A stretch of 56,389 nt of DNA from Propionibacteriaceae bacterium (GTDB lineage Bacteria > Actinomycetota > Actinomycetes > Propionibacteriales > Propionibacteriaceae), in the NCBI GenBank assembly GCA_017882685.1, contig JADGPA010000013.1, positions 1-56,389 of the forward strand, read 5' to 3'. Below are positions 1 through 56,389 of this stretch, in pieces. The translations under genes and the position numbers were made by a program. How positions within the stretch are numbered: the first letter of the stretch is position 1; every line of letters begins with the position of its first letter. A model generated the notes under the pieces. It did no database searches, was not told where the DNA came from, and saw only the letters and a list, made by a program, of their open reading frames with translations.

Positions 1-11
1 AAAGTGAACCG

Positions 12-719
12 ATGCTGAATCAGGTGGCCGACGGCGTCTGGGTCCGTCAAAGCGCGTGGGTCTGGAGCAATGCCATCGCGGTGCGCGGGGAGAGTGGGTT
101 GATCCTGGTCGATCCCGGCATCGATGGTGCCGATCTGAACCAGCTCGCCGATGACCTGGACCGGCTCGGCCTCCCGGTGGTCGCCGGGTTCTCCACCAAT
201 CCCCACTGGGACCACTTGCTCTGGCATTCCCGGTTCGGCGATGTGCCGCGCTACGCCACCGCGGCCGCTGCCCACACTGCCAGTGAAGCCCGAGAGCGGG
301 GGCAGAGGATGGCGGCGGAGAGCGCGTCGGGCATCCCTCTCGAGCTGATCGGGCTCGTCACCCCGCTGCCCGCGGACGGCGGGCCCGTGCCGGGCGAGAT
401 CCTCGAGCATGAGGCGCACGCCGTCGGCCACGCCGCGGTCCTGCTCGCCGACCGTGGCGTCCTGCTCGCCGGCGACATGCTCTCCGACGTCCTGATCCCG
501 CTGCTCGACCCTCGCCGCCCCGATCGGGTGGGCGCCTACGAGAGGGCACTCGAGCGGCTGGGTGAGGCCGCCAGGCACGTCGATGTCCTGGTCCCCGGCC
601 ACGGCGCCGTTGCCGAGGGTCCCGAGGTGGTGGCCCGCTTCGCCGCCGACCGTGCCTACATCGACGCGCTGCGGCGAGGTGAGGAACCGGTCGACACGCG
701 CTGGGGACCGCGCGGTTAG
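12..719 (+). CDS. MBL-fold metallohydrolase
   Basis: A 235-aa protein of the metallo-beta-lactamase fold, probably a cytosolic hydrolase of unknown substrate. The metal-binding signature normally HxHxDH is NPHWDH at residues 63-68, so the first histidine is Asn63. The other ligands are visible: His140 (VGH), Asp155 (AGD) and a late PGHG histidine near residue 198. The length is normal for a short MBL protein without extra domains. No good ribosome-binding site precedes the ATG, and the frame stays open to the window edge, so the true start may lie upstream of the window. The family assignment is firm; whether it binds one or two metals, and the reaction, cannot be told from sequence. Confidence 0.8.
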   Translation: MLNQVADGVWVRQSAWVWSNAIAVRGESGLILVDPGIDGADLNQLADDLDRLGLPVVAGFSTNPHWDHLLWHSRFGDVPRYATAAAAHTASEARERGQRMAAESASGIPLELIGLVTPLPADGGPVPGEILEHEAHAVGHAAVLLADRGVLLAGDMLSDVLIPLLDPRRPDRVGAYERALERLGEAARHVDVLVPGHGAVAEGPEVVARFAADRAYIDALRRGEEPVDTRWGPRG

Positions 720-880
720 GTGCTGAGCAGCTTGCCCTGCTCGCAGAGGCGGCAGGTGCGGGATCAGGAACGCACACTCTGAGGCCCATCGGTGGGGTCG
801 CGGGCTGCGCCTACCGAGCTTGCGTCCAAGACATGCACATTGCCGTGGGAACCCCTTACCGATCTTCTGGTGTCCTTGCG

Positions 881-1459
881 TCAGTAGTCGGGCATTCCGC
901 TGGCGAAGAACCACATCGCCGAGGTGAGCCACACAACCACCATGATGGTGAAGAGCGCACCCCCGAGCCACGGCAGTGCCCAGCCGGGCATCCGGCGGCT
1001 GCGGAGGGTCAGCATCTTGGTGACGAAGACGCCGTAGAAGACGCAGCCGAAGAGTGAGTGAGCGAGGACTCGATCGCTGTAGGTGCCGAACCCGAGCGAC
1101 CAGAGGCAATGGAACGCGACGGGCACCGAGAGGAGCACGGCCGTGACCCCCGAGATTCGGTGGGTCAGGGCCACTGCGCGGGGGGCGGGCCCATGTCCGA
1201 TGCGCCCGAATATGCGCAGCGCCGTGACGATCTGGACGACGCACAGCACCATCGCTGCGCTGGCAAGGGTCACCTTCATCCAGATCAGGCTCGGAAAACC
1301 AAGTGTGGTGAGCGCGCTGCTGGTGGGTTCGTGGACGCGGCCATAGACCCCGAGTGCCACGGAGACGGCCGCGCCGATCAGGATGAAGGCGACGAGCAGG
1401 CGGGTTCCGCCTCCGGTGGCGGATGCCGGTTGTTGTCCATCAGGCGGGAGTGTGTTCAT
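881..1459 (-). CDS. Small multi-pass membrane protein (DUF6529/b561-like)
   Basis: A 192-aa integral membrane protein with about five hydrophobic segments. Histidines sit at the ends of the central helices (LTHRISG, FHCLW, LAHSLFG), an arrangement reminiscent of b-type haem membrane proteins. My memory of actinobacterial proteins suggests the DUF6529 family, but this is not verified. The start was chosen at the ATG giving MNTLPPDG because a GGAGAGG ribosome-binding site lies 8 nt upstream; the same frame continues open for 21 codons farther. It is the last gene on this minus-strand side of the sugar locus, 114 nt after the glycosidase, and may be independent. Haem binding is inference only. 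Confidence 0.65.
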   Translation of the reverse strand: MNTLPPDGQQPASATGGGTRLLVAFILIGAAVSVALGVYGRVHEPTSSALTTLGFPSLIWMKVTLASAAMVLCVVQIVTALRIFGRIGHGPAPRAVALTHRISGVTAVLLSVPVAFHCLWSLGFGTYSDRVLAHSLFGCVFYGVFVTKMLTLRSRRMPGWALPWLGGALFTIMVVVWLTSAMWFFASGMPDY

Positions 1460-1573
1460 TTGCAGGTCCTCTCCCTGGGATCGGCAGGTGTCGGAATTGT
1501 CTCGCTTCGTGCTGAGGCGCAACCTTCTTACTTCTGCGCCCGGGGCATTCGACCCGGATCGGCCTCGATACAG

Positions 1574-2899
1574 CTAGTCGAGGGCGCTGGCAACCCCAGG
1601 GATGCGCCGGCGGTAGCCCTCGAGCAACTGCCGGCCGAGGCTGACCGATCCGACCAGCGGGTGGGTGGCGAACGCCTCCCAGGCGAGGTTCGCCGAATGC
1701 TCCACCGCCGCCCGGATGGTCAGCTGCTCGACCGCCTTCACCGACTGGACGAGGCCGAGCATGTGCCCGGTGAGTGGCATGACCGGGCGCCGGTGGATGC
1801 CGTCCGCGTCCACGTCGCAGGGCACCTCTACAACAGCCTCCTCGGGCAACCCCGGAACGGTGCCAAGGTTCGCCACGTCGACGATCGCCGCCGTGGGCTT
1901 GCCCCCGGATAGAGCGGTCATCAGGTCGAGCGCGACGGCCTGGTAGCCGCCCTCGGCGTCGTCGGCGCCACGTTCCTCGTCCTCCGAGCGAGCCTCGGCC
2001 ATGTAGGTCTGCTCCCGCTGGTCCTTCGTTGCCCGCCAGAGGTCGAGTGCCTTGTCCGGCTGCCCCGCCGCGTCGGCGTAGAACCGCTCCTGCTGGGCGG
2101 CCAGGAACTCTCCCCGGGTGGACGGCGCAGCCATGATCCGGGCCACGGCCTCGCGATTGCAGTAGTAGTAGAAGAGGTATTCGTTCGGCAGCGCACCCAG
2201 CTGTCGCACCCAGTCCAGGCCGACAAGGCGGGCTTCCTCGATCCGTTCGAGCCGCTCGGTCGAGGCCAGCAGTTCGGGCAGGCGATCGACGCCGTCGACC
2301 TCAAGGGTCCGCAGCCAGCCCAGGTGGTTCAGGCCGACGTAGTCGTAGCGCAGCGAGTCGGCGCGGTCGCCAGCACCCACAGCAGCGGCGGCCCGCCGCA
2401 TCAGCGCGATCGGGGTGTCACAGATCCCGACGACGCGATCGCCGAGGATCGGGCGCAGCGACTCGGTGATGATGCCTGCCGGGTTGGTGAAGTTCACGAA
2501 CCACGCCTGCGGCGCGACAGCGCGGACCGTGCGGGCGATCTGCTGCATCACCGGGACGGTGCGCAGCGCATAGGCCAGCCCGCCCGGCCCGGTGGTCTCC
2601 TGCCCGAGGACGCCAAGGTCGAGCGCCACCCGCTCGTCTGCCACCCGTGCGGCGGTCCCGCCCACCCGGATCGCGCAGAACACGAAGTCCGCTCCGACCA
2701 GGCCTCCAGCGAGGTCGGCTCCAGCGGTCAACCTGAGCCCACGGGCAAGCGGCAGTTGGGCAGCCACGTCGAGGATCGTCCGCAGCCGTCCCGGATCGGT
2801 GTCGACCAGCGCCAGCTCGTCCACCGGGCCGGAGCGCGCCACGGCTTCGATGACCTGCGGCACCCGGAAACCGGCGCCCCCGATCAGGGTCAGCTTCAT
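1574..2899 (-). CDS. Family 4 glycoside hydrolase (6-phospho-glycosidase type)
   Basis: A 441-aa NAD+/Mn2+-dependent glycosidase of family GH4, a cytosolic enzyme that cleaves glycosides by transient oxidation. The N-terminal dinucleotide fold starts at once (LIGGAGFRVP, residues 5-14). The predicted metal ligands are Cys160 (ICDTP) and His192 (GLNHLGW), and FTNPAG lies at 137-142. The GLNHLGW signature resembles 6-phospho-beta-glucosidases more than alpha-galactosidases of the family. The start ATG overlaps the stop of the DeoR-type gene (ATGA), so the two are translationally coupled. In the neighbourhood are a PfkB kinase and ABC sugar permeases but no PTS, so the source of a phosphorylated substrate is an open question. 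Confidence 0.88.
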   Translation of the reverse strand: MKLTLIGGAGFRVPQVIEAVARSGPVDELALVDTDPGRLRTILDVAAQLPLARGLRLTAGADLAGGLVGADFVFCAIRVGGTAARVADERVALDLGVLGQETTGPGGLAYALRTVPVMQQIARTVRAVAPQAWFVNFTNPAGIITESLRPILGDRVVGICDTPIALMRRAAAAVGAGDRADSLRYDYVGLNHLGWLRTLEVDGVDRLPELLASTERLERIEEARLVGLDWVRQLGALPNEYLFYYYCNREAVARIMAAPSTRGEFLAAQQERFYADAAGQPDKALDLWRATKDQREQTYMAEARSEDEERGADDAEGGYQAVALDLMTALSGGKPTAAIVDVANLGTVPGLPEEAVVEVPCDVDADGIHRRPVMPLTGHMLGLVQSVKAVEQLTIRAAVEHSANLAWEAFATHPLVGSVSLGRQLLEGYRRRIPGVASALD

Positions 2900-3648
2900 G
2901 CTTCGATAACCTCCGTACCGGCCCTGGCCATGCGTGCAAGGGTGCCCGGATCGGCGCCGCTGTTGGTGACCAGGACGTCGATGTCGTGCGCTTCGCAGAC
3001 CGACAACAGGCCGGTGCCGGGGAACTTGCCCTTGTCGGCCAGCAGCACACTGCGTTCGGCGGCGGCAAGCATGGCCCGCTTGACCCCGACCTCGATGCCG
3101 GTGGTGTCCAGAACCTGCCCGGCGGCGTTCACACCTGACGTGGACAGGAAGCAGAGGTTCGCTGACAGCTGGGCCAGGGCCTGCTCGGTGAGGAGCCCCA
3201 CCAGGGACTGGTAGGTGGTGCGCAACACCCCGCCGAGCACCACCAGCTCCGGTCCGGGCGCGTGGCGCAATTCGTCGACCACGGCGAGGCTGGAGGTGAT
3301 GACGGTGATCCGCCGCCCGCGGAGTCGGCGGGCCAGCCGGGCGGTGGTGGTGCCGATGTCGAGGCACACGATCTGGCCGTCCTCGATCAGGGCAGCGGCG
3401 CGATCGGCGACCGCGTCCTTGTCATCGGCGCTCCGCCGATCGACGATGTCGAAGGAGTCTGAGTCCTGCTCTACCGAGCTGCCACCACCCCGTACCCGCC
3501 GCAGCAGCCCGTCGCTGCTCAGCGTGGCCAAGTCGCGGCGAATGGTGGAAAGACTGACGCCGAACTCGTCAGCAAGCACCTGGACGGACACGTCACCCTG
3601 CCTCCGAAGCCGGCGCAGGATCGCGCGCTGCCGTGTGTCAGTGAGCAT
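2896..3648 (-). CDS. DeoR-family sugar regulator
   Basis: A 250-aa transcriptional repressor. A winged helix-turn-helix occupies roughly residues 1-55 (VLADEFGVSLSTIRRDL is the recognition region, followed by LLRRVRGG). A sugar-isomerase-like effector domain follows, with the typical LDIGTTTARLA segment. DeoR proteins of this kind bind a phosphorylated sugar and release the operator. It is transcribed first in a two-gene minus-strand operon with the GH4 gene and divergently from the PfkB/ABC genes, so it probably controls both directions from the 93-nt gap. The ATG giving MLTDTRQRA was chosen because the HTH begins immediately; its ribosome-binding site is weak (GATGAG). Confidence 0.88.
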   Translation of the reverse strand: MLTDTRQRAILRRLRRQGDVSVQVLADEFGVSLSTIRRDLATLSSDGLLRRVRGGGSSVEQDSDSFDIVDRRSADDKDAVADRAAALIEDGQIVCLDIGTTTARLARRLRGRRITVITSSLAVVDELRHAPGPELVVLGGVLRTTYQSLVGLLTEQALAQLSANLCFLSTSGVNAAGQVLDTTGIEVGVKRAMLAAAERSVLLADKGKFPGTGLLSVCEAHDIDVLVTNSGADPGTLARMARAGTEVIEA

Positions 3649-3741
3649 GGGCTCATCGTAACGCCCAACTTCGAGCAATTGCGCGCATTCTTGTGCATGA
3701 AGTTGGTTGAGAGGCACCCGACTTTGTGCGATTGTGGGGAC
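3649..3741. promoter_or_regulatory. Divergent promoter/operator region of sugar locus
   Basis: The 93-nt gap between the divergent DeoR and PfkB genes. It holds three similar hexamers on the plus strand: TTGCGC at 3679, TTGTGC at 3691 and TTGTGC at 3724, plus an 8-nt palindrome GCAATTGC at 3675-3682. DeoR-type proteins often use repeated half-sites, so these are candidate operators. No convincing -35/-10 pair could be assigned. The kinase GTG start at 3742 has GGGGA only 1 nt before it, which could mean a leaderless transcript. Confidence 0.35.
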
Positions 3742-4824
3742 GTGGCACACACGACCACCGCCGAAGGAAGCACGCCCAGCGACGCAGCTGTGGTCGACGT
3801 GCTGCTCTCGGGCATGGTCTTTCTCGACATCGTCTTCACCGACCTGCCGCACGCACCGTCGCCCGGCCACGAGGTGTGGGCCGGCGGCATGGGCTCCTCG
3901 CCCGGCGGGATTGCCAACCTCGCCATGGCGACCGCCCGTCTCGACCTGCGCACCTCGCTGGTCGCCGCGTTCAGCGACGACGGGTACGGCCACTGGTGCC
4001 ACGACGTGCTGGGACGGCAGGAGCGCGTCGACCTCAGCCGATCGTGCACCATCCCCGACTGGCACAGCCCCGTGACCGTGTCGATGGCCTACGACGGCGA
4101 CCGGGCTATGGTCACCCACGGCCACGATGCCCCGCTGTCCACCGCCACGATGCTCGGCGACAATCCGCCGGTACCCCGCGCAGTGATCACAGAACTGGGC
4201 GATGAGCCCTGGTGGGAGCCCAGCCGTGAAGGTGGGGCGCTGGTCTTCGCCGACGTCGGCTGGGACCCGACAGAGCTGTGGGACCGGGCCGTGCTGCGCC
4301 GGCTCCCCGGATGCCACGCCTTCACCCCCAACGAGGTGGAAGCGATGGCCTACACCCGCACCGATACCGCTGCCGACGCGCTGTCCAGCCTCACCGAACT
4401 CGTGCCGCTCGCCGTCGTCACCCGTGGGTACAAGGGAGCGATGGCTATCGACCAGACCACTGGCGAGCAGGCGTCCGTCCCGGCACTGGACGTTCCCGCG
4501 CTCGACCCCACCGGTGCCGGTGACGTGTTCGCCGCCGCCCTCGTGTTCGGCACCCTCGGGGGCTGGCCTCTGGCCGAGCGCCTGCGGTTCGCCGCACTCG
4601 CGTCCTCCCTTGCCGTGCAACAGTTCGGCGGCGGCCTGGCAGCACCCGGGTGGGGCGACATCGCCGACTGGTGGACGCGCACCACGCGGGCAGCCGCGGA
4701 ACAGAACCCCGCCGCCGTCGCGTTGACTGGGAGCTACGGCTTCCTGACCGAACACTTGAACAGCCACGAGGGACGCTCGGTCCGGCGCGCCTACGCCACC
4801 ATCGCCCGACTGTCTGACCTGTAA
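3742..4824 (+). CDS. PfkB-family carbohydrate kinase
   Basis: A 360-aa ribokinase-type sugar kinase. It would phosphorylate a sugar or nucleoside with ATP in the cytosol. An N-terminal GGMGSSPGGIANLA segment matches the first PfkB signature (substrate side), and DPTGAGD near residues 255-261 is the second signature with catalytic Asp261. The ORF is open upstream to an ATG at 3679, but those residues (MRAFLCMKLVERH) look non-coding, and the GTG at 3742 places the first beta strand correctly. It is the first gene of the plus-strand sugar operon, 44 nt before the binding protein. It may supply the phosphorylated substrate for the divergent GH4 enzyme, which is inference. Confidence 0.85.
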   Translation: MAHTTTAEGSTPSDAAVVDVLLSGMVFLDIVFTDLPHAPSPGHEVWAGGMGSSPGGIANLAMATARLDLRTSLVAAFSDDGYGHWCHDVLGRQERVDLSRSCTIPDWHSPVTVSMAYDGDRAMVTHGHDAPLSTATMLGDNPPVPRAVITELGDEPWWEPSREGGALVFADVGWDPTELWDRAVLRRLPGCHAFTPNEVEAMAYTRTDTAADALSSLTELVPLAVVTRGYKGAMAIDQTTGEQASVPALDVPALDPTGAGDVFAAALVFGTLGGWPLAERLRFAALASSLAVQQFGGGLAAPGWGDIADWWTRTTRAAAEQNPAAVALTGSYGFLTEHLNSHEGRSVRRAYATIARLSDL

Positions 4825-4868
4825 CGAGTTTCCGGCCACCGCTGGAGGTGGCACCGAGAGGAGAAGAA

Positions 4869-6254
4869 GTGAAGGCGTATAGGACCGGCGGGAACGTTCG
4901 CTGGACGCGTGCTGTTGCCGCCGGCGTCGGCGCGGCGCTGCTGGTGCTCACCGTTGGGTGCGCACCAGGGGTGGGCACAACCGAGACCACCGCCCCGGCC
5001 AGCCCGCGGGCGTCGGTGAACATCGACCCGACCTCGATGGGCAACGTCACGTTGACCATCTGGGACCAGGAGGTGCGCGGCGGCCAGAACGACGAGATCA
5101 CCGAGCTGAACAAGCAGTTCCAGGCGAAGTACCCCAACATCAAGCTCGACCGGCACGCGCAGTCCTTCGAAGACCTGCAGAAGACCGGACGCCTCGTGCT
5201 CACCGGACCCGACGCGCCCGATGTGATCGAGGCGAACAACTCCCGCAGCCAGATGGGTGCCTTCGTCACCGCCGGTCAACTGGTGTCCCTCGACCCCTAC
5301 GCCGAGGCCTATGGCTGGAAGGACCGGTTCCCGCAGTCGGTGCTGAGGCTTTCGTCGTATTCCACCAACGGCAAGGCCTTCGGTTCGGGCAGCCTGTTCG
5401 GGCTGCCGCAGGTCGGCGAGGTCGTGGGCTTCTACTACAACAGGGCAAAGCTGTCGAAGCTGGGGCTCTCGGTGCCGCAGACGTGGGCCGACCTCGAGCA
5501 GCAGCTGAAGACGATCAAGACCGCCGGCGAGACGCCGCTGGTGCTCGGCAACCTGGAGAAGTGGCCGGCGATCCACGTGTTCGGCCCGCTGCAGGGTGCC
5601 CACACTCCCGCAGACGAGATCACCAACCTTGCCCTCGGCAACCCCGGCGGCGACTGGACTGACCAGACCAACCTGGCCGCGGCGACCGAGCTGCAGGACT
5701 GGGTGAAGGCCGGCTACCTCAACTCTGACCTGAACGGTGCCGCCTATGACGACGTCGTTGCCAAGTTCGGAAAGGGCACAGGGGTCTACTTCCTCGGCGG
5801 TTCCTGGAACACCCCGACCGTGGACGCAGCACTGAAGGGCGACGTCGGGTTCATCGCCCCGCCGCCGGTCGAGGCGTCCGCCGGGCCGTCGACCACCGGT
5901 GGCACGTCGCTGCCGTTCGCGGTGACCTCGGCGTCCAAGAATCCGGACGCGGCCGCCGCCTACATCAACTTCATCACCAGTGATGACGCCATGAAGGTGA
6001 TCGCAGCCAAGGGCAACCTGCCGGTGCTGCACGCGTCGGAGCTTGCTCCGGCCTCCGGGGTGGGCAAGGAGGTGTACGCCGCCTATGAGCTGGTGACCAC
6101 CAAGGGCCACCTGCTGCCGTACCTCGACTACGCCACGCCCACCTTCTCCGACACCCTCGGGGCGGCGCTGCAGGACCTGATCGCGGCCAAGAAGACGCCG
6201 GCGGAGTTCGGCGCTGCGTTGCAGAAGGACTATGGCGACTTCATCAAGGGCTGA
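4869..6254 (+). CDS. ABC transporter sugar-binding lipoprotein
   Basis: A 461-aa extracellular solute-binding protein of the carbohydrate (family 1) type. The signal peptide ends in a lipobox, LTVGC, with Cys31 as the lipid-anchored residue. The mature protein shows typical segments such as LTIWDQEVRGGQ, an internal hinge region with WPAIHVFGP, and a C-terminal LPFAVTSASKNPDAAAAYI. The GTG start was chosen because GAGAGGAGAAG ends 1-2 nt before it with a purine-rich core at proper distance; an ATG 21 nt upstream would put that site inside the gene. It delivers a sugar or oligosaccharide to the two permeases that follow. The ligand cannot be read from the sequence. Confidence 0.9.
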   Translation: MKAYRTGGNVRWTRAVAAGVGAALLVLTVGCAPGVGTTETTAPASPRASVNIDPTSMGNVTLTIWDQEVRGGQNDEITELNKQFQAKYPNIKLDRHAQSFEDLQKTGRLVLTGPDAPDVIEANNSRSQMGAFVTAGQLVSLDPYAEAYGWKDRFPQSVLRLSSYSTNGKAFGSGSLFGLPQVGEVVGFYYNRAKLSKLGLSVPQTWADLEQQLKTIKTAGETPLVLGNLEKWPAIHVFGPLQGAHTPADEITNLALGNPGGDWTDQTNLAAATELQDWVKAGYLNSDLNGAAYDDVVAKFGKGTGVYFLGGSWNTPTVDAALKGDVGFIAPPPVEASAGPSTTGGTSLPFAVTSASKNPDAAAAYINFITSDDAMKVIAAKGNLPVLHASELAPASGVGKEVYAAYELVTTKGHLLPYLDYATPTFSDTLGAALQDLIAAKKTPAEFGAALQKDYGDFIKG

Positions 6255-7167
6255 GCCTCGTCCGTCACGGCTGGCGCGGCAGCGTCGCGCCAGCCGCGAG
6301 GGACGAAGCGCGGCAACGCCCTACCTCTACATCGCCCCGGCGTTCCTGCTCTACGCGGCGTTCCTGCTGTTCCCGCTGGTGCGGGCCGCCCAGTTCTCGC
6401 TGTACGCCTGGGACACCGTCTCCCCCGCGAAATTCGTAGGCTTCGGCAACTACGTGAAGATGTTCAATGACCCCGACCTACTCGGCTCGTTCGGGCACTC
6501 GGCGATCCTGATCCTCTTCTACGCCGTATTGCCGATCTGCCTGGGCCTGGTTGTGGCCGCCATCCTCAACCGGGCCCAGGTCCGCGGGCTGGGTTTCTTC
6601 CGGACGGTGATCTTCCTGCCCCAGGTGATTGCCATGGTGGTGGTCGCCGTGGCCTGGACCCGGCTCTACTCCACCGACGGTTCGATCAACGCATTACTGC
6701 GCATCCTCGGCCTCGGCGACCTCGCACGAGCGTGGCTGGGTGACTACACCTTCGCCCTCCCAGCGGTCGGGCTGATCGGCACCTGGGTGGAAACCGGCCT
6801 GGTCACCATCCTGCTGCTGGCCGGCATGGGACGCACCTCGCGTGACCTCTATGAGGCCGCCCGGCTGGACGGGGCCGGCCCGGTGGCGGAGTTCTTCGCG
6901 ATCACACTGCCGGCGGTGAGGGGTGAGATCGTGGTGGCGGCGACGCTGACCGTCGTGGCCGCCCTGAAGAATTTCGACGTCATCTACATGACCACACGGG
7001 GCGGCCCGGGGACGTCGACCGCCGTCCCGTCCTATCAGGTGTACAACCAGGCGTTCGGTCTGGGTCAGGTCGGCATGGCCACAACGATCGGCGTGACCCT
7101 TGCCCTGCTGATCTTCGGGATCAACCTCGTGCTCAACCGGCTCGGCGACCAGGCGGTGGAGGACTGA
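6232..7167 (+). CDS. ABC sugar permease, MalF/UgpA type
   Basis: A 311-aa inner-membrane permease with about six transmembrane helices. The cytoplasmic EAA loop is seen as EAARLDGAGPVAEFFAITLP, which docks the ATPase. Its start lies 23 nt inside the end of the binding-protein gene, next to an AAGGA site that is close to the ATG (2 nt), so the exact start is less certain. It pairs with the MalG-type permease whose start overlaps its stop (TGATG). No ATP-binding protein is encoded in this locus. Actinobacteria often use one shared MsmK-like ATPase encoded elsewhere, which is the likely explanation. Confidence 0.88.
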   Translation: MATSSRAEPRPSRLARQRRASREGRSAATPYLYIAPAFLLYAAFLLFPLVRAAQFSLYAWDTVSPAKFVGFGNYVKMFNDPDLLGSFGHSAILILFYAVLPICLGLVVAAILNRAQVRGLGFFRTVIFLPQVIAMVVVAVAWTRLYSTDGSINALLRILGLGDLARAWLGDYTFALPAVGLIGTWVETGLVTILLLAGMGRTSRDLYEAARLDGAGPVAEFFAITLPAVRGEIVVAATLTVVAALKNFDVIYMTTRGGPGTSTAVPSYQVYNQAFGLGQVGMATTIGVTLALLIFGINLVLNRLGDQAVED

Positions 7168-7988
7168 TGGCCCGGCGAGGCAACACGTCCCCCGTCGAGG
7201 TGGGGATCAACTACGTGGTCCTGTTCGGGTTCGCAGTGGTCTCGCTGTGGCCGATCGTGTCCATCCTCGCCCAGGCGTTCGGCCCGTCCGACGCCTCGGT
7301 CGCGCCCGGCGGGCTGCACCTGGAGAACTTCGTGATGGCGTGGAGCCAGGGGCAGTTCTCCACCTACATGCTGAACTCCGTGCTGGTGTCGGTCACGGTC
7401 GTGATGGTCTCGGTGGCGCTGTCGGTGCCGGCCGGCTACGCGTTCGGGACGATGACGTTCCGCGGCAGCACGTGGCTGTTCTACCTGTTCCTCTTCGGGA
7501 TCATGGTGCCCACAGAGGCGATCCTCGTGCCCTTGTTCTTCGACCTGCGTCAGCTGCACCTGGTGAACACCGTCGTTGCTGTGGCCGGGCCGCAGGTCGC
7601 GCAGTCGATCGCCTTCGGAACGTACTGGATGCGCACCTATTTCCGCTCCGCGGACCGGGCGATCACCGAGGCTGCGATCATCGACGGTGCCGCACCGCGG
7701 CAAGTGCTGTGGCGCGTGCAGGCGCCGATCGCGCGGCCGGCGATCCTGACCCTTGTCGTGCTGATCTTCATGTGGACGTGGAACGAGTTCCTCATTCCGC
7801 TGGTGATGTCCCCCACGGGCACCCTGCGAACGGCTCCGCTGGGGCTGGCGTTCTTCCAGGGCCAGCATGTGACGAACTATGCACTGATGGGCGCTGCAGC
7901 CGTGACGGTGGCGGCTCCCGTGGTGGTCGTCTACCTGTTCGCGCAGCGCTACTTCATCGCAGGCATGACCGAGGGTGCGGTCAAGTAG
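7167..7988 (+). CDS. ABC sugar permease, MalG/UgpE type
   Basis: A 273-aa inner-membrane permease, the second half of the sugar importer. About six helices are visible, with the EAA loop as EAAIIDGAAPRQVLWRVQAP and a following WTWNEFLIPL segment that is characteristic of MalG-type subunits. It begins at the last base of the upstream permease stop codon, so the pair is translationally coupled. The next gene, an FAD oxidoreductase, begins 24 nt after its stop and could be cotranscribed. Confidence 0.9.
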   Translation: MARRGNTSPVEVGINYVVLFGFAVVSLWPIVSILAQAFGPSDASVAPGGLHLENFVMAWSQGQFSTYMLNSVLVSVTVVMVSVALSVPAGYAFGTMTFRGSTWLFYLFLFGIMVPTEAILVPLFFDLRQLHLVNTVVAVAGPQVAQSIAFGTYWMRTYFRSADRAITEAAIIDGAAPRQVLWRVQAPIARPAILTLVVLIFMWTWNEFLIPLVMSPTGTLRTAPLGLAFFQGQHVTNYALMGAAAVTVAAPVVVVYLFAQRYFIAGMTEGAVK

Positions 7989-8012
7989 CCCACGGCGTCG
8001 TAGCGTGACCCT

Positions 8013-9584
8013 GTGACACGGGGCAGGTACGACGCGGTCGTCGTGGGCGGCGGCCACAACGGGCTCACCGCAGCGGCCTACCTCGCGCGGGCGGGCCGCA
8101 GCGTGTTGGTGCTCGAGCGGGCCGACCACCTGGGCGGTGCCACCGGTTCGCACCGAGTCTTCCGCGGTGTCGACGCCCGGCTGTCCCGCTACTCCTACCT
8201 CGTCTCGCTCATGCCTCGGGCGGTCCGCGACGAGCTGGGGCTGTCGCTGGACCTGCGGCGCCGACGGATCGCGTCCTACACGCCCCTGCCCGGCGACCCA
8301 GCACGCGGCATACTCGTCGACACCGGGGACGACGGCGCGACACAGCGCTCCTTCGCTGCCATCGGCGCTGAGGCCGACCATCGTTCGTGGCAGGCGTTCG
8401 CCGCGCGTACGCACGCGCTCGCCCAGGCCGTGTTCCCCGGCGTCACCGCACCGCTCCCGACCTCGGCGGAGGCCCGTTCCGCCGTCGGGGACCGGTGGTG
8501 GGCCGATCTGCACGCACCGCTGGGCGAGCTCGTCGAACGCACCTTCGCCCACGACCTCGTGCGCGGCGTCGTCCTCACCGACGCGCTCATCGGCACCTTC
8601 GCCGACGCCCACGATGCGACGCTCGCGCAGAACCGCTGCTTCCTCTACCACGTGATCGGCGGCGGGACGGGCGACTGGGACGTTCCGGTCGGTGGCATGG
8701 GTGCCGTCGTCGAGGCGCTCACCGATGCCGCCCGCGCCGGTGGCGCCGAACTGTTGACCCGCGCGGAAGTTCGCGCGGTGAACCCGGCTGCCGACGGTGC
8801 CGAGGTCGTGTGGACCGACGACGACGGCCGTGAACACACGATTGCCGCAACCCACGTCCTGGTCAACGCCGCCCCACGCGTGCTCGACGGACTCCTGGGT
8901 CTCGAACCGGCCGACAACGGACCGGAAGGAAGCCAACTCAAGGTCAACATGGTGCTGCGCCGCCTGCCCAGGCTCCGGGACCCGCAGGTGGATCCGGGCG
9001 TTGCCTTCGCCGGCACCTTCCACATCAACGAGTCCTACGAGCAACTGGCCACCGCCTACGCCCAAGCCGCCGAGGGCCGGATACCGACGCTGCCGCCCGC
9101 GGAGATCTACTGCCACACGCTGACCGACCCGTCCATCCTGGGCGCTGACCTGCGCGCGACCGGCCACCACACGCTCACCCTGTTCGGCCTGCACATGCCG
9201 GCGCGCCTCTTCCGCACCGACCCCGACAGTGCGCGCCACGCGGCGCTGGCTGCGACGCTGCACTCACTGGACTCCGTGCTCGCCGAGCCGATCGAGGACT
9301 GCCTCGCGCTGGATGCCGACGGCCGTCCGTGCCTCGAGGCCCGCTCCCCCGTCGATCTCGAGGACGACATCGCATTGCCCGGCGGCCACATCTTCCACCG
9401 CGACCTGCAGTGGCCGTGGCTCGACAGCGACGCCCCCCGCACACCAGCCGAACGCTGGGGCGTCGCCACCGCCCACGAGCGCGTCCTGCTGTGCGGGGCG
9501 GGCGCCCGAAGAGGCGGTGGAGTCAGCGGCATACCCGGCAGGTCGGCGGCGATGGCCCTGCTCGAGGCAGCCCCACGGCCCTGA
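8013..9584 (+). CDS. FAD-dependent oxidoreductase (phytoene desaturase/PYROXD2-like)
   Basis: A 523-aa flavoprotein. The N-terminal FAD-binding motif is VVGGGHNGLTAA (residues 10-21) followed by VLVLERADHLGG. The C-terminal FAD motif is GAGARRGGGVSGIPGRSA, the form seen in the CrtI/PYROXD2 branch of amine-oxidase-like enzymes. The start is a GTG; residue 6 onward is already the first strand, so no upstream start is needed. No carotenoid genes are near, so a role in carotenoid synthesis is not supported. It lies 24 nt after the MalG-type permease and may be the last gene of the sugar operon, but the substrate is unknown. Confidence 0.82.
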   Translation: MTRGRYDAVVVGGGHNGLTAAAYLARAGRSVLVLERADHLGGATGSHRVFRGVDARLSRYSYLVSLMPRAVRDELGLSLDLRRRRIASYTPLPGDPARGILVDTGDDGATQRSFAAIGAEADHRSWQAFAARTHALAQAVFPGVTAPLPTSAEARSAVGDRWWADLHAPLGELVERTFAHDLVRGVVLTDALIGTFADAHDATLAQNRCFLYHVIGGGTGDWDVPVGGMGAVVEALTDAARAGGAELLTRAEVRAVNPAADGAEVVWTDDDGREHTIAATHVLVNAAPRVLDGLLGLEPADNGPEGSQLKVNMVLRRLPRLRDPQVDPGVAFAGTFHINESYEQLATAYAQAAEGRIPTLPPAEIYCHTLTDPSILGADLRATGHHTLTLFGLHMPARLFRTDPDSARHAALAATLHSLDSVLAEPIEDCLALDADGRPCLEARSPVDLEDDIALPGGHIFHRDLQWPWLDSDAPRTPAERWGVATAHERVLLCGAGARRGGGVSGIPGRSAAMALLEAAPRP

Positions 9585-9709
9585 CCGCAAATCAGGAAGC
9601 GGGCGCAGACGGATGCTTTTCGTTGTTCAGGGGTACGTCTTATCCCAGCGAACCCACTCGGGTGCGTATTAGGCAGTCGGCGCTCTCGCACGACTGGAAG
9701 GAGTCTTCC

Positions 9710-9853
9710 ATGGCCACCATCTTGTGGATCGTTGCGGTGATCCTGGTCATCAGCGGTATCTTTGCCATTCTCCGCAAGCAGCTGCTCTGGGGAATCGTTC
9801 TGATCGTGGTTGGGCTCCTGGTCGGTCCTGGTGGAGTGAGCATCTTCCATTGA
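9710..9853 (+). CDS. GPGG-motif small membrane protein
   Basis: A 47-aa protein made almost entirely of two hydrophobic stretches (ILWIVAVILVISGIFAIL and LLWGIVLIVVGLLV) followed by GPGGVSIF. This matches the small actinobacterial membrane proteins named for the GPGG motif. The ATG is preceded by GGAAGGAG at 9696-9703 with good spacing, which supports this short start over the long open frame that continues upstream. Function is unknown. It converges with the HycE-like gene across a 42-nt gap. Confidence 0.7.
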   Translation: MATILWIVAVILVISGIFAILRKQLLWGIVLIVVGLLVGPGGVSIFH

Positions 9854-9863
9854 TGCTGAACCA

Positions 9864-9875
9864 CCCCGATCGGGG
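9864..9875. terminator. Possible shared hairpin between convergent genes
   Basis: A perfect 12-nt palindrome CCCCGATCGGGG in the 42-nt gap between the converging GPGG gene and the HycE-like gene. As RNA it would form only a 4-bp G:C stem with a GATC loop and has no U-tract, so terminator function is weakly supported. Confidence 0.2.
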
Positions 9876-9895
9876 CCGTCAGTACTCGCGCAGCC

Positions 9896-11395
9896 TCAGA
9901 GGTCGTTGCCCGCGTAGGAGGAGTTGAAGCTCTTGTTGGCCAGGGGAAAGTCGGGGACGATCGTGTCCGCGAGGGCGATTCCGAGGCCCGGCCAGGTGTG
10001 GAACGACGGATCCACCACTTTGACCCTTGTCAGGACACCCCCGGGGCCCACCTCAACGCGGTGCACGAGCGTGCCCCGCCAGGCCTCAACGACACCGAGC
10101 CCGGCGCCGACACCGTCGGACGGCGTCAGCGGAGCCGTCGCGTCGAGGGCTGCGATCCTCGCGCTCAGGTCTGCGACCAGTCCGGCAGCGACGGCGATCT
10201 CCCCCACTCGGACGTCGAACCGCGACCAGACGTCGCCGGCCCCTGCCGTGACGATCCGGAAACCCTCGCCAAGGTCGACGAAGGGCTGGTCGGCCCGAGC
10301 ATCAACCGCCATCCCCGACGCCCTGGCCACATAGCCGAGCACACCGAGACTCCGTGCCCGCTCCGGGGGCAGGACTGCAGTGGTGTTCAACCGGTTGGCG
10401 ACCATTGGGTGGTCGGTGGCGATCTTCGCGAGCTCTGCAGCCTCGGCGGCAACCGAAGCCAGGAGGTCGAGGTCCGGCGCGGCGACCAGGTCGGCGCCAC
10501 CGATCCGGATGGCACCACGCAACAGCCGGTGACCGGTGAGGCGGGCGTTGTGCCGCAGCAGGGTCTCTCGCAAGCGTCCGGTGTGCTGGTTGACGACACC
10601 GAAGCCGGCGTCGTTGACGATCGCACCGATGTCGTTGATGTGGTTGTAGAGCCGCTCGCACTCGAGCAGCAACGCCCGCGTGAGCTGGTCCCGCTCCGGC
10701 ACCCCGATGCCGAGGGCGTCCTCGACGGCCATCACGTAGGCGAGGCTGTGCCCGACGGCGGTGTCGCCGCTGATCCGTTCGGCGAGAGCGATCCCGTCGG
10801 CGAGCTGGCGGCCCTCGAACAGCTTCTCCACGCCGCGATGGACGAAGTAGAGCCGCTGGTACATCCGCACGATGGTCTCCCCGACAACCGAGAACCGGAA
10901 GTGCCCCGGCTCGATCAGCCCGGCGTGCACCGGACCGACCGGGATCTCGTAGACGCCCTTGCCGGTCACCTCTGCGAACGGGAAGCCCGCGTGGGAACCG
11001 AAGTCGGGGTTCGGGTCGGCGTCGGACAGCATCGGGTGGAAGCTGGTCGGCCAGTGTCCGTGGCGCACAAGCCGGTATGGCTGGGGATGGGCGCGCGGCA
11101 CGATGCCGTAGAGGTCGCGCATCTCGCGCTCGAACCGACCCGCAGGGTAGGAGATGCCGGCCAGGGTGGGCAGCCAGGCGTCGGCCCGCGGGATCTCGAC
11201 GACCACCTCGACCCGTTCGCCGGCCGTGCCGAGCAGCACGTGGACGATCCGGAAGCTCGCATTGGACCCGGCGGTGCCGTCTTCGTGGGCTGCGACAAGG
11301 GCCAGCCGGAAGCCCCGGGCGAGTTGGGCGGCGATGGCTTCTGAGAGCTGGTCCCTGCTGACCCGAACGACCTCGGGCTGGGCCAGGCGACTCAT
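9896..11395 (-). CDS. hycE: HycE-like large subunit (NuoCD fusion) lacking Ni-Cys ligands
   Basis: A 499-aa protein that fuses a NuoC-like N-terminal domain (with FEREMRDLYGI near residue 88) to a NuoD/hydrogenase-large-subunit domain. In true [NiFe] hydrogenases the first ligand motif is RxCGxC; here it is RISGDT at 207-212. The second motif, CxxC near the C-terminus, is SFNS at 489-492. So both nickel-binding Cys pairs are replaced and this is not a hydrogenase by sequence. Length and position match M. tuberculosis Rv0087 (HycE, about 492 aa). It is the last gene of the seven-gene operon, and its ATG overlaps the upstream stop (ATGA). It sits on the cytoplasmic arm of a complex-I-like machine whose electron source is unknown. 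Confidence 0.9.
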   Translation of the reverse strand: MSRLAQPEVVRVSRDQLSEAIAAQLARGFRLALVAAHEDGTAGSNASFRIVHVLLGTAGERVEVVVEIPRADAWLPTLAGISYPAGRFEREMRDLYGIVPRAHPQPYRLVRHGHWPTSFHPMLSDADPNPDFGSHAGFPFAEVTGKGVYEIPVGPVHAGLIEPGHFRFSVVGETIVRMYQRLYFVHRGVEKLFEGRQLADGIALAERISGDTAVGHSLAYVMAVEDALGIGVPERDQLTRALLLECERLYNHINDIGAIVNDAGFGVVNQHTGRLRETLLRHNARLTGHRLLRGAIRIGGADLVAAPDLDLLASVAAEAAELAKIATDHPMVANRLNTTAVLPPERARSLGVLGYVARASGMAVDARADQPFVDLGEGFRIVTAGAGDVWSRFDVRVGEIAVAAGLVADLSARIAALDATAPLTPSDGVGAGLGVVEAWRGTLVHRVEVGPGGVLTRVKVVDPSFHTWPGLGIALADTIVPDFPLANKSFNSSYAGNDL

Positions 11396-12855
11396 CGCGC
11401 ACCGCCGAGGGCCGTGACCGCATCCAACAACGGGACGGCCAGTGGCCAGGCAGCGAAGCCCATGACGGCGGTGACGCCGAGGGCGATCCCGATCGGGATC
11501 TGGCGGAACCGGGCCGGCAGGTCCGGCGGCGCGGGCGAGGTGCGGGCGGCATCCGGGTCGAGCTCGGCGCCGACGGTCATCGCCAGCACATTCAGGGCGA
11601 TCCCTGCGAACACCATCAGCAGCAGCGCGCAGGCAAGCACCATCTGCCAGCCCAGACCGCGCTGGAAGCCGGCGACGATGATGGCGACCTCCGTGAAGAA
11701 CGTGACGAACGGCGGGAAGCCGAGCAGGGCTGCAGCGCCGAGCAGGAACGGCGCGCCGAGGTCGGGACGCCGCCGCAGCAGGTTGCGCACGTCGGTGATG
11801 TCGTGGCTACCGGTATAGCCGAGGATGCGCCCGGCCAGCACGAACATCGAGGACTTCACCAGGCCGTGGCCGAGCATGTGCAGCAGGACGGCTGCGATCG
11901 CCAACGGGCCACCCGCCGCCGCTCCGAGTGCCAGCAGGCCCATGTGTTCGATGCTGCTGTAGGCCAGCAACCGCTTGAAGTCCTTCTGGGTGATCACCAG
12001 TCCTGCGGTCACTGCGAGGGAGAGCAGGCCGGCCGTGGTCAGCAGACCGCGCATCAGCTCCGGGCCGAGCGCGACGTCGGTGATGGCCTGGACCCGCAGG
12101 ATGGCGTAGAAGGCCACCGACAGCAGGACACCGGACATGAGTCCGCTGACGGTCGCCGGAGCCTGGCTGTGGGCGTCCGGGAGCCAGGAGTGGATGGGCG
12201 CCAGCCCCGCCTTCGTGGCGAAGCCGAGGACGGCGAGCGCTGCGCCGGCGCGGGTGAGCGCCGGGTCGAGCCCGCCGGCGTGGGCGAGCAGAACCACCCA
12301 GGACAGCGAGGGCTCTCCGATGTTACGGCCTGCCGCAGACAACAGGACGAGGCCGAGGAACGCGATCGCGACCCCGACCGAGCCCAGCACCACGTACTTC
12401 CAGGCGGCTTCGAGTGCACCACGGCCACCGCGGGATCCGACAAGGAACGCTGTCGTGATGGTGGTAAGTTCGATCGCCACCCACATCAGGCCGAGGTTGT
12501 CTGCGACGACGGCGAGGCTCATGGCTGCGAGGAACAGGCAGAGCAGGCTGGCGAAGGATCCGATGTTGCGGTTGCGATCGGTCCGGTGCGGGATCCCGCC
12601 CCAGAGCGCAACCACCGCCACAGCCCCGACGACGGTGAGCATCCAGGCGCTCAGCGCGTCCACCCGGAGCAGGCCGCCCGCCGTGGTGAGCGCCCCATCG
12701 GCGCTGACCGCCAGGATGAGTGCAACTCCCACGCACAGCAGGACAACGGCAGCGCTGACCGGCAGCCAGAGCGTCCAGGAGCGGCTCCGCAGCAGGATGC
12801 TCAGTGCAGCCAGCATCAGCGGCAGGATGAGCGGGATCCAGATCAGTGCGGCCAT
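11392..12855 (-). CDS. hycQ: HycQ/HyfF-like proton-antiporter subunit
   Basis: A 487-aa membrane protein of the NuoL/M/N (Mrp antiporter-like) family with about 14 helices. The conserved helix-5 glutamate is in WVAIELTTITTAF, and the conserved loop is seen as FATKAGLAPIHSWLPDAH, with the second lysine region in DFKRLLAYSSIEHMG. It corresponds in order and length to M. tuberculosis Rv0086 (HycQ). The gene overlaps both neighbours by 1-4 nt. It is expected to form one of two ion-translocating channels in this complex, the other being the HyfB-like subunit. Confidence 0.9.
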   Translation of the reverse strand: MAALIWIPLILPLMLAALSILLRSRSWTLWLPVSAAVVLLCVGVALILAVSADGALTTAGGLLRVDALSAWMLTVVGAVAVVALWGGIPHRTDRNRNIGSFASLLCLFLAAMSLAVVADNLGLMWVAIELTTITTAFLVGSRGGRGALEAAWKYVVLGSVGVAIAFLGLVLLSAAGRNIGEPSLSWVVLLAHAGGLDPALTRAGAALAVLGFATKAGLAPIHSWLPDAHSQAPATVSGLMSGVLLSVAFYAILRVQAITDVALGPELMRGLLTTAGLLSLAVTAGLVITQKDFKRLLAYSSIEHMGLLALGAAAGGPLAIAAVLLHMLGHGLVKSSMFVLAGRILGYTGSHDITDVRNLLRRRPDLGAPFLLGAAALLGFPPFVTFFTEVAIIVAGFQRGLGWQMVLACALLLMVFAGIALNVLAMTVGAELDPDAARTSPAPPDLPARFRQIPIGIALGVTAVMGFAAWPLAVPLLDAVTALGGAR

Positions 12856-13514
12856 CAGTCGTGCAACTCCCTCAGTTCGGAGATGTCGATGTGGCCCTGT
12901 TCAGCCTGCAGTCGCACGACCAGCACCCCGAGGATCAGGACGACGAGCAACACGTCCAGCGTCGCACCGAGTTCAACAACCAGCGGCAGGCCTCCGGAGG
13001 TGAGGAACGAGATGGCTGCGATGCCGTTGTCGAGCATCAGGAACCCGACCAGCTGGGTGATCGCGGAACCGCGAACCAGCAACTGCCAGAAGCCGAGCAG
13101 CACCAGCGAGACACCGACAGGAACAGCCTGGGAGGCCGGATCGGTGCGATTGCCGAGGATCGGTCCGCTGACCGCGTAGGCCAGCAGGGTGAGCCCTGCG
13201 GCTCCGATCAACTCGACGGCCGGTTTCACCCGGGCCGAGTGCTCACGGGTCACCCCGATCATCCGGGCGGAGCGCAGCATCGCCCACGGCATGACCACGG
13301 CCTTCACCACCAGGAGCAGACCGGCGACCAGGAATGCCGAGCCCTCCCCTGCGTGCAAGCCGACAGTCAGCACCAGCCCGGCCAGCGCGATGCCCTGGAC
13401 CACCAGCAGCCCGATCGCCCGGACGATGGAGCGGCCCCAGATCTGGAGGACGGCGGCGAGCAGCAGCAGGCCGGTGGTCGTCGCAATCAGTTGTTGATAC
13501 AGATCGTTCGACAT
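12855..13514 (-). CDS. hycP: HycP/HyfE-like membrane subunit
   Basis: A 219-aa protein with about six to seven hydrophobic helices, corresponding in order and size to M. tuberculosis Rv0085 (HycP) and to HyfE of hydrogenase-4 type complexes. The N-terminal segment resembles NuoK-like folds (ELGATLDVLLVVLILGVLV in the C-terminal half). A strong AAGGAGG ribosome-binding site lies 6-7 nt before the ATG, and its stop overlaps the HycQ start (TGATG). It is a structural membrane subunit that probably connects the antiporter-like and HycD subunits. Confidence 0.85.
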   Translation of the reverse strand: MSNDLYQQLIATTTGLLLLAAVLQIWGRSIVRAIGLLVVQGIALAGLVLTVGLHAGEGSAFLVAGLLLVVKAVVMPWAMLRSARMIGVTREHSARVKPAVELIGAAGLTLLAYAVSGPILGNRTDPASQAVPVGVSLVLLGFWQLLVRGSAITQLVGFLMLDNGIAAISFLTSGGLPLVVELGATLDVLLVVLILGVLVVRLQAEQGHIDISELRELHD

Positions 13515-13527
13515 CGGCGGCCTCCTT

Positions 13528-14475
13528 TCAGAACACCAGGTAGGAGGCGCTCACCGAGAGGAACGCCAGGACGAAGGAACCAGCCAGCAATTCGGGCACC
13601 CGGAAGAGCCGGAGCTTGGCAATGAACACCTCTGCTGCGGCCAGCACCGAGCCGAGGACGAGCACCTTGACGGTGATCGCGACGATCCCCACACCCAACG
13701 TGAGCGGTGACGCGTCCTGTCCGATTCCCCAAGGCAGCGCAAGGTTGGCCACCAGGCCGAGGAGGGCTGTCAGCCGCAGCCAGGAACCGAGCTCGAGCCA
13801 GCCGAGGTCGCGACCACCGCTCTCCAGGATCATCGCCTCGTGGATCATGGTCAGCTCGAGGTGCGTGGACGGGTTGTCGACCGGCAGCCGTCCCGTCTCT
13901 GCGATCACAACGACAACCAGGGCGACGATGGCCAGCAGGCTCACCGGGTTCAGCAGCGAGGCCGGCTCGGCGCGGCGGGTCTGCACGATAGCCGCCAGGG
14001 CCGAGGTTCCTGCCGGGACGCTCAGCGCGTAGATACTCAGCAGCACGGTCGGCTCGACGAGGGCTGCGATCACCATGTGCCGGCTGGAGCCCATGCCGCC
14101 GAAGGCCGTGCCGGATTCCAGGCCGAGAAGGGCCAGCGCCACCGTCCCGAGCAGGAGGACGGAGACCACGACGAACAGGTCACCGGGGATGCTCGCCAGC
14201 GCGAGAGTGCTGGCCAGCGGGATCAGGGCGCACAGCAGGAGGCTCGAGGTCATCAGCAGGATCGGGGCAACGGTGAGCACCGGGGTGGACCCGGGTGCCC
14301 GGGTGGGTTCCTTCGCCAGGAGCTTGCGCAGGTCGCGCCACGGCTGCCCGATTCCGCCGCCGACGCGGCCTTCCAGCCGGGCGCGGGTGGTGCGCATCAC
14401 GCCGATCAGCACCGGCGTCACCGCGACGGCGAGCACCAGCTGGATCACGATGACCACGACGGAATCGATTGTCAT
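13528..14475 (-). CDS. hycD: HycD/NuoH-like membrane anchor subunit
   Basis: A 315-aa NuoH-family protein with about eight helices. It carries the family signature VDNPSTHLELTMIHEAMILE, rich in acidic residues that form the quinone-side/proton path in complex I relatives. The C-terminus is short and hydrophobic. It matches M. tuberculosis Rv0084 (HycD, about 316 aa). Its ATG overlaps the upstream HyfB-like stop (ATGA), and a 12-nt gap separates it from HycP. It links the cytoplasmic redox arm to the membrane channel subunits. Confidence 0.9.
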   Translation of the reverse strand: MTIDSVVVIVIQLVLAVAVTPVLIGVMRTTRARLEGRVGGGIGQPWRDLRKLLAKEPTRAPGSTPVLTVAPILLMTSSLLLCALIPLASTLALASIPGDLFVVVSVLLLGTVALALLGLESGTAFGGMGSSRHMVIAALVEPTVLLSIYALSVPAGTSALAAIVQTRRAEPASLLNPVSLLAIVALVVVVIAETGRLPVDNPSTHLELTMIHEAMILESGGRDLGWLELGSWLRLTALLGLVANLALPWGIGQDASPLTLGVGIVAITVKVLVLGSVLAAAEVFIAKLRLFRVPELLAGSFVLAFLSVSASYLVF

Positions 14476-16505
14476 AACGCCACCAGCACGAGCACGAGGA
14501 CGAGCGCTGCGAACGAGAAGCCGACGTAGCGGTGGATGCTGCCGTTCTGGACGGTGCGGGCGAGGTCGCCCAGCCGTCCCGCCCAGCGGGTTGCCGGCAG
14601 GTAGAGGCGGTCCTCGATCACGTCCCCGGTCGCCTGGGTGAAGGTCATCTGTTCGACGAGCAGGGGCGACTGGTCGTGGCGCACCACGTCAACGAGCTGG
14701 CTGGCTTGCAGCGAGGAGCGGAACACCCGGACCAACGGCTCGGAGTAGCTGGTTGCGTTGTACTCCATCCGCGGGCTGATCCGTTCGCCGCCGCAACCCC
14801 ACGCCAGGTCGACGTCCCTGCGGGGGTGCCGTCGGGCAAGGACTGCGTTCATCGCGACAAGGGGGATCAGGATCCCAAGGGTCAGCAGCGTCAGCGCGAC
14901 GGGGTTGAGGACCACGTCCACGGTACTGAGCAGCAGGCCGGCGCCACCGGTGGTCGACACTCCCCCGGCCGACACTGCGCCGGCAAGGGCCTGTGCCAGT
15001 GGGCCGGGCACCAGCCCGAGTCCGACCACAAGGACGGCACCGAGGACCATGGCGACGCGCATCGCCGGCCCGGCTTCGTGGGCCTCGGCAGCGGCCTGGG
15101 TGCGAGGCCGGGCGAGGAAGCCGATGCCGTAGGCCTTGACGAAGGTGAGCAGCCCGAGGCCGACGGTCAGGGCGACGACGCCCATCGTGATCGGGATGAC
15201 AATGGCGATCAGCCGGTCGGCCCGGGCGTCCACGTGGATGAGCGATTGCAGCAGCGCCCATTCTGCGACGAAGCCGGAGGTGACTGGCAGGGCGGCGGCG
15301 CCAAGGGCACCGATTCCGAAAGTCACCGAGGTCCAGGGCATGCGGGCGGCAAGGCCGCCGAGCAGGTCGAGGTCGCGCTCACCGGTGGCGTGCAGCACTG
15401 AGCCTGCGCCGAGGAACAGGACGGACTTGAATGCCGCGTGGCTGACGGCCAGCAGCAGCGCTGCCACAAGAGCGACGTCCGCGACGCCGTTCTGGCCGGC
15501 GTCCCGCAGCAGCAGCCCCACCCCGATCGCAGTGGTGATCAGGCCGATGTTCTCGGTGGTGGAGTAGGCGAGCAGTTTCTTCAGGTCGGCCTGGACGGAG
15601 GCCTGCAGGATGCCGTAGAGGGCCGAACCTGCACCAAGGGCGATCAGGACGATCGACCACCACCGGGGCCCGTCGGGCAGCAGCCTGAGGATGAGCAGCA
15701 GGATGCCGTAGACGCCCATCTTCACCATCGCTGCGCTCATCGCAGCGGACATGTGGCTGGGAGCCTCGGGGTGCGCCTGCGGCAGCCATACATGCACCGG
15801 TACGAGCCCTGCCTTTGTGGCGAATCCGGCGATGAGGAGGACGAAGGCGAGGCTCGCGGCCGGGCCGGCGACGCTCGCCGCAGCCATCGTTGCCCAGGAC
15901 GTGCCACCGGCTGCTGCAGTCAGGACGCCGAATCCTGCCAGCAGGAACAGGAAGCTCAGGTGGGTCATCACCGCGTACCAGATCGTCGCGCGCCGCACGG
16001 GCTCGCGGGTGGCGTGGTCGGCGAGCAGGAGCACCGTTGAGCCGCCGGCCATCAGCTCCCAGGCCAGAAGGAAAGTGACGGCGTCGGCGGCGGCCGGCAC
16101 CAGTTGCATGCCGACGGCGAAGACGGCGAACGCCGTCCACCCGGTGCGGGAGGCCGCAGGGCCGTGGGCGTAGCCGATGCCGAAGAGCGCCGCGAGGGCA
16201 ACCACGACGCCGGCCAGCGCCATGAACAGCCCGCCGAGCTGGTCCGGTGCGAGCAGCAGCGGTTCGAGCGGCACTGTCAGCGGGAGGGCGACCGGGATCC
16301 GCAGGCCGGTCCCGACACCGCCGAGGAGCGCCGCCGTCCCGGTGGCGGCCGCCGCGATCCCGGCGCAAACGATCGGCGCCCCGGCCAGCAGGCTTCGCAA
16401 CCGGGACGGGGCAACGACGGCCGCGAGGATCGCGAGCGCTCCGAGCAGGAGCTGGGCGAGCAGACCGGCGTCCACCAGGTTGATCGCAGATTCGAGGACC
16501 GTCAT
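14472..16505 (-). CDS. HyfB-like proton-antiporter subunit
   Basis: A 677-aa membrane protein of the NuoL/HyfB family with about 16 helices. The conserved glutamate is in LAWELMAGGSTVLLLADH; the central lysine loop is KAGLVPVHVWLPQAHPEAP, then KKLLAYSTTENIGLI. A C-terminal region with extra helices and a soluble segment resembles HyfB/HycC. The start ATG was placed at 16505, where the protein begins MTVLESAINLV and overlaps the upstream NuoB-like stop; the frame is open farther but reads as an arginine-rich shadow. It corresponds to M. tuberculosis Rv0083. Confidence 0.9.
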   Translation of the reverse strand: MTVLESAINLVDAGLLAQLLLGALAILAAVVAPSRLRSLLAGAPIVCAGIAAAATGTAALLGGVGTGLRIPVALPLTVPLEPLLLAPDQLGGLFMALAGVVVALAALFGIGYAHGPAASRTGWTAFAVFAVGMQLVPAAADAVTFLLAWELMAGGSTVLLLADHATREPVRRATIWYAVMTHLSFLFLLAGFGVLTAAAGGTSWATMAAASVAGPAASLAFVLLIAGFATKAGLVPVHVWLPQAHPEAPSHMSAAMSAAMVKMGVYGILLLILRLLPDGPRWWSIVLIALGAGSALYGILQASVQADLKKLLAYSTTENIGLITTAIGVGLLLRDAGQNGVADVALVAALLLAVSHAAFKSVLFLGAGSVLHATGERDLDLLGGLAARMPWTSVTFGIGALGAAALPVTSGFVAEWALLQSLIHVDARADRLIAIVIPITMGVVALTVGLGLLTFVKAYGIGFLARPRTQAAAEAHEAGPAMRVAMVLGAVLVVGLGLVPGPLAQALAGAVSAGGVSTTGGAGLLLSTVDVVLNPVALTLLTLGILIPLVAMNAVLARRHPRRDVDLAWGCGGERISPRMEYNATSYSEPLVRVFRSSLQASQLVDVVRHDQSPLLVEQMTFTQATGDVIEDRLYLPATRWAGRLGDLARTVQNGSIHRYVGFSFAALVLVLVLVAL

Positions 16506-17008
16506 CGGCGGGTCACCGCACGCAGCGCCGCGATGATGGCTTCCGGTGCCGGCGGGCAGCCGGGCACATGGACGTCCACCTGCACGAAGTCGTCGACCGA
16601 ACCGGCCACCGCGTAGGATCCGGCGAACTGCCCACAACCCCGGGTGCAGTCCCCGATGGACACCACCACCCGCGGGTTCGGGGTGGCATCAACGGTGTTG
16701 ACCAGGGGCTCGGCCATGTTCTGGGTAACCACGCCGGTGACGGCGACGACGTCGGCGTGCCGGGGCGAAGCGACCAGTCGGGCCCCAATCCGTTCGGCGT
16801 CGTAGACCGGGCCGAAGGCTGCACCGATCTCCAGCTCACAGCCGTTGCAGGAGCCGGCGTCGACGTGGCGCACCTGGACGCTGCCGCGCAACGCGCGTGG
16901 CGGCTCGAAGCCTTCTCGAACCTGGAGGTTGTGGTCAGTCGTCGAGCCGAGCGGTTCGGCCACCCGGCCGGTACGGGCGATCAGCCTGAGCAGGCGCGCG
17001 GTGCTCAC
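16502..17008 (-). CDS. NuoB/HycG-like [4Fe-4S] subunit
   Basis: A 168-aa iron-sulfur protein that would carry the N2-like cluster. Ligands are visible as Cys54 and Cys57 (SCNGCE), Cys121 (GDCTRGCG) and Cys151 (PGCPP). The 64-residue spacing from Cys57 to Cys121 agrees with HycG-type proteins. The start is a GTG that overlaps the ArsR stop (GTGA). It corresponds to M. tuberculosis Rv0082. Because the HycE-like subunit keeps no nickel site, this subunit may pass electrons between an unknown donor and quinone rather than from hydrogen. Confidence 0.9.
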   Translation of the reverse strand: MSTARLLRLIARTGRVAEPLGSTTDHNLQVREGFEPPRALRGSVQVRHVDAGSCNGCELEIGAAFGPVYDAERIGARLVASPRHADVVAVTGVVTQNMAEPLVNTVDATPNPRVVVSIGDCTRGCGQFAGSYAVAGSVDDFVQVDVHVPGCPPAPEAIIAALRAVTRR

Positions 17009-17358
17009 GCGCCGCCCTCGCCCTCGGCACTCGCCTCTTCGTCGAGATCAGCCTGCAGTTGCGCCTGATCTGCCAGCAGCAAGCCGAGAGTGGTGCGGGC
17101 GGCGGCGAGCAGCTCCCTGATCGAAGGGACCATCATGGCGTACAGCACCTCACCCCCCAGCCGACGTTGGCGAACGATGCCGGCCCGACGGAGGACCCCC
17201 AGCTGCATGGACAGGGTGCTTGGCTCGACCTCGATGGTGGCGAGCAGCTCGTGGACCGCATGCTCCCGTTCGCAGAGCAGCTCGAGCACGCGAATCCGAA
17301 TCGGGTGACCGATGGTGCGGAACAGCGCTGCCTTGGCTTCGTGCAGCGCAACGGGCAC
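17005..17358 (-). CDS. ArsR-family repressor, Rv0081-like
   Basis: A 117-aa winged helix-turn-helix regulator. The fold is clear: FRTIGHPIRIRVLELL, then STLSMQLGVLRRAGIV as recognition helix and wing. No obvious metal-binding Cys set is present (a single Cys at CEREH). Its position as first gene of the operon, its length and its motif order match M. tuberculosis Rv0081, which is known to repress its own operon and to be a hypoxia-network hub. The GTG start has AGGGAG 5 nt upstream, and that site overlaps three tandem 8-bp repeats that are candidate operator sequence. The same autorepression here is inference. Confidence 0.88.
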   Translation of the reverse strand: MPVALHEAKAALFRTIGHPIRIRVLELLCEREHAVHELLATIEVEPSTLSMQLGVLRRAGIVRQRRLGGEVLYAMMVPSIRELLAAARTTLGLLLADQAQLQADLDEEASAEGEGGA

Positions 17359-17360
17359 CG

Positions 17361-17384
17361 TGACTCCCTGACTTCATGACTTCG
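17361..17384 (-). promoter_or_regulatory. Three tandem 8-bp repeats before ArsR start
   Basis: On the plus strand the sequence reads TGACTCCC TGACTTCA TGACTTCG, three near-identical octamers in a row, beginning 3 nt upstream of the ArsR start codon. On the coding strand they contain the ribosome-binding site AGGGAG. A protein bound here could block translation-proximal transcription, so this is a candidate autoregulatory operator. Confidence 0.35.
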
Positions 17385-17510
17385 AGAACTAGCGTACACC
17401 CCGGTCGACCTTGTGTCCGATCGGCGTCATGCCGCGGCACGGAGGAGGAGTATGAGGACTAGTCGACAGCCGTCCGGTAACGATTCGGGAACTCATGGGA
17501 AGTGAAGCAG

Positions 17511-19238
17511 ATGCGACAACGCGAGTTTGATTTGGACACAACCTCAAGGGAAGCCGTGTTGCGGATCGGCGCTCGGGGTCGGTTGATCCTGGTTCATCCG
17601 ATGGCCAACCGGGGCACGGCGTTCACCCTCGCCGAGCGGGCGCAACTGGGCCTTTCGGGCCTGTTGCCGAGCCGGGTGACGACCATCGAGGAGCAGATGC
17701 GGCGCACCTACGCGCAGTACCTTCGCTCACCGTCGCCGCTGTCGAAGTTCATCTACCTCTCCCAGTTGCGGGACCGCAACGAGGTGCTGTTCTACCGACT
17801 GCTCAGCGAGCACCTGGAGGAGATGCTGCCGATCATCTACACCCCGACGATCGGCGAGGCGATCGAACGGTTCAGCCATGAGTACGTCGGCGCCCGCGGC
17901 CTCTTCCTCTCGATCGACCACCCCGAGGTCGTCGAGCAGTCCCTGAGCGACTTCGAGCTGGACGCCGACGATGTGGACCTGGTGGTGGTCACCGACTCCG
18001 AGGGCATCCTTGGCATCGGCGACCAGGGCATCGGCGGTATCCAGATCGCGATCGGCAAGCTGGGCGTGTACACCGCAGCCGCCGGCATCCACCCGCGCCG
18101 CGCGATACCGGTGGTGATCGATGTCGGCACCGACAACCTCGGGCTGCTGAACAGCGACCTCTACCTCGGCGAGCAGCATGCCCGCGTGCGCGGCGAGCGG
18201 TACGACGAGTTCATCGATTCCTTCGTGCGGGCGGTGACCAAGCTCTTCCCCAACGCGATGCTGCACTGGGAGGACTTCGGCGCCGGCAACGCCCACCGGA
18301 TCCTGAACCGCTACTCCGACCAGATCTGCACGTTCAACGACGACATCCAGGGCACGGCAGCCGTGGTGCTGGCTGCCGTCCTTGCGGCCGTTCGACTCAC
18401 CGGCATGCCGCTGCCGCAGCATCGGGTGGTGGTCTTCGGGGCCGGGACCGCAGGCGTGGGGATCGCCGACATCATCAGGGAGGCGATGTCCCAGGCAGGC
18501 CTGCCTGCTGACCAGGGGTACGCGCAGTTCTATGCCTTCAACAGCCGCGGGCTGATCGTCGAGGACGGCGTTCACGTCCGCGACTTCCAGCTGCCCTACG
18601 CCCGCACCCGCGCAGAGGTGGGTTCCTGGGACGTGGCTGATCCGTCGCGGATCACGCTCGTCGAGACCGTCCGCAACGTCCAGCCGACCATCCTGATCGG
18701 CACGTCCGCCCAGAACGGGGCGTTCAGCGAGGACGTGGTCCGGGCCATGGCCGAAAGCTGCGCGCGGCCGATCATCCTGCCGCTTTCCAACCCCACCAGC
18801 CGGGCCGAGGCGCACCCCGCTGACCTGCTCGAGTGGACCGACGGCAGTGCGCTGATCGCCACCGGCGGCCCCTACGGCACCATCCGGCACGGCGAGACCT
18901 ACCACACCATCGCCCAGGCCAACAACGCCCTGATCTTCCCCGGCCTCGGCCTGGGGGTATCCGTGGTGAAGGCGACCAGAGTGACCCCGGAGATGATCTA
19001 TGCCGCAGCGGACGCCCTCGCCGGACTCGTGAACGAGTACCGGCCCGGCGCTTCCCTGCTGCCCTCGATGAACGACCTGCGGCTGGTGGCAGCGACAGTC
19101 GCGAAGGCTGTCGCCAGGACCGCAGAGGAACAGGGCCTTGCCCGTCGTCCGATGACCAACCCGATCAACGACATCTACCAGCTGATGTGGAAGCCGGAGT
19201 ACCCCAAGCTGGAGATCCTGCCCGCCGATCCCGCCTGA
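17511..19238 (+). CDS. NAD(P)-dependent malic enzyme
   Basis: A 575-aa cytosolic malic enzyme of the large (SfcA/MaeA-like) class, converting malate to pyruvate and CO2 with NAD(P)H. The N-terminal malic domain contains LPIIYTPTIGEAIERFSH, and metal and substrate residues are seen in LHWEDFGAGNAHRIL and CTFNDDIQGTA. The NAD-binding motif is VVFGAGTAGVGIAD, and the late signature is ILPLSNPTSRAEAHP. The ATG at 17511 was chosen since GGGAAG lies 8 nt upstream; a GTG at 17502 in the same frame has no spaced site. It is divergent from the ArsR operon, sharing a 152-nt gap, and its stop lies in a hairpin. Confidence 0.93.
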   Translation: MRQREFDLDTTSREAVLRIGARGRLILVHPMANRGTAFTLAERAQLGLSGLLPSRVTTIEEQMRRTYAQYLRSPSPLSKFIYLSQLRDRNEVLFYRLLSEHLEEMLPIIYTPTIGEAIERFSHEYVGARGLFLSIDHPEVVEQSLSDFELDADDVDLVVVTDSEGILGIGDQGIGGIQIAIGKLGVYTAAAGIHPRRAIPVVIDVGTDNLGLLNSDLYLGEQHARVRGERYDEFIDSFVRAVTKLFPNAMLHWEDFGAGNAHRILNRYSDQICTFNDDIQGTAAVVLAAVLAAVRLTGMPLPQHRVVVFGAGTAGVGIADIIREAMSQAGLPADQGYAQFYAFNSRGLIVEDGVHVRDFQLPYARTRAEVGSWDVADPSRITLVETVRNVQPTILIGTSAQNGAFSEDVVRAMAESCARPIILPLSNPTSRAEAHPADLLEWTDGSALIATGGPYGTIRHGETYHTIAQANNALIFPGLGLGVSVVKATRVTPEMIYAAADALAGLVNEYRPGASLLPSMNDLRLVAATVAKAVARTAEEQGLARRPMTNPINDIYQLMWKPEYPKLEILPADPA

Positions 19239-19264
19239 ACACGGGGCGCGCCCACGTCAGGCGG
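19231..19264 (+). terminator. Hairpin at malic enzyme stop codon
   Basis: An 8-bp perfect inverted repeat: CCGCCTGA at 19231-19238 and TCAGGCGG at 19257-19264. The loop holds a 10-nt perfect palindrome GGGCGCGCCC at 19244-19253. The left arm includes the stop codon. There is no U-tract, which is usual for GC-rich actinobacterial terminators. Confidence 0.5.
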
Positions 19265-19388
19265 CGGTCACCCCTGCTGTGGTCCCGGAGTTCCTGGCGC
19301 TCGTCCGCCAACCGTCAGCAACCCCGGTCACCCGCACCTTCAGCTTCTGCCCCAGGTCAGCGGACGTCACGGAGTAGGACGGCCGAAC
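19257..19388 (-). pseudogene. Remnant of an Ig-like surface repeat
   Basis: A short open stretch on the minus strand reads PSYSVTSADLGQKLKVRVTG followed by a segment with GWRTSARNS and a stop at 19257-19259. The motif resembles the end of an actinobacterial Ig-like repeat of the form YxVTxADxGxxLxVRVTG. There is no start codon, and the frame is closed by a TGA at 19410-19412. It is therefore most likely a decayed fragment of a secreted protein gene. It overlaps the malic-enzyme hairpin. Confidence 0.4.
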
Positions 19389-19476
19389 CCTCGGAAAGTA
19401 GCACCGAAGTCACCCCGGCTTGGCCTACTTTGAAAAGCCCACCCCGGACGTTGGCGCTGGTGCGCGCCATCAACCT

Positions 19477-19983
19477 CTAGGCGAGCTGTGCGCAGATGTC
19501 CAGCTTCTTGCCGCTCTGCTTCACCACCTTCCACACTCCGGCCGCGTCGACCTTTATGACCACAAGACCCGAGTACAGCGTTGCGGACGGTCCGTGCACG
19601 TCCGTGGGGAACAGGAGCACGACGTTGTGCCCCAGCAGTTGGATGGTCTGGGATCCGTCCCTGTTGTAGACGGTCCAGCTCAGTGAGCCATTCGCCGGCG
19701 TGGAATAGGGCTTGGTGGTCGTGGTCGCATTCGTGAACGTGAGCGCCTGGCCTTTGCCGGCCGAAAGGATGACGCGGACATTCCCATGACGGTCCTTGAA
19801 CTCGCGGTGGATCGCCGGGCTGTCGCCCGAACCGGTAACAGTGAGCGAGAACGTGCAGACCTCCCCGGCGGCGAAGGTCGCCGTCCACGGCGTGGCGGCG
19901 GCCGAAGCCGGGGTAACCACGCCGATCCCAGCGAGCGCGGTTGCGGTGACGATGGCTGCGACCCTTCGAAGAGTGGTGAGCAT
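19477..19983 (-). CDS. Secreted protein of unknown function
   Basis: A 168-aa protein with a clear signal peptide (RRVAAIVTATALAGIGVVTP then ASAAA cleavage region). The mature part of about 138 residues is rich in beta-strand patterns and Thr/Ser/Gly, with two cysteines (VCTFS near the start and DICAQLA at the end) that could form a disulfide. No lipobox and no membrane anchor are visible, so it is likely released. The ATG was chosen for the GAAGGG site about 9 nt upstream and because the signal peptide starts there. I do not recognise a family. Confidence 0.7.
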   Translation of the reverse strand: MLTTLRRVAAIVTATALAGIGVVTPASAAATPWTATFAAGEVCTFSLTVTGSGDSPAIHREFKDRHGNVRVILSAGKGQALTFTNATTTTKPYSTPANGSLSWTVYNRDGSQTIQLLGHNVVLLFPTDVHGPSATLYSGLVVIKVDAAGVWKVVKQSGKKLDICAQLA

Positions 19984-20163
19984 TGCAGTGACCCTTCTGG
20001 CGCCAACTTGGGGCGGGGGCGCCCTCCGCGGATCCTCCGGTGACGGAGCCGACCAAACGAGGGCGAGGCGTCGTCCTCGACGCTGACGGCTCCAGACTTG
20101 TCGATGACCTGGCAGCAATCCTCATCTTCACGCTAGAACTCGGATGGCTCCTTCGAGCGGGAA

Positions 20164-20472
20164 TCAGGGAATCCGGTGCGAGCTGCCCCAAGAGCCCTCA
20201 GGCGAGGGAGTCCCAGGGATGGCAGGACGGCGAGGCGCTCCCCCACTGATCGCTGGGCTCGCCTCGACAGAGAGCAGCTCAAGGCCCAGGTCGCGGATCT
20301 TGGCGAGAATCCGGTGCAGCTGCGCCTGGTCGGCCACGGTGCCGCACAGGGTGGTCGTGCCATCCACCTCGCCGGAGACGGTGAACCCGTCGAACCAGTC
20401 AGCCCAATGGGCGTCCAGCCGTCCGCCGACCCGCAGCGTATATCCAGCGGGCTCGTGCCCGTAAAGGGTCAT
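20164..20472 (-). CDS. Conserved hypothetical 102-aa protein
   Basis: A 102-aa soluble protein with the pattern YTLRVGGRLDAHWADWFDGF then VADQAQLHRILAKIRDLGLE, suggesting a small alpha/beta fold with two halves (beta-alpha, beta-alpha). Similar short proteins are common in actinobacteria, but I cannot name the family. The ATG overlaps the stop of the DUF2306-like gene (ATGA), so it is the third of three coupled genes. The C-terminal 25 residues (after VEASPAIS) are low-complexity and probably disordered. Confidence 0.6.
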   Translation of the reverse strand: MTLYGHEPAGYTLRVGGRLDAHWADWFDGFTVSGEVDGTTTLCGTVADQAQLHRILAKIRDLGLELLSVEASPAISGGAPRRPAIPGTPSPEGSWGSSHRIP

Positions 20473-21149
20473 GTCGTCGCATTCCCGCTGGCTGCAGCAC
20501 GGACAGGCTGACGCCGGCTCTTCCCGCGGCGGATCGCGAACTCCGCGACGGCAAGGTTGATCGCCCACGCAGCGCCCATGGTCAGGTCGTGGGCGAGCAC
20601 GCTGGTGCCCACCAGCCCAGGCCCGATCGCTCCGGTGAACGCCTGGGTGCCGGCGCCAAGCGCGAGCGCGTAGGCACGCGTCATCCAGGCCCGGTGTCGA
20701 GTCACGTCCCCGCGCCGGATCGCGGCGAAGCCGAGCACGACACTGGCCGCCATCGCCGTCCCCACGGCGATCCGGAACCCGACCAGCAACAATCCACTTC
20801 CCGGCTTCGGGGCGTAGGCCAGCGTTATCCACAGTCCCGAGAAGGCCACAGCCAGCGCAAGCGGCACGAGCAGGCGTCCGGCCGTGCGATGCCATCGCGG
20901 GTGGCGTTGGCGTAGGCGCGACGAGAACTGGAAGGCGCCGAGCAGCGAGTATGGAATGACACTGGCGATGTGCACGATCACGGGGAGCGGCGAGGCGTCG
21001 ATCCGGGCGTCCACCGGCATGAGGCTGGGTCCGCCCGCCAGGCCCGTCAGTCGCAGCGAGCCCGAGATGGCCGGCACGAGGCTCAGCACCACAAGGGCGA
21101 ACGGCACCCACCGGGCCGAGGCCCGGTGGGTGCTGGTGGTCGTGGTCAT
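20469..21149 (-). CDS. DUF2306-like membrane protein
   Basis: A 226-aa integral membrane protein with about seven helices. Histidines and arginines at helix ends (IVHIASVIPYSLLGAFQF, RHPRWHRTAGRLLV, TRHRAWMTRAYALALGAG) match the pattern of the DUF2306 family. The start ATG overlaps the upstream stop, and its own stop overlaps the next start, so it is the middle gene of a coupled trio. The role is unknown. The trio lies just downstream of the MalT-like regulator on the same strand. Confidence 0.75.
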   Translation of the reverse strand: MTTTTSTHRASARWVPFALVVLSLVPAISGSLRLTGLAGGPSLMPVDARIDASPLPVIVHIASVIPYSLLGAFQFSSRLRQRHPRWHRTAGRLLVPLALAVAFSGLWITLAYAPKPGSGLLLVGFRIAVGTAMAASVVLGFAAIRRGDVTRHRAWMTRAYALALGAGTQAFTGAIGPGLVGTSVLAHDLTMGAAWAINLAVAEFAIRRGKSRRQPVRAAASGNATT

Positions 21150-21826
21150 CGGGCTACCGCGGGCTCGGGCAGCGACCGGGTTTCTGCAACGGCACCCTGG
21201 GCACGGAATGTGAGCCACAGGGAGGAGCCGAGCGCGATCAGGGCCAGACCCGTCGGGACCGCGAACAACCGCTGGTTGATGAAGGGCAGGAACGGAATCA
21301 GGATGCTCAGCGGAGTGGCGACGGCGAGCATGATCGATGCCCAGCGGGCGAGGACGTTGGCGCGGAAGAGTGCGATCCCGAACACCAGGCCACCGGCCAT
21401 GTAGGTGACTCCGACAAACGAGTTGAGCGAGCTCAGCAGACCGATGTCGAATGCAGCCTTGCCGCCGAGGGCGACACCGATGGCCGCGCTGACGTACTCG
21501 GGTGACGTGTGGACGATGGCGGGCAGGATGACGACGGCGGCGACCTCGACGGTCAGCATTGCGAGGAACGCCGCACCGAGGATCAGGTAGCCGATCAGCC
21601 CGAGCACGCCGGCCTTCTTGACCTGAGGCAGGTACATGCCGGTGATGCCGATCAGGGCGAGCACCGTGAAGCAGATCTTCATCGTCTGCCGGACGGCGAA
21701 CTCGGCCGTGCTCACGAAGGCCAGGTCCACGGGTGGGTGGTTGATCTGGACACCGCAGAACAGCAGGCCCGCGACGATGGCGCTGACGCCGGCCGCCCGG
21801 GTGAGTTGCGTGGTGGTGATGGACAT
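21146..21826 (-). CDS. Multi-pass membrane protein of unknown function
   Basis: A 226-aa protein with about seven hydrophobic segments, starting MSITTTQLTRAAGVSAIVAG. It resembles small membrane proteins of the DUF4386 kind in general layout, but no definite motif was found. It is first in a three-gene coupled set (ATGA overlaps at 21146-21149 and 20469-20472) and follows the MalT-like regulator gene after a 120-nt gap. The start was chosen at the ATG where the first helix begins; the frame extends upstream but reads as arginine-rich shadow. Confidence 0.7.
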   Translation of the reverse strand: MSITTTQLTRAAGVSAIVAGLLFCGVQINHPPVDLAFVSTAEFAVRQTMKICFTVLALIGITGMYLPQVKKAGVLGLIGYLILGAAFLAMLTVEVAAVVILPAIVHTSPEYVSAAIGVALGGKAAFDIGLLSSLNSFVGVTYMAGGLVFGIALFRANVLARWASIMLAVATPLSILIPFLPFINQRLFAVPTGLALIALGSSLWLTFRAQGAVAETRSLPEPAVAR

Positions 21827-21946
21827 GTGAGGCTCCCTGGTTCGAGGTCTGCGGCGGTGCCGCTGCTTGTGAGACGAACCTAGGAATCGACGGGGTGAGG
21901 CGGCGTCACCCTTCGATGTGATCGCCAATGTGATCTTCGGGCGGTG

Positions 21947-24463
21947 CTACAGCAGGCCGCGCTCCCGCGCCTGAGCCACCGCTGCCCGCCGGGTGGTGAC
22001 GTCGAGCTTGGTGAAGATGTGTTTGGTGTGGGTGCGGAGCGTGTTGTGGGAGACGAACAACTCGCGTGCGATCTCAGGTCCGCTCAGCTCGCTGTCGAGC
22101 AGCCTCACCACCTGGAGTTCGCGCTCGGTCAGGGCGTCCGTTGGCTGCAACGCGGTGGCGGGATGGGCTGCGTCAGCGCCTGCGGTCGTGTCCTGCGCAC
22201 GCGCGAGCAGCTCCCGGATCTCCGGGAGGCTCCCGGCCCGCCCCGAGGTCTCGGCTGCCGCCTCGAGACGGCGCAACAGGTTGATCGCCTCCCGCTCGTC
22301 CGGACCAGCCGGGTTCCCGGCGAGAACGAGGCGGACGAGGGTGAGGTGCTCGTACTGCCTGAGATAGCTGACGTCGTCGGCGAGCGTCACCCCGCTCTCC
22401 GCCACCCAGTCGGTGGCGCGGGCCAGGTCTCCGGCGGCGATCCACACCCGGGCCCGCATCGCGGCGATCGGGCGCACGTTCGGGTAGTAGCCGGGCCGGT
22501 AGTACCCGTCCGCCTCATCGAGCAATCCGATCGCACGCTCACAGTCGCCGCGAGCCTCGGCCAGGCGTGCGGCAGCCACGAACCAGCGGTAGCGGCTCTC
22601 GCTGTTCGGCTCGCGCTCGGCGAGCGGCCGCGCTTGGGCAAGGTGCTGCTCGGACGCCGGGTCTCCCGCGTCCAGGTCGAGCTCCGCCAACGCGACGTGC
22701 AGGTCGGACGTCGCACGCGCCGCTCCCGGCCCGAGCGCCTCGGATGCCGACAGCGCCCGCCGGCACAGGTCCCGCGCCCTGTCGGGCCGCCCGGCCACCG
22801 TCCACATCTCGGCGAGGAGCGCCGTGCTGCTGAGTTCATCAACGAGCGCTCCCGCCGAGTGCAGGCTCGCCACCGCGGTGGTGAAGGCTTCCACCGCCGC
22901 TGCGATGTCACCCTCCGACCAGGCGGCCAGGGCGAGGAAGCCGGCAGCGCCGCCTCGCCAGAAGTGGTCGTCAGGCCCGGCGGCGTCCAGGGCACGGCGC
23001 GCATGCCGCACGATACCGGGCAGGTCGCCGCGCGCCTGCGACAAGGACGCCCGGTAGATGGCGATCGTCGCGGGCAGGGTGCGCAACTCCTCTGTCTCCG
23101 CCCATGGGGGCGGCGTCCCGAGCGGGACGGCGGCCAGCAGGGCGTCGGCATGGTCGAGCCTCGCCTCCATCGCGTCCAGGTCGCCGGCAACGAGCGAGGC
23201 CCAGCCCTGGAAGGTGGTCAGCAGCGGGCTGCGTCCGATCGTGTCCTCCGGCAACGCCCGCAGCCAGCCGATCATCGCGGCGTCACGCCGGTCACGCCGG
23301 GCCTCTGGCAGCGCCGCCTCGATCAGTTCGCCCGCATGATCGACGTCCCCGGCGGCCAGCGCGTGCCGGATCGCGTCGTCGATGAAGCCGTTGGCCTCGT
23401 GCCAGGTACTGGCGCGCCGGTGCAGCACCGGGGCCTCACCGGGTCGTTCGGCGAGCAGACGGGCGCGCAGCACGTCGGCGAACAGGTGGTGGTAGCGGAA
23501 CCAGACCAGCTGGTCGTCCAGCGGGACGACGAAGAGGTTCGCCCGCTCGAGGCGGGCAAGGGTGTCGTTCCCACCTTCGAAGCCGCTGACCGCATCGCAG
23601 AGGTCGCCGGTGAGCCGATCGAGCACGGCTGTGCGCAGCAGGAACTCGCGCACGTCGTCGGGCTGGTGTGCCAGCACCTCGTCCATGAGGTAGTCGACGA
23701 TGTACCGGTCATCGCCGGCGAACCGCTCGATGAAGCCGGTGGCGTCCTCGCGCCCGCGCAGGGAAAGGGCCGCGAGCTGCAGGGCGGCGATCCATCCTTC
23801 GGTGCGCTCGCCGAGAGCGTCGACATCGGTGGCAGCGAGCTCCAGACCGGTGGCGGCGCGCAGGTAGTCGGCCGCCTCCTCACGGGTGAAACGCAGGTCT
23901 GCGGCACGGAGCTCGACGAGCTCGCCGCGCGCGCGCCACCGCGACAGCGGAAGGTCCGGGTCGACGCGCGTGCTGATCAATACGTGCACCTGGGGCGGCA
24001 GGTGTTCCACGAGGAACCGGACGCCGTCCTGCACGTCGTGGTTCTCCAGCAGGTGATAGTCGTCGAGGACCAACCAGATCTCCTCGGTCACTCCGGCGAG
24101 CTCGTTCAGCAGCGTGGTGATGGGCTCGGGACCGGGAGGCTGGCCGGCGTTGGCAAGCTCCTTACAGGCCTCGCGAAGGCCAGGGACCAAGGCCTCCAGC
24201 GACGCCACGACGTACGGCCAGAAGGACGCGGGGTCGTTGTCGCCAGCGTCGAGGGACACCCAGGCCACCTTCTTCGACGGGTCGGTTGCCGCCCGCGACC
24301 ACTCCGCGAGCAGCGTGGTCTTCCCGAAACCGGGGGGCGCGGACAGCAGGGTGAGCCGCGCCGCCGCCCCCGCGTCCAGCCGCTCGAGCAGCCGGGACCG
24401 CACCACCAGTCCCGGGCGCGCCCTCGGGACGTACAGCTTGGTTGTCATCAGCGGACGTGCCAC
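21947..24463 (-). CDS. MalT-like LuxR-family (LAL) regulator
   Basis: An 838-aa STAND-type transcription activator. The N-terminal P-loop is SAPPGFGKTTLLAEW, followed by a Walker B region (WLVLDDYHLLEN) that marks MalT-like proteins. A long helical TPR-like region follows. The C-terminal LuxR helix-turn-helix begins LTEREL and continues GPEIARELFVSHNTLRTHTK. Such proteins bind an effector and ATP, then oligomerise on DNA. The GTG giving VARPLMTTKLYVPR was chosen because related proteins start just before this sequence and GGGGGAG lies 10 nt upstream; ATG at 24448 or GTG at 24484 are alternatives. Likely targets are the three genes downstream. Confidence 0.88.
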   Translation of the reverse strand: MARPLMTTKLYVPRARPGLVVRSRLLERLDAGAAARLTLLSAPPGFGKTTLLAEWSRAATDPSKKVAWVSLDAGDNDPASFWPYVVASLEALVPGLREACKELANAGQPPGPEPITTLLNELAGVTEEIWLVLDDYHLLENHDVQDGVRFLVEHLPPQVHVLISTRVDPDLPLSRWRARGELVELRAADLRFTREEAADYLRAATGLELAATDVDALGERTEGWIAALQLAALSLRGREDATGFIERFAGDDRYIVDYLMDEVLAHQPDDVREFLLRTAVLDRLTGDLCDAVSGFEGGNDTLARLERANLFVVPLDDQLVWFRYHHLFADVLRARLLAERPGEAPVLHRRASTWHEANGFIDDAIRHALAAGDVDHAGELIEAALPEARRDRRDAAMIGWLRALPEDTIGRSPLLTTFQGWASLVAGDLDAMEARLDHADALLAAVPLGTPPPWAETEELRTLPATIAIYRASLSQARGDLPGIVRHARRALDAAGPDDHFWRGGAAGFLALAAWSEGDIAAAVEAFTTAVASLHSAGALVDELSSTALLAEMWTVAGRPDRARDLCRRALSASEALGPGAARATSDLHVALAELDLDAGDPASEQHLAQARPLAEREPNSESRYRWFVAAARLAEARGDCERAIGLLDEADGYYRPGYYPNVRPIAAMRARVWIAAGDLARATDWVAESGVTLADDVSYLRQYEHLTLVRLVLAGNPAGPDEREAINLLRRLEAAAETSGRAGSLPEIRELLARAQDTTAGADAAHPATALQPTDALTERELQVVRLLDSELSGPEIARELFVSHNTLRTHTKHIFTKLDVTTRRAAVAQARERGLL

Positions 24464-24608
24464 GAACTCCTCGCTCCCCCACACGCATCACCCGGTGCGG
24501 CGGTGACGATCGCCCCCACGGTAGCGGCCGCAACGCAGTGTCACCATGAGCAAACAGCGCACGCGCCAGTACCCGCGGAACCGCGCAGCGGGTCACGTCA
24601 CCATGCGA

Positions 24609-24964
24609 TCAGGCAAGCGGTGCGGGCACGCGGGGCCAGATGGTCCTGCTGACCGGGGAACGATGGCCGATCCAGGCCTGAAAGCCACCGTCGGAGGCCC
24701 TCTTCTGCCACGCGTAGGGGCCATTGCGGCCTCGCTCAGCGAACGAGTCGACCCGTCGCTTGCACTCCAGGGCCGCCTGTTCCTGTTCGCGCTCGCTGAG
24801 GCGAGGGTTGTACCCGATCAGCGCCGCCACTCGGCCACCGGGCAGCTGGTCGAGGATCAGGTACGCGTCGTAGCGACGCCGACCCGCAGGCCCTGATCGA
24901 TCACGTCGTTGTCGGGAAAGGCTGAGGCCCACCAGTCACGGAGTCGTGCGTCCTCGAAACTCAT
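24609..24964 (-). pseudogene. Frameshifted small gene of unknown function
   Basis: From an ATG at 24964 the minus strand reads MSFEDARLRDWWASAFPDN then VIDQGLRVGVA, and stops in that frame soon after. From about 24890 another frame continues as YDAYLILDQLPGGRVAALIG, then GYNPRLSEREQEQAALECKR, ending at 24609. The two halves join smoothly if one base were restored near 24885-24895, so I read one roughly 118-aa gene with a 1-nt deletion. It could instead be a sequencing error or a -1 frameshift event. I do not recognise the family. Confidence 0.45.
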
Positions 24965-25667
24965 GGCGGCTGCCTCGTCTCTCACCTGGTGGCCCTGTTG
25001 TCCTTGTGGAGACAAAGCCCCGGGAAGTGTCTGGCTCCGACTGCAAACTCAGGCCGGCAGGCGTTGACATCTCTGCCTTGTGGGAACTCTTGATCGACGC
25101 CGCGGGGGACGGCTTTCGATCAATAATCCGGGGGGCCACATTTTGGAGGGTGCGCCTACCGGCCTTGAAACCAATATGGCAGCCATTAGTCATTAAAGCT
25201 CCCGTGGCGGTATGGGTACAACTGACCGATCCGAACAGGTTTGGTTGGCTGAATTGACGAATAGTAGTGCGCCCGGAAATAACCGTTAGCCACCATTTCG
25301 GTCGCAAATACTGTCTGACAAGGTATTATCGCGGTGCGACTCTCCGCTGGTGACGATCGAACGCGTTCCCCAGGGAAGGCAACACTCAAGCACCTAGTGA
25401 CGGTTTCAAACGAGGAATTCGCGAAAACCCCACCCGGCATCGGGCGAAGATCGACGCTCATGTCGTGACGTATCGCACATTTTGGTGATTTCCCCCTCCG
25501 CGACACGGAAAAGACCCCCTGCGAGCTTCGATGCGAAGCTGGATTGTCCACCCCGCCGTCCAGACTGTCACCCGTTATCAGATGTTCCGTCCCTTCCCGG
25601 CCGGATCGTCTCGGGCGGAGTATCCGCGCTGAGGATCGCCCGCACTGCGGGCCGAGCGGCGCTGGCA
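24965..25667. other. Long intergenic region without a supported gene
   Basis: About 700 nt between the frameshifted gene and the giant gene's 3' end. Open frames here show no plausible protein. The part from about 25185 to 25420 is visibly richer in A+T than the rest of the window. A 7-bp stem with a 1-nt loop (GCCCGCA/TGCGGGC) lies at 25638-25652. No RNA gene or promoter could be assigned. Confidence 0.5.
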
Positions 25668-25736
25668 GGAATCTGCAGCTGGTCAGGCTGCACGGCCCGC
25701 CAACCCCCACGTGGGGGTCATCGACCTGCAGATTCC
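25668..25736 (-). terminator. Nested inverted repeat downstream of giant gene
   Basis: The outer arms are 11-bp perfect complements, GGAATCTGCAG at 25668-25678 and CTGCAGATTCC at 25726-25736. Between them lies a 14-nt perfect palindrome CCCCCACGTGGGGG at 25704-25717. It starts 8 nt after the giant gene stop codon, so transcription termination is the simplest role. There is no U-tract. Confidence 0.5.
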
Positions 25737-25744
25737 CCGCTTCG

Positions 25745-28700
25745 TCAGCTAATCCGCCGAGGCCTTCGCCGCGCGACCAGCAGCGCACCGATCACGATGC
25801 TCATCAGGCCAACAAAGCCAAGACCCCAGCCGGCCCCACCCGTGAAGGCCAGGGCTTCCGAGCTCGCGCCGAAGCGGTTGGTCACGGTGATGGTCAGTTG
25901 CTGGACGGTGTCAGGGTTGTCCGCCGTCACGGCGACGGACTGATCGAAATCGCCGTGGTCGACGGCGCTCTCCAGGGCCCCGCCAGTGCCGGTCTCGGCG
26001 CCCCAACAGTGGGTGCCGGCTGGCAGCAGCAGGGGCTGCCCTGCATCATCGAGGAGCTGCGTCGAGCCCGCGCCAGTGATGGTCACGTCACCGGCGTACA
26101 GCGGCGTTCCGTCGGCCGACTGCGCACACGTGACGGCGATCGTGAACACCGTGTCCCCGTGCTCCCCCGCGCCTGCGCCGGTCAGCTGCTTCACGATCGT
26201 CAGCGTGCCCGCCGAGTACTGGTTGGCCAGCTGGGCCGTCACCGCCGTGGTCGTCCCTGTGACGTTCACCGGGATGGCGAGCGTGTTCGCCCCGTTTGCT
26301 GTGTGCTGGGTGACCGTGCAGATCGAGCCGACCGGAATCGGTCCAAGGACGCCGGACTCGACGTAGCCCTGGCCGTCCACCGGCACCAGCGTCAGGTCCT
26401 GCTGGAACACGGGGGCGGTCGCGCCGTCCAATGCGCACTCGACCGTGAAGTTCGCCGGGCCAGCGAAGATCACGCCGGTGCCGGTGAGGTCCCAGTGCAG
26501 GACCAGTGAGCCGCTGCGGTAGTCGTTGGTGACCTCAACGGAGACCGGCTCGGCTCCAACGGTGACCGTGGTCGGGCTGATCGTGACCTGGGCTGCCGGG
26601 ATCGCGAGGGACGCGGCCGGCTCCGACACCTGGCAAGACGCCCCGAGCGGCAGCCCGGTGACGTCGACGCTGCCGGCACCGGTGATGGTGCGAGTGCTCC
26701 CACCCGGGATCGTCACCGGCACCGGCTCGCCCACGACAAGACGCGTGCAGTCCAGACGGACGGTGTAGGTGCCGCTGGCGTAAGGCTCGGCGGTTGTCGG
26801 CGCGCCGTCCACCTGGAGTCGCTTGGTCACCGTCACGGTGCCGACCTCGAAGGTGTTGGTGAGGGTTGCGATGTTGGCTTCGGCGTTCGCGTCGATGCTG
26901 ATCGTGACCGGGTCGGACGGGACGGTCGCGCCACCGGCCGCTGTCTCGGTGACAATGCACTCGGAACCAACCGGCACCGGGCCGAGCGGGTCGCTGTCGA
27001 GCCCCGCCGCGCGGGTGAGCGTGACCGTTGTGCTGAAGACGTCGTGCGGTGTCGCCACCCCGTCCTCTGCCAGCGTGCAGGAAACGGCGAACCGGAACTC
27101 CCGATCGCCATGGATGCCTGCGCCGTCGCCGGTCAGCACCTTGTGCACCGAGAGGGTGCTCGTGGTGAAGTCGTCGATGACCGTCAGCGTCGCGGGCCGG
27201 TCGGCGTCCGCCGTCACCACGGCCGCGATCGACGCGGCTGCGCCCGCCCCTGTCGTCGGGTCGTAGCTCACCCCCTGCGGAGCCAGGGACGCGGCTGTTT
27301 GGGTGACCGTGCAGCTGGCGCCCACCGGCAGGCCGGTGACCAGGCGCTCCCCCGGCCCGACGCTCGTCCAGCTGGCACCGCCCGGCACGGGGACGTCCAC
27401 CGTCACGCCGTTCACGTCACGGGTGCAGGCGACCGCTGTGGTGTAGCGGCCGCCGGCATACGGGTCGGCCGTTGACGTCACGCCGTCGAGCGTGAGGCCC
27501 AGCCGCACCCGCAGGGAGCCCTCGGTGAATGTGTTGGTGAGCGTTGCGGCGTTGCCTGCACTGTCGGCGATGCTGACCGTCACCGGCAGTGCCGGCTGGT
27601 CTGCGCCGCCGGCGGCGGTCTCGGTCACCGTGCAGGAGGAACCGACCGGGATCGGGCCCAGCGGGTCGCTGTCCAGGCCGGCGGCCCGGGTGAGGCTGAG
27701 CCCCGACGCCGAGAAGACCGCATGGTCCAGGCCGGAGGTGTCGGTCAGCGTGCAGGATACGTCGAAGGTGAACTCGCCATCGGCATAGGTCGCGGCACCC
27801 GCACCAGCCAGCGCCTTGCTGACCAGAAGCATGCCGGTGTGGTAGTCGTTCGTGACCGTGACGTCGACCCCGTCCGACGCCGGAACACTCACCAGCGGAT
27901 GGTCGACGCTCACTTGGCCGGCCGGGAGCGCGAGCCCTGCGGCCACCTCGGTGGCCGCGCAGGACGCGCCGGTCGGCAGGTCGGTGTAGGTGACCGAACT
28001 GGCACCGGTGACGGTGCGCACGCCGTCGCCGGCATCACCTACCGGGGCGGAATCCCCGGGGATGTCGAGGTAGACCGTTGCGCCGTCCACGTTGCGGGTG
28101 CAGGTGAGCTTCAGCTGGTAGGTCGCGGAGCTGTAGGGCTCGGCCGTGCTGGGCTTCCCGCCGACGAGAATCGCCTTGCTGACCCGCACCGAGCCGGTGC
28201 TGAAGTCGTTGACGAGCGTGACCGGCGACGGGTGGGCGGGATCCTGGCCCACGAAGAAGGTAGCGGGTTCTGCAGGCGTGTTCGCTGCGCCGGTGGCCGT
28301 CTCCGTGACGGTGCAGTCGGCCCCACTGGGCAGGTTGGTGATCGTCCAGTCCGGCTCGGGCCTGGTCACCTGGTGGTCGACCGCGAAGACCGTCACCGGT
28401 GCGGTGGCGTCGTCGGCGTCGGTGTCGAGGGTGCAGGCGGTGTGCAGCGTGAACGGGCCGTTGCCCCACGCGGCTGCACCGGTACCGGTGACCAGCTTGG
28501 TGATGGTCGCTGCGCCCATCCGGTAGTGGTTGGTGACGGCGACCGTGACCGGCGCCTCCCCGATTGTCAGGTCGGCTGTGGTGGCGGCCACCGCCGGCCT
28601 CCCGTCCAGCTGGACGGTGACGAGGGCAGCATTTCCGCTGCCGGTCTCTGTGACCGAGCACGCGGCGCCCTGCGGCAGGCCCGTGATCGGGTGGTTCTCC

Positions 28701-31700
28701 CCCGCAGCGAGGGCGAAGGAGGCGTCCTGGGTGGGCAGGCTCAGCGCCGTGCCGTCGAAGTCGCAGGCAACGGTGAAGCGGTAGCGGCCCGGATAGGCCA
28801 CCGGGTGTCCGTCGGCGTCGAGCGCGCCACCGTCATCGACGGTCTTGGTGACGGTGAAGCTGCCCACGCCGAAGTCGTTCACCAGCGTCGCCGTTGCGGT
28901 GTTGGCCGTCGCGGTGTCGTCGGGAATCGTCACGTCGGCCGGGTCGGCGGCCGAGGTGGCCCCGCCGGCTGCCGTCTCGGTCACACGGCAGTCGGAACCG
29001 ACCGGAATCGGGCCCAGCGGGGCGGACGTCAACGACCCTGCGCCGAGGGTGAGCCCATCGACGAAGACAGGATCGCCAAGCCCGGCGAGCGCGCAGCGGA
29101 CGGCGAAGTGGAACGGCCCGTCGCCGAAGGCTGCACCGGGTCCGGTGACCTGCTTTGCAACGATGAGCGAGCCGGTGCGGTAGTCGTTGGTGATGCCGAG
29201 TTCTGCCGGCTGGGCCGCTCCGGTGACGGTGACGATGGGCAGCGAGTAGCTCACCGACTGTGCGATCGGCGTGCTGGAAACCTCTGTCGCCGAGCAGTCA
29301 GCCCCCACCGGCAGCCCTGTGTAGAGCGCCTGCCAGCTGCTGGCGGCGTCGATCGTCCGCTCCGCAGCACCCGGCACAGGCACGACCTCCGCGACGCCGT
29401 TCACGAGCCGCGCGCAGTCCAGTCGGACGCCGAAGTGGCTCGTGGCCAGCTGGTCGGCCCAGCCGCCGGTGGTCGGCTTCACGCCATCGACGGTCATCGT
29501 CTTTGTGACCAACACGGCGCCCGTGCCGAAGAAGTTCGTCAGCCGCACCTGCGTCGGGGTGGCGGGCTGGTTGGCGACCACAACGTCCTGGGGTCCGGTG
29601 TGGCTGGTGGCGCCGCCGTCCGCGGTCTCGGTGGCGGTGCAGTACGCGCCGGTGGGCAGATTGGCGACCGCCCAGGTCGGGTCGGCCTTGGTCACGGTGC
29701 GGGTCAGGTCGTACACGACGACGGCTGGCGTGGCTGCATCAGCGTCGGTATCAAGGGTGCAGGCGAGCCGGACGCGGAACTGGGCGTTGCCCCAGTCGTC
29801 GGCACCGTCGCCCACCACCTGCTTGGTGACGGTGATCGCGCCGGTGTCGTAGGCGTTGGCGAAAGCCACCTGGTTCACCGAGGGGTCGTCCTCGAAGAAC
29901 GGCACCCACCCGCGCCGGAGCGTGAACGACGTCGTCGCAGCGGTGGCTGCAGCTGCGGCCGTGCCGTTCTGGGTGACCTGTACCGACGTGTGCGGGGCCG
30001 CACCCACTTCGGTCTCCGCGACCGCGCAGGACGCCCCGGCCGGCAGCCGGGCGAAGGCACGGGAGCCACCGTCGGGCAGCTCGAACGCCTGGCTGAGCAC
30101 AGGCACGCCGTTCAGGGTGCAGTCGGCCTGGAACCCGTAGGACGCGTGGTAGCCCACCGACTGGCCGTCTGCGTCGAGGGCGCCGCCGTTGCTCACGGAC
30201 TTGGCAACGGTGAAGCCGGCGTACTCGTAGGTGTTGGTGAGGCCCAGCTCAAGACCCTGCAAGGCTGCCGGTGTGCCCGCGGTGACCACGGCGGCGTTGT
30301 CGTAGCTGTCCAGCGCTGTGTAGGTGCTGCCGGCGCCCTGTGCGTCCACCTCTGTTGCGAAGCAGTGGCTGCCCAGCGGCACCCGGGACGGGAGCCCTGC
30401 GGCGTCGGTGACGTTGACCCTCTGCCCACCGGCGATGGTGACTCGGCGGGAGAACACGGTTCCGGCCACCCCGTCGACCTTCACCTGGCAGGTCACGTCG
30501 ATGACGAAGCTCGCTCCGGTCGCCCACGGTTCGGCAGCTGCCGCGCCGCCGAGCTGCTTGGTGAGCCAGACGGTGCCCGCACTGAACTGGTTGGTGAACG
30601 TGGCCAGATTGGCCGCGGCGTCCTCGGCGATGGTGAGGGTGACCGGGTCGGGCACGACGTCGGCGCCCCCGGATGCGGCTTCTGTGATCACGCAGACCGC
30701 GCCCACCGGCACCGGGCCGAGAGGGTCGGAGGCGAGCGTACCCAGCGTCGAGCCGGCGGGACGGCTGAGCGTCGTGGTGGCATGGAGGACCTCACCCGCG
30801 CCGGCGAGGGTGCAGGTGGTGTCGAAGCGGAACGGCCCGTCGCCGAAGGAGTCGGCGCCGGCTCCGGCCAGCTGCTTGCGGATGGTGAGCGCAGCGGTGT
30901 GGAAGTCGTTGGTGACGCCGAAGGCCTGCGGGCTGGCCGGGTCGGCACCGATCGTCACGGTGGCCGGGCTGATCGTGGCCCGCTGGCTGGCCGGCGAGCT
31001 GCCGGTCTCGGCGAGGGTGCAGGTTGCCCCGGTCGGAAGGTCGGAGAAGTCCGCGGTGCCGCCGCCGGTGATGGTGCGGCCCGCGCCGCCGGGGACGGCG
31101 ATCGGCGTGGCGACGCCGTTGACGAGGCGGGTGCAGGAAAGGGCGACGGTGTAGCTGCCGGCCGTCCACGGTGCTGCGGCGGTTGGTGCACCGTCAACGG
31201 TCAGGTGCTTGCTGACCCGGACGGCACCGGCGGTGTAGGTGTTGCGCACCGTCACTGCGGTCTCTGCCGTGCCGACGGTGAACGCCTGGTTGGTGAAGGA
31301 GGTGGCGTTGGCGGCCCCGGCGGCCGGCTCGGTCACCGTGCAGGACGCGCCGGTGGGCAGGTGGTTCACCCGCCAGGGGTCCGCGACCGTGAGCTGGTGG
31401 GTGCCGTCGTACACGGTGGTGCCGGTGGCGCTGGCCAGGGTGCAGACCAGCCGGACGGTGAACTGCGGGTCCGCCCACAGGGCTGCCCCGCTGCCTGCCA
31501 GGGCCTTGGTGATGAGGGTGGAGCCGGTGGTGTAGGTATTCGCGAAGGCGACGGTCGTCGCGGTCGCGTCCCCGCTGGTGAGGGCGAAGCCGGCGACGAG
31601 GGCACCGGCGTCGGTATCGGCCACCGGGCTACCGCCCTGGGTGATCGCTGTCGCTGTCGAGGCGGCGCCGGCGGTGTCGCTCTCCGTGACCTTGCAGGTG

Positions 31701-34700
31701 GCCCCGGTCGGAAGCCCGGCGAACTGCCTGGACGCTCCGGCGGCGATGGTGAAGCTGCGGTCGACGAGCGGGACCACCTCGACGCCCTTGAACATGCAGC
31801 TGGCGGTGAAGCCGGCCGCCCGGTAGCTGATCGCCGCACCGGTGGCATCCAAGGCCTGGCCGGTCTGGACGTTCTTGGTGACCGTGAAGCCGGCGTTGCG
31901 GAACTCGTTTGCGAACGCGACGGTGGTCACGTTGCCCGTAGCGGGGTTGAGCGCGATCGTCACCGGGTCGGGCGTGGTCACGGTGGTGGCGCCCGCCGTG
32001 GTGGTCTCTGTGACCGTGCAGACCGATGCTACCGGGATCGGCCCGAGCACGGCCGAGTCGAGGCTCGTCTGCCCGACGGCGGGGGTCAGGGTGACGCTGG
32101 TGGTGAATACCGTGCCGACCCCGGCCAGCGTGCAGCTGACGCTGAACACGAACGGTCCGGTGCCCCACGCGGAGCCGTCGCCGGTGATGTCCTTGTGGAC
32201 CACGAGCTTGCCCGCGGTGAAGCTGTTGGTGAGGGTCAGGTTCTGGGTGGTGCCCTGCACGGTGACGTTCGCGCTGACGCTGGGCGTCGGCTGTGGCTGG
32301 CTGACCACAACGGAGGTGCCCTCGGTGACCGTGCAGGACGCGCCCTGGGGCAGGTTGTTCCACGTGTAGGTGCCTGCGCCGGTGATCGTCTGGGTCGCGC
32401 CCGAGATGGTCAGGGCCTCGGCCGTGCCGTCGTTGTCGAAGTCCTTCGTGCACCCGATCGTGACCGGGTAGGAGCCGCCGGTCCACGGTTGTGCGGATGT
32501 GGCCGCGCCGTTGGCCCGTAGCACCTTGGTGACCTTCACAAAGCCGACGGTGAAGGTGTTGGTGACGGTGACCGCCTGGTTGGCTGCGGTGATCGTCGGC
32601 GTGGCGAGGCTGATGCTGCTGCTGTTCGCGCCGGCCTTCTTCGGCTCGCTCACCGTGCAGGCAGAGCCCGTCGGCAGGTTGCGGACGGCCCAGGTCTGGG
32701 TCTTCGTCAGCGTGTGTGTGCCGTTGTAGACGGTGATGGCAGAGGTGCCGGCGTTCGCGTCGTTGTCGAGGGTGCAGACCAGCCCGATCGTGAACGTGCC
32801 GCCGCCCCACAGTGCCGCGCCCGCTCCGGCCACCTGCTTGGTGATGTCCAGGCCGCCGGTTGTGTAGTGGTTGGTGAACCCGACCGCCGTGCCGGTGGCG
32901 TCCCCGGCGGCGAGGGTGAACGTCCCGGTGGTCGTCGCGTCGGTGTCGACGAGGGTGGACGCCCCCTGGGTGACCTTCACGGACGTGCGCGGCGAGCCGG
33001 CGGTGCCGGTCTCCACGATGGTGCAGGACGCGCCGGTGGGTAGCCCGGTGAACGGCTTGCTGCCGCCACCGGTGAGGGTGAACGTGCGGTCGGCGAGCGG
33101 GACGACCTCCCCGCCGTTGAACCGGCAGGAGGCGGTGAAGCTGTAGGCGCCGGCGTAGGGCACGGCCACACCGGAGGCGTCCAGGGCACCGCCGTTGTCC
33201 ACGGTCTTGGCGACGGTGAAGCCTGCGAACTGGAAGTCATTGTCGAAGCTGGCCGTCCGTGAGGCACCGGCGACCACCGGGTCGAGGACGTCGGTCCGCG
33301 ATGCCGGGAACACGACGCTGGCCCCGCCCGTGCCGGTCTCGGTGACGGTGCAGACAGCGCCCTGCGGGATGGGGCCGATGTCGCCGGAGTCGAGCGTGGT
33401 CTCGCTGCCGGAGCGCTGCAGCGTGATGCCGGTGCGGCTGAACACGGTGCCGGTGGTGCCATCGAGGCTGCAGGCGAGGTCGAACGTGAACGCCCCGGAG
33501 CCATAGGTGGCAGCGGCCGGACCCGTGATTCCCTTGCTGATCCGCACGCTGCCGTAGGCGAAGTCGTTGGTGACGGTGAGGTCGGCGGTGGCGGTGTTCG
33601 CGACGGTCACGCCGGTCGAGTAGGTGGTGCTGCTGGGCACCGGCTGGCTGGGGGTGCCGTCGGGGTAGGCGATGCCGGTCTCCGCGACCGCGCAGGTGGC
33701 GCCCTCGGGCAGCCCCGTCCAGGTGGCCGATCCGCCGCCGCTGATCGTCCGGGTCGGGCCGGAGAGCGTGAGGGCTTCCGCGGTGCCGTCGTTGTCGAAG
33801 TCCTTCGTGCAGGACAGCTGCATGGTGTAGCCGCCGCTCGCCCACGGCTGGGCGCTGGTGACGACGCCGTTGACCTTGAGCACCTTCGTCACCCGGACGG
33901 TGCCGGTGTTGAAGGTGTTGGTGACGGTGACGGTCTGGTTGGCCGCGGTGATTGTCGGGGTGCCGTTGGCGAAGGCGGTGGCGTTGGCGCCGGCGGCCTT
34001 CGGTTCGCTGACCGCGCAGGTCGCCCCTGTGGGCAGGTTGCGCACGGTCCAGGTCTGGCCGTCGGTGAGCTGGTGGGTGGCGGTGTGGACGCTGATCGCC
34101 GCGGTTCCCGCAAAGGCGTCGTTGTCGAGGGTGCAGGCCAGGGCGACGGTGAACGTGCCGGTGCCCCAGGCCGCTGCGCCGGCGCCGGCCAGCTGCTTGG
34201 TGATGTCCAGGCCGCCGGTGGTGTAGTGGTTGGTGAAGCCGACTGTCGTCGCTGTCGCGTCCCCGGTGGCAAGGGTGAACGCCCCGGTGCTCGTCGCGTC
34301 CGTATCGAGCAGGGTGGAGGCGCCCTGCGCCACCGTGACCGAGGTGCGGGGCGCTCCGGCGGTCCCGGTCTCCGTGACCGTGCAGGAGGCGCCGGACGGC
34401 AGCTGGCTGAACGCTTTGCTCGACCACGTCCCGGTGCCCTGCCTGGTGAGGTTGAACGAACGGTCGGCGAGCGGTACGACCTCTGCGCCGTTGAACAGGC
34501 AGGAGGCGGTGAACGCGTAGCTGCCGGCGTACGGCACGGGCACGCCGGAGGCGTCCACAGCACCGCCGTCGTCGACGTTCTTGGTGACGGTGAAGCCGCC
34601 GTAGCGGAAGTCGTTGCTGAACGTGGCGGTCTGGTTGGACCCGGCGGCGATCGCGTCGAGGGTGACGCTGCGGCTGGCCGGGGTGACGCTGGTGGCGCCG

Positions 34701-37700
34701 GCGGTCGCGGTCTCCGTGACCGTGCAGATCCCGCCCTGCGGGATGGGGCCGATGACGGCAGACGTGAGCGTGCTCTCCGACCCGGAGCGCTTCAGCGCGG
34801 TGCCGGTCCTCGTGAACACGGTGCCGGAGCCGGCGAGTGTGCAGCTGGTGTCAAAGCTGAACGTGCCGGACGCATAGGCGGCCGCGGCCTCACCGGTCAG
34901 CTGCTTGACTATCTGGACGCCGCCGTAGGCGAAGTTGTTCGTGACCTTCTGCGCCACGGTGGTGCCGTTGCCGACGGGGACCGTTGGCACGTCGAGCGTG
35001 GTGGTCGTCGGTTGCGGCTGGCTCGGCGTACCCACCGGGTAGCCGATGGCATCCTCGGTCGCCCAGCAGGTGGCGGCCTGCGGCAGGCCTGCCCAGGTGT
35101 AGCTGAAGCTGTTGGCGCTGTTGAGCACCTGCGTCGCGCTGACGGCCAGCTTGGTGAGATCGAGGGTCTCCGGGCTGCCGTTGACGGTCCGCGTGCAGTG
35201 CAGCGTCATGGTGTAGCTGCCACCCACCCAGGGCTGGGCGGTGGTGGCGACCCCGTTGACCTGCAGGGCCTTGGTGACCTTCACCGAGCCGGTGCGGAAC
35301 GTGTTGGTGACGGTCGTCGTGACAATGCCGGTGTTGATGGCGACCGTGCCGTTGGTGATGGGCGAGGTGTTCGCGCCGCCGTTGGCCGAGGTGGCCTCGG
35401 TGGTCGTGCAGCTGGCGCCCGTCGGCAGGTTGGTGATGTCGGGAATGGTGAGGCTGCCCTTGGAGACCGTGAAGTCCTTCGCGAAGACTGTCCCGGTGAT
35501 GAAGCCGGCCGCGGTGCAGGCGACGTGGAGGGTGAACGGGGCGGTCGCCCAGGTGGCGTTGACCGGGCTGAGCACCTTCACCACCCGCAGGGTGCCGATG
35601 CCGTAGGTGTTGGTGAAGGCGGCGGTCGTTGTGCTCGCGTCGCCCTCGGCCAGCGTGAAGGTGGTGGCAGCAGCGGTGGTCTTCGTCCCGGCGACCGCGT
35701 TCTGGGTCACCTGCACCTGGGTCGTTGTCGCTCCCGCCTTGCCGGTCTCCGTGATCGAGCAGCTCGCGCCGGTGGGCAGGTGATCGAAAGCCTTGCTCGA
35801 CCAGGAACCGTCCCCCTGCTTGGTGAGGGTGAAGGTGCGGTCGGCCAGCTTGACGACCTCGTTGCCGTTGAACAAGCAGGACGCCGTGAACGTGAACGTC
35901 GGGCTGTAGACGAGGATGGTGCCGTCCTGATCGGTCGCGCCGCTCGTGACGACGGTCTTGGTGACCGTGAACCCGGCATAGGTGTAGCCGTTCGTTGCGG
36001 TGATCGACAGTCTCTGGACGCTGCCCGGTGCCGCCGCGACGACCACGGCATTGGCGAACGTGTCGTGGTCGACGACGGAGGTGACCGCGCCGGCTGTGCC
36101 GGTCTCTGTCGCCCAGCAGTGGGTGCCGATCGGGAAGAGCCTGGAGTTGCCCCCGGCGTCCTTAAGGTCGGCGCTCTGGCCGCCCCTGACGTTCACGGTG
36201 GCGTTGTAGCTGTACGGCCCGGCTGCAGCAAGGCCGCATTTCACGGCGATCGCGAAAGTGGGTGCGGTCGCCCAGGCCTCGGCTGCCGCAGGACCGGTGA
36301 GAGTCTTGGTGATGGTCACCGTGCCGGCGGAGAAGCTGTTGGTGAAGCCGACGGTGGTCACGTCGGCGGTGACCGGGTTGGGGCTGATGGTCCTGACCTG
36401 GTCGGCCGGGGTGGCGTCGGCGCCGCCGTTGTCGGTTTCGTGGACAGTGCACTCTGCCCCGAACGGGATCGGGCCGAGGGGCGCAGAGGTCAACGCCGCA
36501 GCGGTGAGCGTGACGCCGGTGCGGGTGAACACGGCCGTGGGATAGCCCGCCAGGGTGCAGGACACGTCGAAGCTCGCCGCACTGAAGAACGACGTGCCCG
36601 CGCCGGCGAGCGCCTTGGTGATGACGAGCTTTCCCGCGGGGAAGTCGTTGCTCACCGTGATCTGGCTGGTCGTGGCATCGCCGACGGTGACCGGGTCGGT
36701 GATGGTGACGACCGGGTCGGGTTGGGCAGGGCTGAGCGCAACGGTGCCTTCGGACGCGGCGCAGCTGGCGCCGGCGGGCAGGCCGTCGAACGTGACTGCC
36801 CAGTGGCTGGCAGCGGTGAGCTGCCGGGTGGCGCCGCCGGGGATGGCCACAGGAGTGCTGGTGCCGTCGACCTGGCGGGTGCAGGCCAGCGTCACCGGGT
36901 AGCTGCCGTCGGCCCACGGGCTGGAGGCGGTGTTCTGGCCGTTGGCCAGCACCCGCTTGGACACCAGCACGGAGCCGGAGGCGAAGGTGTTGGTGATGGT
37001 CACCATGGCCGGTTCCACCGGGTTGGACCCGACGGTGAAGGTACCCCCGGTCACGCTGCTGGCGTTGGCGCCGCCGGTGCGGGGCTCCGTGACCGTGCAG
37101 CGGGCGCCGGTGGCCAGGTCGGTCACCGTCCAGGTCGTGTCAATCCTGGTCAGGGTGTGCCGGGCCGTGTAGACCACGCCCGGGTCGGCATCGCTGGAGG
37201 TACAGGTGAGCTCAGCCTCGAAGACCTGGTCCGCCCAAAGGGACGCGCCCGCGCCGCCAAGGGCCTTGGTGATCGTGACCGCGCCCGTGGTGTAGCTGTT
37301 GGTGACGGCGACGCCGGTGACCGTGGCGTCCCCTGCGACGAGGCCGAAGGTGGCCGTGTCGGCGTCCGCCGTGGTCGTCCTTGCGTCCTGGGTCACGGCG
37401 ATGCTGGTTCCGGCTGCGCCGGCCGCGTAGGTCTCCGTGACGGTGCAGTCTGCACCGGCCGGCAGCCCGGTGAACGGCCTGGACTGGCCTGCCCGCAGCG
37501 AGAACGTGGCGTCGGCCGTCGGGACAACCTCCGTGCCCACGAAGGTGCAGCTGGTGGCGAACGTGTAGTCCTTGAAGCGCACCGGCTGCCCGGCGGCATC
37601 CTTGGCCATCGGCCCGGTGACGTCCTTGGTGACGGTGAACCCGGCGTTGCGGTAGGTGTTGGTGACCGCGAGCGTGCCGGGCTGGCCGCCGCTGTGGGGG

Positions 37701-40700
37701 TGGGCGACGTTGGGCACCTCGACGTAGGTCCGGTCGGCGACAGCAGACGGGGCGGAGTAGCTGACCTCTGCCCCGGGCACGGACGTCTCGGTGATCGCGC
37801 AATCGGCACCGAGTGGCAGGTTCACGGCCCCGGTGCCGTTGTAGGCCAGCGACGTGCCGTCGGCGGCCAGGCTGACAACGCTCGCGTCCACCGAGCTGGT
37901 GCTGCCGCGCAGGTCGACCCTCTGGCCTCCGGAGGTGCAGGCAAGGGTGGCTTCGTAGCTCGCCGGCAGAAGGTTGAGCCAGGCTGCTCCTGACGGTGCC
38001 ACGACGATCTTGGTGAGGTCGAGTTGCCCGCTCGCGAGCGCGATGCCGGCCTTGCGCGGCTCGGTCACCAGGGAGGAACGGGCCGGGAAGGTCGCGGAAT
38101 CGGCGGTGCGGGAGCCGATCGCTGCGGAGTTCCACGCGATCGGGTCGGTGGTGGTCGGGTCGGCGACGGCTGCTGAGGTGGGCGTGCGGGTGTCGAAGCG
38201 CAGGCTGAGCCTCTCGCCCGGCGCGAGGCCCTCTGCAGGGTCGTCGAAGGTGAGCAGGAACTTCACGGCCTTCGCCGTGGCGAGGGTGTCGGCGTCGGTT
38301 CCCGCGGTGAACTCGTGCCAGTCGATGCCGCAGTTGTCCTGCCCGGCTGGTTTGGTGTCGTTGAGGATGTCGGCCTTGTTGCAGCTCGCGCCGAACACGG
38401 TGGTGGTGTAGAAGGTGCGCAGGTGGTGCGCTGCCGCTGAGGTCGGCAGGTCGAGCTGCACGTTGCCGAGGAGGAGGGGTGCGAACTTCGACTTTCGTGA
38501 CGTGCCCACGGTGACCCCGGTATCGCCGGGTGCCGGCAGCACGTCGATGCTGCTGATCATGTTGGCTGCGACGTTGCCCTTGCTGGCGAGGGCGAGCTGC
38601 CAGGTCTCCGTGCCGCCGGGTCGCGTGATCGGCGTGCACGGGTAGGAGTAGAAGCCGTCGGCGTTGGGCTGCTGGCAGGCCACCGCGTCGGTTGCGCCGA
38701 CCGCCATGACGCCGAGGTCGTCATAGTTCGGGTCGCCCGGAGTGGCACCGACGGCACCGGCCCCGTCACCCTTCACCGACTTGCTGACCGTCATCGGGGT
38801 GGACGCGGCAGTGACGACGGTGGTGCTCGCCGCGCACTCGGCGACGTCGGCGAGGGAGGCCTGCGCCTTCGCGTCCGTGGTGTAGTCGCACTTCTCGAAC
38901 GGACGGTCAGAGCTCACCCGCACGTTGTTGGTGACGACGGTGCCGCGGTCGAGGCGGTCACGGAAGCGCAGGTTCGTCGTGACAAGCAGGACGGAGCCGG
39001 GGGCAAGGGTGAAGCCCGCCGGCACGTCGACGCTCAGGTCGCCGGTGTTCGCGTCGAGGGCGACGGTGAAGCCGGTCGCGACGATGCCGTTGACCTTCAC
39101 GGTGAAAGGCGCGGCGATGTCGGCTGCAACCAGTGGAGAACTGCCGCCGACGAGGTCGATGTGGTCAGCCACCTGCAGGCCGGTCATGGCCCAGGTGCCG
39201 GTGTTGGTCACCTTCAGCTGATAACCGATTGTGGCGTCGAGGTCGTAGTGGGGCGCCTGCGAACCGGCGCCCTGGCCCGGCGTCTTCTCCACCAACACCA
39301 TGTTCACCCGGTGCTTCAGCGTGGTGGACGCGGAGTCGGTCGCGGTGTCGGTGTAGGGCGCAGTGTTGTTCATCCAGCCGGCGACGCCGGTGGCGGTCGC
39401 GGTATCGCTGAACACGCCGGGGCTGGTCTCGCCGGGCGCTGTCGGCTGGCCCTTGCGGGTGGTGGGCACCGGGGTGTCGCTGGCCCCACTGACGCCGTAG
39501 ACAAGGGTGGCGCGCCGGGTGGCGTTGAGCCGCAGCACGAGGGTGGGGTCGGCGGGCCGCTCCCACTGGAGCACCTGCCCGTTCTCACGGTGCTGTGCCT
39601 CGACCTGGACGCCGCGCACGCCGCTGAAGCTGGTCCCGGCCGGCAGGACGAGATGCACCTGGCCATCGACGCTTGCGCTGGTCCAGTCGCCGGCGTGCCA
39701 GCACGCGGTGAGGTCGGTGCTGCCGGAGCACAGCGCGGTCAGCTGGCCGCCGGAGGCGTCGTAGGTGACCCCGGTGAGCACCGACAGCCGGAGGTCGGTG
39801 ATCGGCGCAGGCAACGTCACCGCCGGCAGACCGGCCAGGTCGAACGCGTTCCAGAAGGTGGGCGCTGCGTCGGTGACAGTGAGCTGCTTGGTGCGCGCGG
39901 TGCCGTCCGGCTGCGCGGCGAGGGTGACCACGTAGCCGCTGGCGGACTGGTCCTCGTAGCGGCTCGCCCAGTTCAGCGACTTGTCGAGCGAGACGGTGTA
40001 GGTGGGCTGGACGATGGTGAGACTGCCGGCGTCGTCCGCTGACGGCTCGTCGCAGCCCGCTCCCCCGGTGCAGCTGATGCCGCCGGGGCTGTGCAGCTCG
40101 ACGCGGGCGGTGTTGGTGACGACGTCCTGGTCTGCGACCAGCATGGCCGGGTCGCCGCGCAGGTGGGAGCGCAGCTGGTAGGTCAGCACGACGGTGGCGC
40201 TCGCACCAGTCGCGATCAGCGCACGGGCCGGGTCGGCGAGGTTGGCCTCGGCGCCGTAGCGGACGGTCACCCCGACCACGTCGGCGAGCTGGGCAGGGGT
40301 GAGCGCGACCGCCTCTGCGTAGCTGTGTTCTTGCGTGCTGCCGTCGGCCATGGCAAGGCTGATTGTGACGTCGGTTGCACTGAGGTCATCGGGCAGGGCG
40401 GTGAACTGGAGCTGGTACAGGTTCAGCCGGTCGTACGCGCCGAGGCCGGTGGTGGCAGGGGACGGGTCGGCGATGGTGAGCTCAGGGACCCGGCTGGCGG
40501 TGTTGTTCGTTGCCACGAGGGTGGTGCGTACCAGCGGGTAGTCACCGGCAGCGGTGGTCTCGAGCTGCGGCAGGCCCAGGTGCGTCTGGTCAAGGGTCTT
40601 GGTCAGGGACACGTTCAGCGGCTGGTCGAGGATGCTGATGCCGGCGGTGTCGCTGGTGGTCACGGTGGTGTTGCCCTGCTCGTCGGGCTCGGTGAGGGTG

Positions 40701-43591
40701 CCGGTGGCCCGGACATGGTTGTTGACCGTGCCGGCGTGACCGGAGTTGTAGCTGTACGAGTGGGTGTCACCCAGCGCGTAGTGGGCGGCGTCGCTGCGCA
40801 GCGTCCGCCGCAGCTGGTAGTCGAAGCGGATCTGGCGGCTGGCGCTGGAGCTGAGGGCGACGGCGCCGGTCTGGCTGGCGCTGCCCGGGGCGAAGGTCAG
40901 GCGCACGGCGAGGGTGGTCGCGCGCTGTGCGTCGGTGAGGGTGTAGCCGGGGAATCCGCCGTCGCAGGCCGAGCCCGAGCCGCACGCCTGGCCGGTGACG
41001 TCCACCCAGCCGTTGGCCGCCGAGGAGTACAGCTCGACAGCACTCACCCGGTCCTTGCCGATCTGCGGGTCCGTCGCCGTCGTGATCGGACGGATGCCGA
41101 CAAGGTCGAAGGCGTCGTAGAACGAGGTGGAGGGGCTGGCGTAGCCGGGGTCGTCGACAACCTGCAGGCTGGAAAGGCTCAGCCCGTCAGTGCCCCAGCC
41201 GAGCACGGCGGTCCGGGTGTCATCGGTGAGCGCGGAGATGTTGGTCGCGTCGACCTGGTCGCCGCCGATCGGGTCGATCCAGCGCTTGGTGACCAGCCAG
41301 AGGGTGCCGTCGCCGCCGGCGCCGGCAGTGGGACGCAGGGTGGTAACGGCGGTCGTGCTGGCGCTGACGACCGGCTGGATGGCGACGGCGTTCCCGACCT
41401 CGGTGGCGGCCGTGTCGGAGACGACAGTCGGGGTGGCGCCGCCGGTGGTGGCGACGGCTGAGTCACTGCGCAGTGCACGTCGCAGGGTCACGTCGAAGCG
41501 GGGTGCGACGGTGAAGCCGACGGGCAGCAGGGTACCGGCGGTCTTCGGCGTGAAGGCGAAGCGCAGCCCGGTGATGGCGGCCCGCTGTGCGTCGGTGGGA
41601 CTGAACGACCAGTCCGGGACCGGGCCGGCGACCGGGCCGGCGAGGGGAAGCCATGCGTTGCCGTCGAAGTAGCTGACGGTGAGGTTGGCGTTGGCGGGGA
41701 TGTCGGTGGAGTGGATGCGGCGCAGGTCGAAGTAGTCCCAGAAGCCGGCGTCGATGTCGTTCACCTGCAGGTACTCGGCGCCCACCGTCGAACTCTGCGA
41801 CACCCGTCCGGTGATGCTCACCGTGTTGGTGGTGCCCGGCGTCGCCCAGATGGTGTCCCGGGTGAAGGTCTTCGTCGTGCTGGTCCGCACGCGCTGTGGC
41901 AGCAGGGTCAGTTCAGCGGTCGCAGTGTCCGCGCCCGTGTCCGGGGTCGAGCTGGTCACCTCGGCGCGCACGGTGTTGTCTGCGGCCACGCCGGCTTCCT
42001 GGGCGACCGGCCCGGCGGTGACCAGGAACGGCACCGTGGCCTTCGCGCGGGAGTCGATGCCGTCGCCCGGCGCGGTGAACACGATGGTGAACCCGGTGAC
42101 GGTCCGGGTCGGGTCCGGGTCCGGGTCGGGCAGGGTGTCGGCTGTGTCGGTGCCGAGTGTCTGGGGCCCGCCGTCTGTGTAGCGGTAGGTGATCTCTGCA
42201 TGTGTGGTACCGGAGGGCCAGGTGAGCTGCCGGGGCGCCTGCGGGTCGGTGACGAAACCGCCGAAGGCCAGGCCCTGCGCGACCAGGTCGTCGTGGCCGG
42301 ACGCGGGCTCGCTCACCTCGAACCGGGAGACCGGTATGACGCCGTTGGTCGCCGTCACCGTCGCTGTTGTGCTCTTGCCACTGACGAGTTGGTCGGTGGC
42401 GTAGGTCTTGCTCACCGCCACCTTGACGGGCTGCTTCTGGAAGGTGATGCTCGCGCTGGCCTGGTCGGTGGCGCTGTCGGCGTCGAGGCTGACGGTGGCG
42501 CGCACAGTGTTCGAGACATCGAGGGATTGGTCCGCCCCGAGTGCGTCGAAGGCGTCCCTGCTGACCGTCCTGATGGTCAGCTTCGCTGTCGCTCCGGGGG
42601 CGATCGCCTTGGCTGCGGCCCCGGTGAAGGTGGTCCGGAGTCCCTTGACCGCTGCACGGTCGGACGGCAGGAGGGCGTCCGGGTCGTTCGGTGGGGTGAC
42701 TGCTGTGCCGGCGTGCCAGTCGGTGCCGTCGAACCAGTCCAGCTGTACCCGCGTCGCGGCGTCGGGCATTTCGAGGTCGGTGAGCCCGGTGACAGCGAGG
42801 TAGTCGAATGCCGAGTGGGCGGTGTCGACCGGGTCGGTGAGCTGGAGGGAGTCGACGGAGACGTTGGAGTCGTTCGTGCCGCCGATCGTGAAGGTCGCGG
42901 TGCGGCCGGCCAGCGCGGGGATCGTCTGGCCCGGGGTCGCCGACTTGGTGGCGTGCGCGGCGAGCTTCGTGGGGATGGACAGCTTGAATGCCGCGGTGTC
43001 GGAGACGCTGTCGGCGTTTCCGGCGCTGATCGTGGCCGTGTTTCGGATCGTCCTGCCGTCGAAGTCGCCGGACGACGTGGTTGGCACCAACACGTTCACG
43101 GTCACAGTTGCAAGGACGCCGGCCTCGAGGCCGTCCCCGTTGAACTTCACGGTGAGCGTGCGTGCACTGACTGATGCTGTGGCGATGTTCGGTGTGATCG
43201 ACATCGGGCTGTCGTCGAAGGCCAGGGGTTCGGGCAGGTCGTCGATGAGCTTGGCGGCGAGGCAGGTGCCGGTCTCGGTGCTGCTGCACTGGAGGTTGAC
43301 GGTGAAGCTGAAGCGGTCGCCCGGGTGGAAGGTCGGCACCTGGTCCTGATGATCGGTGATGTACTGCTCGATCGTCAGTTCGGCGTCGGTGTCCGCTGCC
43401 AGGGCAGTCAGGGGCAGTGCCAGCACGGTCAACAGCAGACTGCACAGGATGCTGAGAGCAGCGCGAAGCGTGCGGCGAGCTCCCAGCTGCGGGTTGCTGG
43501 TCAAGGTGGCGGCCTTCGTGAGGGGCACCGCGCGGAGGTACGCGGTTGGCGGAAAAGTACCTGAAAGGCGTGCCAGGGACCCCTCCTTCAC
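25745..43591 (-). CDS. Giant modular cell-wall-anchored surface protein, 5,948 aa
   Basis: One uninterrupted gene for a very large surface protein. Residues 1-66 hold a long signal peptide (hydrophobic core SILCSLLLTVLALPLTALA). Residues about 67-1856 form adhesin-like sheet domains with recurring FDYL/FDLxxI and RRALRSD patterns and DUF11-like linkers. From residue 1857 to 5910 there are 36 modules of about 112 aa resembling DUF5979, each with xxTK at the start, C-x3-E in the middle and TN[TDS][FY] at the end. The C-terminus has LAFTG (5914-5918), a hydrophobic helix and the tail RRRPRRIS, a sortase sorting signal of class E type. The GTG start at 43591 has GGAGA 4 nt upstream but is not fully certain. 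Likely an adhesin or stalk on the cell surface; ligand unknown. Confidence 0.9.
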   Translation of the reverse strand: MKEGSLARLSGTFPPTAYLRAVPLTKAATLTSNPQLGARRTLRAALSILCSLLLTVLALPLTALAADTDAELTIEQYITDHQDQVPTFHPGDRFSFTVNLQCSSTETGTCLAAKLIDDLPEPLAFDDSPMSITPNIATASVSARTLTVKFNGDGLEAGVLATVTVNVLVPTTSSGDFDGRTIRNTATISAGNADSVSDTAAFKLSIPTKLAAHATKSATPGQTIPALAGRTATFTIGGTNDSNVSVDSLQLTDPVDTAHSAFDYLAVTGLTDLEMPDAATRVQLDWFDGTDWHAGTAVTPPNDPDALLPSDRAAVKGLRTTFTGAAAKAIAPGATAKLTIRTVSRDAFDALGADQSLDVSNTVRATVSLDADSATDQASASITFQKQPVKVAVSKTYATDQLVSGKSTTATVTATNGVIPVSRFEVSEPASGHDDLVAQGLAFGGFVTDPQAPRQLTWPSGTTHAEITYRYTDGGPQTLGTDTADTLPDPDPDPTRTVTGFTIVFTAPGDGIDSRAKATVPFLVTAGPVAQEAGVAADNTVRAEVTSSTPDTGADTATAELTLLPQRVRTSTTKTFTRDTIWATPGTTNTVSITGRVSQSSTVGAEYLQVNDIDAGFWDYFDLRRIHSTDIPANANLTVSYFDGNAWLPLAGPVAGPVPDWSFSPTDAQRAAITGLRFAFTPKTAGTLLPVGFTVAPRFDVTLRRALRSDSAVATTGGATPTVVSDTAATEVGNAVAIQPVVSASTTAVTTLRPTAGAGGDGTLWLVTKRWIDPIGGDQVDATNISALTDDTRTAVLGWGTDGLSLSSLQVVDDPGYASPSTSFYDAFDLVGIRPITTATDPQIGKDRVSAVELYSSAANGWVDVTGQACGSGSACDGGFPGYTLTDAQRATTLAVRLTFAPGSASQTGAVALSSSASRQIRFDYQLRRTLRSDAAHYALGDTHSYSYNSGHAGTVNNHVRATGTLTEPDEQGNTTVTTSDTAGISILDQPLNVSLTKTLDQTHLGLPQLETTAAGDYPLVRTTLVATNNTASRVPELTIADPSPATTGLGAYDRLNLYQLQFTALPDDLSATDVTISLAMADGSTQEHSYAEAVALTPAQLADVVGVTVRYGAEANLADPARALIATGASATVVLTYQLRSHLRGDPAMLVADQDVVTNTARVELHSPGGISCTGGAGCDEPSADDAGSLTIVQPTYTVSLDKSLNWASRYEDQSASGYVVTLAAQPDGTARTKQLTVTDAAPTFWNAFDLAGLPAVTLPAPITDLRLSVLTGVTYDASGGQLTALCSGSTDLTACWHAGDWTSASVDGQVHLVLPAGTSFSGVRGVQVEAQHRENGQVLQWERPADPTLVLRLNATRRATLVYGVSGASDTPVPTTRKGQPTAPGETSPGVFSDTATATGVAGWMNNTAPYTDTATDSASTTLKHRVNMVLVEKTPGQGAGSQAPHYDLDATIGYQLKVTNTGTWAMTGLQVADHIDLVGGSSPLVAADIAAPFTVKVNGIVATGFTVALDANTGDLSVDVPAGFTLAPGSVLLVTTNLRFRDRLDRGTVVTNNVRVSSDRPFEKCDYTTDAKAQASLADVAECAASTTVVTAASTPMTVSKSVKGDGAGAVGATPGDPNYDDLGVMAVGATDAVACQQPNADGFYSYPCTPITRPGGTETWQLALASKGNVAANMISSIDVLPAPGDTGVTVGTSRKSKFAPLLLGNVQLDLPTSAAAHHLRTFYTTTVFGASCNKADILNDTKPAGQDNCGIDWHEFTAGTDADTLATAKAVKFLLTFDDPAEGLAPGERLSLRFDTRTPTSAAVADPTTTDPIAWNSAAIGSRTADSATFPARSSLVTEPRKAGIALASGQLDLTKIVVAPSGAAWLNLLPASYEATLACTSGGQRVDLRGSTSSVDASVVSLAADGTSLAYNGTGAVNLPLGADCAITETSVPGAEVSYSAPSAVADRTYVEVPNVAHPHSGGQPGTLAVTNTYRNAGFTVTKDVTGPMAKDAAGQPVRFKDYTFATSCTFVGTEVVPTADATFSLRAGQSRPFTGLPAGADCTVTETYAAGAAGTSIAVTQDARTTTADADTATFGLVAGDATVTGVAVTNSYTTGAVTITKALGGAGASLWADQVFEAELTCTSSDADPGVVYTARHTLTRIDTTWTVTDLATGARCTVTEPRTGGANASSVTGGTFTVGSNPVEPAMVTITNTFASGSVLVSKRVLANGQNTASSPWADGSYPVTLACTRQVDGTSTPVAIPGGATRQLTAASHWAVTFDGLPAGASCAASEGTVALSPAQPDPVVTITDPVTVGDATTSQITVSNDFPAGKLVITKALAGAGTSFFSAASFDVSCTLAGYPTAVFTRTGVTLTAAALTSAPLGPIPFGAECTVHETDNGGADATPADQVRTISPNPVTADVTTVGFTNSFSAGTVTITKTLTGPAAAEAWATAPTFAIAVKCGLAAAGPYSYNATVNVRGGQSADLKDAGGNSRLFPIGTHCWATETGTAGAVTSVVDHDTFANAVVVAAAPGSVQRLSITATNGYTYAGFTVTKTVVTSGATDQDGTILVYSPTFTFTASCLFNGNEVVKLADRTFTLTKQGDGSWSSKAFDHLPTGASCSITETGKAGATTTQVQVTQNAVAGTKTTAAATTFTLAEGDASTTTAAFTNTYGIGTLRVVKVLSPVNATWATAPFTLHVACTAAGFITGTVFAKDFTVSKGSLTIPDITNLPTGASCTTTEATSANGGANTSPITNGTVAINTGIVTTTVTNTFRTGSVKVTKALQVNGVATTAQPWVGGSYTMTLHCTRTVNGSPETLDLTKLAVSATQVLNSANSFSYTWAGLPQAATCWATEDAIGYPVGTPSQPQPTTTTLDVPTVPVGNGTTVAQKVTNNFAYGGVQIVKQLTGEAAAAYASGTFSFDTSCTLAGSGTVFTRTGTALKRSGSESTLTSAVIGPIPQGGICTVTETATAGATSVTPASRSVTLDAIAAGSNQTATFSNDFRYGGFTVTKNVDDGGAVDASGVPVPYAGSYAFTASCLFNGAEVVPLADRSFNLTRQGTGTWSSKAFSQLPSGASCTVTETGTAGAPRTSVTVAQGASTLLDTDATSTGAFTLATGDATATTVGFTNHYTTGGLDITKQLAGAGAAAWGTGTFTVALACTLDNDAFAGTAAISVHTATHQLTDGQTWTVRNLPTGATCAVSEPKAAGANATAFANGTPTITAANQTVTVTNTFNTGTVRVTKVLKVNGVVTSAQPWASGGYTMQLSCTKDFDNDGTAEALTLSGPTRTISGGGSATWTGLPEGATCAVAETGIAYPDGTPSQPVPSSTTYSTGVTVANTATADLTVTNDFAYGSVRISKGITGPAAATYGSGAFTFDLACSLDGTTGTVFSRTGITLQRSGSETTLDSGDIGPIPQGAVCTVTETGTGGASVVFPASRTDVLDPVVAGASRTASFDNDFQFAGFTVAKTVDNGGALDASGVAVPYAGAYSFTASCRFNGGEVVPLADRTFTLTGGGSKPFTGLPTGASCTIVETGTAGSPRTSVKVTQGASTLVDTDATTTGTFTLAAGDATGTAVGFTNHYTTGGLDITKQVAGAGAALWGGGTFTIGLVCTLDNDANAGTSAITVYNGTHTLTKTQTWAVRNLPTGSACTVSEPKKAGANSSSISLATPTITAANQAVTVTNTFTVGFVKVTKVLRANGAATSAQPWTGGSYPVTIGCTKDFDNDGTAEALTISGATQTITGAGTYTWNNLPQGASCTVTEGTSVVVSQPQPTPSVSANVTVQGTTQNLTLTNSFTAGKLVVHKDITGDGSAWGTGPFVFSVSCTLAGVGTVFTTSVTLTPAVGQTSLDSAVLGPIPVASVCTVTETTTAGATTVTTPDPVTIALNPATGNVTTVAFANEFRNAGFTVTKNVQTGQALDATGAAISYRAAGFTASCMFKGVEVVPLVDRSFTIAAGASRQFAGLPTGATCKVTESDTAGAASTATAITQGGSPVADTDAGALVAGFALTSGDATATTVAFANTYTTGSTLITKALAGSGAALWADPQFTVRLVCTLASATGTTVYDGTHQLTVADPWRVNHLPTGASCTVTEPAAGAANATSFTNQAFTVGTAETAVTVRNTYTAGAVRVSKHLTVDGAPTAAAPWTAGSYTVALSCTRLVNGVATPIAVPGGAGRTITGGGTADFSDLPTGATCTLAETGSSPASQRATISPATVTIGADPASPQAFGVTNDFHTAALTIRKQLAGAGADSFGDGPFRFDTTCTLAGAGEVLHATTTLSRPAGSTLGTLASDPLGPVPVGAVCVITEAASGGADVVPDPVTLTIAEDAAANLATFTNQFSAGTVWLTKQLGGAAAAEPWATGASFVIDVTCQVKVDGVAGTVFSRRVTIAGGQRVNVTDAAGLPSRVPLGSHCFATEVDAQGAGSTYTALDSYDNAAVVTAGTPAALQGLELGLTNTYEYAGFTVAKSVSNGGALDADGQSVGYHASYGFQADCTLNGVPVLSQAFELPDGGSRAFARLPAGASCAVAETEVGAAPHTSVQVTQNGTAAAAATAATTSFTLRRGWVPFFEDDPSVNQVAFANAYDTGAITVTKQVVGDGADDWGNAQFRVRLACTLDTDADAATPAVVVYDLTRTVTKADPTWAVANLPTGAYCTATETADGGATSHTGPQDVVVANQPATPTQVRLTNFFGTGAVLVTKTMTVDGVKPTTGGWADQLATSHFGVRLDCARLVNGVAEVVPVPGAAERTIDAASSWQALYTGLPVGADCSATEVSSTPIAQSVSYSLPIVTVTGAAQPAELGITNDYRTGSLIVAKQVTGPGAAFGDGPFHFAVRCALAGLGDPVFVDGLTLGAGSLTSAPLGPIPVGSDCRVTETAAGGATSAADPADVTIPDDTATANTATATLVNDFGVGSFTVTKTVDDGGALDADGHPVAYPGRYRFTVACDFDGTALSLPTQDASFALAAGENHPITGLPQGAACSVTETGSGNAALVTVQLDGRPAVAATTADLTIGEAPVTVAVTNHYRMGAATITKLVTGTGAAAWGNGPFTLHTACTLDTDADDATAPVTVFAVDHQVTRPEPDWTITNLPSGADCTVTETATGAANTPAEPATFFVGQDPAHPSPVTLVNDFSTGSVRVSKAILVGGKPSTAEPYSSATYQLKLTCTRNVDGATVYLDIPGDSAPVGDAGDGVRTVTGASSVTYTDLPTGASCAATEVAAGLALPAGQVSVDHPLVSVPASDGVDVTVTNDYHTGMLLVSKALAGAGAATYADGEFTFDVSCTLTDTSGLDHAVFSASGLSLTRAAGLDSDPLGPIPVGSSCTVTETAAGGADQPALPVTVSIADSAGNAATLTNTFTEGSLRVRLGLTLDGVTSTADPYAGGRYTTAVACTRDVNGVTVDVPVPGGASWTSVGPGERLVTGLPVGASCTVTQTAASLAPQGVSYDPTTGAGAAASIAAVVTADADRPATLTVIDDFTTSTLSVHKVLTGDGAGIHGDREFRFAVSCTLAEDGVATPHDVFSTTVTLTRAAGLDSDPLGPVPVGSECIVTETAAGGATVPSDPVTISIDANAEANIATLTNTFEVGTVTVTKRLQVDGAPTTAEPYASGTYTVRLDCTRLVVGEPVPVTIPGGSTRTITGAGSVDVTGLPLGASCQVSEPAASLAIPAAQVTISPTTVTVGAEPVSVEVTNDYRSGSLVLHWDLTGTGVIFAGPANFTVECALDGATAPVFQQDLTLVPVDGQGYVESGVLGPIPVGSICTVTQHTANGANTLAIPVNVTGTTTAVTAQLANQYSAGTLTIVKQLTGAGAGEHGDTVFTIAVTCAQSADGTPLYAGDVTITGAGSTQLLDDAGQPLLLPAGTHCWGAETGTGGALESAVDHGDFDQSVAVTADNPDTVQQLTITVTNRFGASSEALAFTGGAGWGLGFVGLMSIVIGALLVARRRPRRIS
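25838..25852 (-). other. LAFTG sortase sorting motif
   Basis: Codons for LAFTG at residues 5914-5918, followed by a Gly-rich spacer, a hydrophobic stretch of about 18 residues (GFVGLMSIVIGALLVA) and a basic tail. This is the standard wall-anchor layout. An Ala in place of Pro at the second position is typical of class E sortase substrates in actinobacteria. No sortase gene occurs in this window. Confidence 0.8.
25862..37645 (-). repeat. 35-module Ig-like repeat array with fixed A-B-C-D-E order
   Basis: Thirty-five modules (2-36 of the protein) of about 101-126 codons. Type A starts GFTVTK and contains VVPLADRxF; type B contains a W-G segment and LPTGAxCTVxEP; type C has LxVNG and CTRxVNG; type D contains LGPIPxGxxCTVTE; type E has a G[TS]HC[WF] signature. 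Read from the N-terminus the order is ABCD (37645-36326), E (36325-35978), four ABCD (35977-30578), E (30577-30221), two ABCD (30220-27521), two CD (27520-26210) and E (26209-25862). Module 1 (38023-37646) is divergent and not typed. Boundaries were placed at the glycine or equivalent that begins the first strand. Confidence 0.82.
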
Positions 43592-43593
43592 GC

Positions 43594-43623
43594 ATTCTCC
43601 GCAGTTAGGAATGTCCTTGTCAA
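43594..43623 (-). promoter_or_regulatory. Possible sigma-70-type promoter of giant gene
   Basis: On the minus strand TTGACA (43623-43618) is followed after 18 nt by GAGAAT (43599-43594). The -35 box is perfect but the -10 box is weak. If real, transcription would begin near 43587, just after the annotated GTG, which conflicts with that start. Confidence 0.3.
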
Positions 43624-43649
43624 GGCGACTGGCGCAGAAAGCTCTTTAT

Positions 43650-43667
43650 GTCACCCGAGCGGGTGAC
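43650..43667. promoter_or_regulatory. Dyad operator candidate 1
   Basis: GTCACCCG AG CGGGTGAC, a perfect 8-bp inverted repeat with a 2-nt centre, about 60 bp upstream of the giant gene start. It shares its arms with the second copy at 43747-43762. A binding site for a dimeric regulator is likely; the regulator is not known. Confidence 0.5.
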
Positions 43668-43746
43668 CCCTTGTCAGGCCACACTCCTCCTGATCACTTG
43701 CAGCAATTCCTAGAATATGGGGAAATAGCCGAGACACGAGTCCTAT

Positions 43747-43762
43747 TCACCCGTTCGGGTGA
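43747..43762. promoter_or_regulatory. Dyad operator candidate 2
   Basis: TCACCCG TT CGGGTGA, a perfect 7-bp inverted repeat with a 2-nt centre and the same arms as the dyad at 43650-43667. The centres are 96 bp apart, near nine helical turns, so proteins on both sites would sit on one face of the DNA. Confidence 0.5.
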
Positions 43763-44031
43763 CATTTCCAGCCCCCACGACCCCACACGAAGAGTGCGAA
43801 AAGAGGCTTGGAACGGCACCAGCGACTTGCTGCCGTTCCACCACGTCATCTTCCGCGGCATGCTCGAGGCCATCGTCGCCGCTGGGGAGTCCCGTGGCAG
43901 CCAGAGGACCTCCCCGAAGGACGTGCAGGTCACGACCGCATAGGCACATCTCCCCCAGCCCCCGCCACCGACGCCTGCGCGCACCCGTGGCAGGCTGCTG
44001 TGGAGTGAGCGGCAAACCAACGGAGGTCGCA

Positions 44032-44637
44032 ATGTTCGTGCAGATGTTCACAGGGAAGGTCACCAACCACGACGCCGTGCGCGCCGTGCTCGAGGGCTGG
44101 CCGTCAGGACCGGGGCGGGACGCCAGAGGCTGGCTGGGATCCACGGCGGGGATCACCCATGATGGCCAGCTGGTCGCCCTAGCACGCTTCGAGTCGGAGG
44201 ACGACGCACGCGCCAATAGCGAACGACCAGAACAGGGTGCCTGGTGGAACTCGCTCGCAGCGAACCTCGCCGGCGAGGCGTCCTTTTTCGAGAGCAGCGA
44301 CGTGGACGACGATGTCGTTGGCGACCCGGCGACGGCCGGGTTCGTCCAGGTGATGAAGGGGCGGGTCAGCGACACCGCGCGCGCCAGGGCTTTGGCCAGT
44401 GACGGCACGGGCGTATGGGCCCGCTATCGCCCGGACATCCTTGCCTCACTCATGCTCACTCACGACGACGGCGAGTACGTCATGGCGATCTACTTCACCT
44501 CCGAGGCCGAGGCCCGCGAGGGCGAGAGGAAGGAGCCACCCGAGGATCTGGCAGCACAGATCGCGGAGATGAACGCCCTCGATGTCGGCGAGGTCACCTA
44601 CTTCGATCTGCGTGACCCCTGGCTTGCCGCGCCGTAG
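44032..44637 (+). CDS. Protein with two tandem dimeric alpha/beta-barrel-like halves
   Basis: A 201-aa cytosolic protein of internal duplication. The first half starts FVQMFTGKV and ends near ARFESEDDARAN; the second starts FVQVMKGRVSD and contains AIYFTSEAEAREGE. Each half has the beta-alpha-beta pattern of ABM-like (dimeric alpha/beta barrel) domains, so one chain could mimic a dimer. GGAGG at 44022-44026, 5 nt before the ATG, decides the start. Function is unknown. It converges with the HdeD-like gene 16 nt downstream. Confidence 0.75.
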   Translation: MFVQMFTGKVTNHDAVRAVLEGWPSGPGRDARGWLGSTAGITHDGQLVALARFESEDDARANSERPEQGAWWNSLAANLAGEASFFESSDVDDDVVGDPATAGFVQVMKGRVSDTARARALASDGTGVWARYRPDILASLMLTHDDGEYVMAIYFTSEAEAREGERKEPPEDLAAQIAEMNALDVGEVTYFDLRDPWLAAP

Positions 44638-44653
44638 CCCAGGCAGCCGCAGC

Positions 44654-45241
44654 TCAGGCGGTGACGGCAGCCTGCGAGCCGAAGCTGAGGGCCCGCACGA
44701 TCTGCACGATGCCCATTACCAACAGGGACGCTCCCAACCACAGCCACAGCAGGGCCGCGCCCCACAGCGGCGAGGTCAGCAGCAGGATGCCGGCGACGAC
44801 GCCGATGAGCGCGTAAACGATCGTCCAGACCTTCGAGGCGGAATCGCCCACCATGGTCAGGCCCACGACACCCTCGATGATCCACGAGATGCCGAACAGC
44901 ACACCCACGAGGACCGCCAGCCCGGCGGCAGCCGCACCAAGGTTCGAGAACGACACGATGGCGGCAACGAGGAAGACCGCGCCCAGCACCAGGTAGCCGA
45001 CCCGCACCCAGCCGCCCAGCCTGCGGCTGAAGATCCCGATGGAAAGGTTCACCACTCCGGCGATGACGGCATAGACGGCGATGATCCCGGCGACGACGAC
45101 GGCGGTCTTCACCGGCCACACCAGGATCAGCAGGCCGATGATCAGCGACACCGCACCGCTCACCCCGATGGCGGCCCTGACCGTGTTGATGACCGACTTC
45201 TCAACGTTCTTCAGGTCAAGCTCGAAAGCGCTGGCGGACAT
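44654..45241 (-). CDS. HdeD-like (DUF308) membrane protein
   Basis: A 195-aa membrane protein with six hydrophobic helices in paired units (IIGLLILVWPVKTAVVVAGI, LVLGAVFLVAAIVSF, LLLTSPLWGAALLWLWLGAS), each pair containing the WP or SP turn typical of HdeD-family proteins. HdeD is linked to acid resistance in E. coli, but in actinobacteria the role is not established. GAGGAG precedes the ATG by 6 nt. It is divergent from the DUF3151 gene. Confidence 0.85.
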   Translation of the reverse strand: MSASAFELDLKNVEKSVINTVRAAIGVSGAVSLIIGLLILVWPVKTAVVVAGIIAVYAVIAGVVNLSIGIFSRRLGGWVRVGYLVLGAVFLVAAIVSFSNLGAAAAGLAVLVGVLFGISWIIEGVVGLTMVGDSASKVWTIVYALIGVVAGILLLTSPLWGAALLWLWLGASLLVMGIVQIVRALSFGSQAAVTA

Positions 45242-45373
45242 TTCAGGCTCCTCATCTCGCGGCCCCTCAGTCCATCATTCCCCACGGGATTCGTGAAGGC
45301 AGTCATCCCCGATTCGGACGGGGGGTCCGTTCAGGTTCTCGCTCTCACCCGACCGCCGCGGCAAACTGGCGTC

Positions 45374-45823
45374 ATGACGCACCAGAATCTGCTGCCCGGT
45401 CCGGATCCGACCTTCCTGCCTTCCGAAGGGCCGGACGCGGTCGCGCGCGCATCGCTGGCCAGCGGCTCGCACGCCCGCGACGCCGTCCCCGCCTCCCCTG
45501 CCGCCTCCATCCTGTGGGCCCTCCTGGCGGAGGAGGCGCTGGCAGCAGCCGAGCCGGTGGCGGCCTACGCCTACGCACGCACCGGCTACCACCGCGGCCT
45601 GGACGCGCTGCGCCGGGCAGGCTGGCGAGGCCAGGGCCCGATCCCTGCCGACCATCGGCCAAACCAGGGATTCCTTCGGGCGCTGCTCGCACTGGCAGAA
45701 GCGGCGGCGGCGATCGATGAGCAGGATGAGGCTGACCGGTGCCGTACATTCCTGGTCGACTCCGGCACCTCGGCCGAGGAGGTCGCCGCGCTGCGGACCA
45801 CCCAGCCGGAGGAGCACCTGTGA
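45374..45823 (+). CDS. DUF3151 protein
   Basis: A 149-aa soluble helical protein. LLPGPDPTFLPSEGP at the start, then LWALLAEEAL, YAYARTGYHRGLDALRRAGW and GPIPADHRPNQGFLRAL make this a clear member of the DUF3151 family, widely conserved in actinobacteria without an assigned function. The stop overlaps the GTG of the amidohydrolase gene (GTGA), so the two are coupled. Confidence 0.85.
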   Translation: MTHQNLLPGPDPTFLPSEGPDAVARASLASGSHARDAVPASPAASILWALLAEEALAAAEPVAAYAYARTGYHRGLDALRRAGWRGQGPIPADHRPNQGFLRALLALAEAAAAIDEQDEADRCRTFLVDSGTSAEEVAALRTTQPEEHL

Positions 45824-47079
45824 GCACCGACGTCGTCATCACATCCCGGCCGAACCCCCAAGCCCTTGCTGACCTGTACCGGGACCTGCACCGCAACCCT
45901 GAACTGTCCTTCGCGGAGACCCGCACCGCCGGGATCGTCGCCGCGTCCCTGTCTGCCCTGGGTTATGAAGTCACCTCCAGCGTCGGCGGCACCGGGGTCG
46001 TCGGGATCCTGCGCCGCGGCACCGGCCCGACGGTGCTCTTGCGCGCAGACATGGACGCGTTACCTGTTCTGGAGGAGACCGGTCTGGACTACGCCAGCAC
46101 GGCCCGCGGCACCGACCCGAACGGCACCGACATGCCGGTAATGCACGCCTGCGGTCACGACGTGCATGTCACCTGCCTGCTGGGTGCTGCCGCGGAGCTG
46201 GCAGCCGACGAGGGGTGGGCAGGGACGGTGATGGCCGTCGCCCAGCCCGCTGAGGAACTCGGAACCGGCGCCCGGGCCATGGTTGCCGACGGCATCTACG
46301 AACGCCTCGGCCGCCCCGACGTCGTGCTGGGCCAGCACGTGGGTCCGATGCCCGCCGGCATGATCGGCCTGCACCCGGGGGCGGCGTTCGCCACATCCGA
46401 TTCCCTCAAGGTCACCCTGTTCGGTAAGGGCGGTCACGGCTCCCGGCCGGAGGCCTGCGTTGACCCGATCGTGATGGCGGCCGCGGTGGTGATGCGGCTA
46501 CAAACCATCGTCTCCCGCGAGTTGGCCGGGTCCGATACCGCCGTTGTCTCCATCGGGACCCTGCACGCGGGCACGAAGGTGAACATCATCCCCGACATCG
46601 CGGAGCTCGAGATCAACGTGCGCACCTATGACGTCACGGTGCGGGAGCACATCCTCGCAGCGATCGAGCGGATCGTCCGCGCGGAAGCGGCGGCGTCGGA
46701 CGCGCCAAGGCCGCCCACCGTGGAACTGGTGGACTCCTTCCCGTTCCTCTACAACGACCTCGAGGGTTCCGCGCGCACGGCTGCTGCGCTTCGGGGTGTC
46801 GTCGGCGACGGTGCCGTGATCGATCCGGGACCGGTCACCGGCAGCGAGGACGTGGGCGTCTTCGCCTTGACCGCAGACGTGCCATGCGTGTTCTGGATTC
46901 TGGGCGGGGCCGATCCGGCGCTGTTCGCCGGCGCCACGACGGCGCAGGAGCTGCTTACGGTCATGGCCGGCATCCCGTCCAACCATTCGCCGCAGTATGC
47001 ACCGGTGATCGAACCCACCCTCTCCGTGGGCGTGGCCGCCCTCGTTGCTGCGGCGAAGGAGTGGCTGGCGGCGTACTGA
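45820..47079 (+). CDS. M20-family amidohydrolase
   Basis: A 419-aa di-zinc hydrolase of the M20 (hippuricase/N-acyl-amino-acid amidohydrolase) class. Metal-site segments are visible: LLRADMDALPVLEET, MHACGHDVHV and QPAEELGTGARAMV. The lid domain with GKGGHGSRPE lies in the middle, and VTGSEDVGVFA near the C-terminus carries a further ligand region. The GTG start overlaps the DUF3151 stop. It probably removes acyl or amino-acid groups from small amides in the cytosol; substrate not determined. Confidence 0.9.
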   Translation: MSTDVVITSRPNPQALADLYRDLHRNPELSFAETRTAGIVAASLSALGYEVTSSVGGTGVVGILRRGTGPTVLLRADMDALPVLEETGLDYASTARGTDPNGTDMPVMHACGHDVHVTCLLGAAAELAADEGWAGTVMAVAQPAEELGTGARAMVADGIYERLGRPDVVLGQHVGPMPAGMIGLHPGAAFATSDSLKVTLFGKGGHGSRPEACVDPIVMAAAVVMRLQTIVSRELAGSDTAVVSIGTLHAGTKVNIIPDIAELEINVRTYDVTVREHILAAIERIVRAEAAASDAPRPPTVELVDSFPFLYNDLEGSARTAAALRGVVGDGAVIDPGPVTGSEDVGVFALTADVPCVFWILGGADPALFAGATTAQELLTVMAGIPSNHSPQYAPVIEPTLSVGVAALVAAAKEWLAAY

Positions 47080-47082
47080 GGT

Positions 47083-47103
47083 CGTCCGGGCGCCTACCGG
47101 ACG
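47083..47103. terminator. Hairpin between convergent amidohydrolase and lon
   Basis: CGTCCGG at 47083-47089 and CCGGACG at 47097-47103 form a 7-bp stem with a 7-nt loop, a few bases after the amidohydrolase stop. It could terminate the plus-strand transcript. The remaining 148 nt to the lon stop show nothing else. Confidence 0.35.
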
Positions 47104-47251
47104 CGCCACAGGTCGGTCGCAGTTCCAGCGGCGAGGTGTTGATGCGGCTACCCAGGTGTGGGCGCCGACCAGCCCGCACGGCTGTGGAGACTGTCGGCAG
47201 CTCAGCGGCCAGGATGCCTTCGCAGCCTGACCGGGGAGCATCAGTTGGACG

Positions 47252-49561
47252 TCAGGCGGCCACCGCGCTGGCGGTGCGGACCGGCTCCAGCGCCGTCTCG
47301 AGGATCTCCCGGACATCGGAGACGATGTGCACCCGCAAATCGGACAGCACATCTGCGGGGACGTCGTCGAGGTCGGGCTCATTGCGCTGCGGCAGGTAGA
47401 TGTCGGTCAGACCGGCGCGCTGCGCGGCCAGCAGCTTCTGCTTCACCCCACCGATCGGCAGCACCCGGCCCGTCAGCGACACCTCTCCGGTCATGCCGAC
47501 CTCAGCGCGCACGTTCCTGCCGGTGAGCAGGGACACCAGGGCGGTCGTCATCGTGACGCCGGCAGACGGGCCGTCCTTCGGCACGGCACCCGCGGGCACG
47601 TGGAGGTGCAGCGGGTGTTCGAGCTGCTCCGGCACGATCGCGTACTCGGCAGCGTGCGCCCGCACGTACGACAAGGCGATCTGTGCCGACTCCTTCATCA
47701 CGTCACCGAGCTGTCCGGTGATGGTCAGCGACGACGTGGTGCCCGGCAGCAGGGATGCCTCGATGAAGAGCACGTCGCCACCCATGCCGGTGACAGCGAG
47801 CCCCGAGGCCACGCCGGGGACGGCGGTGCGCTCGCGCGATTCGGGCAGGAACCGCGGGCGACCGATGAGGTTCTTCAGCGTCTCAACGCCGACCACAGCC
47901 GGCAGTTCCTTCAGCGCCACCTTGCGGAATGCCTTGGCGAGCAGCCGTTCCATCGACCGCACGCCAGCCTCACGGGTGTAGTGGGCAGCGATCTCGCGGA
48001 GTGCATCGTCGGTGACCATGACCTCCTCCGAGGTCACGGCGGCGCGTTCGAGCAGCCGTGGCACCAGGAAGTCACGGGCGATGGCCACCTTGTCGTCCTC
48101 GGTATACCCGTCGATCGAGATGAGTTCCATCCGGTCGAACAGTGCCTGCGGGATGGTGTCGAGCACGTTGGCGGTCGCGATGAAAAGGACGTCGGACAGG
48201 TCGAGGTCGAGGTCAAGGTAGTGGTCGCGGAAGGTGTGGTTCTGCGCCGGATCGAGCACCTCAAGCAGCGCAGCTGCCGGGTCGCCCCGGTAATCGGCGC
48301 CCACCTTGTCGACCTCGTCGAGCAGGACGACCGGGTTCATCGAACCGGCCTCCTTGATGGCGCGGACGATGCGTCCGGGCAGGGCGCCGACGTAGGTGCG
48401 CCGGTGGCCACGGATCTCGGCCTCGTCGCGGACGCCTCCGAGGGACACCCGGACGAACTTCCGTCCGAGGGTTCGGGCGACCGACTCACCGAGCGAGGTC
48501 TTGCCAACGCCGGGCGGGCCGGCGAGCAGGATGACCGCGCCGGAACCGCGCCCGCCGACGACCTCGAGGCCGCGCTGGGCCCGACGGGAGCGGACGCCAA
48601 GGTACTCGACGATTCGCTCCTTGACCTCGTCGAGGCCATGGTGGTCGGCGTCAAGCACGGACCGGGCCGCCTCCAGGTCGGTGGAGTCGTCGGTCTTGGT
48701 GTTCCACGGCAGCTCCAGCACGGTGTCGAGCCAGGTGCGGATCCAGCCCGCCTCCGGGTTCTGGTCGCTTGAGCGTTCGAGCTTGTCGACCTCGCGCAGC
48801 GAGGCTTCGCGGACGGCGTCGGGCAGGTCGGCGGTTTCCACGCGGGCGCGGTAGTCGTCGCTGCCGTCGGGCTCGCCCTCGCCCAGCTCCTTGCGGATGG
48901 CCTTGAGCTGCTCGCGCAGCAGGAACTCGCGGTTGCGCTGCTCCACCGACTCCCGGACGTCCTCACCGATCTTGTCTGTGACCTCGGTCTCAGCCAGGTG
49001 GTCGCGGGTCCATTCGGTGAGCAGATTCAGTCGGGCCTCGACGTCGGGCGTCTCGAGGAGTTGGCGCTTGCGGTCGTTCGACAGGTACGGCGCCCAGCCG
49101 GCGGTGTCTGCCAGGGCGCTGGGGTCCTCGATCGCGCTGACGGTGTCGATGACCTGCCAGGCCTCGCGGCGTTGCAGCACGGAGACGACGAGGCGCTTGT
49201 ACTCCTCGGCGAGCTCGCGGACGTGGTCGGTGACGGCGGGTTCGTCTACCGGTTCGGCCTCCACCCAGAGTGCTGCGCCGGGGCCGGTCACCCCGCTGCC
49301 GATGCGGGCGCGGTCGCCGGTGCGGAGGACGGCGACCTGGGCTCCCCCACGCATGCGTCCGACCTTCTCCACCGACGCCACCACGCCGAACGCTGCGTAC
49401 CGGTCATCGAGCCGCGGTGCGGCCAGCAACTCCCCGTCCGAGGAGGTCTGGGCGGCGTCGATGGCCGCCTTGGCCGCCTCGTCGAGTGGGATCGGGACGA
49501 TCATTCCGGGCAGCAGGACGACGTCATCAAGGAACAACACGGGTAGCCGTTTGGTGGTCAT
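47252..49561 (-). CDS. lon: ATP-dependent Lon protease
   Basis: A 769-aa cytosolic AAA+ protease that degrades misfolded and regulatory proteins. Domains in order: N-terminal substrate domain beginning LPVLFLDDVVLLPGM, a coiled-coil region (residues about 180-270), the AAA+ module with Walker A AGPPGVGKTSLG and Walker B-type VVLLDEVDKV, and the protease domain with catalytic Ser in KDGPSAGVTM and Lys in IGGVKQKLLAAQRAG. Length is normal. The ATG start is followed directly by the N-domain. The SDR gene upstream is 81 nt away on the same strand and probably unrelated in function. Confidence 0.96.
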   Translation of the reverse strand: MTTKRLPVLFLDDVVLLPGMIVPIPLDEAAKAAIDAAQTSSDGELLAAPRLDDRYAAFGVVASVEKVGRMRGGAQVAVLRTGDRARIGSGVTGPGAALWVEAEPVDEPAVTDHVRELAEEYKRLVVSVLQRREAWQVIDTVSAIEDPSALADTAGWAPYLSNDRKRQLLETPDVEARLNLLTEWTRDHLAETEVTDKIGEDVRESVEQRNREFLLREQLKAIRKELGEGEPDGSDDYRARVETADLPDAVREASLREVDKLERSSDQNPEAGWIRTWLDTVLELPWNTKTDDSTDLEAARSVLDADHHGLDEVKERIVEYLGVRSRRAQRGLEVVGGRGSGAVILLAGPPGVGKTSLGESVARTLGRKFVRVSLGGVRDEAEIRGHRRTYVGALPGRIVRAIKEAGSMNPVVLLDEVDKVGADYRGDPAAALLEVLDPAQNHTFRDHYLDLDLDLSDVLFIATANVLDTIPQALFDRMELISIDGYTEDDKVAIARDFLVPRLLERAAVTSEEVMVTDDALREIAAHYTREAGVRSMERLLAKAFRKVALKELPAVVGVETLKNLIGRPRFLPESRERTAVPGVASGLAVTGMGGDVLFIEASLLPGTTSSLTITGQLGDVMKESAQIALSYVRAHAAEYAIVPEQLEHPLHLHVPAGAVPKDGPSAGVTMTTALVSLLTGRNVRAEVGMTGEVSLTGRVLPIGGVKQKLLAAQRAGLTDIYLPQRNEPDLDDVPADVLSDLRVHIVSDVREILETALEPVRTASAVAA

Positions 49562-49642
49562 GAAGACTTCCTTTGAAAGTTGAGTGCACCGGGCTCAACC
49601 GGCGAGCACCTCGGCTTGTTCCCGCCCGCGCAGCGCTACGCC

Positions 49643-50374
49643 CTAGGCGAACTCGATGCCGGTGAAGCGAGCGAGGGCATCCAGCAATTCGGCCTGGAAC
49701 GCCTCGTCGTGGGCGGACGCGTGCGGCATGCTGCGGTGCTGGTGGTGCCAGTAGCCGCCGGAGGTCAGCGCGTCCGGATCGTCGCTGGTGGCGAGCCATT
49801 CCTGGGTGACATGCCCTAGGCGCAGGTCGTCGGGAGCGTTGGGGCCGCCCATCCGCGTCGGCACCCAGCCGGGGTCGACCGCATTGCTGACCACGTCCGG
49901 CCACAGCCGGGCCAGGGCAACCGTGAGCGTAGTGACGAACAGCTTGCTGTCGGAATAGGACCCGGTGACGCGACCACCGCTCCAGTCGAGCCCGGCCAGC
50001 TGCGGACGCCCGCTGCGATGCGCACCGCTGCTCAGGTAGACCAGCCGGTCGGGCCGGTGCATCAGCATGGTCAGCGCGTAGGGCGCGACCACGTTGACCG
50101 GCATCACCGCTGGCCCGGTGGTGTAGACACCGGCGTTGTGGATGACTGCGTCCATGCGTCCCAACGCGTTTGCCTGTTCGGCGACGTCGCGAGTCTGGTC
50201 GAGGTGGCCCAGGTCGCCGACCACCACCTCTGCGCCCCGGTCGAGGGACGCACGGACGGCGTCCAGGCGCTCACGGTTGCGGACGTGCACCACAACGTCG
50301 TGGCCGGCTGCCAGCAAGGTCTCGGCTGCGGCCTTGCCCAGCCCATCCGCCGATCCGGTCACGAGCACGCGCAT
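49643..50374 (-). CDS. Short-chain dehydrogenase/reductase
   Basis: A 243-aa NAD(P)-dependent oxidoreductase with a Rossmann fold. TGSADGLG at residues 6-13 is the nucleotide motif, VVGDLG and HNAGVY are the following SDR signatures, and YSDSK carries the catalytic Tyr-Lys pair with SSGAH before it supplying the Ser. The start was set at MRVLVTG since GGAAGGA lies about 9 nt upstream and the frame before it does not look coding. Substrate unknown. Confidence 0.88.
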   Translation of the reverse strand: MRVLVTGSADGLGKAAAETLLAAGHDVVVHVRNRERLDAVRASLDRGAEVVVGDLGHLDQTRDVAEQANALGRMDAVIHNAGVYTTGPAVMPVNVVAPYALTMLMHRPDRLVYLSSGAHRSGRPQLAGLDWSGGRVTGSYSDSKLFVTTLTVALARLWPDVVSNAVDPGWVPTRMGGPNAPDDLRLGHVTQEWLATSDDPDALTSGGYWHHQHRSMPHASAHDEAFQAELLDALARFTGIEFA

Positions 50375-50462
50375 GATCGTCGTCCTTCCGTCGCAGTAAC
50401 TGTCACACCGCGAGGCTAGGAGGTCGAGAACTTCTTCCACCTCTGGCGCTGAACCGTGACGC

Positions 50463-50482
50463 TCAGGTCAGGTCAGGTCAGG
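50463..50482. repeat. Four tandem copies of TCAGG at a stop codon
   Basis: TCAGG repeated four times on the plus strand (CCTGA on the coding strand), overlapping the stop codon of the secreted propeller protein at 50478-50480. Since the unit is 5 nt and contains TGA, stops occur in all three frames within the run. Confidence 0.7.
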
Positions 50483-51785
50483 TCACCTTCACCTTGACCT
50501 TTCCCGACACTGCCGGGGCGAAGTCGGTCGTGCCGACGAACCGCACCCGGAAGTAGGTCGCCTTCACGATGGCCGGGCCGGTGATGGTGAACCTGCCCTC
50601 GATGTTGGTGAGCGCGGTCGTGCCGGTATGCCAGGTGGAGCCGTTGCTGGAGTACTGGAGCTGCACCTGCTTGCCGGCGATCGGAAGGCTCCCAGCCGTC
50701 ATGAGGGTGCCCGACACGTGCGGCGTGGATCCCTTGGCCACGGACTTCGGCGCGCCCGCCTTCACCACTGGTGGAGTGATCGTGCTGAGGTAGACATGGG
50801 ACTGACCCGACTTGTCGTCCTGGTAGACGATCCGGTTCCCGGAGATGGCCAGGTTCCAGCTCGAACCGGAGTTCGTCACGCGCGTCTCCACCCCGGTCGC
50901 CACGTCGAACAGGTAGACATCCGAGTAGCCACCATTGCGGTTGTCCTGCCAGACCACCCGGCCGGCCGAGACCGCAGGGAAGCCCTGGAAATCGGCTGCG
51001 ATGGCGACCGGCGACTCGGTCTTCGTGGCCAGGTTGTAGGCGTAGATGCCATCGTCCGCGCTGTTGCGCGTATCCATCCAGACCACCAGCTTGCCGTCGA
51101 TCCTTGGCAGCCCGGGGTCCGCCGGGCTCTTGGTCAGCTGGCTCCGCTTCTTGGTGGAGAGGTTGTAGCTGAAGACGTCGGTGCGGGTCGCGCCCTTGAA
51201 GTAGCCCTGCCAGACAACGGTCGTACCCGAGATGTCGCAGGCACCTGCATTCATGTTCTTGGGCGAGACGACTGTGGTCTTCCTGGTGGAGAAGTTGTAG
51301 ACGTAGATGCGGCTGCCCTTGTCGAAGCACATGCGGGTGCCGTCGATCCGCGGCTCGGAGCCGGTGAGCAGGCGCTTGTGGGTCCCGTTGGAGAGGTTGT
51401 GGTACCAGATCCCGAAGGTGGACTTGCCGTTGCCGTAATCGGTCCAGACCACGCGGTTGCCGGAGATGACTGCGTCGCCGTAGGCGCTGTGCTTCGGCGT
51501 GAGATTGCGGTCCTTGCCGGTCTTCAGGTCGAGAAGGCGGATGTCGTAGAGGATGTCGGGATCGTCCGGATCGCCGACCTCGTGTCGGTTGCGGTGGTCG
51601 GAGTAGACGATCCTTGTCCCGGAAATGTCCGGCATGCCTGTGTAGGCGGCGTTCGTCGTGAGTTGCTTCTCCGGGCTGAGCCAGGCTGCGGCGGCTGGTG
51701 TTGCGGGCCGGAACGCGAGGGCCGTGACCGCCATCGAGACCGAGACGACAGCACGGAGTCCGAAGCCAAAGAACTTGCTTGCCAT
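50478..51785 (-). CDS. Secreted TolB-like beta-propeller protein
   Basis: A 435-aa exported protein. The signal peptide runs to about residue 34 (AVVSVSMAVTALAFRPATPA). The body has about seven recurring units of roughly 45 aa of the form xISGxxVVWxDxR then IYxYNLxTKxxxxLT, which matches TolB/WD40-like propeller blades. The last 90 residues (from PPVVKAG) form a separate Ig-like domain with GRFTITGPAIVKATYFRVRF. No wall anchor is present, so it is probably secreted. GAAGGGGGAAG precedes the ATG. Binding partner unknown. Confidence 0.8.
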   Translation of the reverse strand: MASKFFGFGLRAVVSVSMAVTALAFRPATPAAAAWLSPEKQLTTNAAYTGMPDISGTRIVYSDHRNRHEVGDPDDPDILYDIRLLDLKTGKDRNLTPKHSAYGDAVISGNRVVWTDYGNGKSTFGIWYHNLSNGTHKRLLTGSEPRIDGTRMCFDKGSRIYVYNFSTRKTTVVSPKNMNAGACDISGTTVVWQGYFKGATRTDVFSYNLSTKKRSQLTKSPADPGLPRIDGKLVVWMDTRNSADDGIYAYNLATKTESPVAIAADFQGFPAVSAGRVVWQDNRNGGYSDVYLFDVATGVETRVTNSGSSWNLAISGNRIVYQDDKSGQSHVYLSTITPPVVKAGAPKSVAKGSTPHVSGTLMTAGSLPIAGKQVQLQYSSNGSTWHTGTTALTNIEGRFTITGPAIVKATYFRVRFVGTTDFAPAVSGKVKVKVT

Positions 51786-51805
51786 AGTCTTCCCCCTTCG
51801 GCAAG

Positions 51806-51819
51806 CAGCAATTTTGCTG
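51806..51819. promoter_or_regulatory. Small AT-centred dyad upstream of propeller gene
   Basis: CAGCAA TT TTGCTG, a 6-bp inverted repeat with a 2-nt centre, 20-34 nt before the start of the secreted propeller gene and in the divergent gap to the GAPDH gene. It may be an operator or only chance. Confidence 0.25.
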
Positions 51820-51910
51820 TATCTACGACGCTAGTACTGGGGGTGAAGTACAGGCAACGGCCCGGCGCGTCCGGGAGACGTGAAGCTCGGAGCTGATTGG
51901 CAGGAGAGAC

Positions 51911-52918
51911 ATGACTGTACGCATCGGAATCAACGGTTTCGGCAGGATCGGGCGCAGCTACCTGCGGGCGGCGCTGGCCAACGCAGCTGACGTCCAGGTG
52001 GTGGCCGTCAACGACATCACAGACGCGGCGACCCTTGCGGCGCTGCTGGAGTGGGACTCTATCTCGGGCCACCTCGAGGGGGTCGGGGTCGACGGTGACA
52101 CCATCACCATCGGCGACCACATGCTCACGGTGTTCGCGCAACGCGATCCGGCGGCCATCCCGTGGGGTTCGGTCGGTGCCGACGTGGTGATCGAGTCCAC
52201 CGGCTTCTTCGCAGACGGACCCAAGGCTTTGGCACACCTCACCGGCGGCGCCAAGAAGGTGATCATCTCGGCGCCGGCCAAAGGCGATGTGCCCACCTTC
52301 GTGCTCGGCGTGAACGACGCGACCCTCGACCCGACGGCATCCGACGTGTTCTCCAACGGTTCCTGCACCACCAACTCGGTCGCGCCGCTGGCGAAGGTGC
52401 TGCACGACAGCTTCGGCATCGTGAGCGGGCTGATGACCACCATCCACGCCTACACCGGCGACCAGAGTCTGCACGACTCGCCGCACTCCGACCTGCGGCG
52501 GGCGCGGGCTGCCGCGATGTCCACGATCCCCACCTCCTCCGGCGCGGCGAAGGCGCTCGGGAAGGTCATCCCCGAACTGGACGGGAAACTGACCGGCTTG
52601 GCCCTGCGCGTCCCGGTGCCGGTGGGGTCGATCACCGACCTCACCGTTGTGCTCGACCGCACTGCGAGCGTCGACCAGATCAACGGCGCCTTCCACGCCG
52701 CCGCTGCCTCGGGGCCACTGCAGGGCTACCTGCAGTACTCGGAGGCTCCGCTGGTCTCCGTCGACATCGTCGGCAACCCGCACTCGACGATCTTCGACGC
52801 CCCGCTCACCCAGGTGGTGGGCAACCAGGTCAAGGTGTTCGGCTGGTACGACAACGAGTGGGGCTTCTCCAACCGCCTGGTGGAGTTCTCCGAACGCATC
52901 GGGCAGGCCATCGCGTAG
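51911..52918 (+). CDS. gap: Glyceraldehyde-3-phosphate dehydrogenase, type I
   Basis: A 335-aa glycolytic enzyme that oxidises glyceraldehyde 3-phosphate to 1,3-bisphosphoglycerate with NAD+. INGFGRIGR (residues 7-15) is the nucleotide site, and Asp35 in VNDITD favours NAD+ over NADP+. The catalytic Cys152 lies in NGSCTTNS and the active-site His in TTIHAYTGDQ. The C-terminal WYDNEWGFSNR is complete. GGAGAG lies 5-6 nt before the ATG. The gene is alone; no pgk or tpi follows, so it may be an additional copy. Confidence 0.95.
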   Translation: MTVRIGINGFGRIGRSYLRAALANAADVQVVAVNDITDAATLAALLEWDSISGHLEGVGVDGDTITIGDHMLTVFAQRDPAAIPWGSVGADVVIESTGFFADGPKALAHLTGGAKKVIISAPAKGDVPTFVLGVNDATLDPTASDVFSNGSCTTNSVAPLAKVLHDSFGIVSGLMTTIHAYTGDQSLHDSPHSDLRRARAAAMSTIPTSSGAAKALGKVIPELDGKLTGLALRVPVPVGSITDLTVVLDRTASVDQINGAFHAAAASGPLQGYLQYSEAPLVSVDIVGNPHSTIFDAPLTQVVGNQVKVFGWYDNEWGFSNRLVEFSERIGQAIA

Positions 52919-52923
52919 CGTCG

Positions 52924-53331
52924 CTACTCGACCAGGAAGTCGTAGCGCACGCCGCTGGGCGGCAGGCCGCTGCTCACGCGGGTGCGGTGGGCGGCCCAGA
53001 CGTGCAGGCTGCCGTCCACCCAGCGCGCAGCCTGGTAGGACCGCTGCACGATGAGTCCGCCGACCGGCACCTCCTCCTCTGCAGGTCGTCCAGTGTGGTG
53101 GGCGGGAGTGCGAAGCTCGGCAGCATCCGGTCGTCGTAGCCCAGCGGCTCGGCGGTCACGCCATTGCCAGCCCGGATCCACACGCCGCAAGATCGGTCCT
53201 GCGAGGAGCCGAAGTTCCATGGCGCCTGCCTGCTGGGGGTCCGGGATGAAACCTGGACGCCCGGGCAGGTACGCGTCAACCAGCGCGACCTGCTGTCGGG
53301 ACGGGACGTGGCGCGGCAGACCGAGCGGCAA
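52924..53331 (-). pseudogene. Gene remnant with two frame changes (possible PhoD-like start)
   Basis: One minus-strand frame from about 53331 reads VALVDAYLPGRPGFIP then MELRLLAGPILRRVDPG. Then coding quality moves to another frame, NGVTAEPLGYDDRMLPSFAL then PPTTLDDLQ, and returns to the first as EEVPVGGLIVQRSYQAARWV and ends VRYDFLVE at 52924. Two compensating frame changes near 53165 and 53080 explain this. The AGPILRRVDPG beginning looks like the start of a PhoD-like metallophosphatase, truncated to about one quarter of normal length. The 5' end overlaps the monooxygenase 3' end by 56 nt. Assignment is tentative. Confidence 0.4.
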
Positions 53332-54403
53332 TGTGGCCGGCGATGTACTTCGCGTCCCTACCGACGCCGCCGATCAGCATCGAATAGAACCCGCGCTGGA
53401 AGAGCAGGCCCATGAAGTAGAGGCCGGGCAGTTCGGTCATGATGCCGCCGGTGTCGGTGGGCCAGCCCTGCTCGTCGGTGACCGGGGGGTGGATGATGCT
53501 GAAGTCTTGGCCGAACCCGGTGCACCACAACACGTTCGAGACGTCCAGCACCTGCCCGTCGCCAAGCAGTGGCCTGCCATCGCGTACACCCACCGTGCGC
53601 GCCTCCACGCGCCGGACGCCGGCCTTGTCGAGGTCCACACGCCGCACCCGGACCAGCGGCGCTGTGCTGCCCGACCGCACCGCAGGCTTGACCTTCCTGC
53701 CGATCGGCGTGCGCTCGGTGAGGACGTGGTTGGCCAGGAACCACAGCACAGGGAAGGCGAGCTTCGACATCCACGTGTCGATGGCGAAAGGCACCTCGCC
53801 CTTGATCCGTCCGGAGAGCCACGTTTCGTGGCCGGAGCGGGCGCACTCCGCCGCAAGGTCGGCACCCGACTGGCCCGCGCCCACGACGAGGACGCCCCCC
53901 GGCAACAGCTGGCCTGGGTTCCGGTAGGCGGACGAGTGAAGCTGACGGATGCCCGGATCGAGCTGGTCGGCGAAGTCCGGGATGCGGGGATGCCGCTCTC
54001 CGCCTGTCGCCACCACGACGTTCGACGCAAGGTAGCTGCGATCGGCGCAGGTCACCCGCCACTGGCCGGTGTCCACCCGGTCGATGCCGAGCACGGCGGC
54101 GCGGGTCCGCACAGCGATGTCGAAGTGCCGGGCGTAGCCCTTGAGATAGTCGGCCAGTTCCCCGGCGCTGGCGAAGTCGGAGCTGCCGGTGAAGGCGAGT
54201 CCGGGCAGGCTGTTCCGGTGGCGCGGAGTGTTGAGCATCAACGAGTCCCAACGCTCCCGCCACTGGTCACCGACCCGGTTGTGGCCGTCCAGGACCAGGC
54301 ACTCCACGCCGGCGAGCTTCAGGTAGTAGGCGGTGGCAAGGCCTGCCTGCCCTGCACCGACGATGGCGGTGTCCACGCGTTCTGCGTCCCATGAATCTGT
54401 CAT
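53276..54403 (-). CDS. Flavin-containing monooxygenase (CzcO-like)
   Basis: A 375-aa FAD- and NADPH-dependent oxidoreductase. GAGQAG at residues 16-21 is the FAD motif and VVGAGQSGAD the NADPH motif. The between-motif region has WRERWDSLMLNTP, and a late ATG-type strand appears as VLWCTGFGQDF. This is the class that oxygenates N, S or ketone groups or performs Baeyer-Villiger-like reactions. The ATG begins MTDSWDAERVD. It is transcribed on the same strand as, and 96 nt after, the TPR-LuxR gene, which may regulate it. Confidence 0.85.
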   Translation of the reverse strand: MTDSWDAERVDTAIVGAGQAGLATAYYLKLAGVECLVLDGHNRVGDQWRERWDSLMLNTPRHRNSLPGLAFTGSSDFASAGELADYLKGYARHFDIAVRTRAAVLGIDRVDTGQWRVTCADRSYLASNVVVATGGERHPRIPDFADQLDPGIRQLHSSAYRNPGQLLPGGVLVVGAGQSGADLAAECARSGHETWLSGRIKGEVPFAIDTWMSKLAFPVLWFLANHVLTERTPIGRKVKPAVRSGSTAPLVRVRRVDLDKAGVRRVEARTVGVRDGRPLLGDGQVLDVSNVLWCTGFGQDFSIIHPPVTDEQGWPTDTGGIMTELPGLYFMGLLFQRGFYSMLIGGVGRDAKYIAGHIAARSAAPRPVPTAGRAG

Positions 54404-54499
54404 GCCCTGACGCTACGAATTCGGAGGCCAGCGCACATCGGGCGCGGTGCGCATCCTGCCCGAACCACTGGGCCGAATTGTGCAGCTCGACCAGGCAGG

Positions 54500-56182
54500 T
54501 CACTCCCGCCGTCGGGTGACAAGGTCGTGGTCATAGGCGAAGGCCGTCGCTGCGGCGCGGGAGGTGAGGCCGAGCTTGGCGTAGACATTGCTCAGGTGAC
54601 GGGCAATGGTCTTCTCGCTGAGGAACAGTTTCCCAGCAATGGCCCGGTTCGACAGGCCCTCCGCGACCAGGCGGATGACCTCGACCTCCCTTGCGGTCAG
54701 TCCGTTCGGCAGCGGGGCCGACACCCGCGTGGTCGCGTCGAGCTCGGCGAGGTCGGGCACCGCGCCCAGCCAGGTGAAGACCCCGCGTGCGGCCTCGAAC
54801 TCCATCTGGGCCGCGTCCTCGTCACCGAGGGTCAGCAGACAGCGTCCGACGAGGGTCCTGGCCTGGGCGGCAAGGTGCGGCAGGTCGAGGTCCTGCCAGG
54901 TGTGCAACGCCCGGCGCAGCGCCGTGAGGGCGTCACCGGCCGAACCCTCCGCGCAAAGCACTGCACCAATCGACTGGGCGGCCAGGCCCGAGAGCAGCGG
55001 GGAGTCCAGCTCGCCGGCGATGGTCGCCAGCTGGTCTGCCGCCCCACGAGCCGCGGCCGGGTCGCCTGCGGCCAGCTGGGCCGCGACCAGGGCCGACAAC
55101 AGTTCCGCCTTGTCCTCGGCGCGTTGGCGCTCGGTCACGAGTCGGGTGAGGGTGGTCACGGCAGCGTCCGGCCGGCCTTGCATTGTCCGCAGCCTGGAGA
55201 GGCCGGGCTCGGGCTGGTAGCCGCTGCTGTTTGCCTGCCGGTAGTCGCGCTCGGACTGCTCGAACGCCCCTGCCATTCGGTGGATCTCCCCAAGCTGGTA
55301 GTGGGCCTCCCCCACCTGTCGGGCCGGCAGGATCGCCGCGGCCTCCTGCGCCCGGCGTAAGCCGTCGGTCCAGTCGCCGCGCAGGACGGCCAGCTGGGCC
55401 CGGTGGACCAGGCATGCTCCCCGGTACGGCACCAGGTCAGGACGGTTCGCGCACCAGAGCGTCAGTGCCTGGGTCCATTCGGTGGCACGACGCAGGTCAC
55501 GCAAGCGCATGCACACCTCGATCACCGCGCAATACACGGTGCCCGCAACCACCGGGGAGGTCTCGCTTGCCGACACCGACGCCATGGCCTCGTCGAAGCA
55601 GGACATCGCCTGGTCGCGGTGGCCCAGCTGCAGCTCGACGCGGCCCCGGGTCAGTTGTCCCAGCGCCAACCCGTCACGATTGCCGGCCTCCTTTGCCAGG
55701 GCGAGGGCGCGATCAGTCAGTTCCCGCGCAGCTTCGGGTCGACGCTCGAGCCATGCCCGGTGCCCGTCCATTCCCAGCAGCTGGGCCTCCTCGGCGCCGC
55801 CGAGGCTATGGGATTCCACCAGTTCCCAGGAGCGCGCCTGCCAGGCGGCACCCTGCGCGATTTCGCCGCGGTTGAACAGGACGAAAGCTGCCCAGAAGGC
55901 GACCCTGGCCGCCGCGCGGAAGTCGCCTTCTGCATCGAAGCGGTGGAAGGCGTCAAAAGTGAGGGTCAGGCACTCCTCCTCGCGTCCCACGAGGAAGGCC
56001 AGCCAGCCATGGAGCTCGACCAGCTCCTTCGGAAGGGGCGCTCGAGCGGCCGCCTCGTCGAGCATTGCCAGACACCGAGACCACTCGGCCGAGTCCCACA
56101 GTGCCTTCGCGGCCACGGCGAGGTCCCGATTCGACTCGCGGCCTGGCACACCGGCAGAAGTCTCGGGCCGGGATGTTGTCAT
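54500..56182 (-). CDS. TPR-LuxR transcriptional regulator
   Basis: A 560-aa regulator with a long tetratricopeptide-like helical region (about residues 15-480; units such as AQLAVLRGDWTDGLRRAQEA) and a C-terminal LuxR helix-turn-helix (LTAREVEVIRLVAEGLSNRA then LSEKTIARHLSNVYAKLGL). No P-loop is seen, unlike the 838-aa LAL regulator in this window. ATG at 56182 is preferred over 56188 because GAAGGA is 5 nt upstream. The likely target is the monooxygenase gene downstream. Confidence 0.87.
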   Translation of the reverse strand: MTTSRPETSAGVPGRESNRDLAVAAKALWDSAEWSRCLAMLDEAAARAPLPKELVELHGWLAFLVGREEECLTLTFDAFHRFDAEGDFRAAARVAFWAAFVLFNRGEIAQGAAWQARSWELVESHSLGGAEEAQLLGMDGHRAWLERRPEAARELTDRALALAKEAGNRDGLALGQLTRGRVELQLGHRDQAMSCFDEAMASVSASETSPVVAGTVYCAVIEVCMRLRDLRRATEWTQALTLWCANRPDLVPYRGACLVHRAQLAVLRGDWTDGLRRAQEAAAILPARQVGEAHYQLGEIHRMAGAFEQSERDYRQANSSGYQPEPGLSRLRTMQGRPDAAVTTLTRLVTERQRAEDKAELLSALVAAQLAAGDPAAARGAADQLATIAGELDSPLLSGLAAQSIGAVLCAEGSAGDALTALRRALHTWQDLDLPHLAAQARTLVGRCLLTLGDEDAAQMEFEAARGVFTWLGAVPDLAELDATTRVSAPLPNGLTAREVEVIRLVAEGLSNRAIAGKLFLSEKTIARHLSNVYAKLGLTSRAAATAFAYDHDLVTRRRE

Positions 56183-56244
56183 CGGCATCCTTCGTCAGCC
56201 GGGCTTAGCGCTCCCATAAGGCTACTCGTCGCCCGAACCAGCCC

Positions 56245-56389
56245 TCATTCCCGCCGGGTGTGGAAGCGGGCGTGGATGCGTGGTCGTTGTTTGGTGTCGA
56301 CGCGTGGCGGCGGGGTGATTTGGGGGATCCCGTCTGCTCTGAGTTGGACTTTCCACCGGTCGGTGGTGGGGTCGTGGCCGGGTTCGAGG
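56245..56389 (-). CDS. C-terminal end of HNH endonuclease (DUF222/13E12 type), partial
   Basis: The last 47 codons of a gene that enters from the right edge. The end reads RWKVQLRADGIPQITPPP then RVDTKQRPRIHARF and a stop at 56245-56247. This is the typical tail of the actinobacterial DUF222/HNH (13E12) family: a strand, DGxPxxTPPxxVD and a basic RxxR[IH]xRF end. Members occur in many copies per genome. The HNH motif itself lies beyond the window. Confidence 0.65.
   Translation of the reverse strand, partial: LEPGHDPTTDRWKVQLRADGIPQITPPPRVDTKQRPRIHARFHTRRE

Follow-up and report, generated by a model that had tools for sequence, protein, structure and literature searches.

A giant, apparently wall-anchored protein with typed modules in a fixed order in a bacterium of the Propionicimonas group

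Bacterial repeat stalks are usually pictured as rows of interchangeable beads that drift in number. In the stalk described here every bead is typed, and an order of 36 positions has been kept between two species despite sequences diverging by half. This one protein lets two questions be tested: is the order of an array selected or merely inherited, and are unlocked domains placed purposely for stalk mechanics? The window, the whole stretch of 56,389 nucleotides analysed, comes from a bacterium of the Propionicimonas group. The giant gene lies on its minus strand (25745–43591; 5,948 aa counted from the GTG of the open reading frame list), as do all features given below. PF19407 (DUF5979) had 36 matches above the curated cut-off, all within this single open reading frame.

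The giant protein is apparently a wall-anchored stalk. Its N-terminus is hydrophobic, which we read by eye as an export signal. The head (aa 66–1854; 38030–43396) comprises about nine CnaA-like segments of CLIPPER type with a Lys/Asn pattern, assigned by eye; on that pattern the first segment has no Lys. The head yielded no recognisable adhesive domain; the only matches there were weak ones of DUF7507, DUF7927 and RrgB-like type, treated as sub-threshold. Near the C-terminus is LAFTG, which we take to be a wall-sorting signal, with a hydrophobic stretch and an Arg-rich tail (25748–25870, by eye), and one class E sortase is encoded elsewhere in the same assembly. An export signal, a long stalk of repeats and a sortase anchor, the marks of a fibrillar adhesin, were thus read from sequence only. 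The protein would be secreted and then wall-anchored, with the 36 CnaB-like DUF5979 domains holding the CnaA-like distal part off the cell, and such display might serve attachment or flocs.

Module types and their order

Modules were cut at the N-x-(F/Y) domain end, giving an atypical first module (M000, type 0, a PF19407 match; 37652–38029) and 35 modules at 25871–37651, a region that the sequence-only reading had set at 25862–37645. That reading had sorted the 35 into five types, A to E. Label-blind clustering (average linkage on pairwise identity) returned exactly those types at k = 5, with an adjusted Rand index of 1.0; the index was 0.72 with k = 4 and 0.96 with k = 6. The closest other module was of the same type in 35/35, and mean identity was 44% within types and 28% across them. 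At an offset of four modules mean identity was 0.413 v 0.311 in shuffled orders, a value equalled in 0/10,000 shuffles.

The types had also been expected to be monophyletic. In a maximum-likelihood tree of the 35 modules, from which M000 was excluded, this held for A (100/98), C (100/99), D (96/94) and E (100/99), but B was split by the long branch of the divergent M07B (35297–35602, placed by the trees). A single B clade was unsupported there, yet not rejected (AU P = 0.197). In a tree of 139 modules M07B fell inside a group of 22 Bs (SH-aLRT 94), and B rows from other genera were scattered (seven changes for 29 rows). Neither tree nor clustering grouped neighbouring modules irrespective of type, the outcome named beforehand as speaking against the types.

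The proposed order was recovered from the N-terminus as 0; ABCD E; ABCD x4 E; ABCD x2; CD x2 E. The first block comprises M01A (37292–37651), M02B (36983–37291), M03C (36641–36982), M04D (36332–36640) and M05E (35984–36331). The second opens with M06A (35603–35983), M07B and M08C (34931–35296), continues with M09D (34607–34930), M10A (34223–34606) and M11B (33911–34222), singled out by pairwise identity, and then with M12C (33560–33910), M13D (33233–33559), M14A (32864–33232), M15B (32552–32863), M16C (32219–32551), M17D (31901–32218), M18A (31532–31900), M19B (31235–31531), M20C (30902–31234) and M21D (30584–30901), closing with M22E (30227–30583). Next come M23A (29849–30226), M24B (29528–29848), M25C (29180–29527), M26D (28871–29179), M27A (28523–28870), M28B (28202–28522), M29C (27842–28201) and M30D (27527–27841). 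The wall-proximal end consists of M31C (27167–27526), M32D (26849–27166), M33C (26519–26848), M34D (26216–26518) and the last module, M35E (25871–26215). C comes after D twice (31C and 33C), so D may precede A, C or E.

Tandem Repeats Finder reported no array in the module region. Given this and the typed tree and clustering, a simple single-domain tandem repeat is ruled out, as the sequence-only reading had argued: the modules are typed, the types are old and the order has been kept.

Orthologous arrays and proposed array growth

DUF5979 matches were found in 15 of 30 genomes of the genus, the window's own genome counted. Loci from nine other genomes were examined and a typed giant array was present in three (G116, G153 and G066). 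Five genomes with one match each were left out of the locus comparison (G092, G127, G158, G159 and G160), G102 yielded contig fragments only, and a purpose-built HMM found no match on loci L060 and L063. In G116, a one-contig genome of 3.26 Mb, the 36-module type string is identical to that of the window, and the two arrays are collinear module by module at approximately 50% identity. The window comes from an assembly of 215 contigs, of which it is one, so an artefact of metagenome-bin assembly might be suspected; however, the G116 genome, in one contig, has that string too, which contradicts this, no array that could mislead an assembler was reported by Tandem Repeats Finder in the module region, and we give an artefact virtually no credence.

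The type strings of G153 and G066 are related to the window's and are shorter or longer by gaps of 4, 4 and 9 modules. With arrays aligned by identity alone, all three gaps bring B next to C, and there were zero type mismatches in the three alignments of the window with its relatives. Same-position identity exceeded that of within-type shuffles (0/10,000) in each of the three species, the pairing for G153 and G066 being itself taken from the identity alignment. The claim that order is kept holds between species, whose length differences stay in register.

One explanation is that the order is selected, type-specific faces packing only with their normal neighbours to form a rod whose super-helical repeat is defined, in line with the repeating twist that the sequence-only reading had suggested. 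The collinearity of 36 positions at about half identity speaks for this, while the malic enzyme from the window is 85% identical between the window genome and G116. (Malic enzyme, present in two of the three relatives, was the yardstick of divergence in place of Lon protease, of which no close copy was found in the three.) So does the finding of just nine kinds of transition, chain end included, in the 127 modules of the four orthologs. Against it, D accepts A, C or E as its next module, and other genera tolerate different orders: AB is usual there, but among strongly typed neighbours B-A occurs 10 times and B-D twice, which rules out a universal family-wide grammar. We regard selection of the order as possible but somewhat doubtful.

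At least some of the types are older than the genus. In a 70-row cross-genus tree, from which two Nocardioides head fragments were left out, A (98/96), E (99/90) and the first module 0 (100/98) predate the genera; B, C and D were split but not rejected as clades (D, P = 0.096), and these three were probably also distinct already in the founder array common to other actinobacterial genera.

The four-module unit had been proposed as the evolutionary unit, and this was borne out in part. Register is kept and the latest event in the window has a period of four: D9-A10-B11 is homogenised with D13-A14-B15 (61–75% amino acid identity, above that with their own orthologs), while the C12/C16 pair, at 55–57%, is no higher than its own orthologs. 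A unit running from A to D is not supported, because the recent stretch begins with D and the gaps break between B and C. Nor is an ancient duplication of whole ABCD units, because congruence among A, B and C (Mantel correlation, permutation-scored) was seen in the window only: A-B 0.61, A-C 0.74 and B-C 0.50, each reached by <4% of 5,040 permutations, compared with 0.27, −0.13 and 0.16 in G116 and 0.28, −0.27 and 0.08 in G153, none under 5%. D of the same unit showed no congruence in the window (A-D −0.10, C-D 0.18). When the D module one unit earlier was used, congruence appeared with A (0.35; 34/720) and B (0.68; 6/720) but not with C (0.22); in G116 C v preceding D gave an isolated value under 5% (0.45; 32/720).

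The order may also be a by-product, a reading to which we give about even chances. Recombination needs sequence similarity, so only like modules would be joined and the founder order would survive unselected. Like-with-like exchange would give just what the three B-to-C gaps display, a legal order left behind, and the homogenised stretch, like with like at period four, fits as well. However, modules of the same type share a mean of only 58% DNA identity and a longest exact common run of 27 bases, so exchange should be rare today, and the fact that two diverged species retain the same 36-module string may mean that length is under some constraint. Such a by-product is compatible with the explanation we favour and consider likely, in which the stalk is covalently locked and arose by in-register recombination from a founder array whose modules had already differentiated. 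In that short founder array, common to other actinobacterial genera, types 0, A and E would have been distinct, and the Propionicimonas arrays would have changed length, in whichever direction, through recombination between like modules, the order thereby being kept.

Lock residues, spacer and predicted fold

In sequence the modules look like CnaB isopeptide domains. Searched against the PDB, the module profile hits pilin chains of CnaB type; the best match is 5u5o/5u6f (2.1e-7), and in that alignment Lys, Glu and the two Cys are in register. An AlphaFold model of A-B-C-D-E-A was confident per domain (mean pLDDT 92, pTM 0.61) and placed Lys, both Cys, Glu and Asn in strands in 6/6 modelled domains. 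The predicted linkers from last to first strand are of only 1–2 residues, which would suit a selected order. Nearly every module carries a Lys on the first strand, a Glu on an inner one and an Asn on the last, together with the Cys pair: across the four orthologs Lys, Glu and Asn are each present in 119/127 modules and both Cys columns are filled in 127/127. The Lys-Asn bond, self-made in relatives, would form in the stalk modules.

The spacer from Asn to the next Lys was 10 residues at 121/123 junctions (loci L065 and L067, which duplicate G066 and G153, were left out of the analysis that gave this count). The exceptions were 10A-11B of G116, where Asn was lost by the cut and reading by eye gives 10, and 17D-18C of G066, which adjoins a lock-free module. 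With so constant a spacer, pulling force would run from lock to lock and the rod would hardly stretch. Spacer length is independent of junction type, so nothing type-specific is seen at the joints, a further point against a selected order.

Modules without Lys and modules without Glu are an identical set of 8/127, at three array positions: 23A, 31C (3/3 orthologs) and 34D (4/4). The losses are confined, across the four species, to fixed places near the wall plus one additional case in G116. In the window, 31C has L, Q and D at the Lys, Glu and Asn sites and 34D has W and Q at the Lys and Glu sites with Asn present, both retaining both Cys; the Lys/Glu/Asn set of a CnaB-like domain, found in the array, is thus incomplete in these two. 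Outside the four orthologs there were 155 module matches, of which nine, gapped at the Lys or Glu columns, were set aside. Lys was absent in 0/146 of the remainder and Glu was missing from its column in 23/146, many of these having Glu one residue later by eye. Among 123 further matches in named relatives, head fragments included, five had a gap at the Lys column and one row lacked Lys (VADTN, locus L078, type score 2); by eye that row is not a module.

Lys, Glu and Asn could be kept for folding only, with no bond formed and the lock-free modules merely degenerate. Same-position identity between the window and G116 is indeed lower at 31C (0.40) and 34D (0.44) than on average (0.50). However, Lys and Glu are lost only jointly, the lock-free modules retain both Cys, and the Glu and Asn sites of 31C are occupied by Q and D in 3/3 species, which together make this reading improbable. 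A more speculative extension of the locked stalk, which we hold only tentatively and think rather unlikely, is a mechanically programmed array: nearly all modules would be locked and inextensible, and one or two at fixed places by the wall anchor, 31C and the penultimate 34D, would have retained a disulfide but no lock from a time before the species diverged, serving as a basal shock absorber or release point.

Relation to known systems

DUF5979 is listed as a CnaB-like isopeptide family, and the 36 modules match PF19407 with the Lys-Glu-Asn pattern tabulated for it; the super-repeat order seen in the window is not treated in the cited part of that account (PMC12617251). The 7651-aa adhesin of Mobiluncus mulieris is likewise a giant actinobacterial protein, LPxTG-anchored and made of Ig-like domains, and its disulfide-bearing isopeptide domain is the best PDB match of our module profile (PMC10619420; PDB 5u5o/5u6f). 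It differs in that ester domains occur beside isopeptide ones and a thioester domain is predicted; its domains are sorted by bond type, and neither ordered subtypes nor conserved lock-free positions are mentioned in the cited sections (PMC10619420). Titin A-band super-repeats, in the part of the literature cited, resemble the array in that domains are differentiated by place in a longer repeat with position-specific conservation; titin consists of muscle Ig and FnIII domains and the likeness is an analogy only (PMC10665226).

The isopeptide chemistry is thus known, while the conserved super-repeat order and the lock-free positions look new. Periscope proteins reportedly hold a head out from the cell on repeat-domain stalks of variable length. 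They are defined by near-identical DNA repeats in variable number, whereas here the repeats have diverged and two species share the 36-module string. With no Tandem Repeats Finder array in the module region and 80.5% DNA identity in the best module pair, the window protein does not qualify as a Periscope protein. In staphylococcal and clostridial adhesins, as covered in the cited portion of the source, sacrificial domains act as shock absorbers whose unfolding dissipates work (PMC9241160); in the window protein this role might fall to a few modules of an array that is otherwise locked.

Five module types in a fixed order

The giant gene (25745–43591, minus strand) encodes 5,948 aa, and its array was divided into a first module, M000 (type 0), and 35 modules named by position and type. 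A sequence-only reading had sorted these 35 into types A to E in the order ABCD, E, ABCD x4, E, ABCD x2, CD x2, E. Label-free clustering (k = 5) returned the same five types (adjusted Rand 1.0), and the order was exact. The nearest neighbour was of the same type for 35/35 modules, and identity between modules was maximal at an offset of four (0.413), a value reached by none of 10,000 shuffled orders. Treated as clades, A, C, D and E were supported in the tree; B was interrupted by M07B only, although a single B clade was not rejected. In a 139-module tree M07B sat among 22 Bs, and the B rows of other genera were scattered (seven changes over 29 rows).

Five type HMMs, made from the window's modules, were run against fetched proteins; they gave module 0 no type, and its name was assigned by place. 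Typed arrays were present in three genomes of the same genus, one (G116) with 36 modules and a type string identical to the window's, one (G153) with 32 modules and lacking CDCD, and one (G066) with 23. Other giant open frames with DUF5979 occur in the genus on G150:C20 (L059, L060; 7506 aa, 2404 read) and G137:C37 (L040; 4985 aa, 2833 read), and their modules, as far as read, do not fit the five types.

Identity was the sole basis for aligning the arrays (0.36 was subtracted from it to give the score, and gaps cost 0.25, our choice). All 36 positions were collinear between the window and G116, while G153 had nothing facing window 29C–32D and G066 nothing facing 08C–11B and 20C–28B. All three gaps leave B joined to C, the exact breakpoint being uncertain among such alike modules, and each may be a gain on one side or a loss on the other. 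Aligned with each other, G153 and G066 gave two mismatched pairs, where their gaps overlap. Same-position identity exceeded that of within-type shuffles (0/10,000) for each ortholog, the G116 comparison being the only independent test, as the pairing for G153 and G066 was derived from the array alignment. Taken singly, modules had their best same-type match at the same position in 25/35 cases against G116 and 21/28 against G153. By BLAST the figure against G116 was 30/36 (one a tie), the six misses being modules 7, 8, 10, 11, 14 and 31C. Malic enzyme is 85% identical between the window and G116, the modules about 50%.

Within the window, in the region that holds five of those six misses (7, 8, 10, 11 and 14), D9/D13, A10/A14 and B11/B15 resemble each other more than their own orthologs. 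The recent stretch appears to span these three modules, at period four, because the pair C12/C16 (0.55–0.57) was not above its own orthologs (0.53–0.61). The best module pair reached 80.5% DNA identity, and Tandem Repeats Finder reported no array in the module region.

Related arrays outside the genus

Scanning named genomes with the head alignment gave heads in 24 loci (identity 25–63%), in genera including Mumia, Aeromicrobium, Nocardioides, Leucobacter, Agromyces and Microbacterium. Short arrays read 0-ABCD-ABc in Mumia, 0-ABC-b-D-E in Aeromicrobium and 0-ABDE-b-ABDE-b in Leucobacter, where lower case marks weak typing and the first module was called 0 from its placement in a 70-row tree. 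In that tree, covering five genera, A, E and 0 were clades, and B, C and D were split though not rejected; a quicker 139-row tree set the Mumia D apart from the remaining Ds. Outside the ortholog set, 41 proteins were compared: 25/30 strong As with a next module led to B or b, and among strong pairs B led to A ten times, to C nine times and to D twice. Types A, E and 0 are thus old, as is the A-B step; within the present sampling, the strict order is a property of this genus. DUF5979 open frames outside the window's genome, across 394 genomes from the class, reached at least about 3,150 aa among the matches listed.

Neither the domain family, nor its bond, nor giant stalks with crosslinks are new as such. 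In the literature covered, which mostly excludes subscription journals and was available in part, we found no account of ordered subtypes in a DUF5979 or isopeptide adhesin stalk; as far as searched, this ordering may be new.

Putative lock residues and lock-free modules

A profile of the 35 modules matched CnaB pilin chains, best 5u5o/5u6f. These come from an adhesin of Mobiluncus mulieris, in which mass spectrometry and crystallography demonstrated a Lys-Asn bond and a disulfide, the latter only partly formed in crystals (PMC10619420). A survey places DUF5979 among CnaB-like isopeptide families (PMC12617251). The adhesin cysteines aligned to the modules are 6867 and 6895 by alignment count and are printed as 6887 and 6895 in the paper (PMC10619420). 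Given this mismatch, the pairing of each module's two cysteines is putative. An AlphaFold2 model of M01A–M06A (21-row alignment) had a mean pLDDT of 92 with no residue below 50; its pTM was 0.61, so domain-to-domain orientations are not secure. In all six modelled domains the first strand carried the Lys and the last the Asn, with Glu and the second Cys sharing an inner strand, and the last and first strands of adjoining modules were 1–2 residues apart.

The four orthologs together have 127 modules, and both cysteine columns were filled in every one; the 36 in the window contain exactly 72 cysteines. Lys, Glu and Asn were each present in 119 of the 127. The same eight modules lacked Lys and Glu: 31C and 34D in the window, 23A, 31C and 34D in G116, 30D in G153, and 18C and 21D in G066. 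By collinearity G153 30D and G066 21D correspond to 34D, and G066 18C to 31C. Since the sequences are related, these count as three positions and not eight events, and the naive Fisher value for co-absence (8e-13) is overstated. The module before the last E was lock-free in 4/4 orthologs, and 31C in the 3/3 that have that position. G153 lacks four modules including lock-free 31C, yet keeps its lock-free penultimate D; the third position, 23A, with Asn and Gln at the Lys and Glu places, is found in G116 only among the four. Asn was altered in 6/8 lock-free modules; elsewhere, G116 27A (Lys and Glu present) has Asp, and G116 10A is cut short. The Asn-to-Lys spacer was 10 residues in 121/123 junctions, regardless of type.

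Under pulling, force would pass from Lys to Asn through each putative lock, across a short spacer and into the next. Locked modules should therefore not unfold, as inferred from isopeptide and ester-domain work (PMC8382745). A lock-free module would unfold as far as its disulfide allows, and may serve as shock absorber or release site, or be a product of decay. Plain decay is favoured by the below-average identity of both 31C and 34D and disfavoured by the retained cysteines and the recurrence of Q and D in 31C. Sacrificial stalk domains are an already published concept (PMC9241160).

Head, termini and genomic setting

By eye, the head comprises about nine segments, with 140–250 aa between successive start motifs. 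Lys opens 8/9 and is conserved in 4/4 orthologs; in segments 2–4 it was invariant across 18 heads from several genera. The Asn that we matched to each Lys was conserved in 5/8 segments; of the other three, two have Asp in the window and one has Ala in G116. Pfam matched DUF7507 in 4/4 members, with a best E of 0.0034 and a window score of 14.3 bits (cut-off 27), and DUF7927 in two (best E 0.022), besides weak single-member matches; NCBIfam gave a sub-threshold RrgB-like domain. The sequence suggests that the head is CnaA-like, with the Lys-less, cysteine-bearing first domain the best tip candidate.

The N-terminus has a hydrophobic, export-signal-like stretch. At the C-terminus, LAFTG, a hydrophobic stretch and arginines form what, by motif and by eye, we take to be a sortase signal. 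The assembly (215 contigs, 2.99 Mb, completeness 88.9%) contains one sortase match, assigned to class E by NCBIfam, and 36 DUF5979 (PF19407) matches over cut-off, all inside the giant gene.

Two LuxR-type regulators with TPR regions lie, like the giant gene, on the minus strand: a MalT-like one (21947–24484), which follows that gene about 1.3 kb downstream, and another at 54500–56188. Three relatives from the genus have no protein close to the Lon protease at 47252–49561 (minus strand), their best match being 42% over a short segment. Genes at 9896–16637 (minus strand) resemble a membrane-bound hydrogenase or Complex I-related module, with a 49/30-kDa-like subunit, two proton-antiporter subunits and NADHdh.
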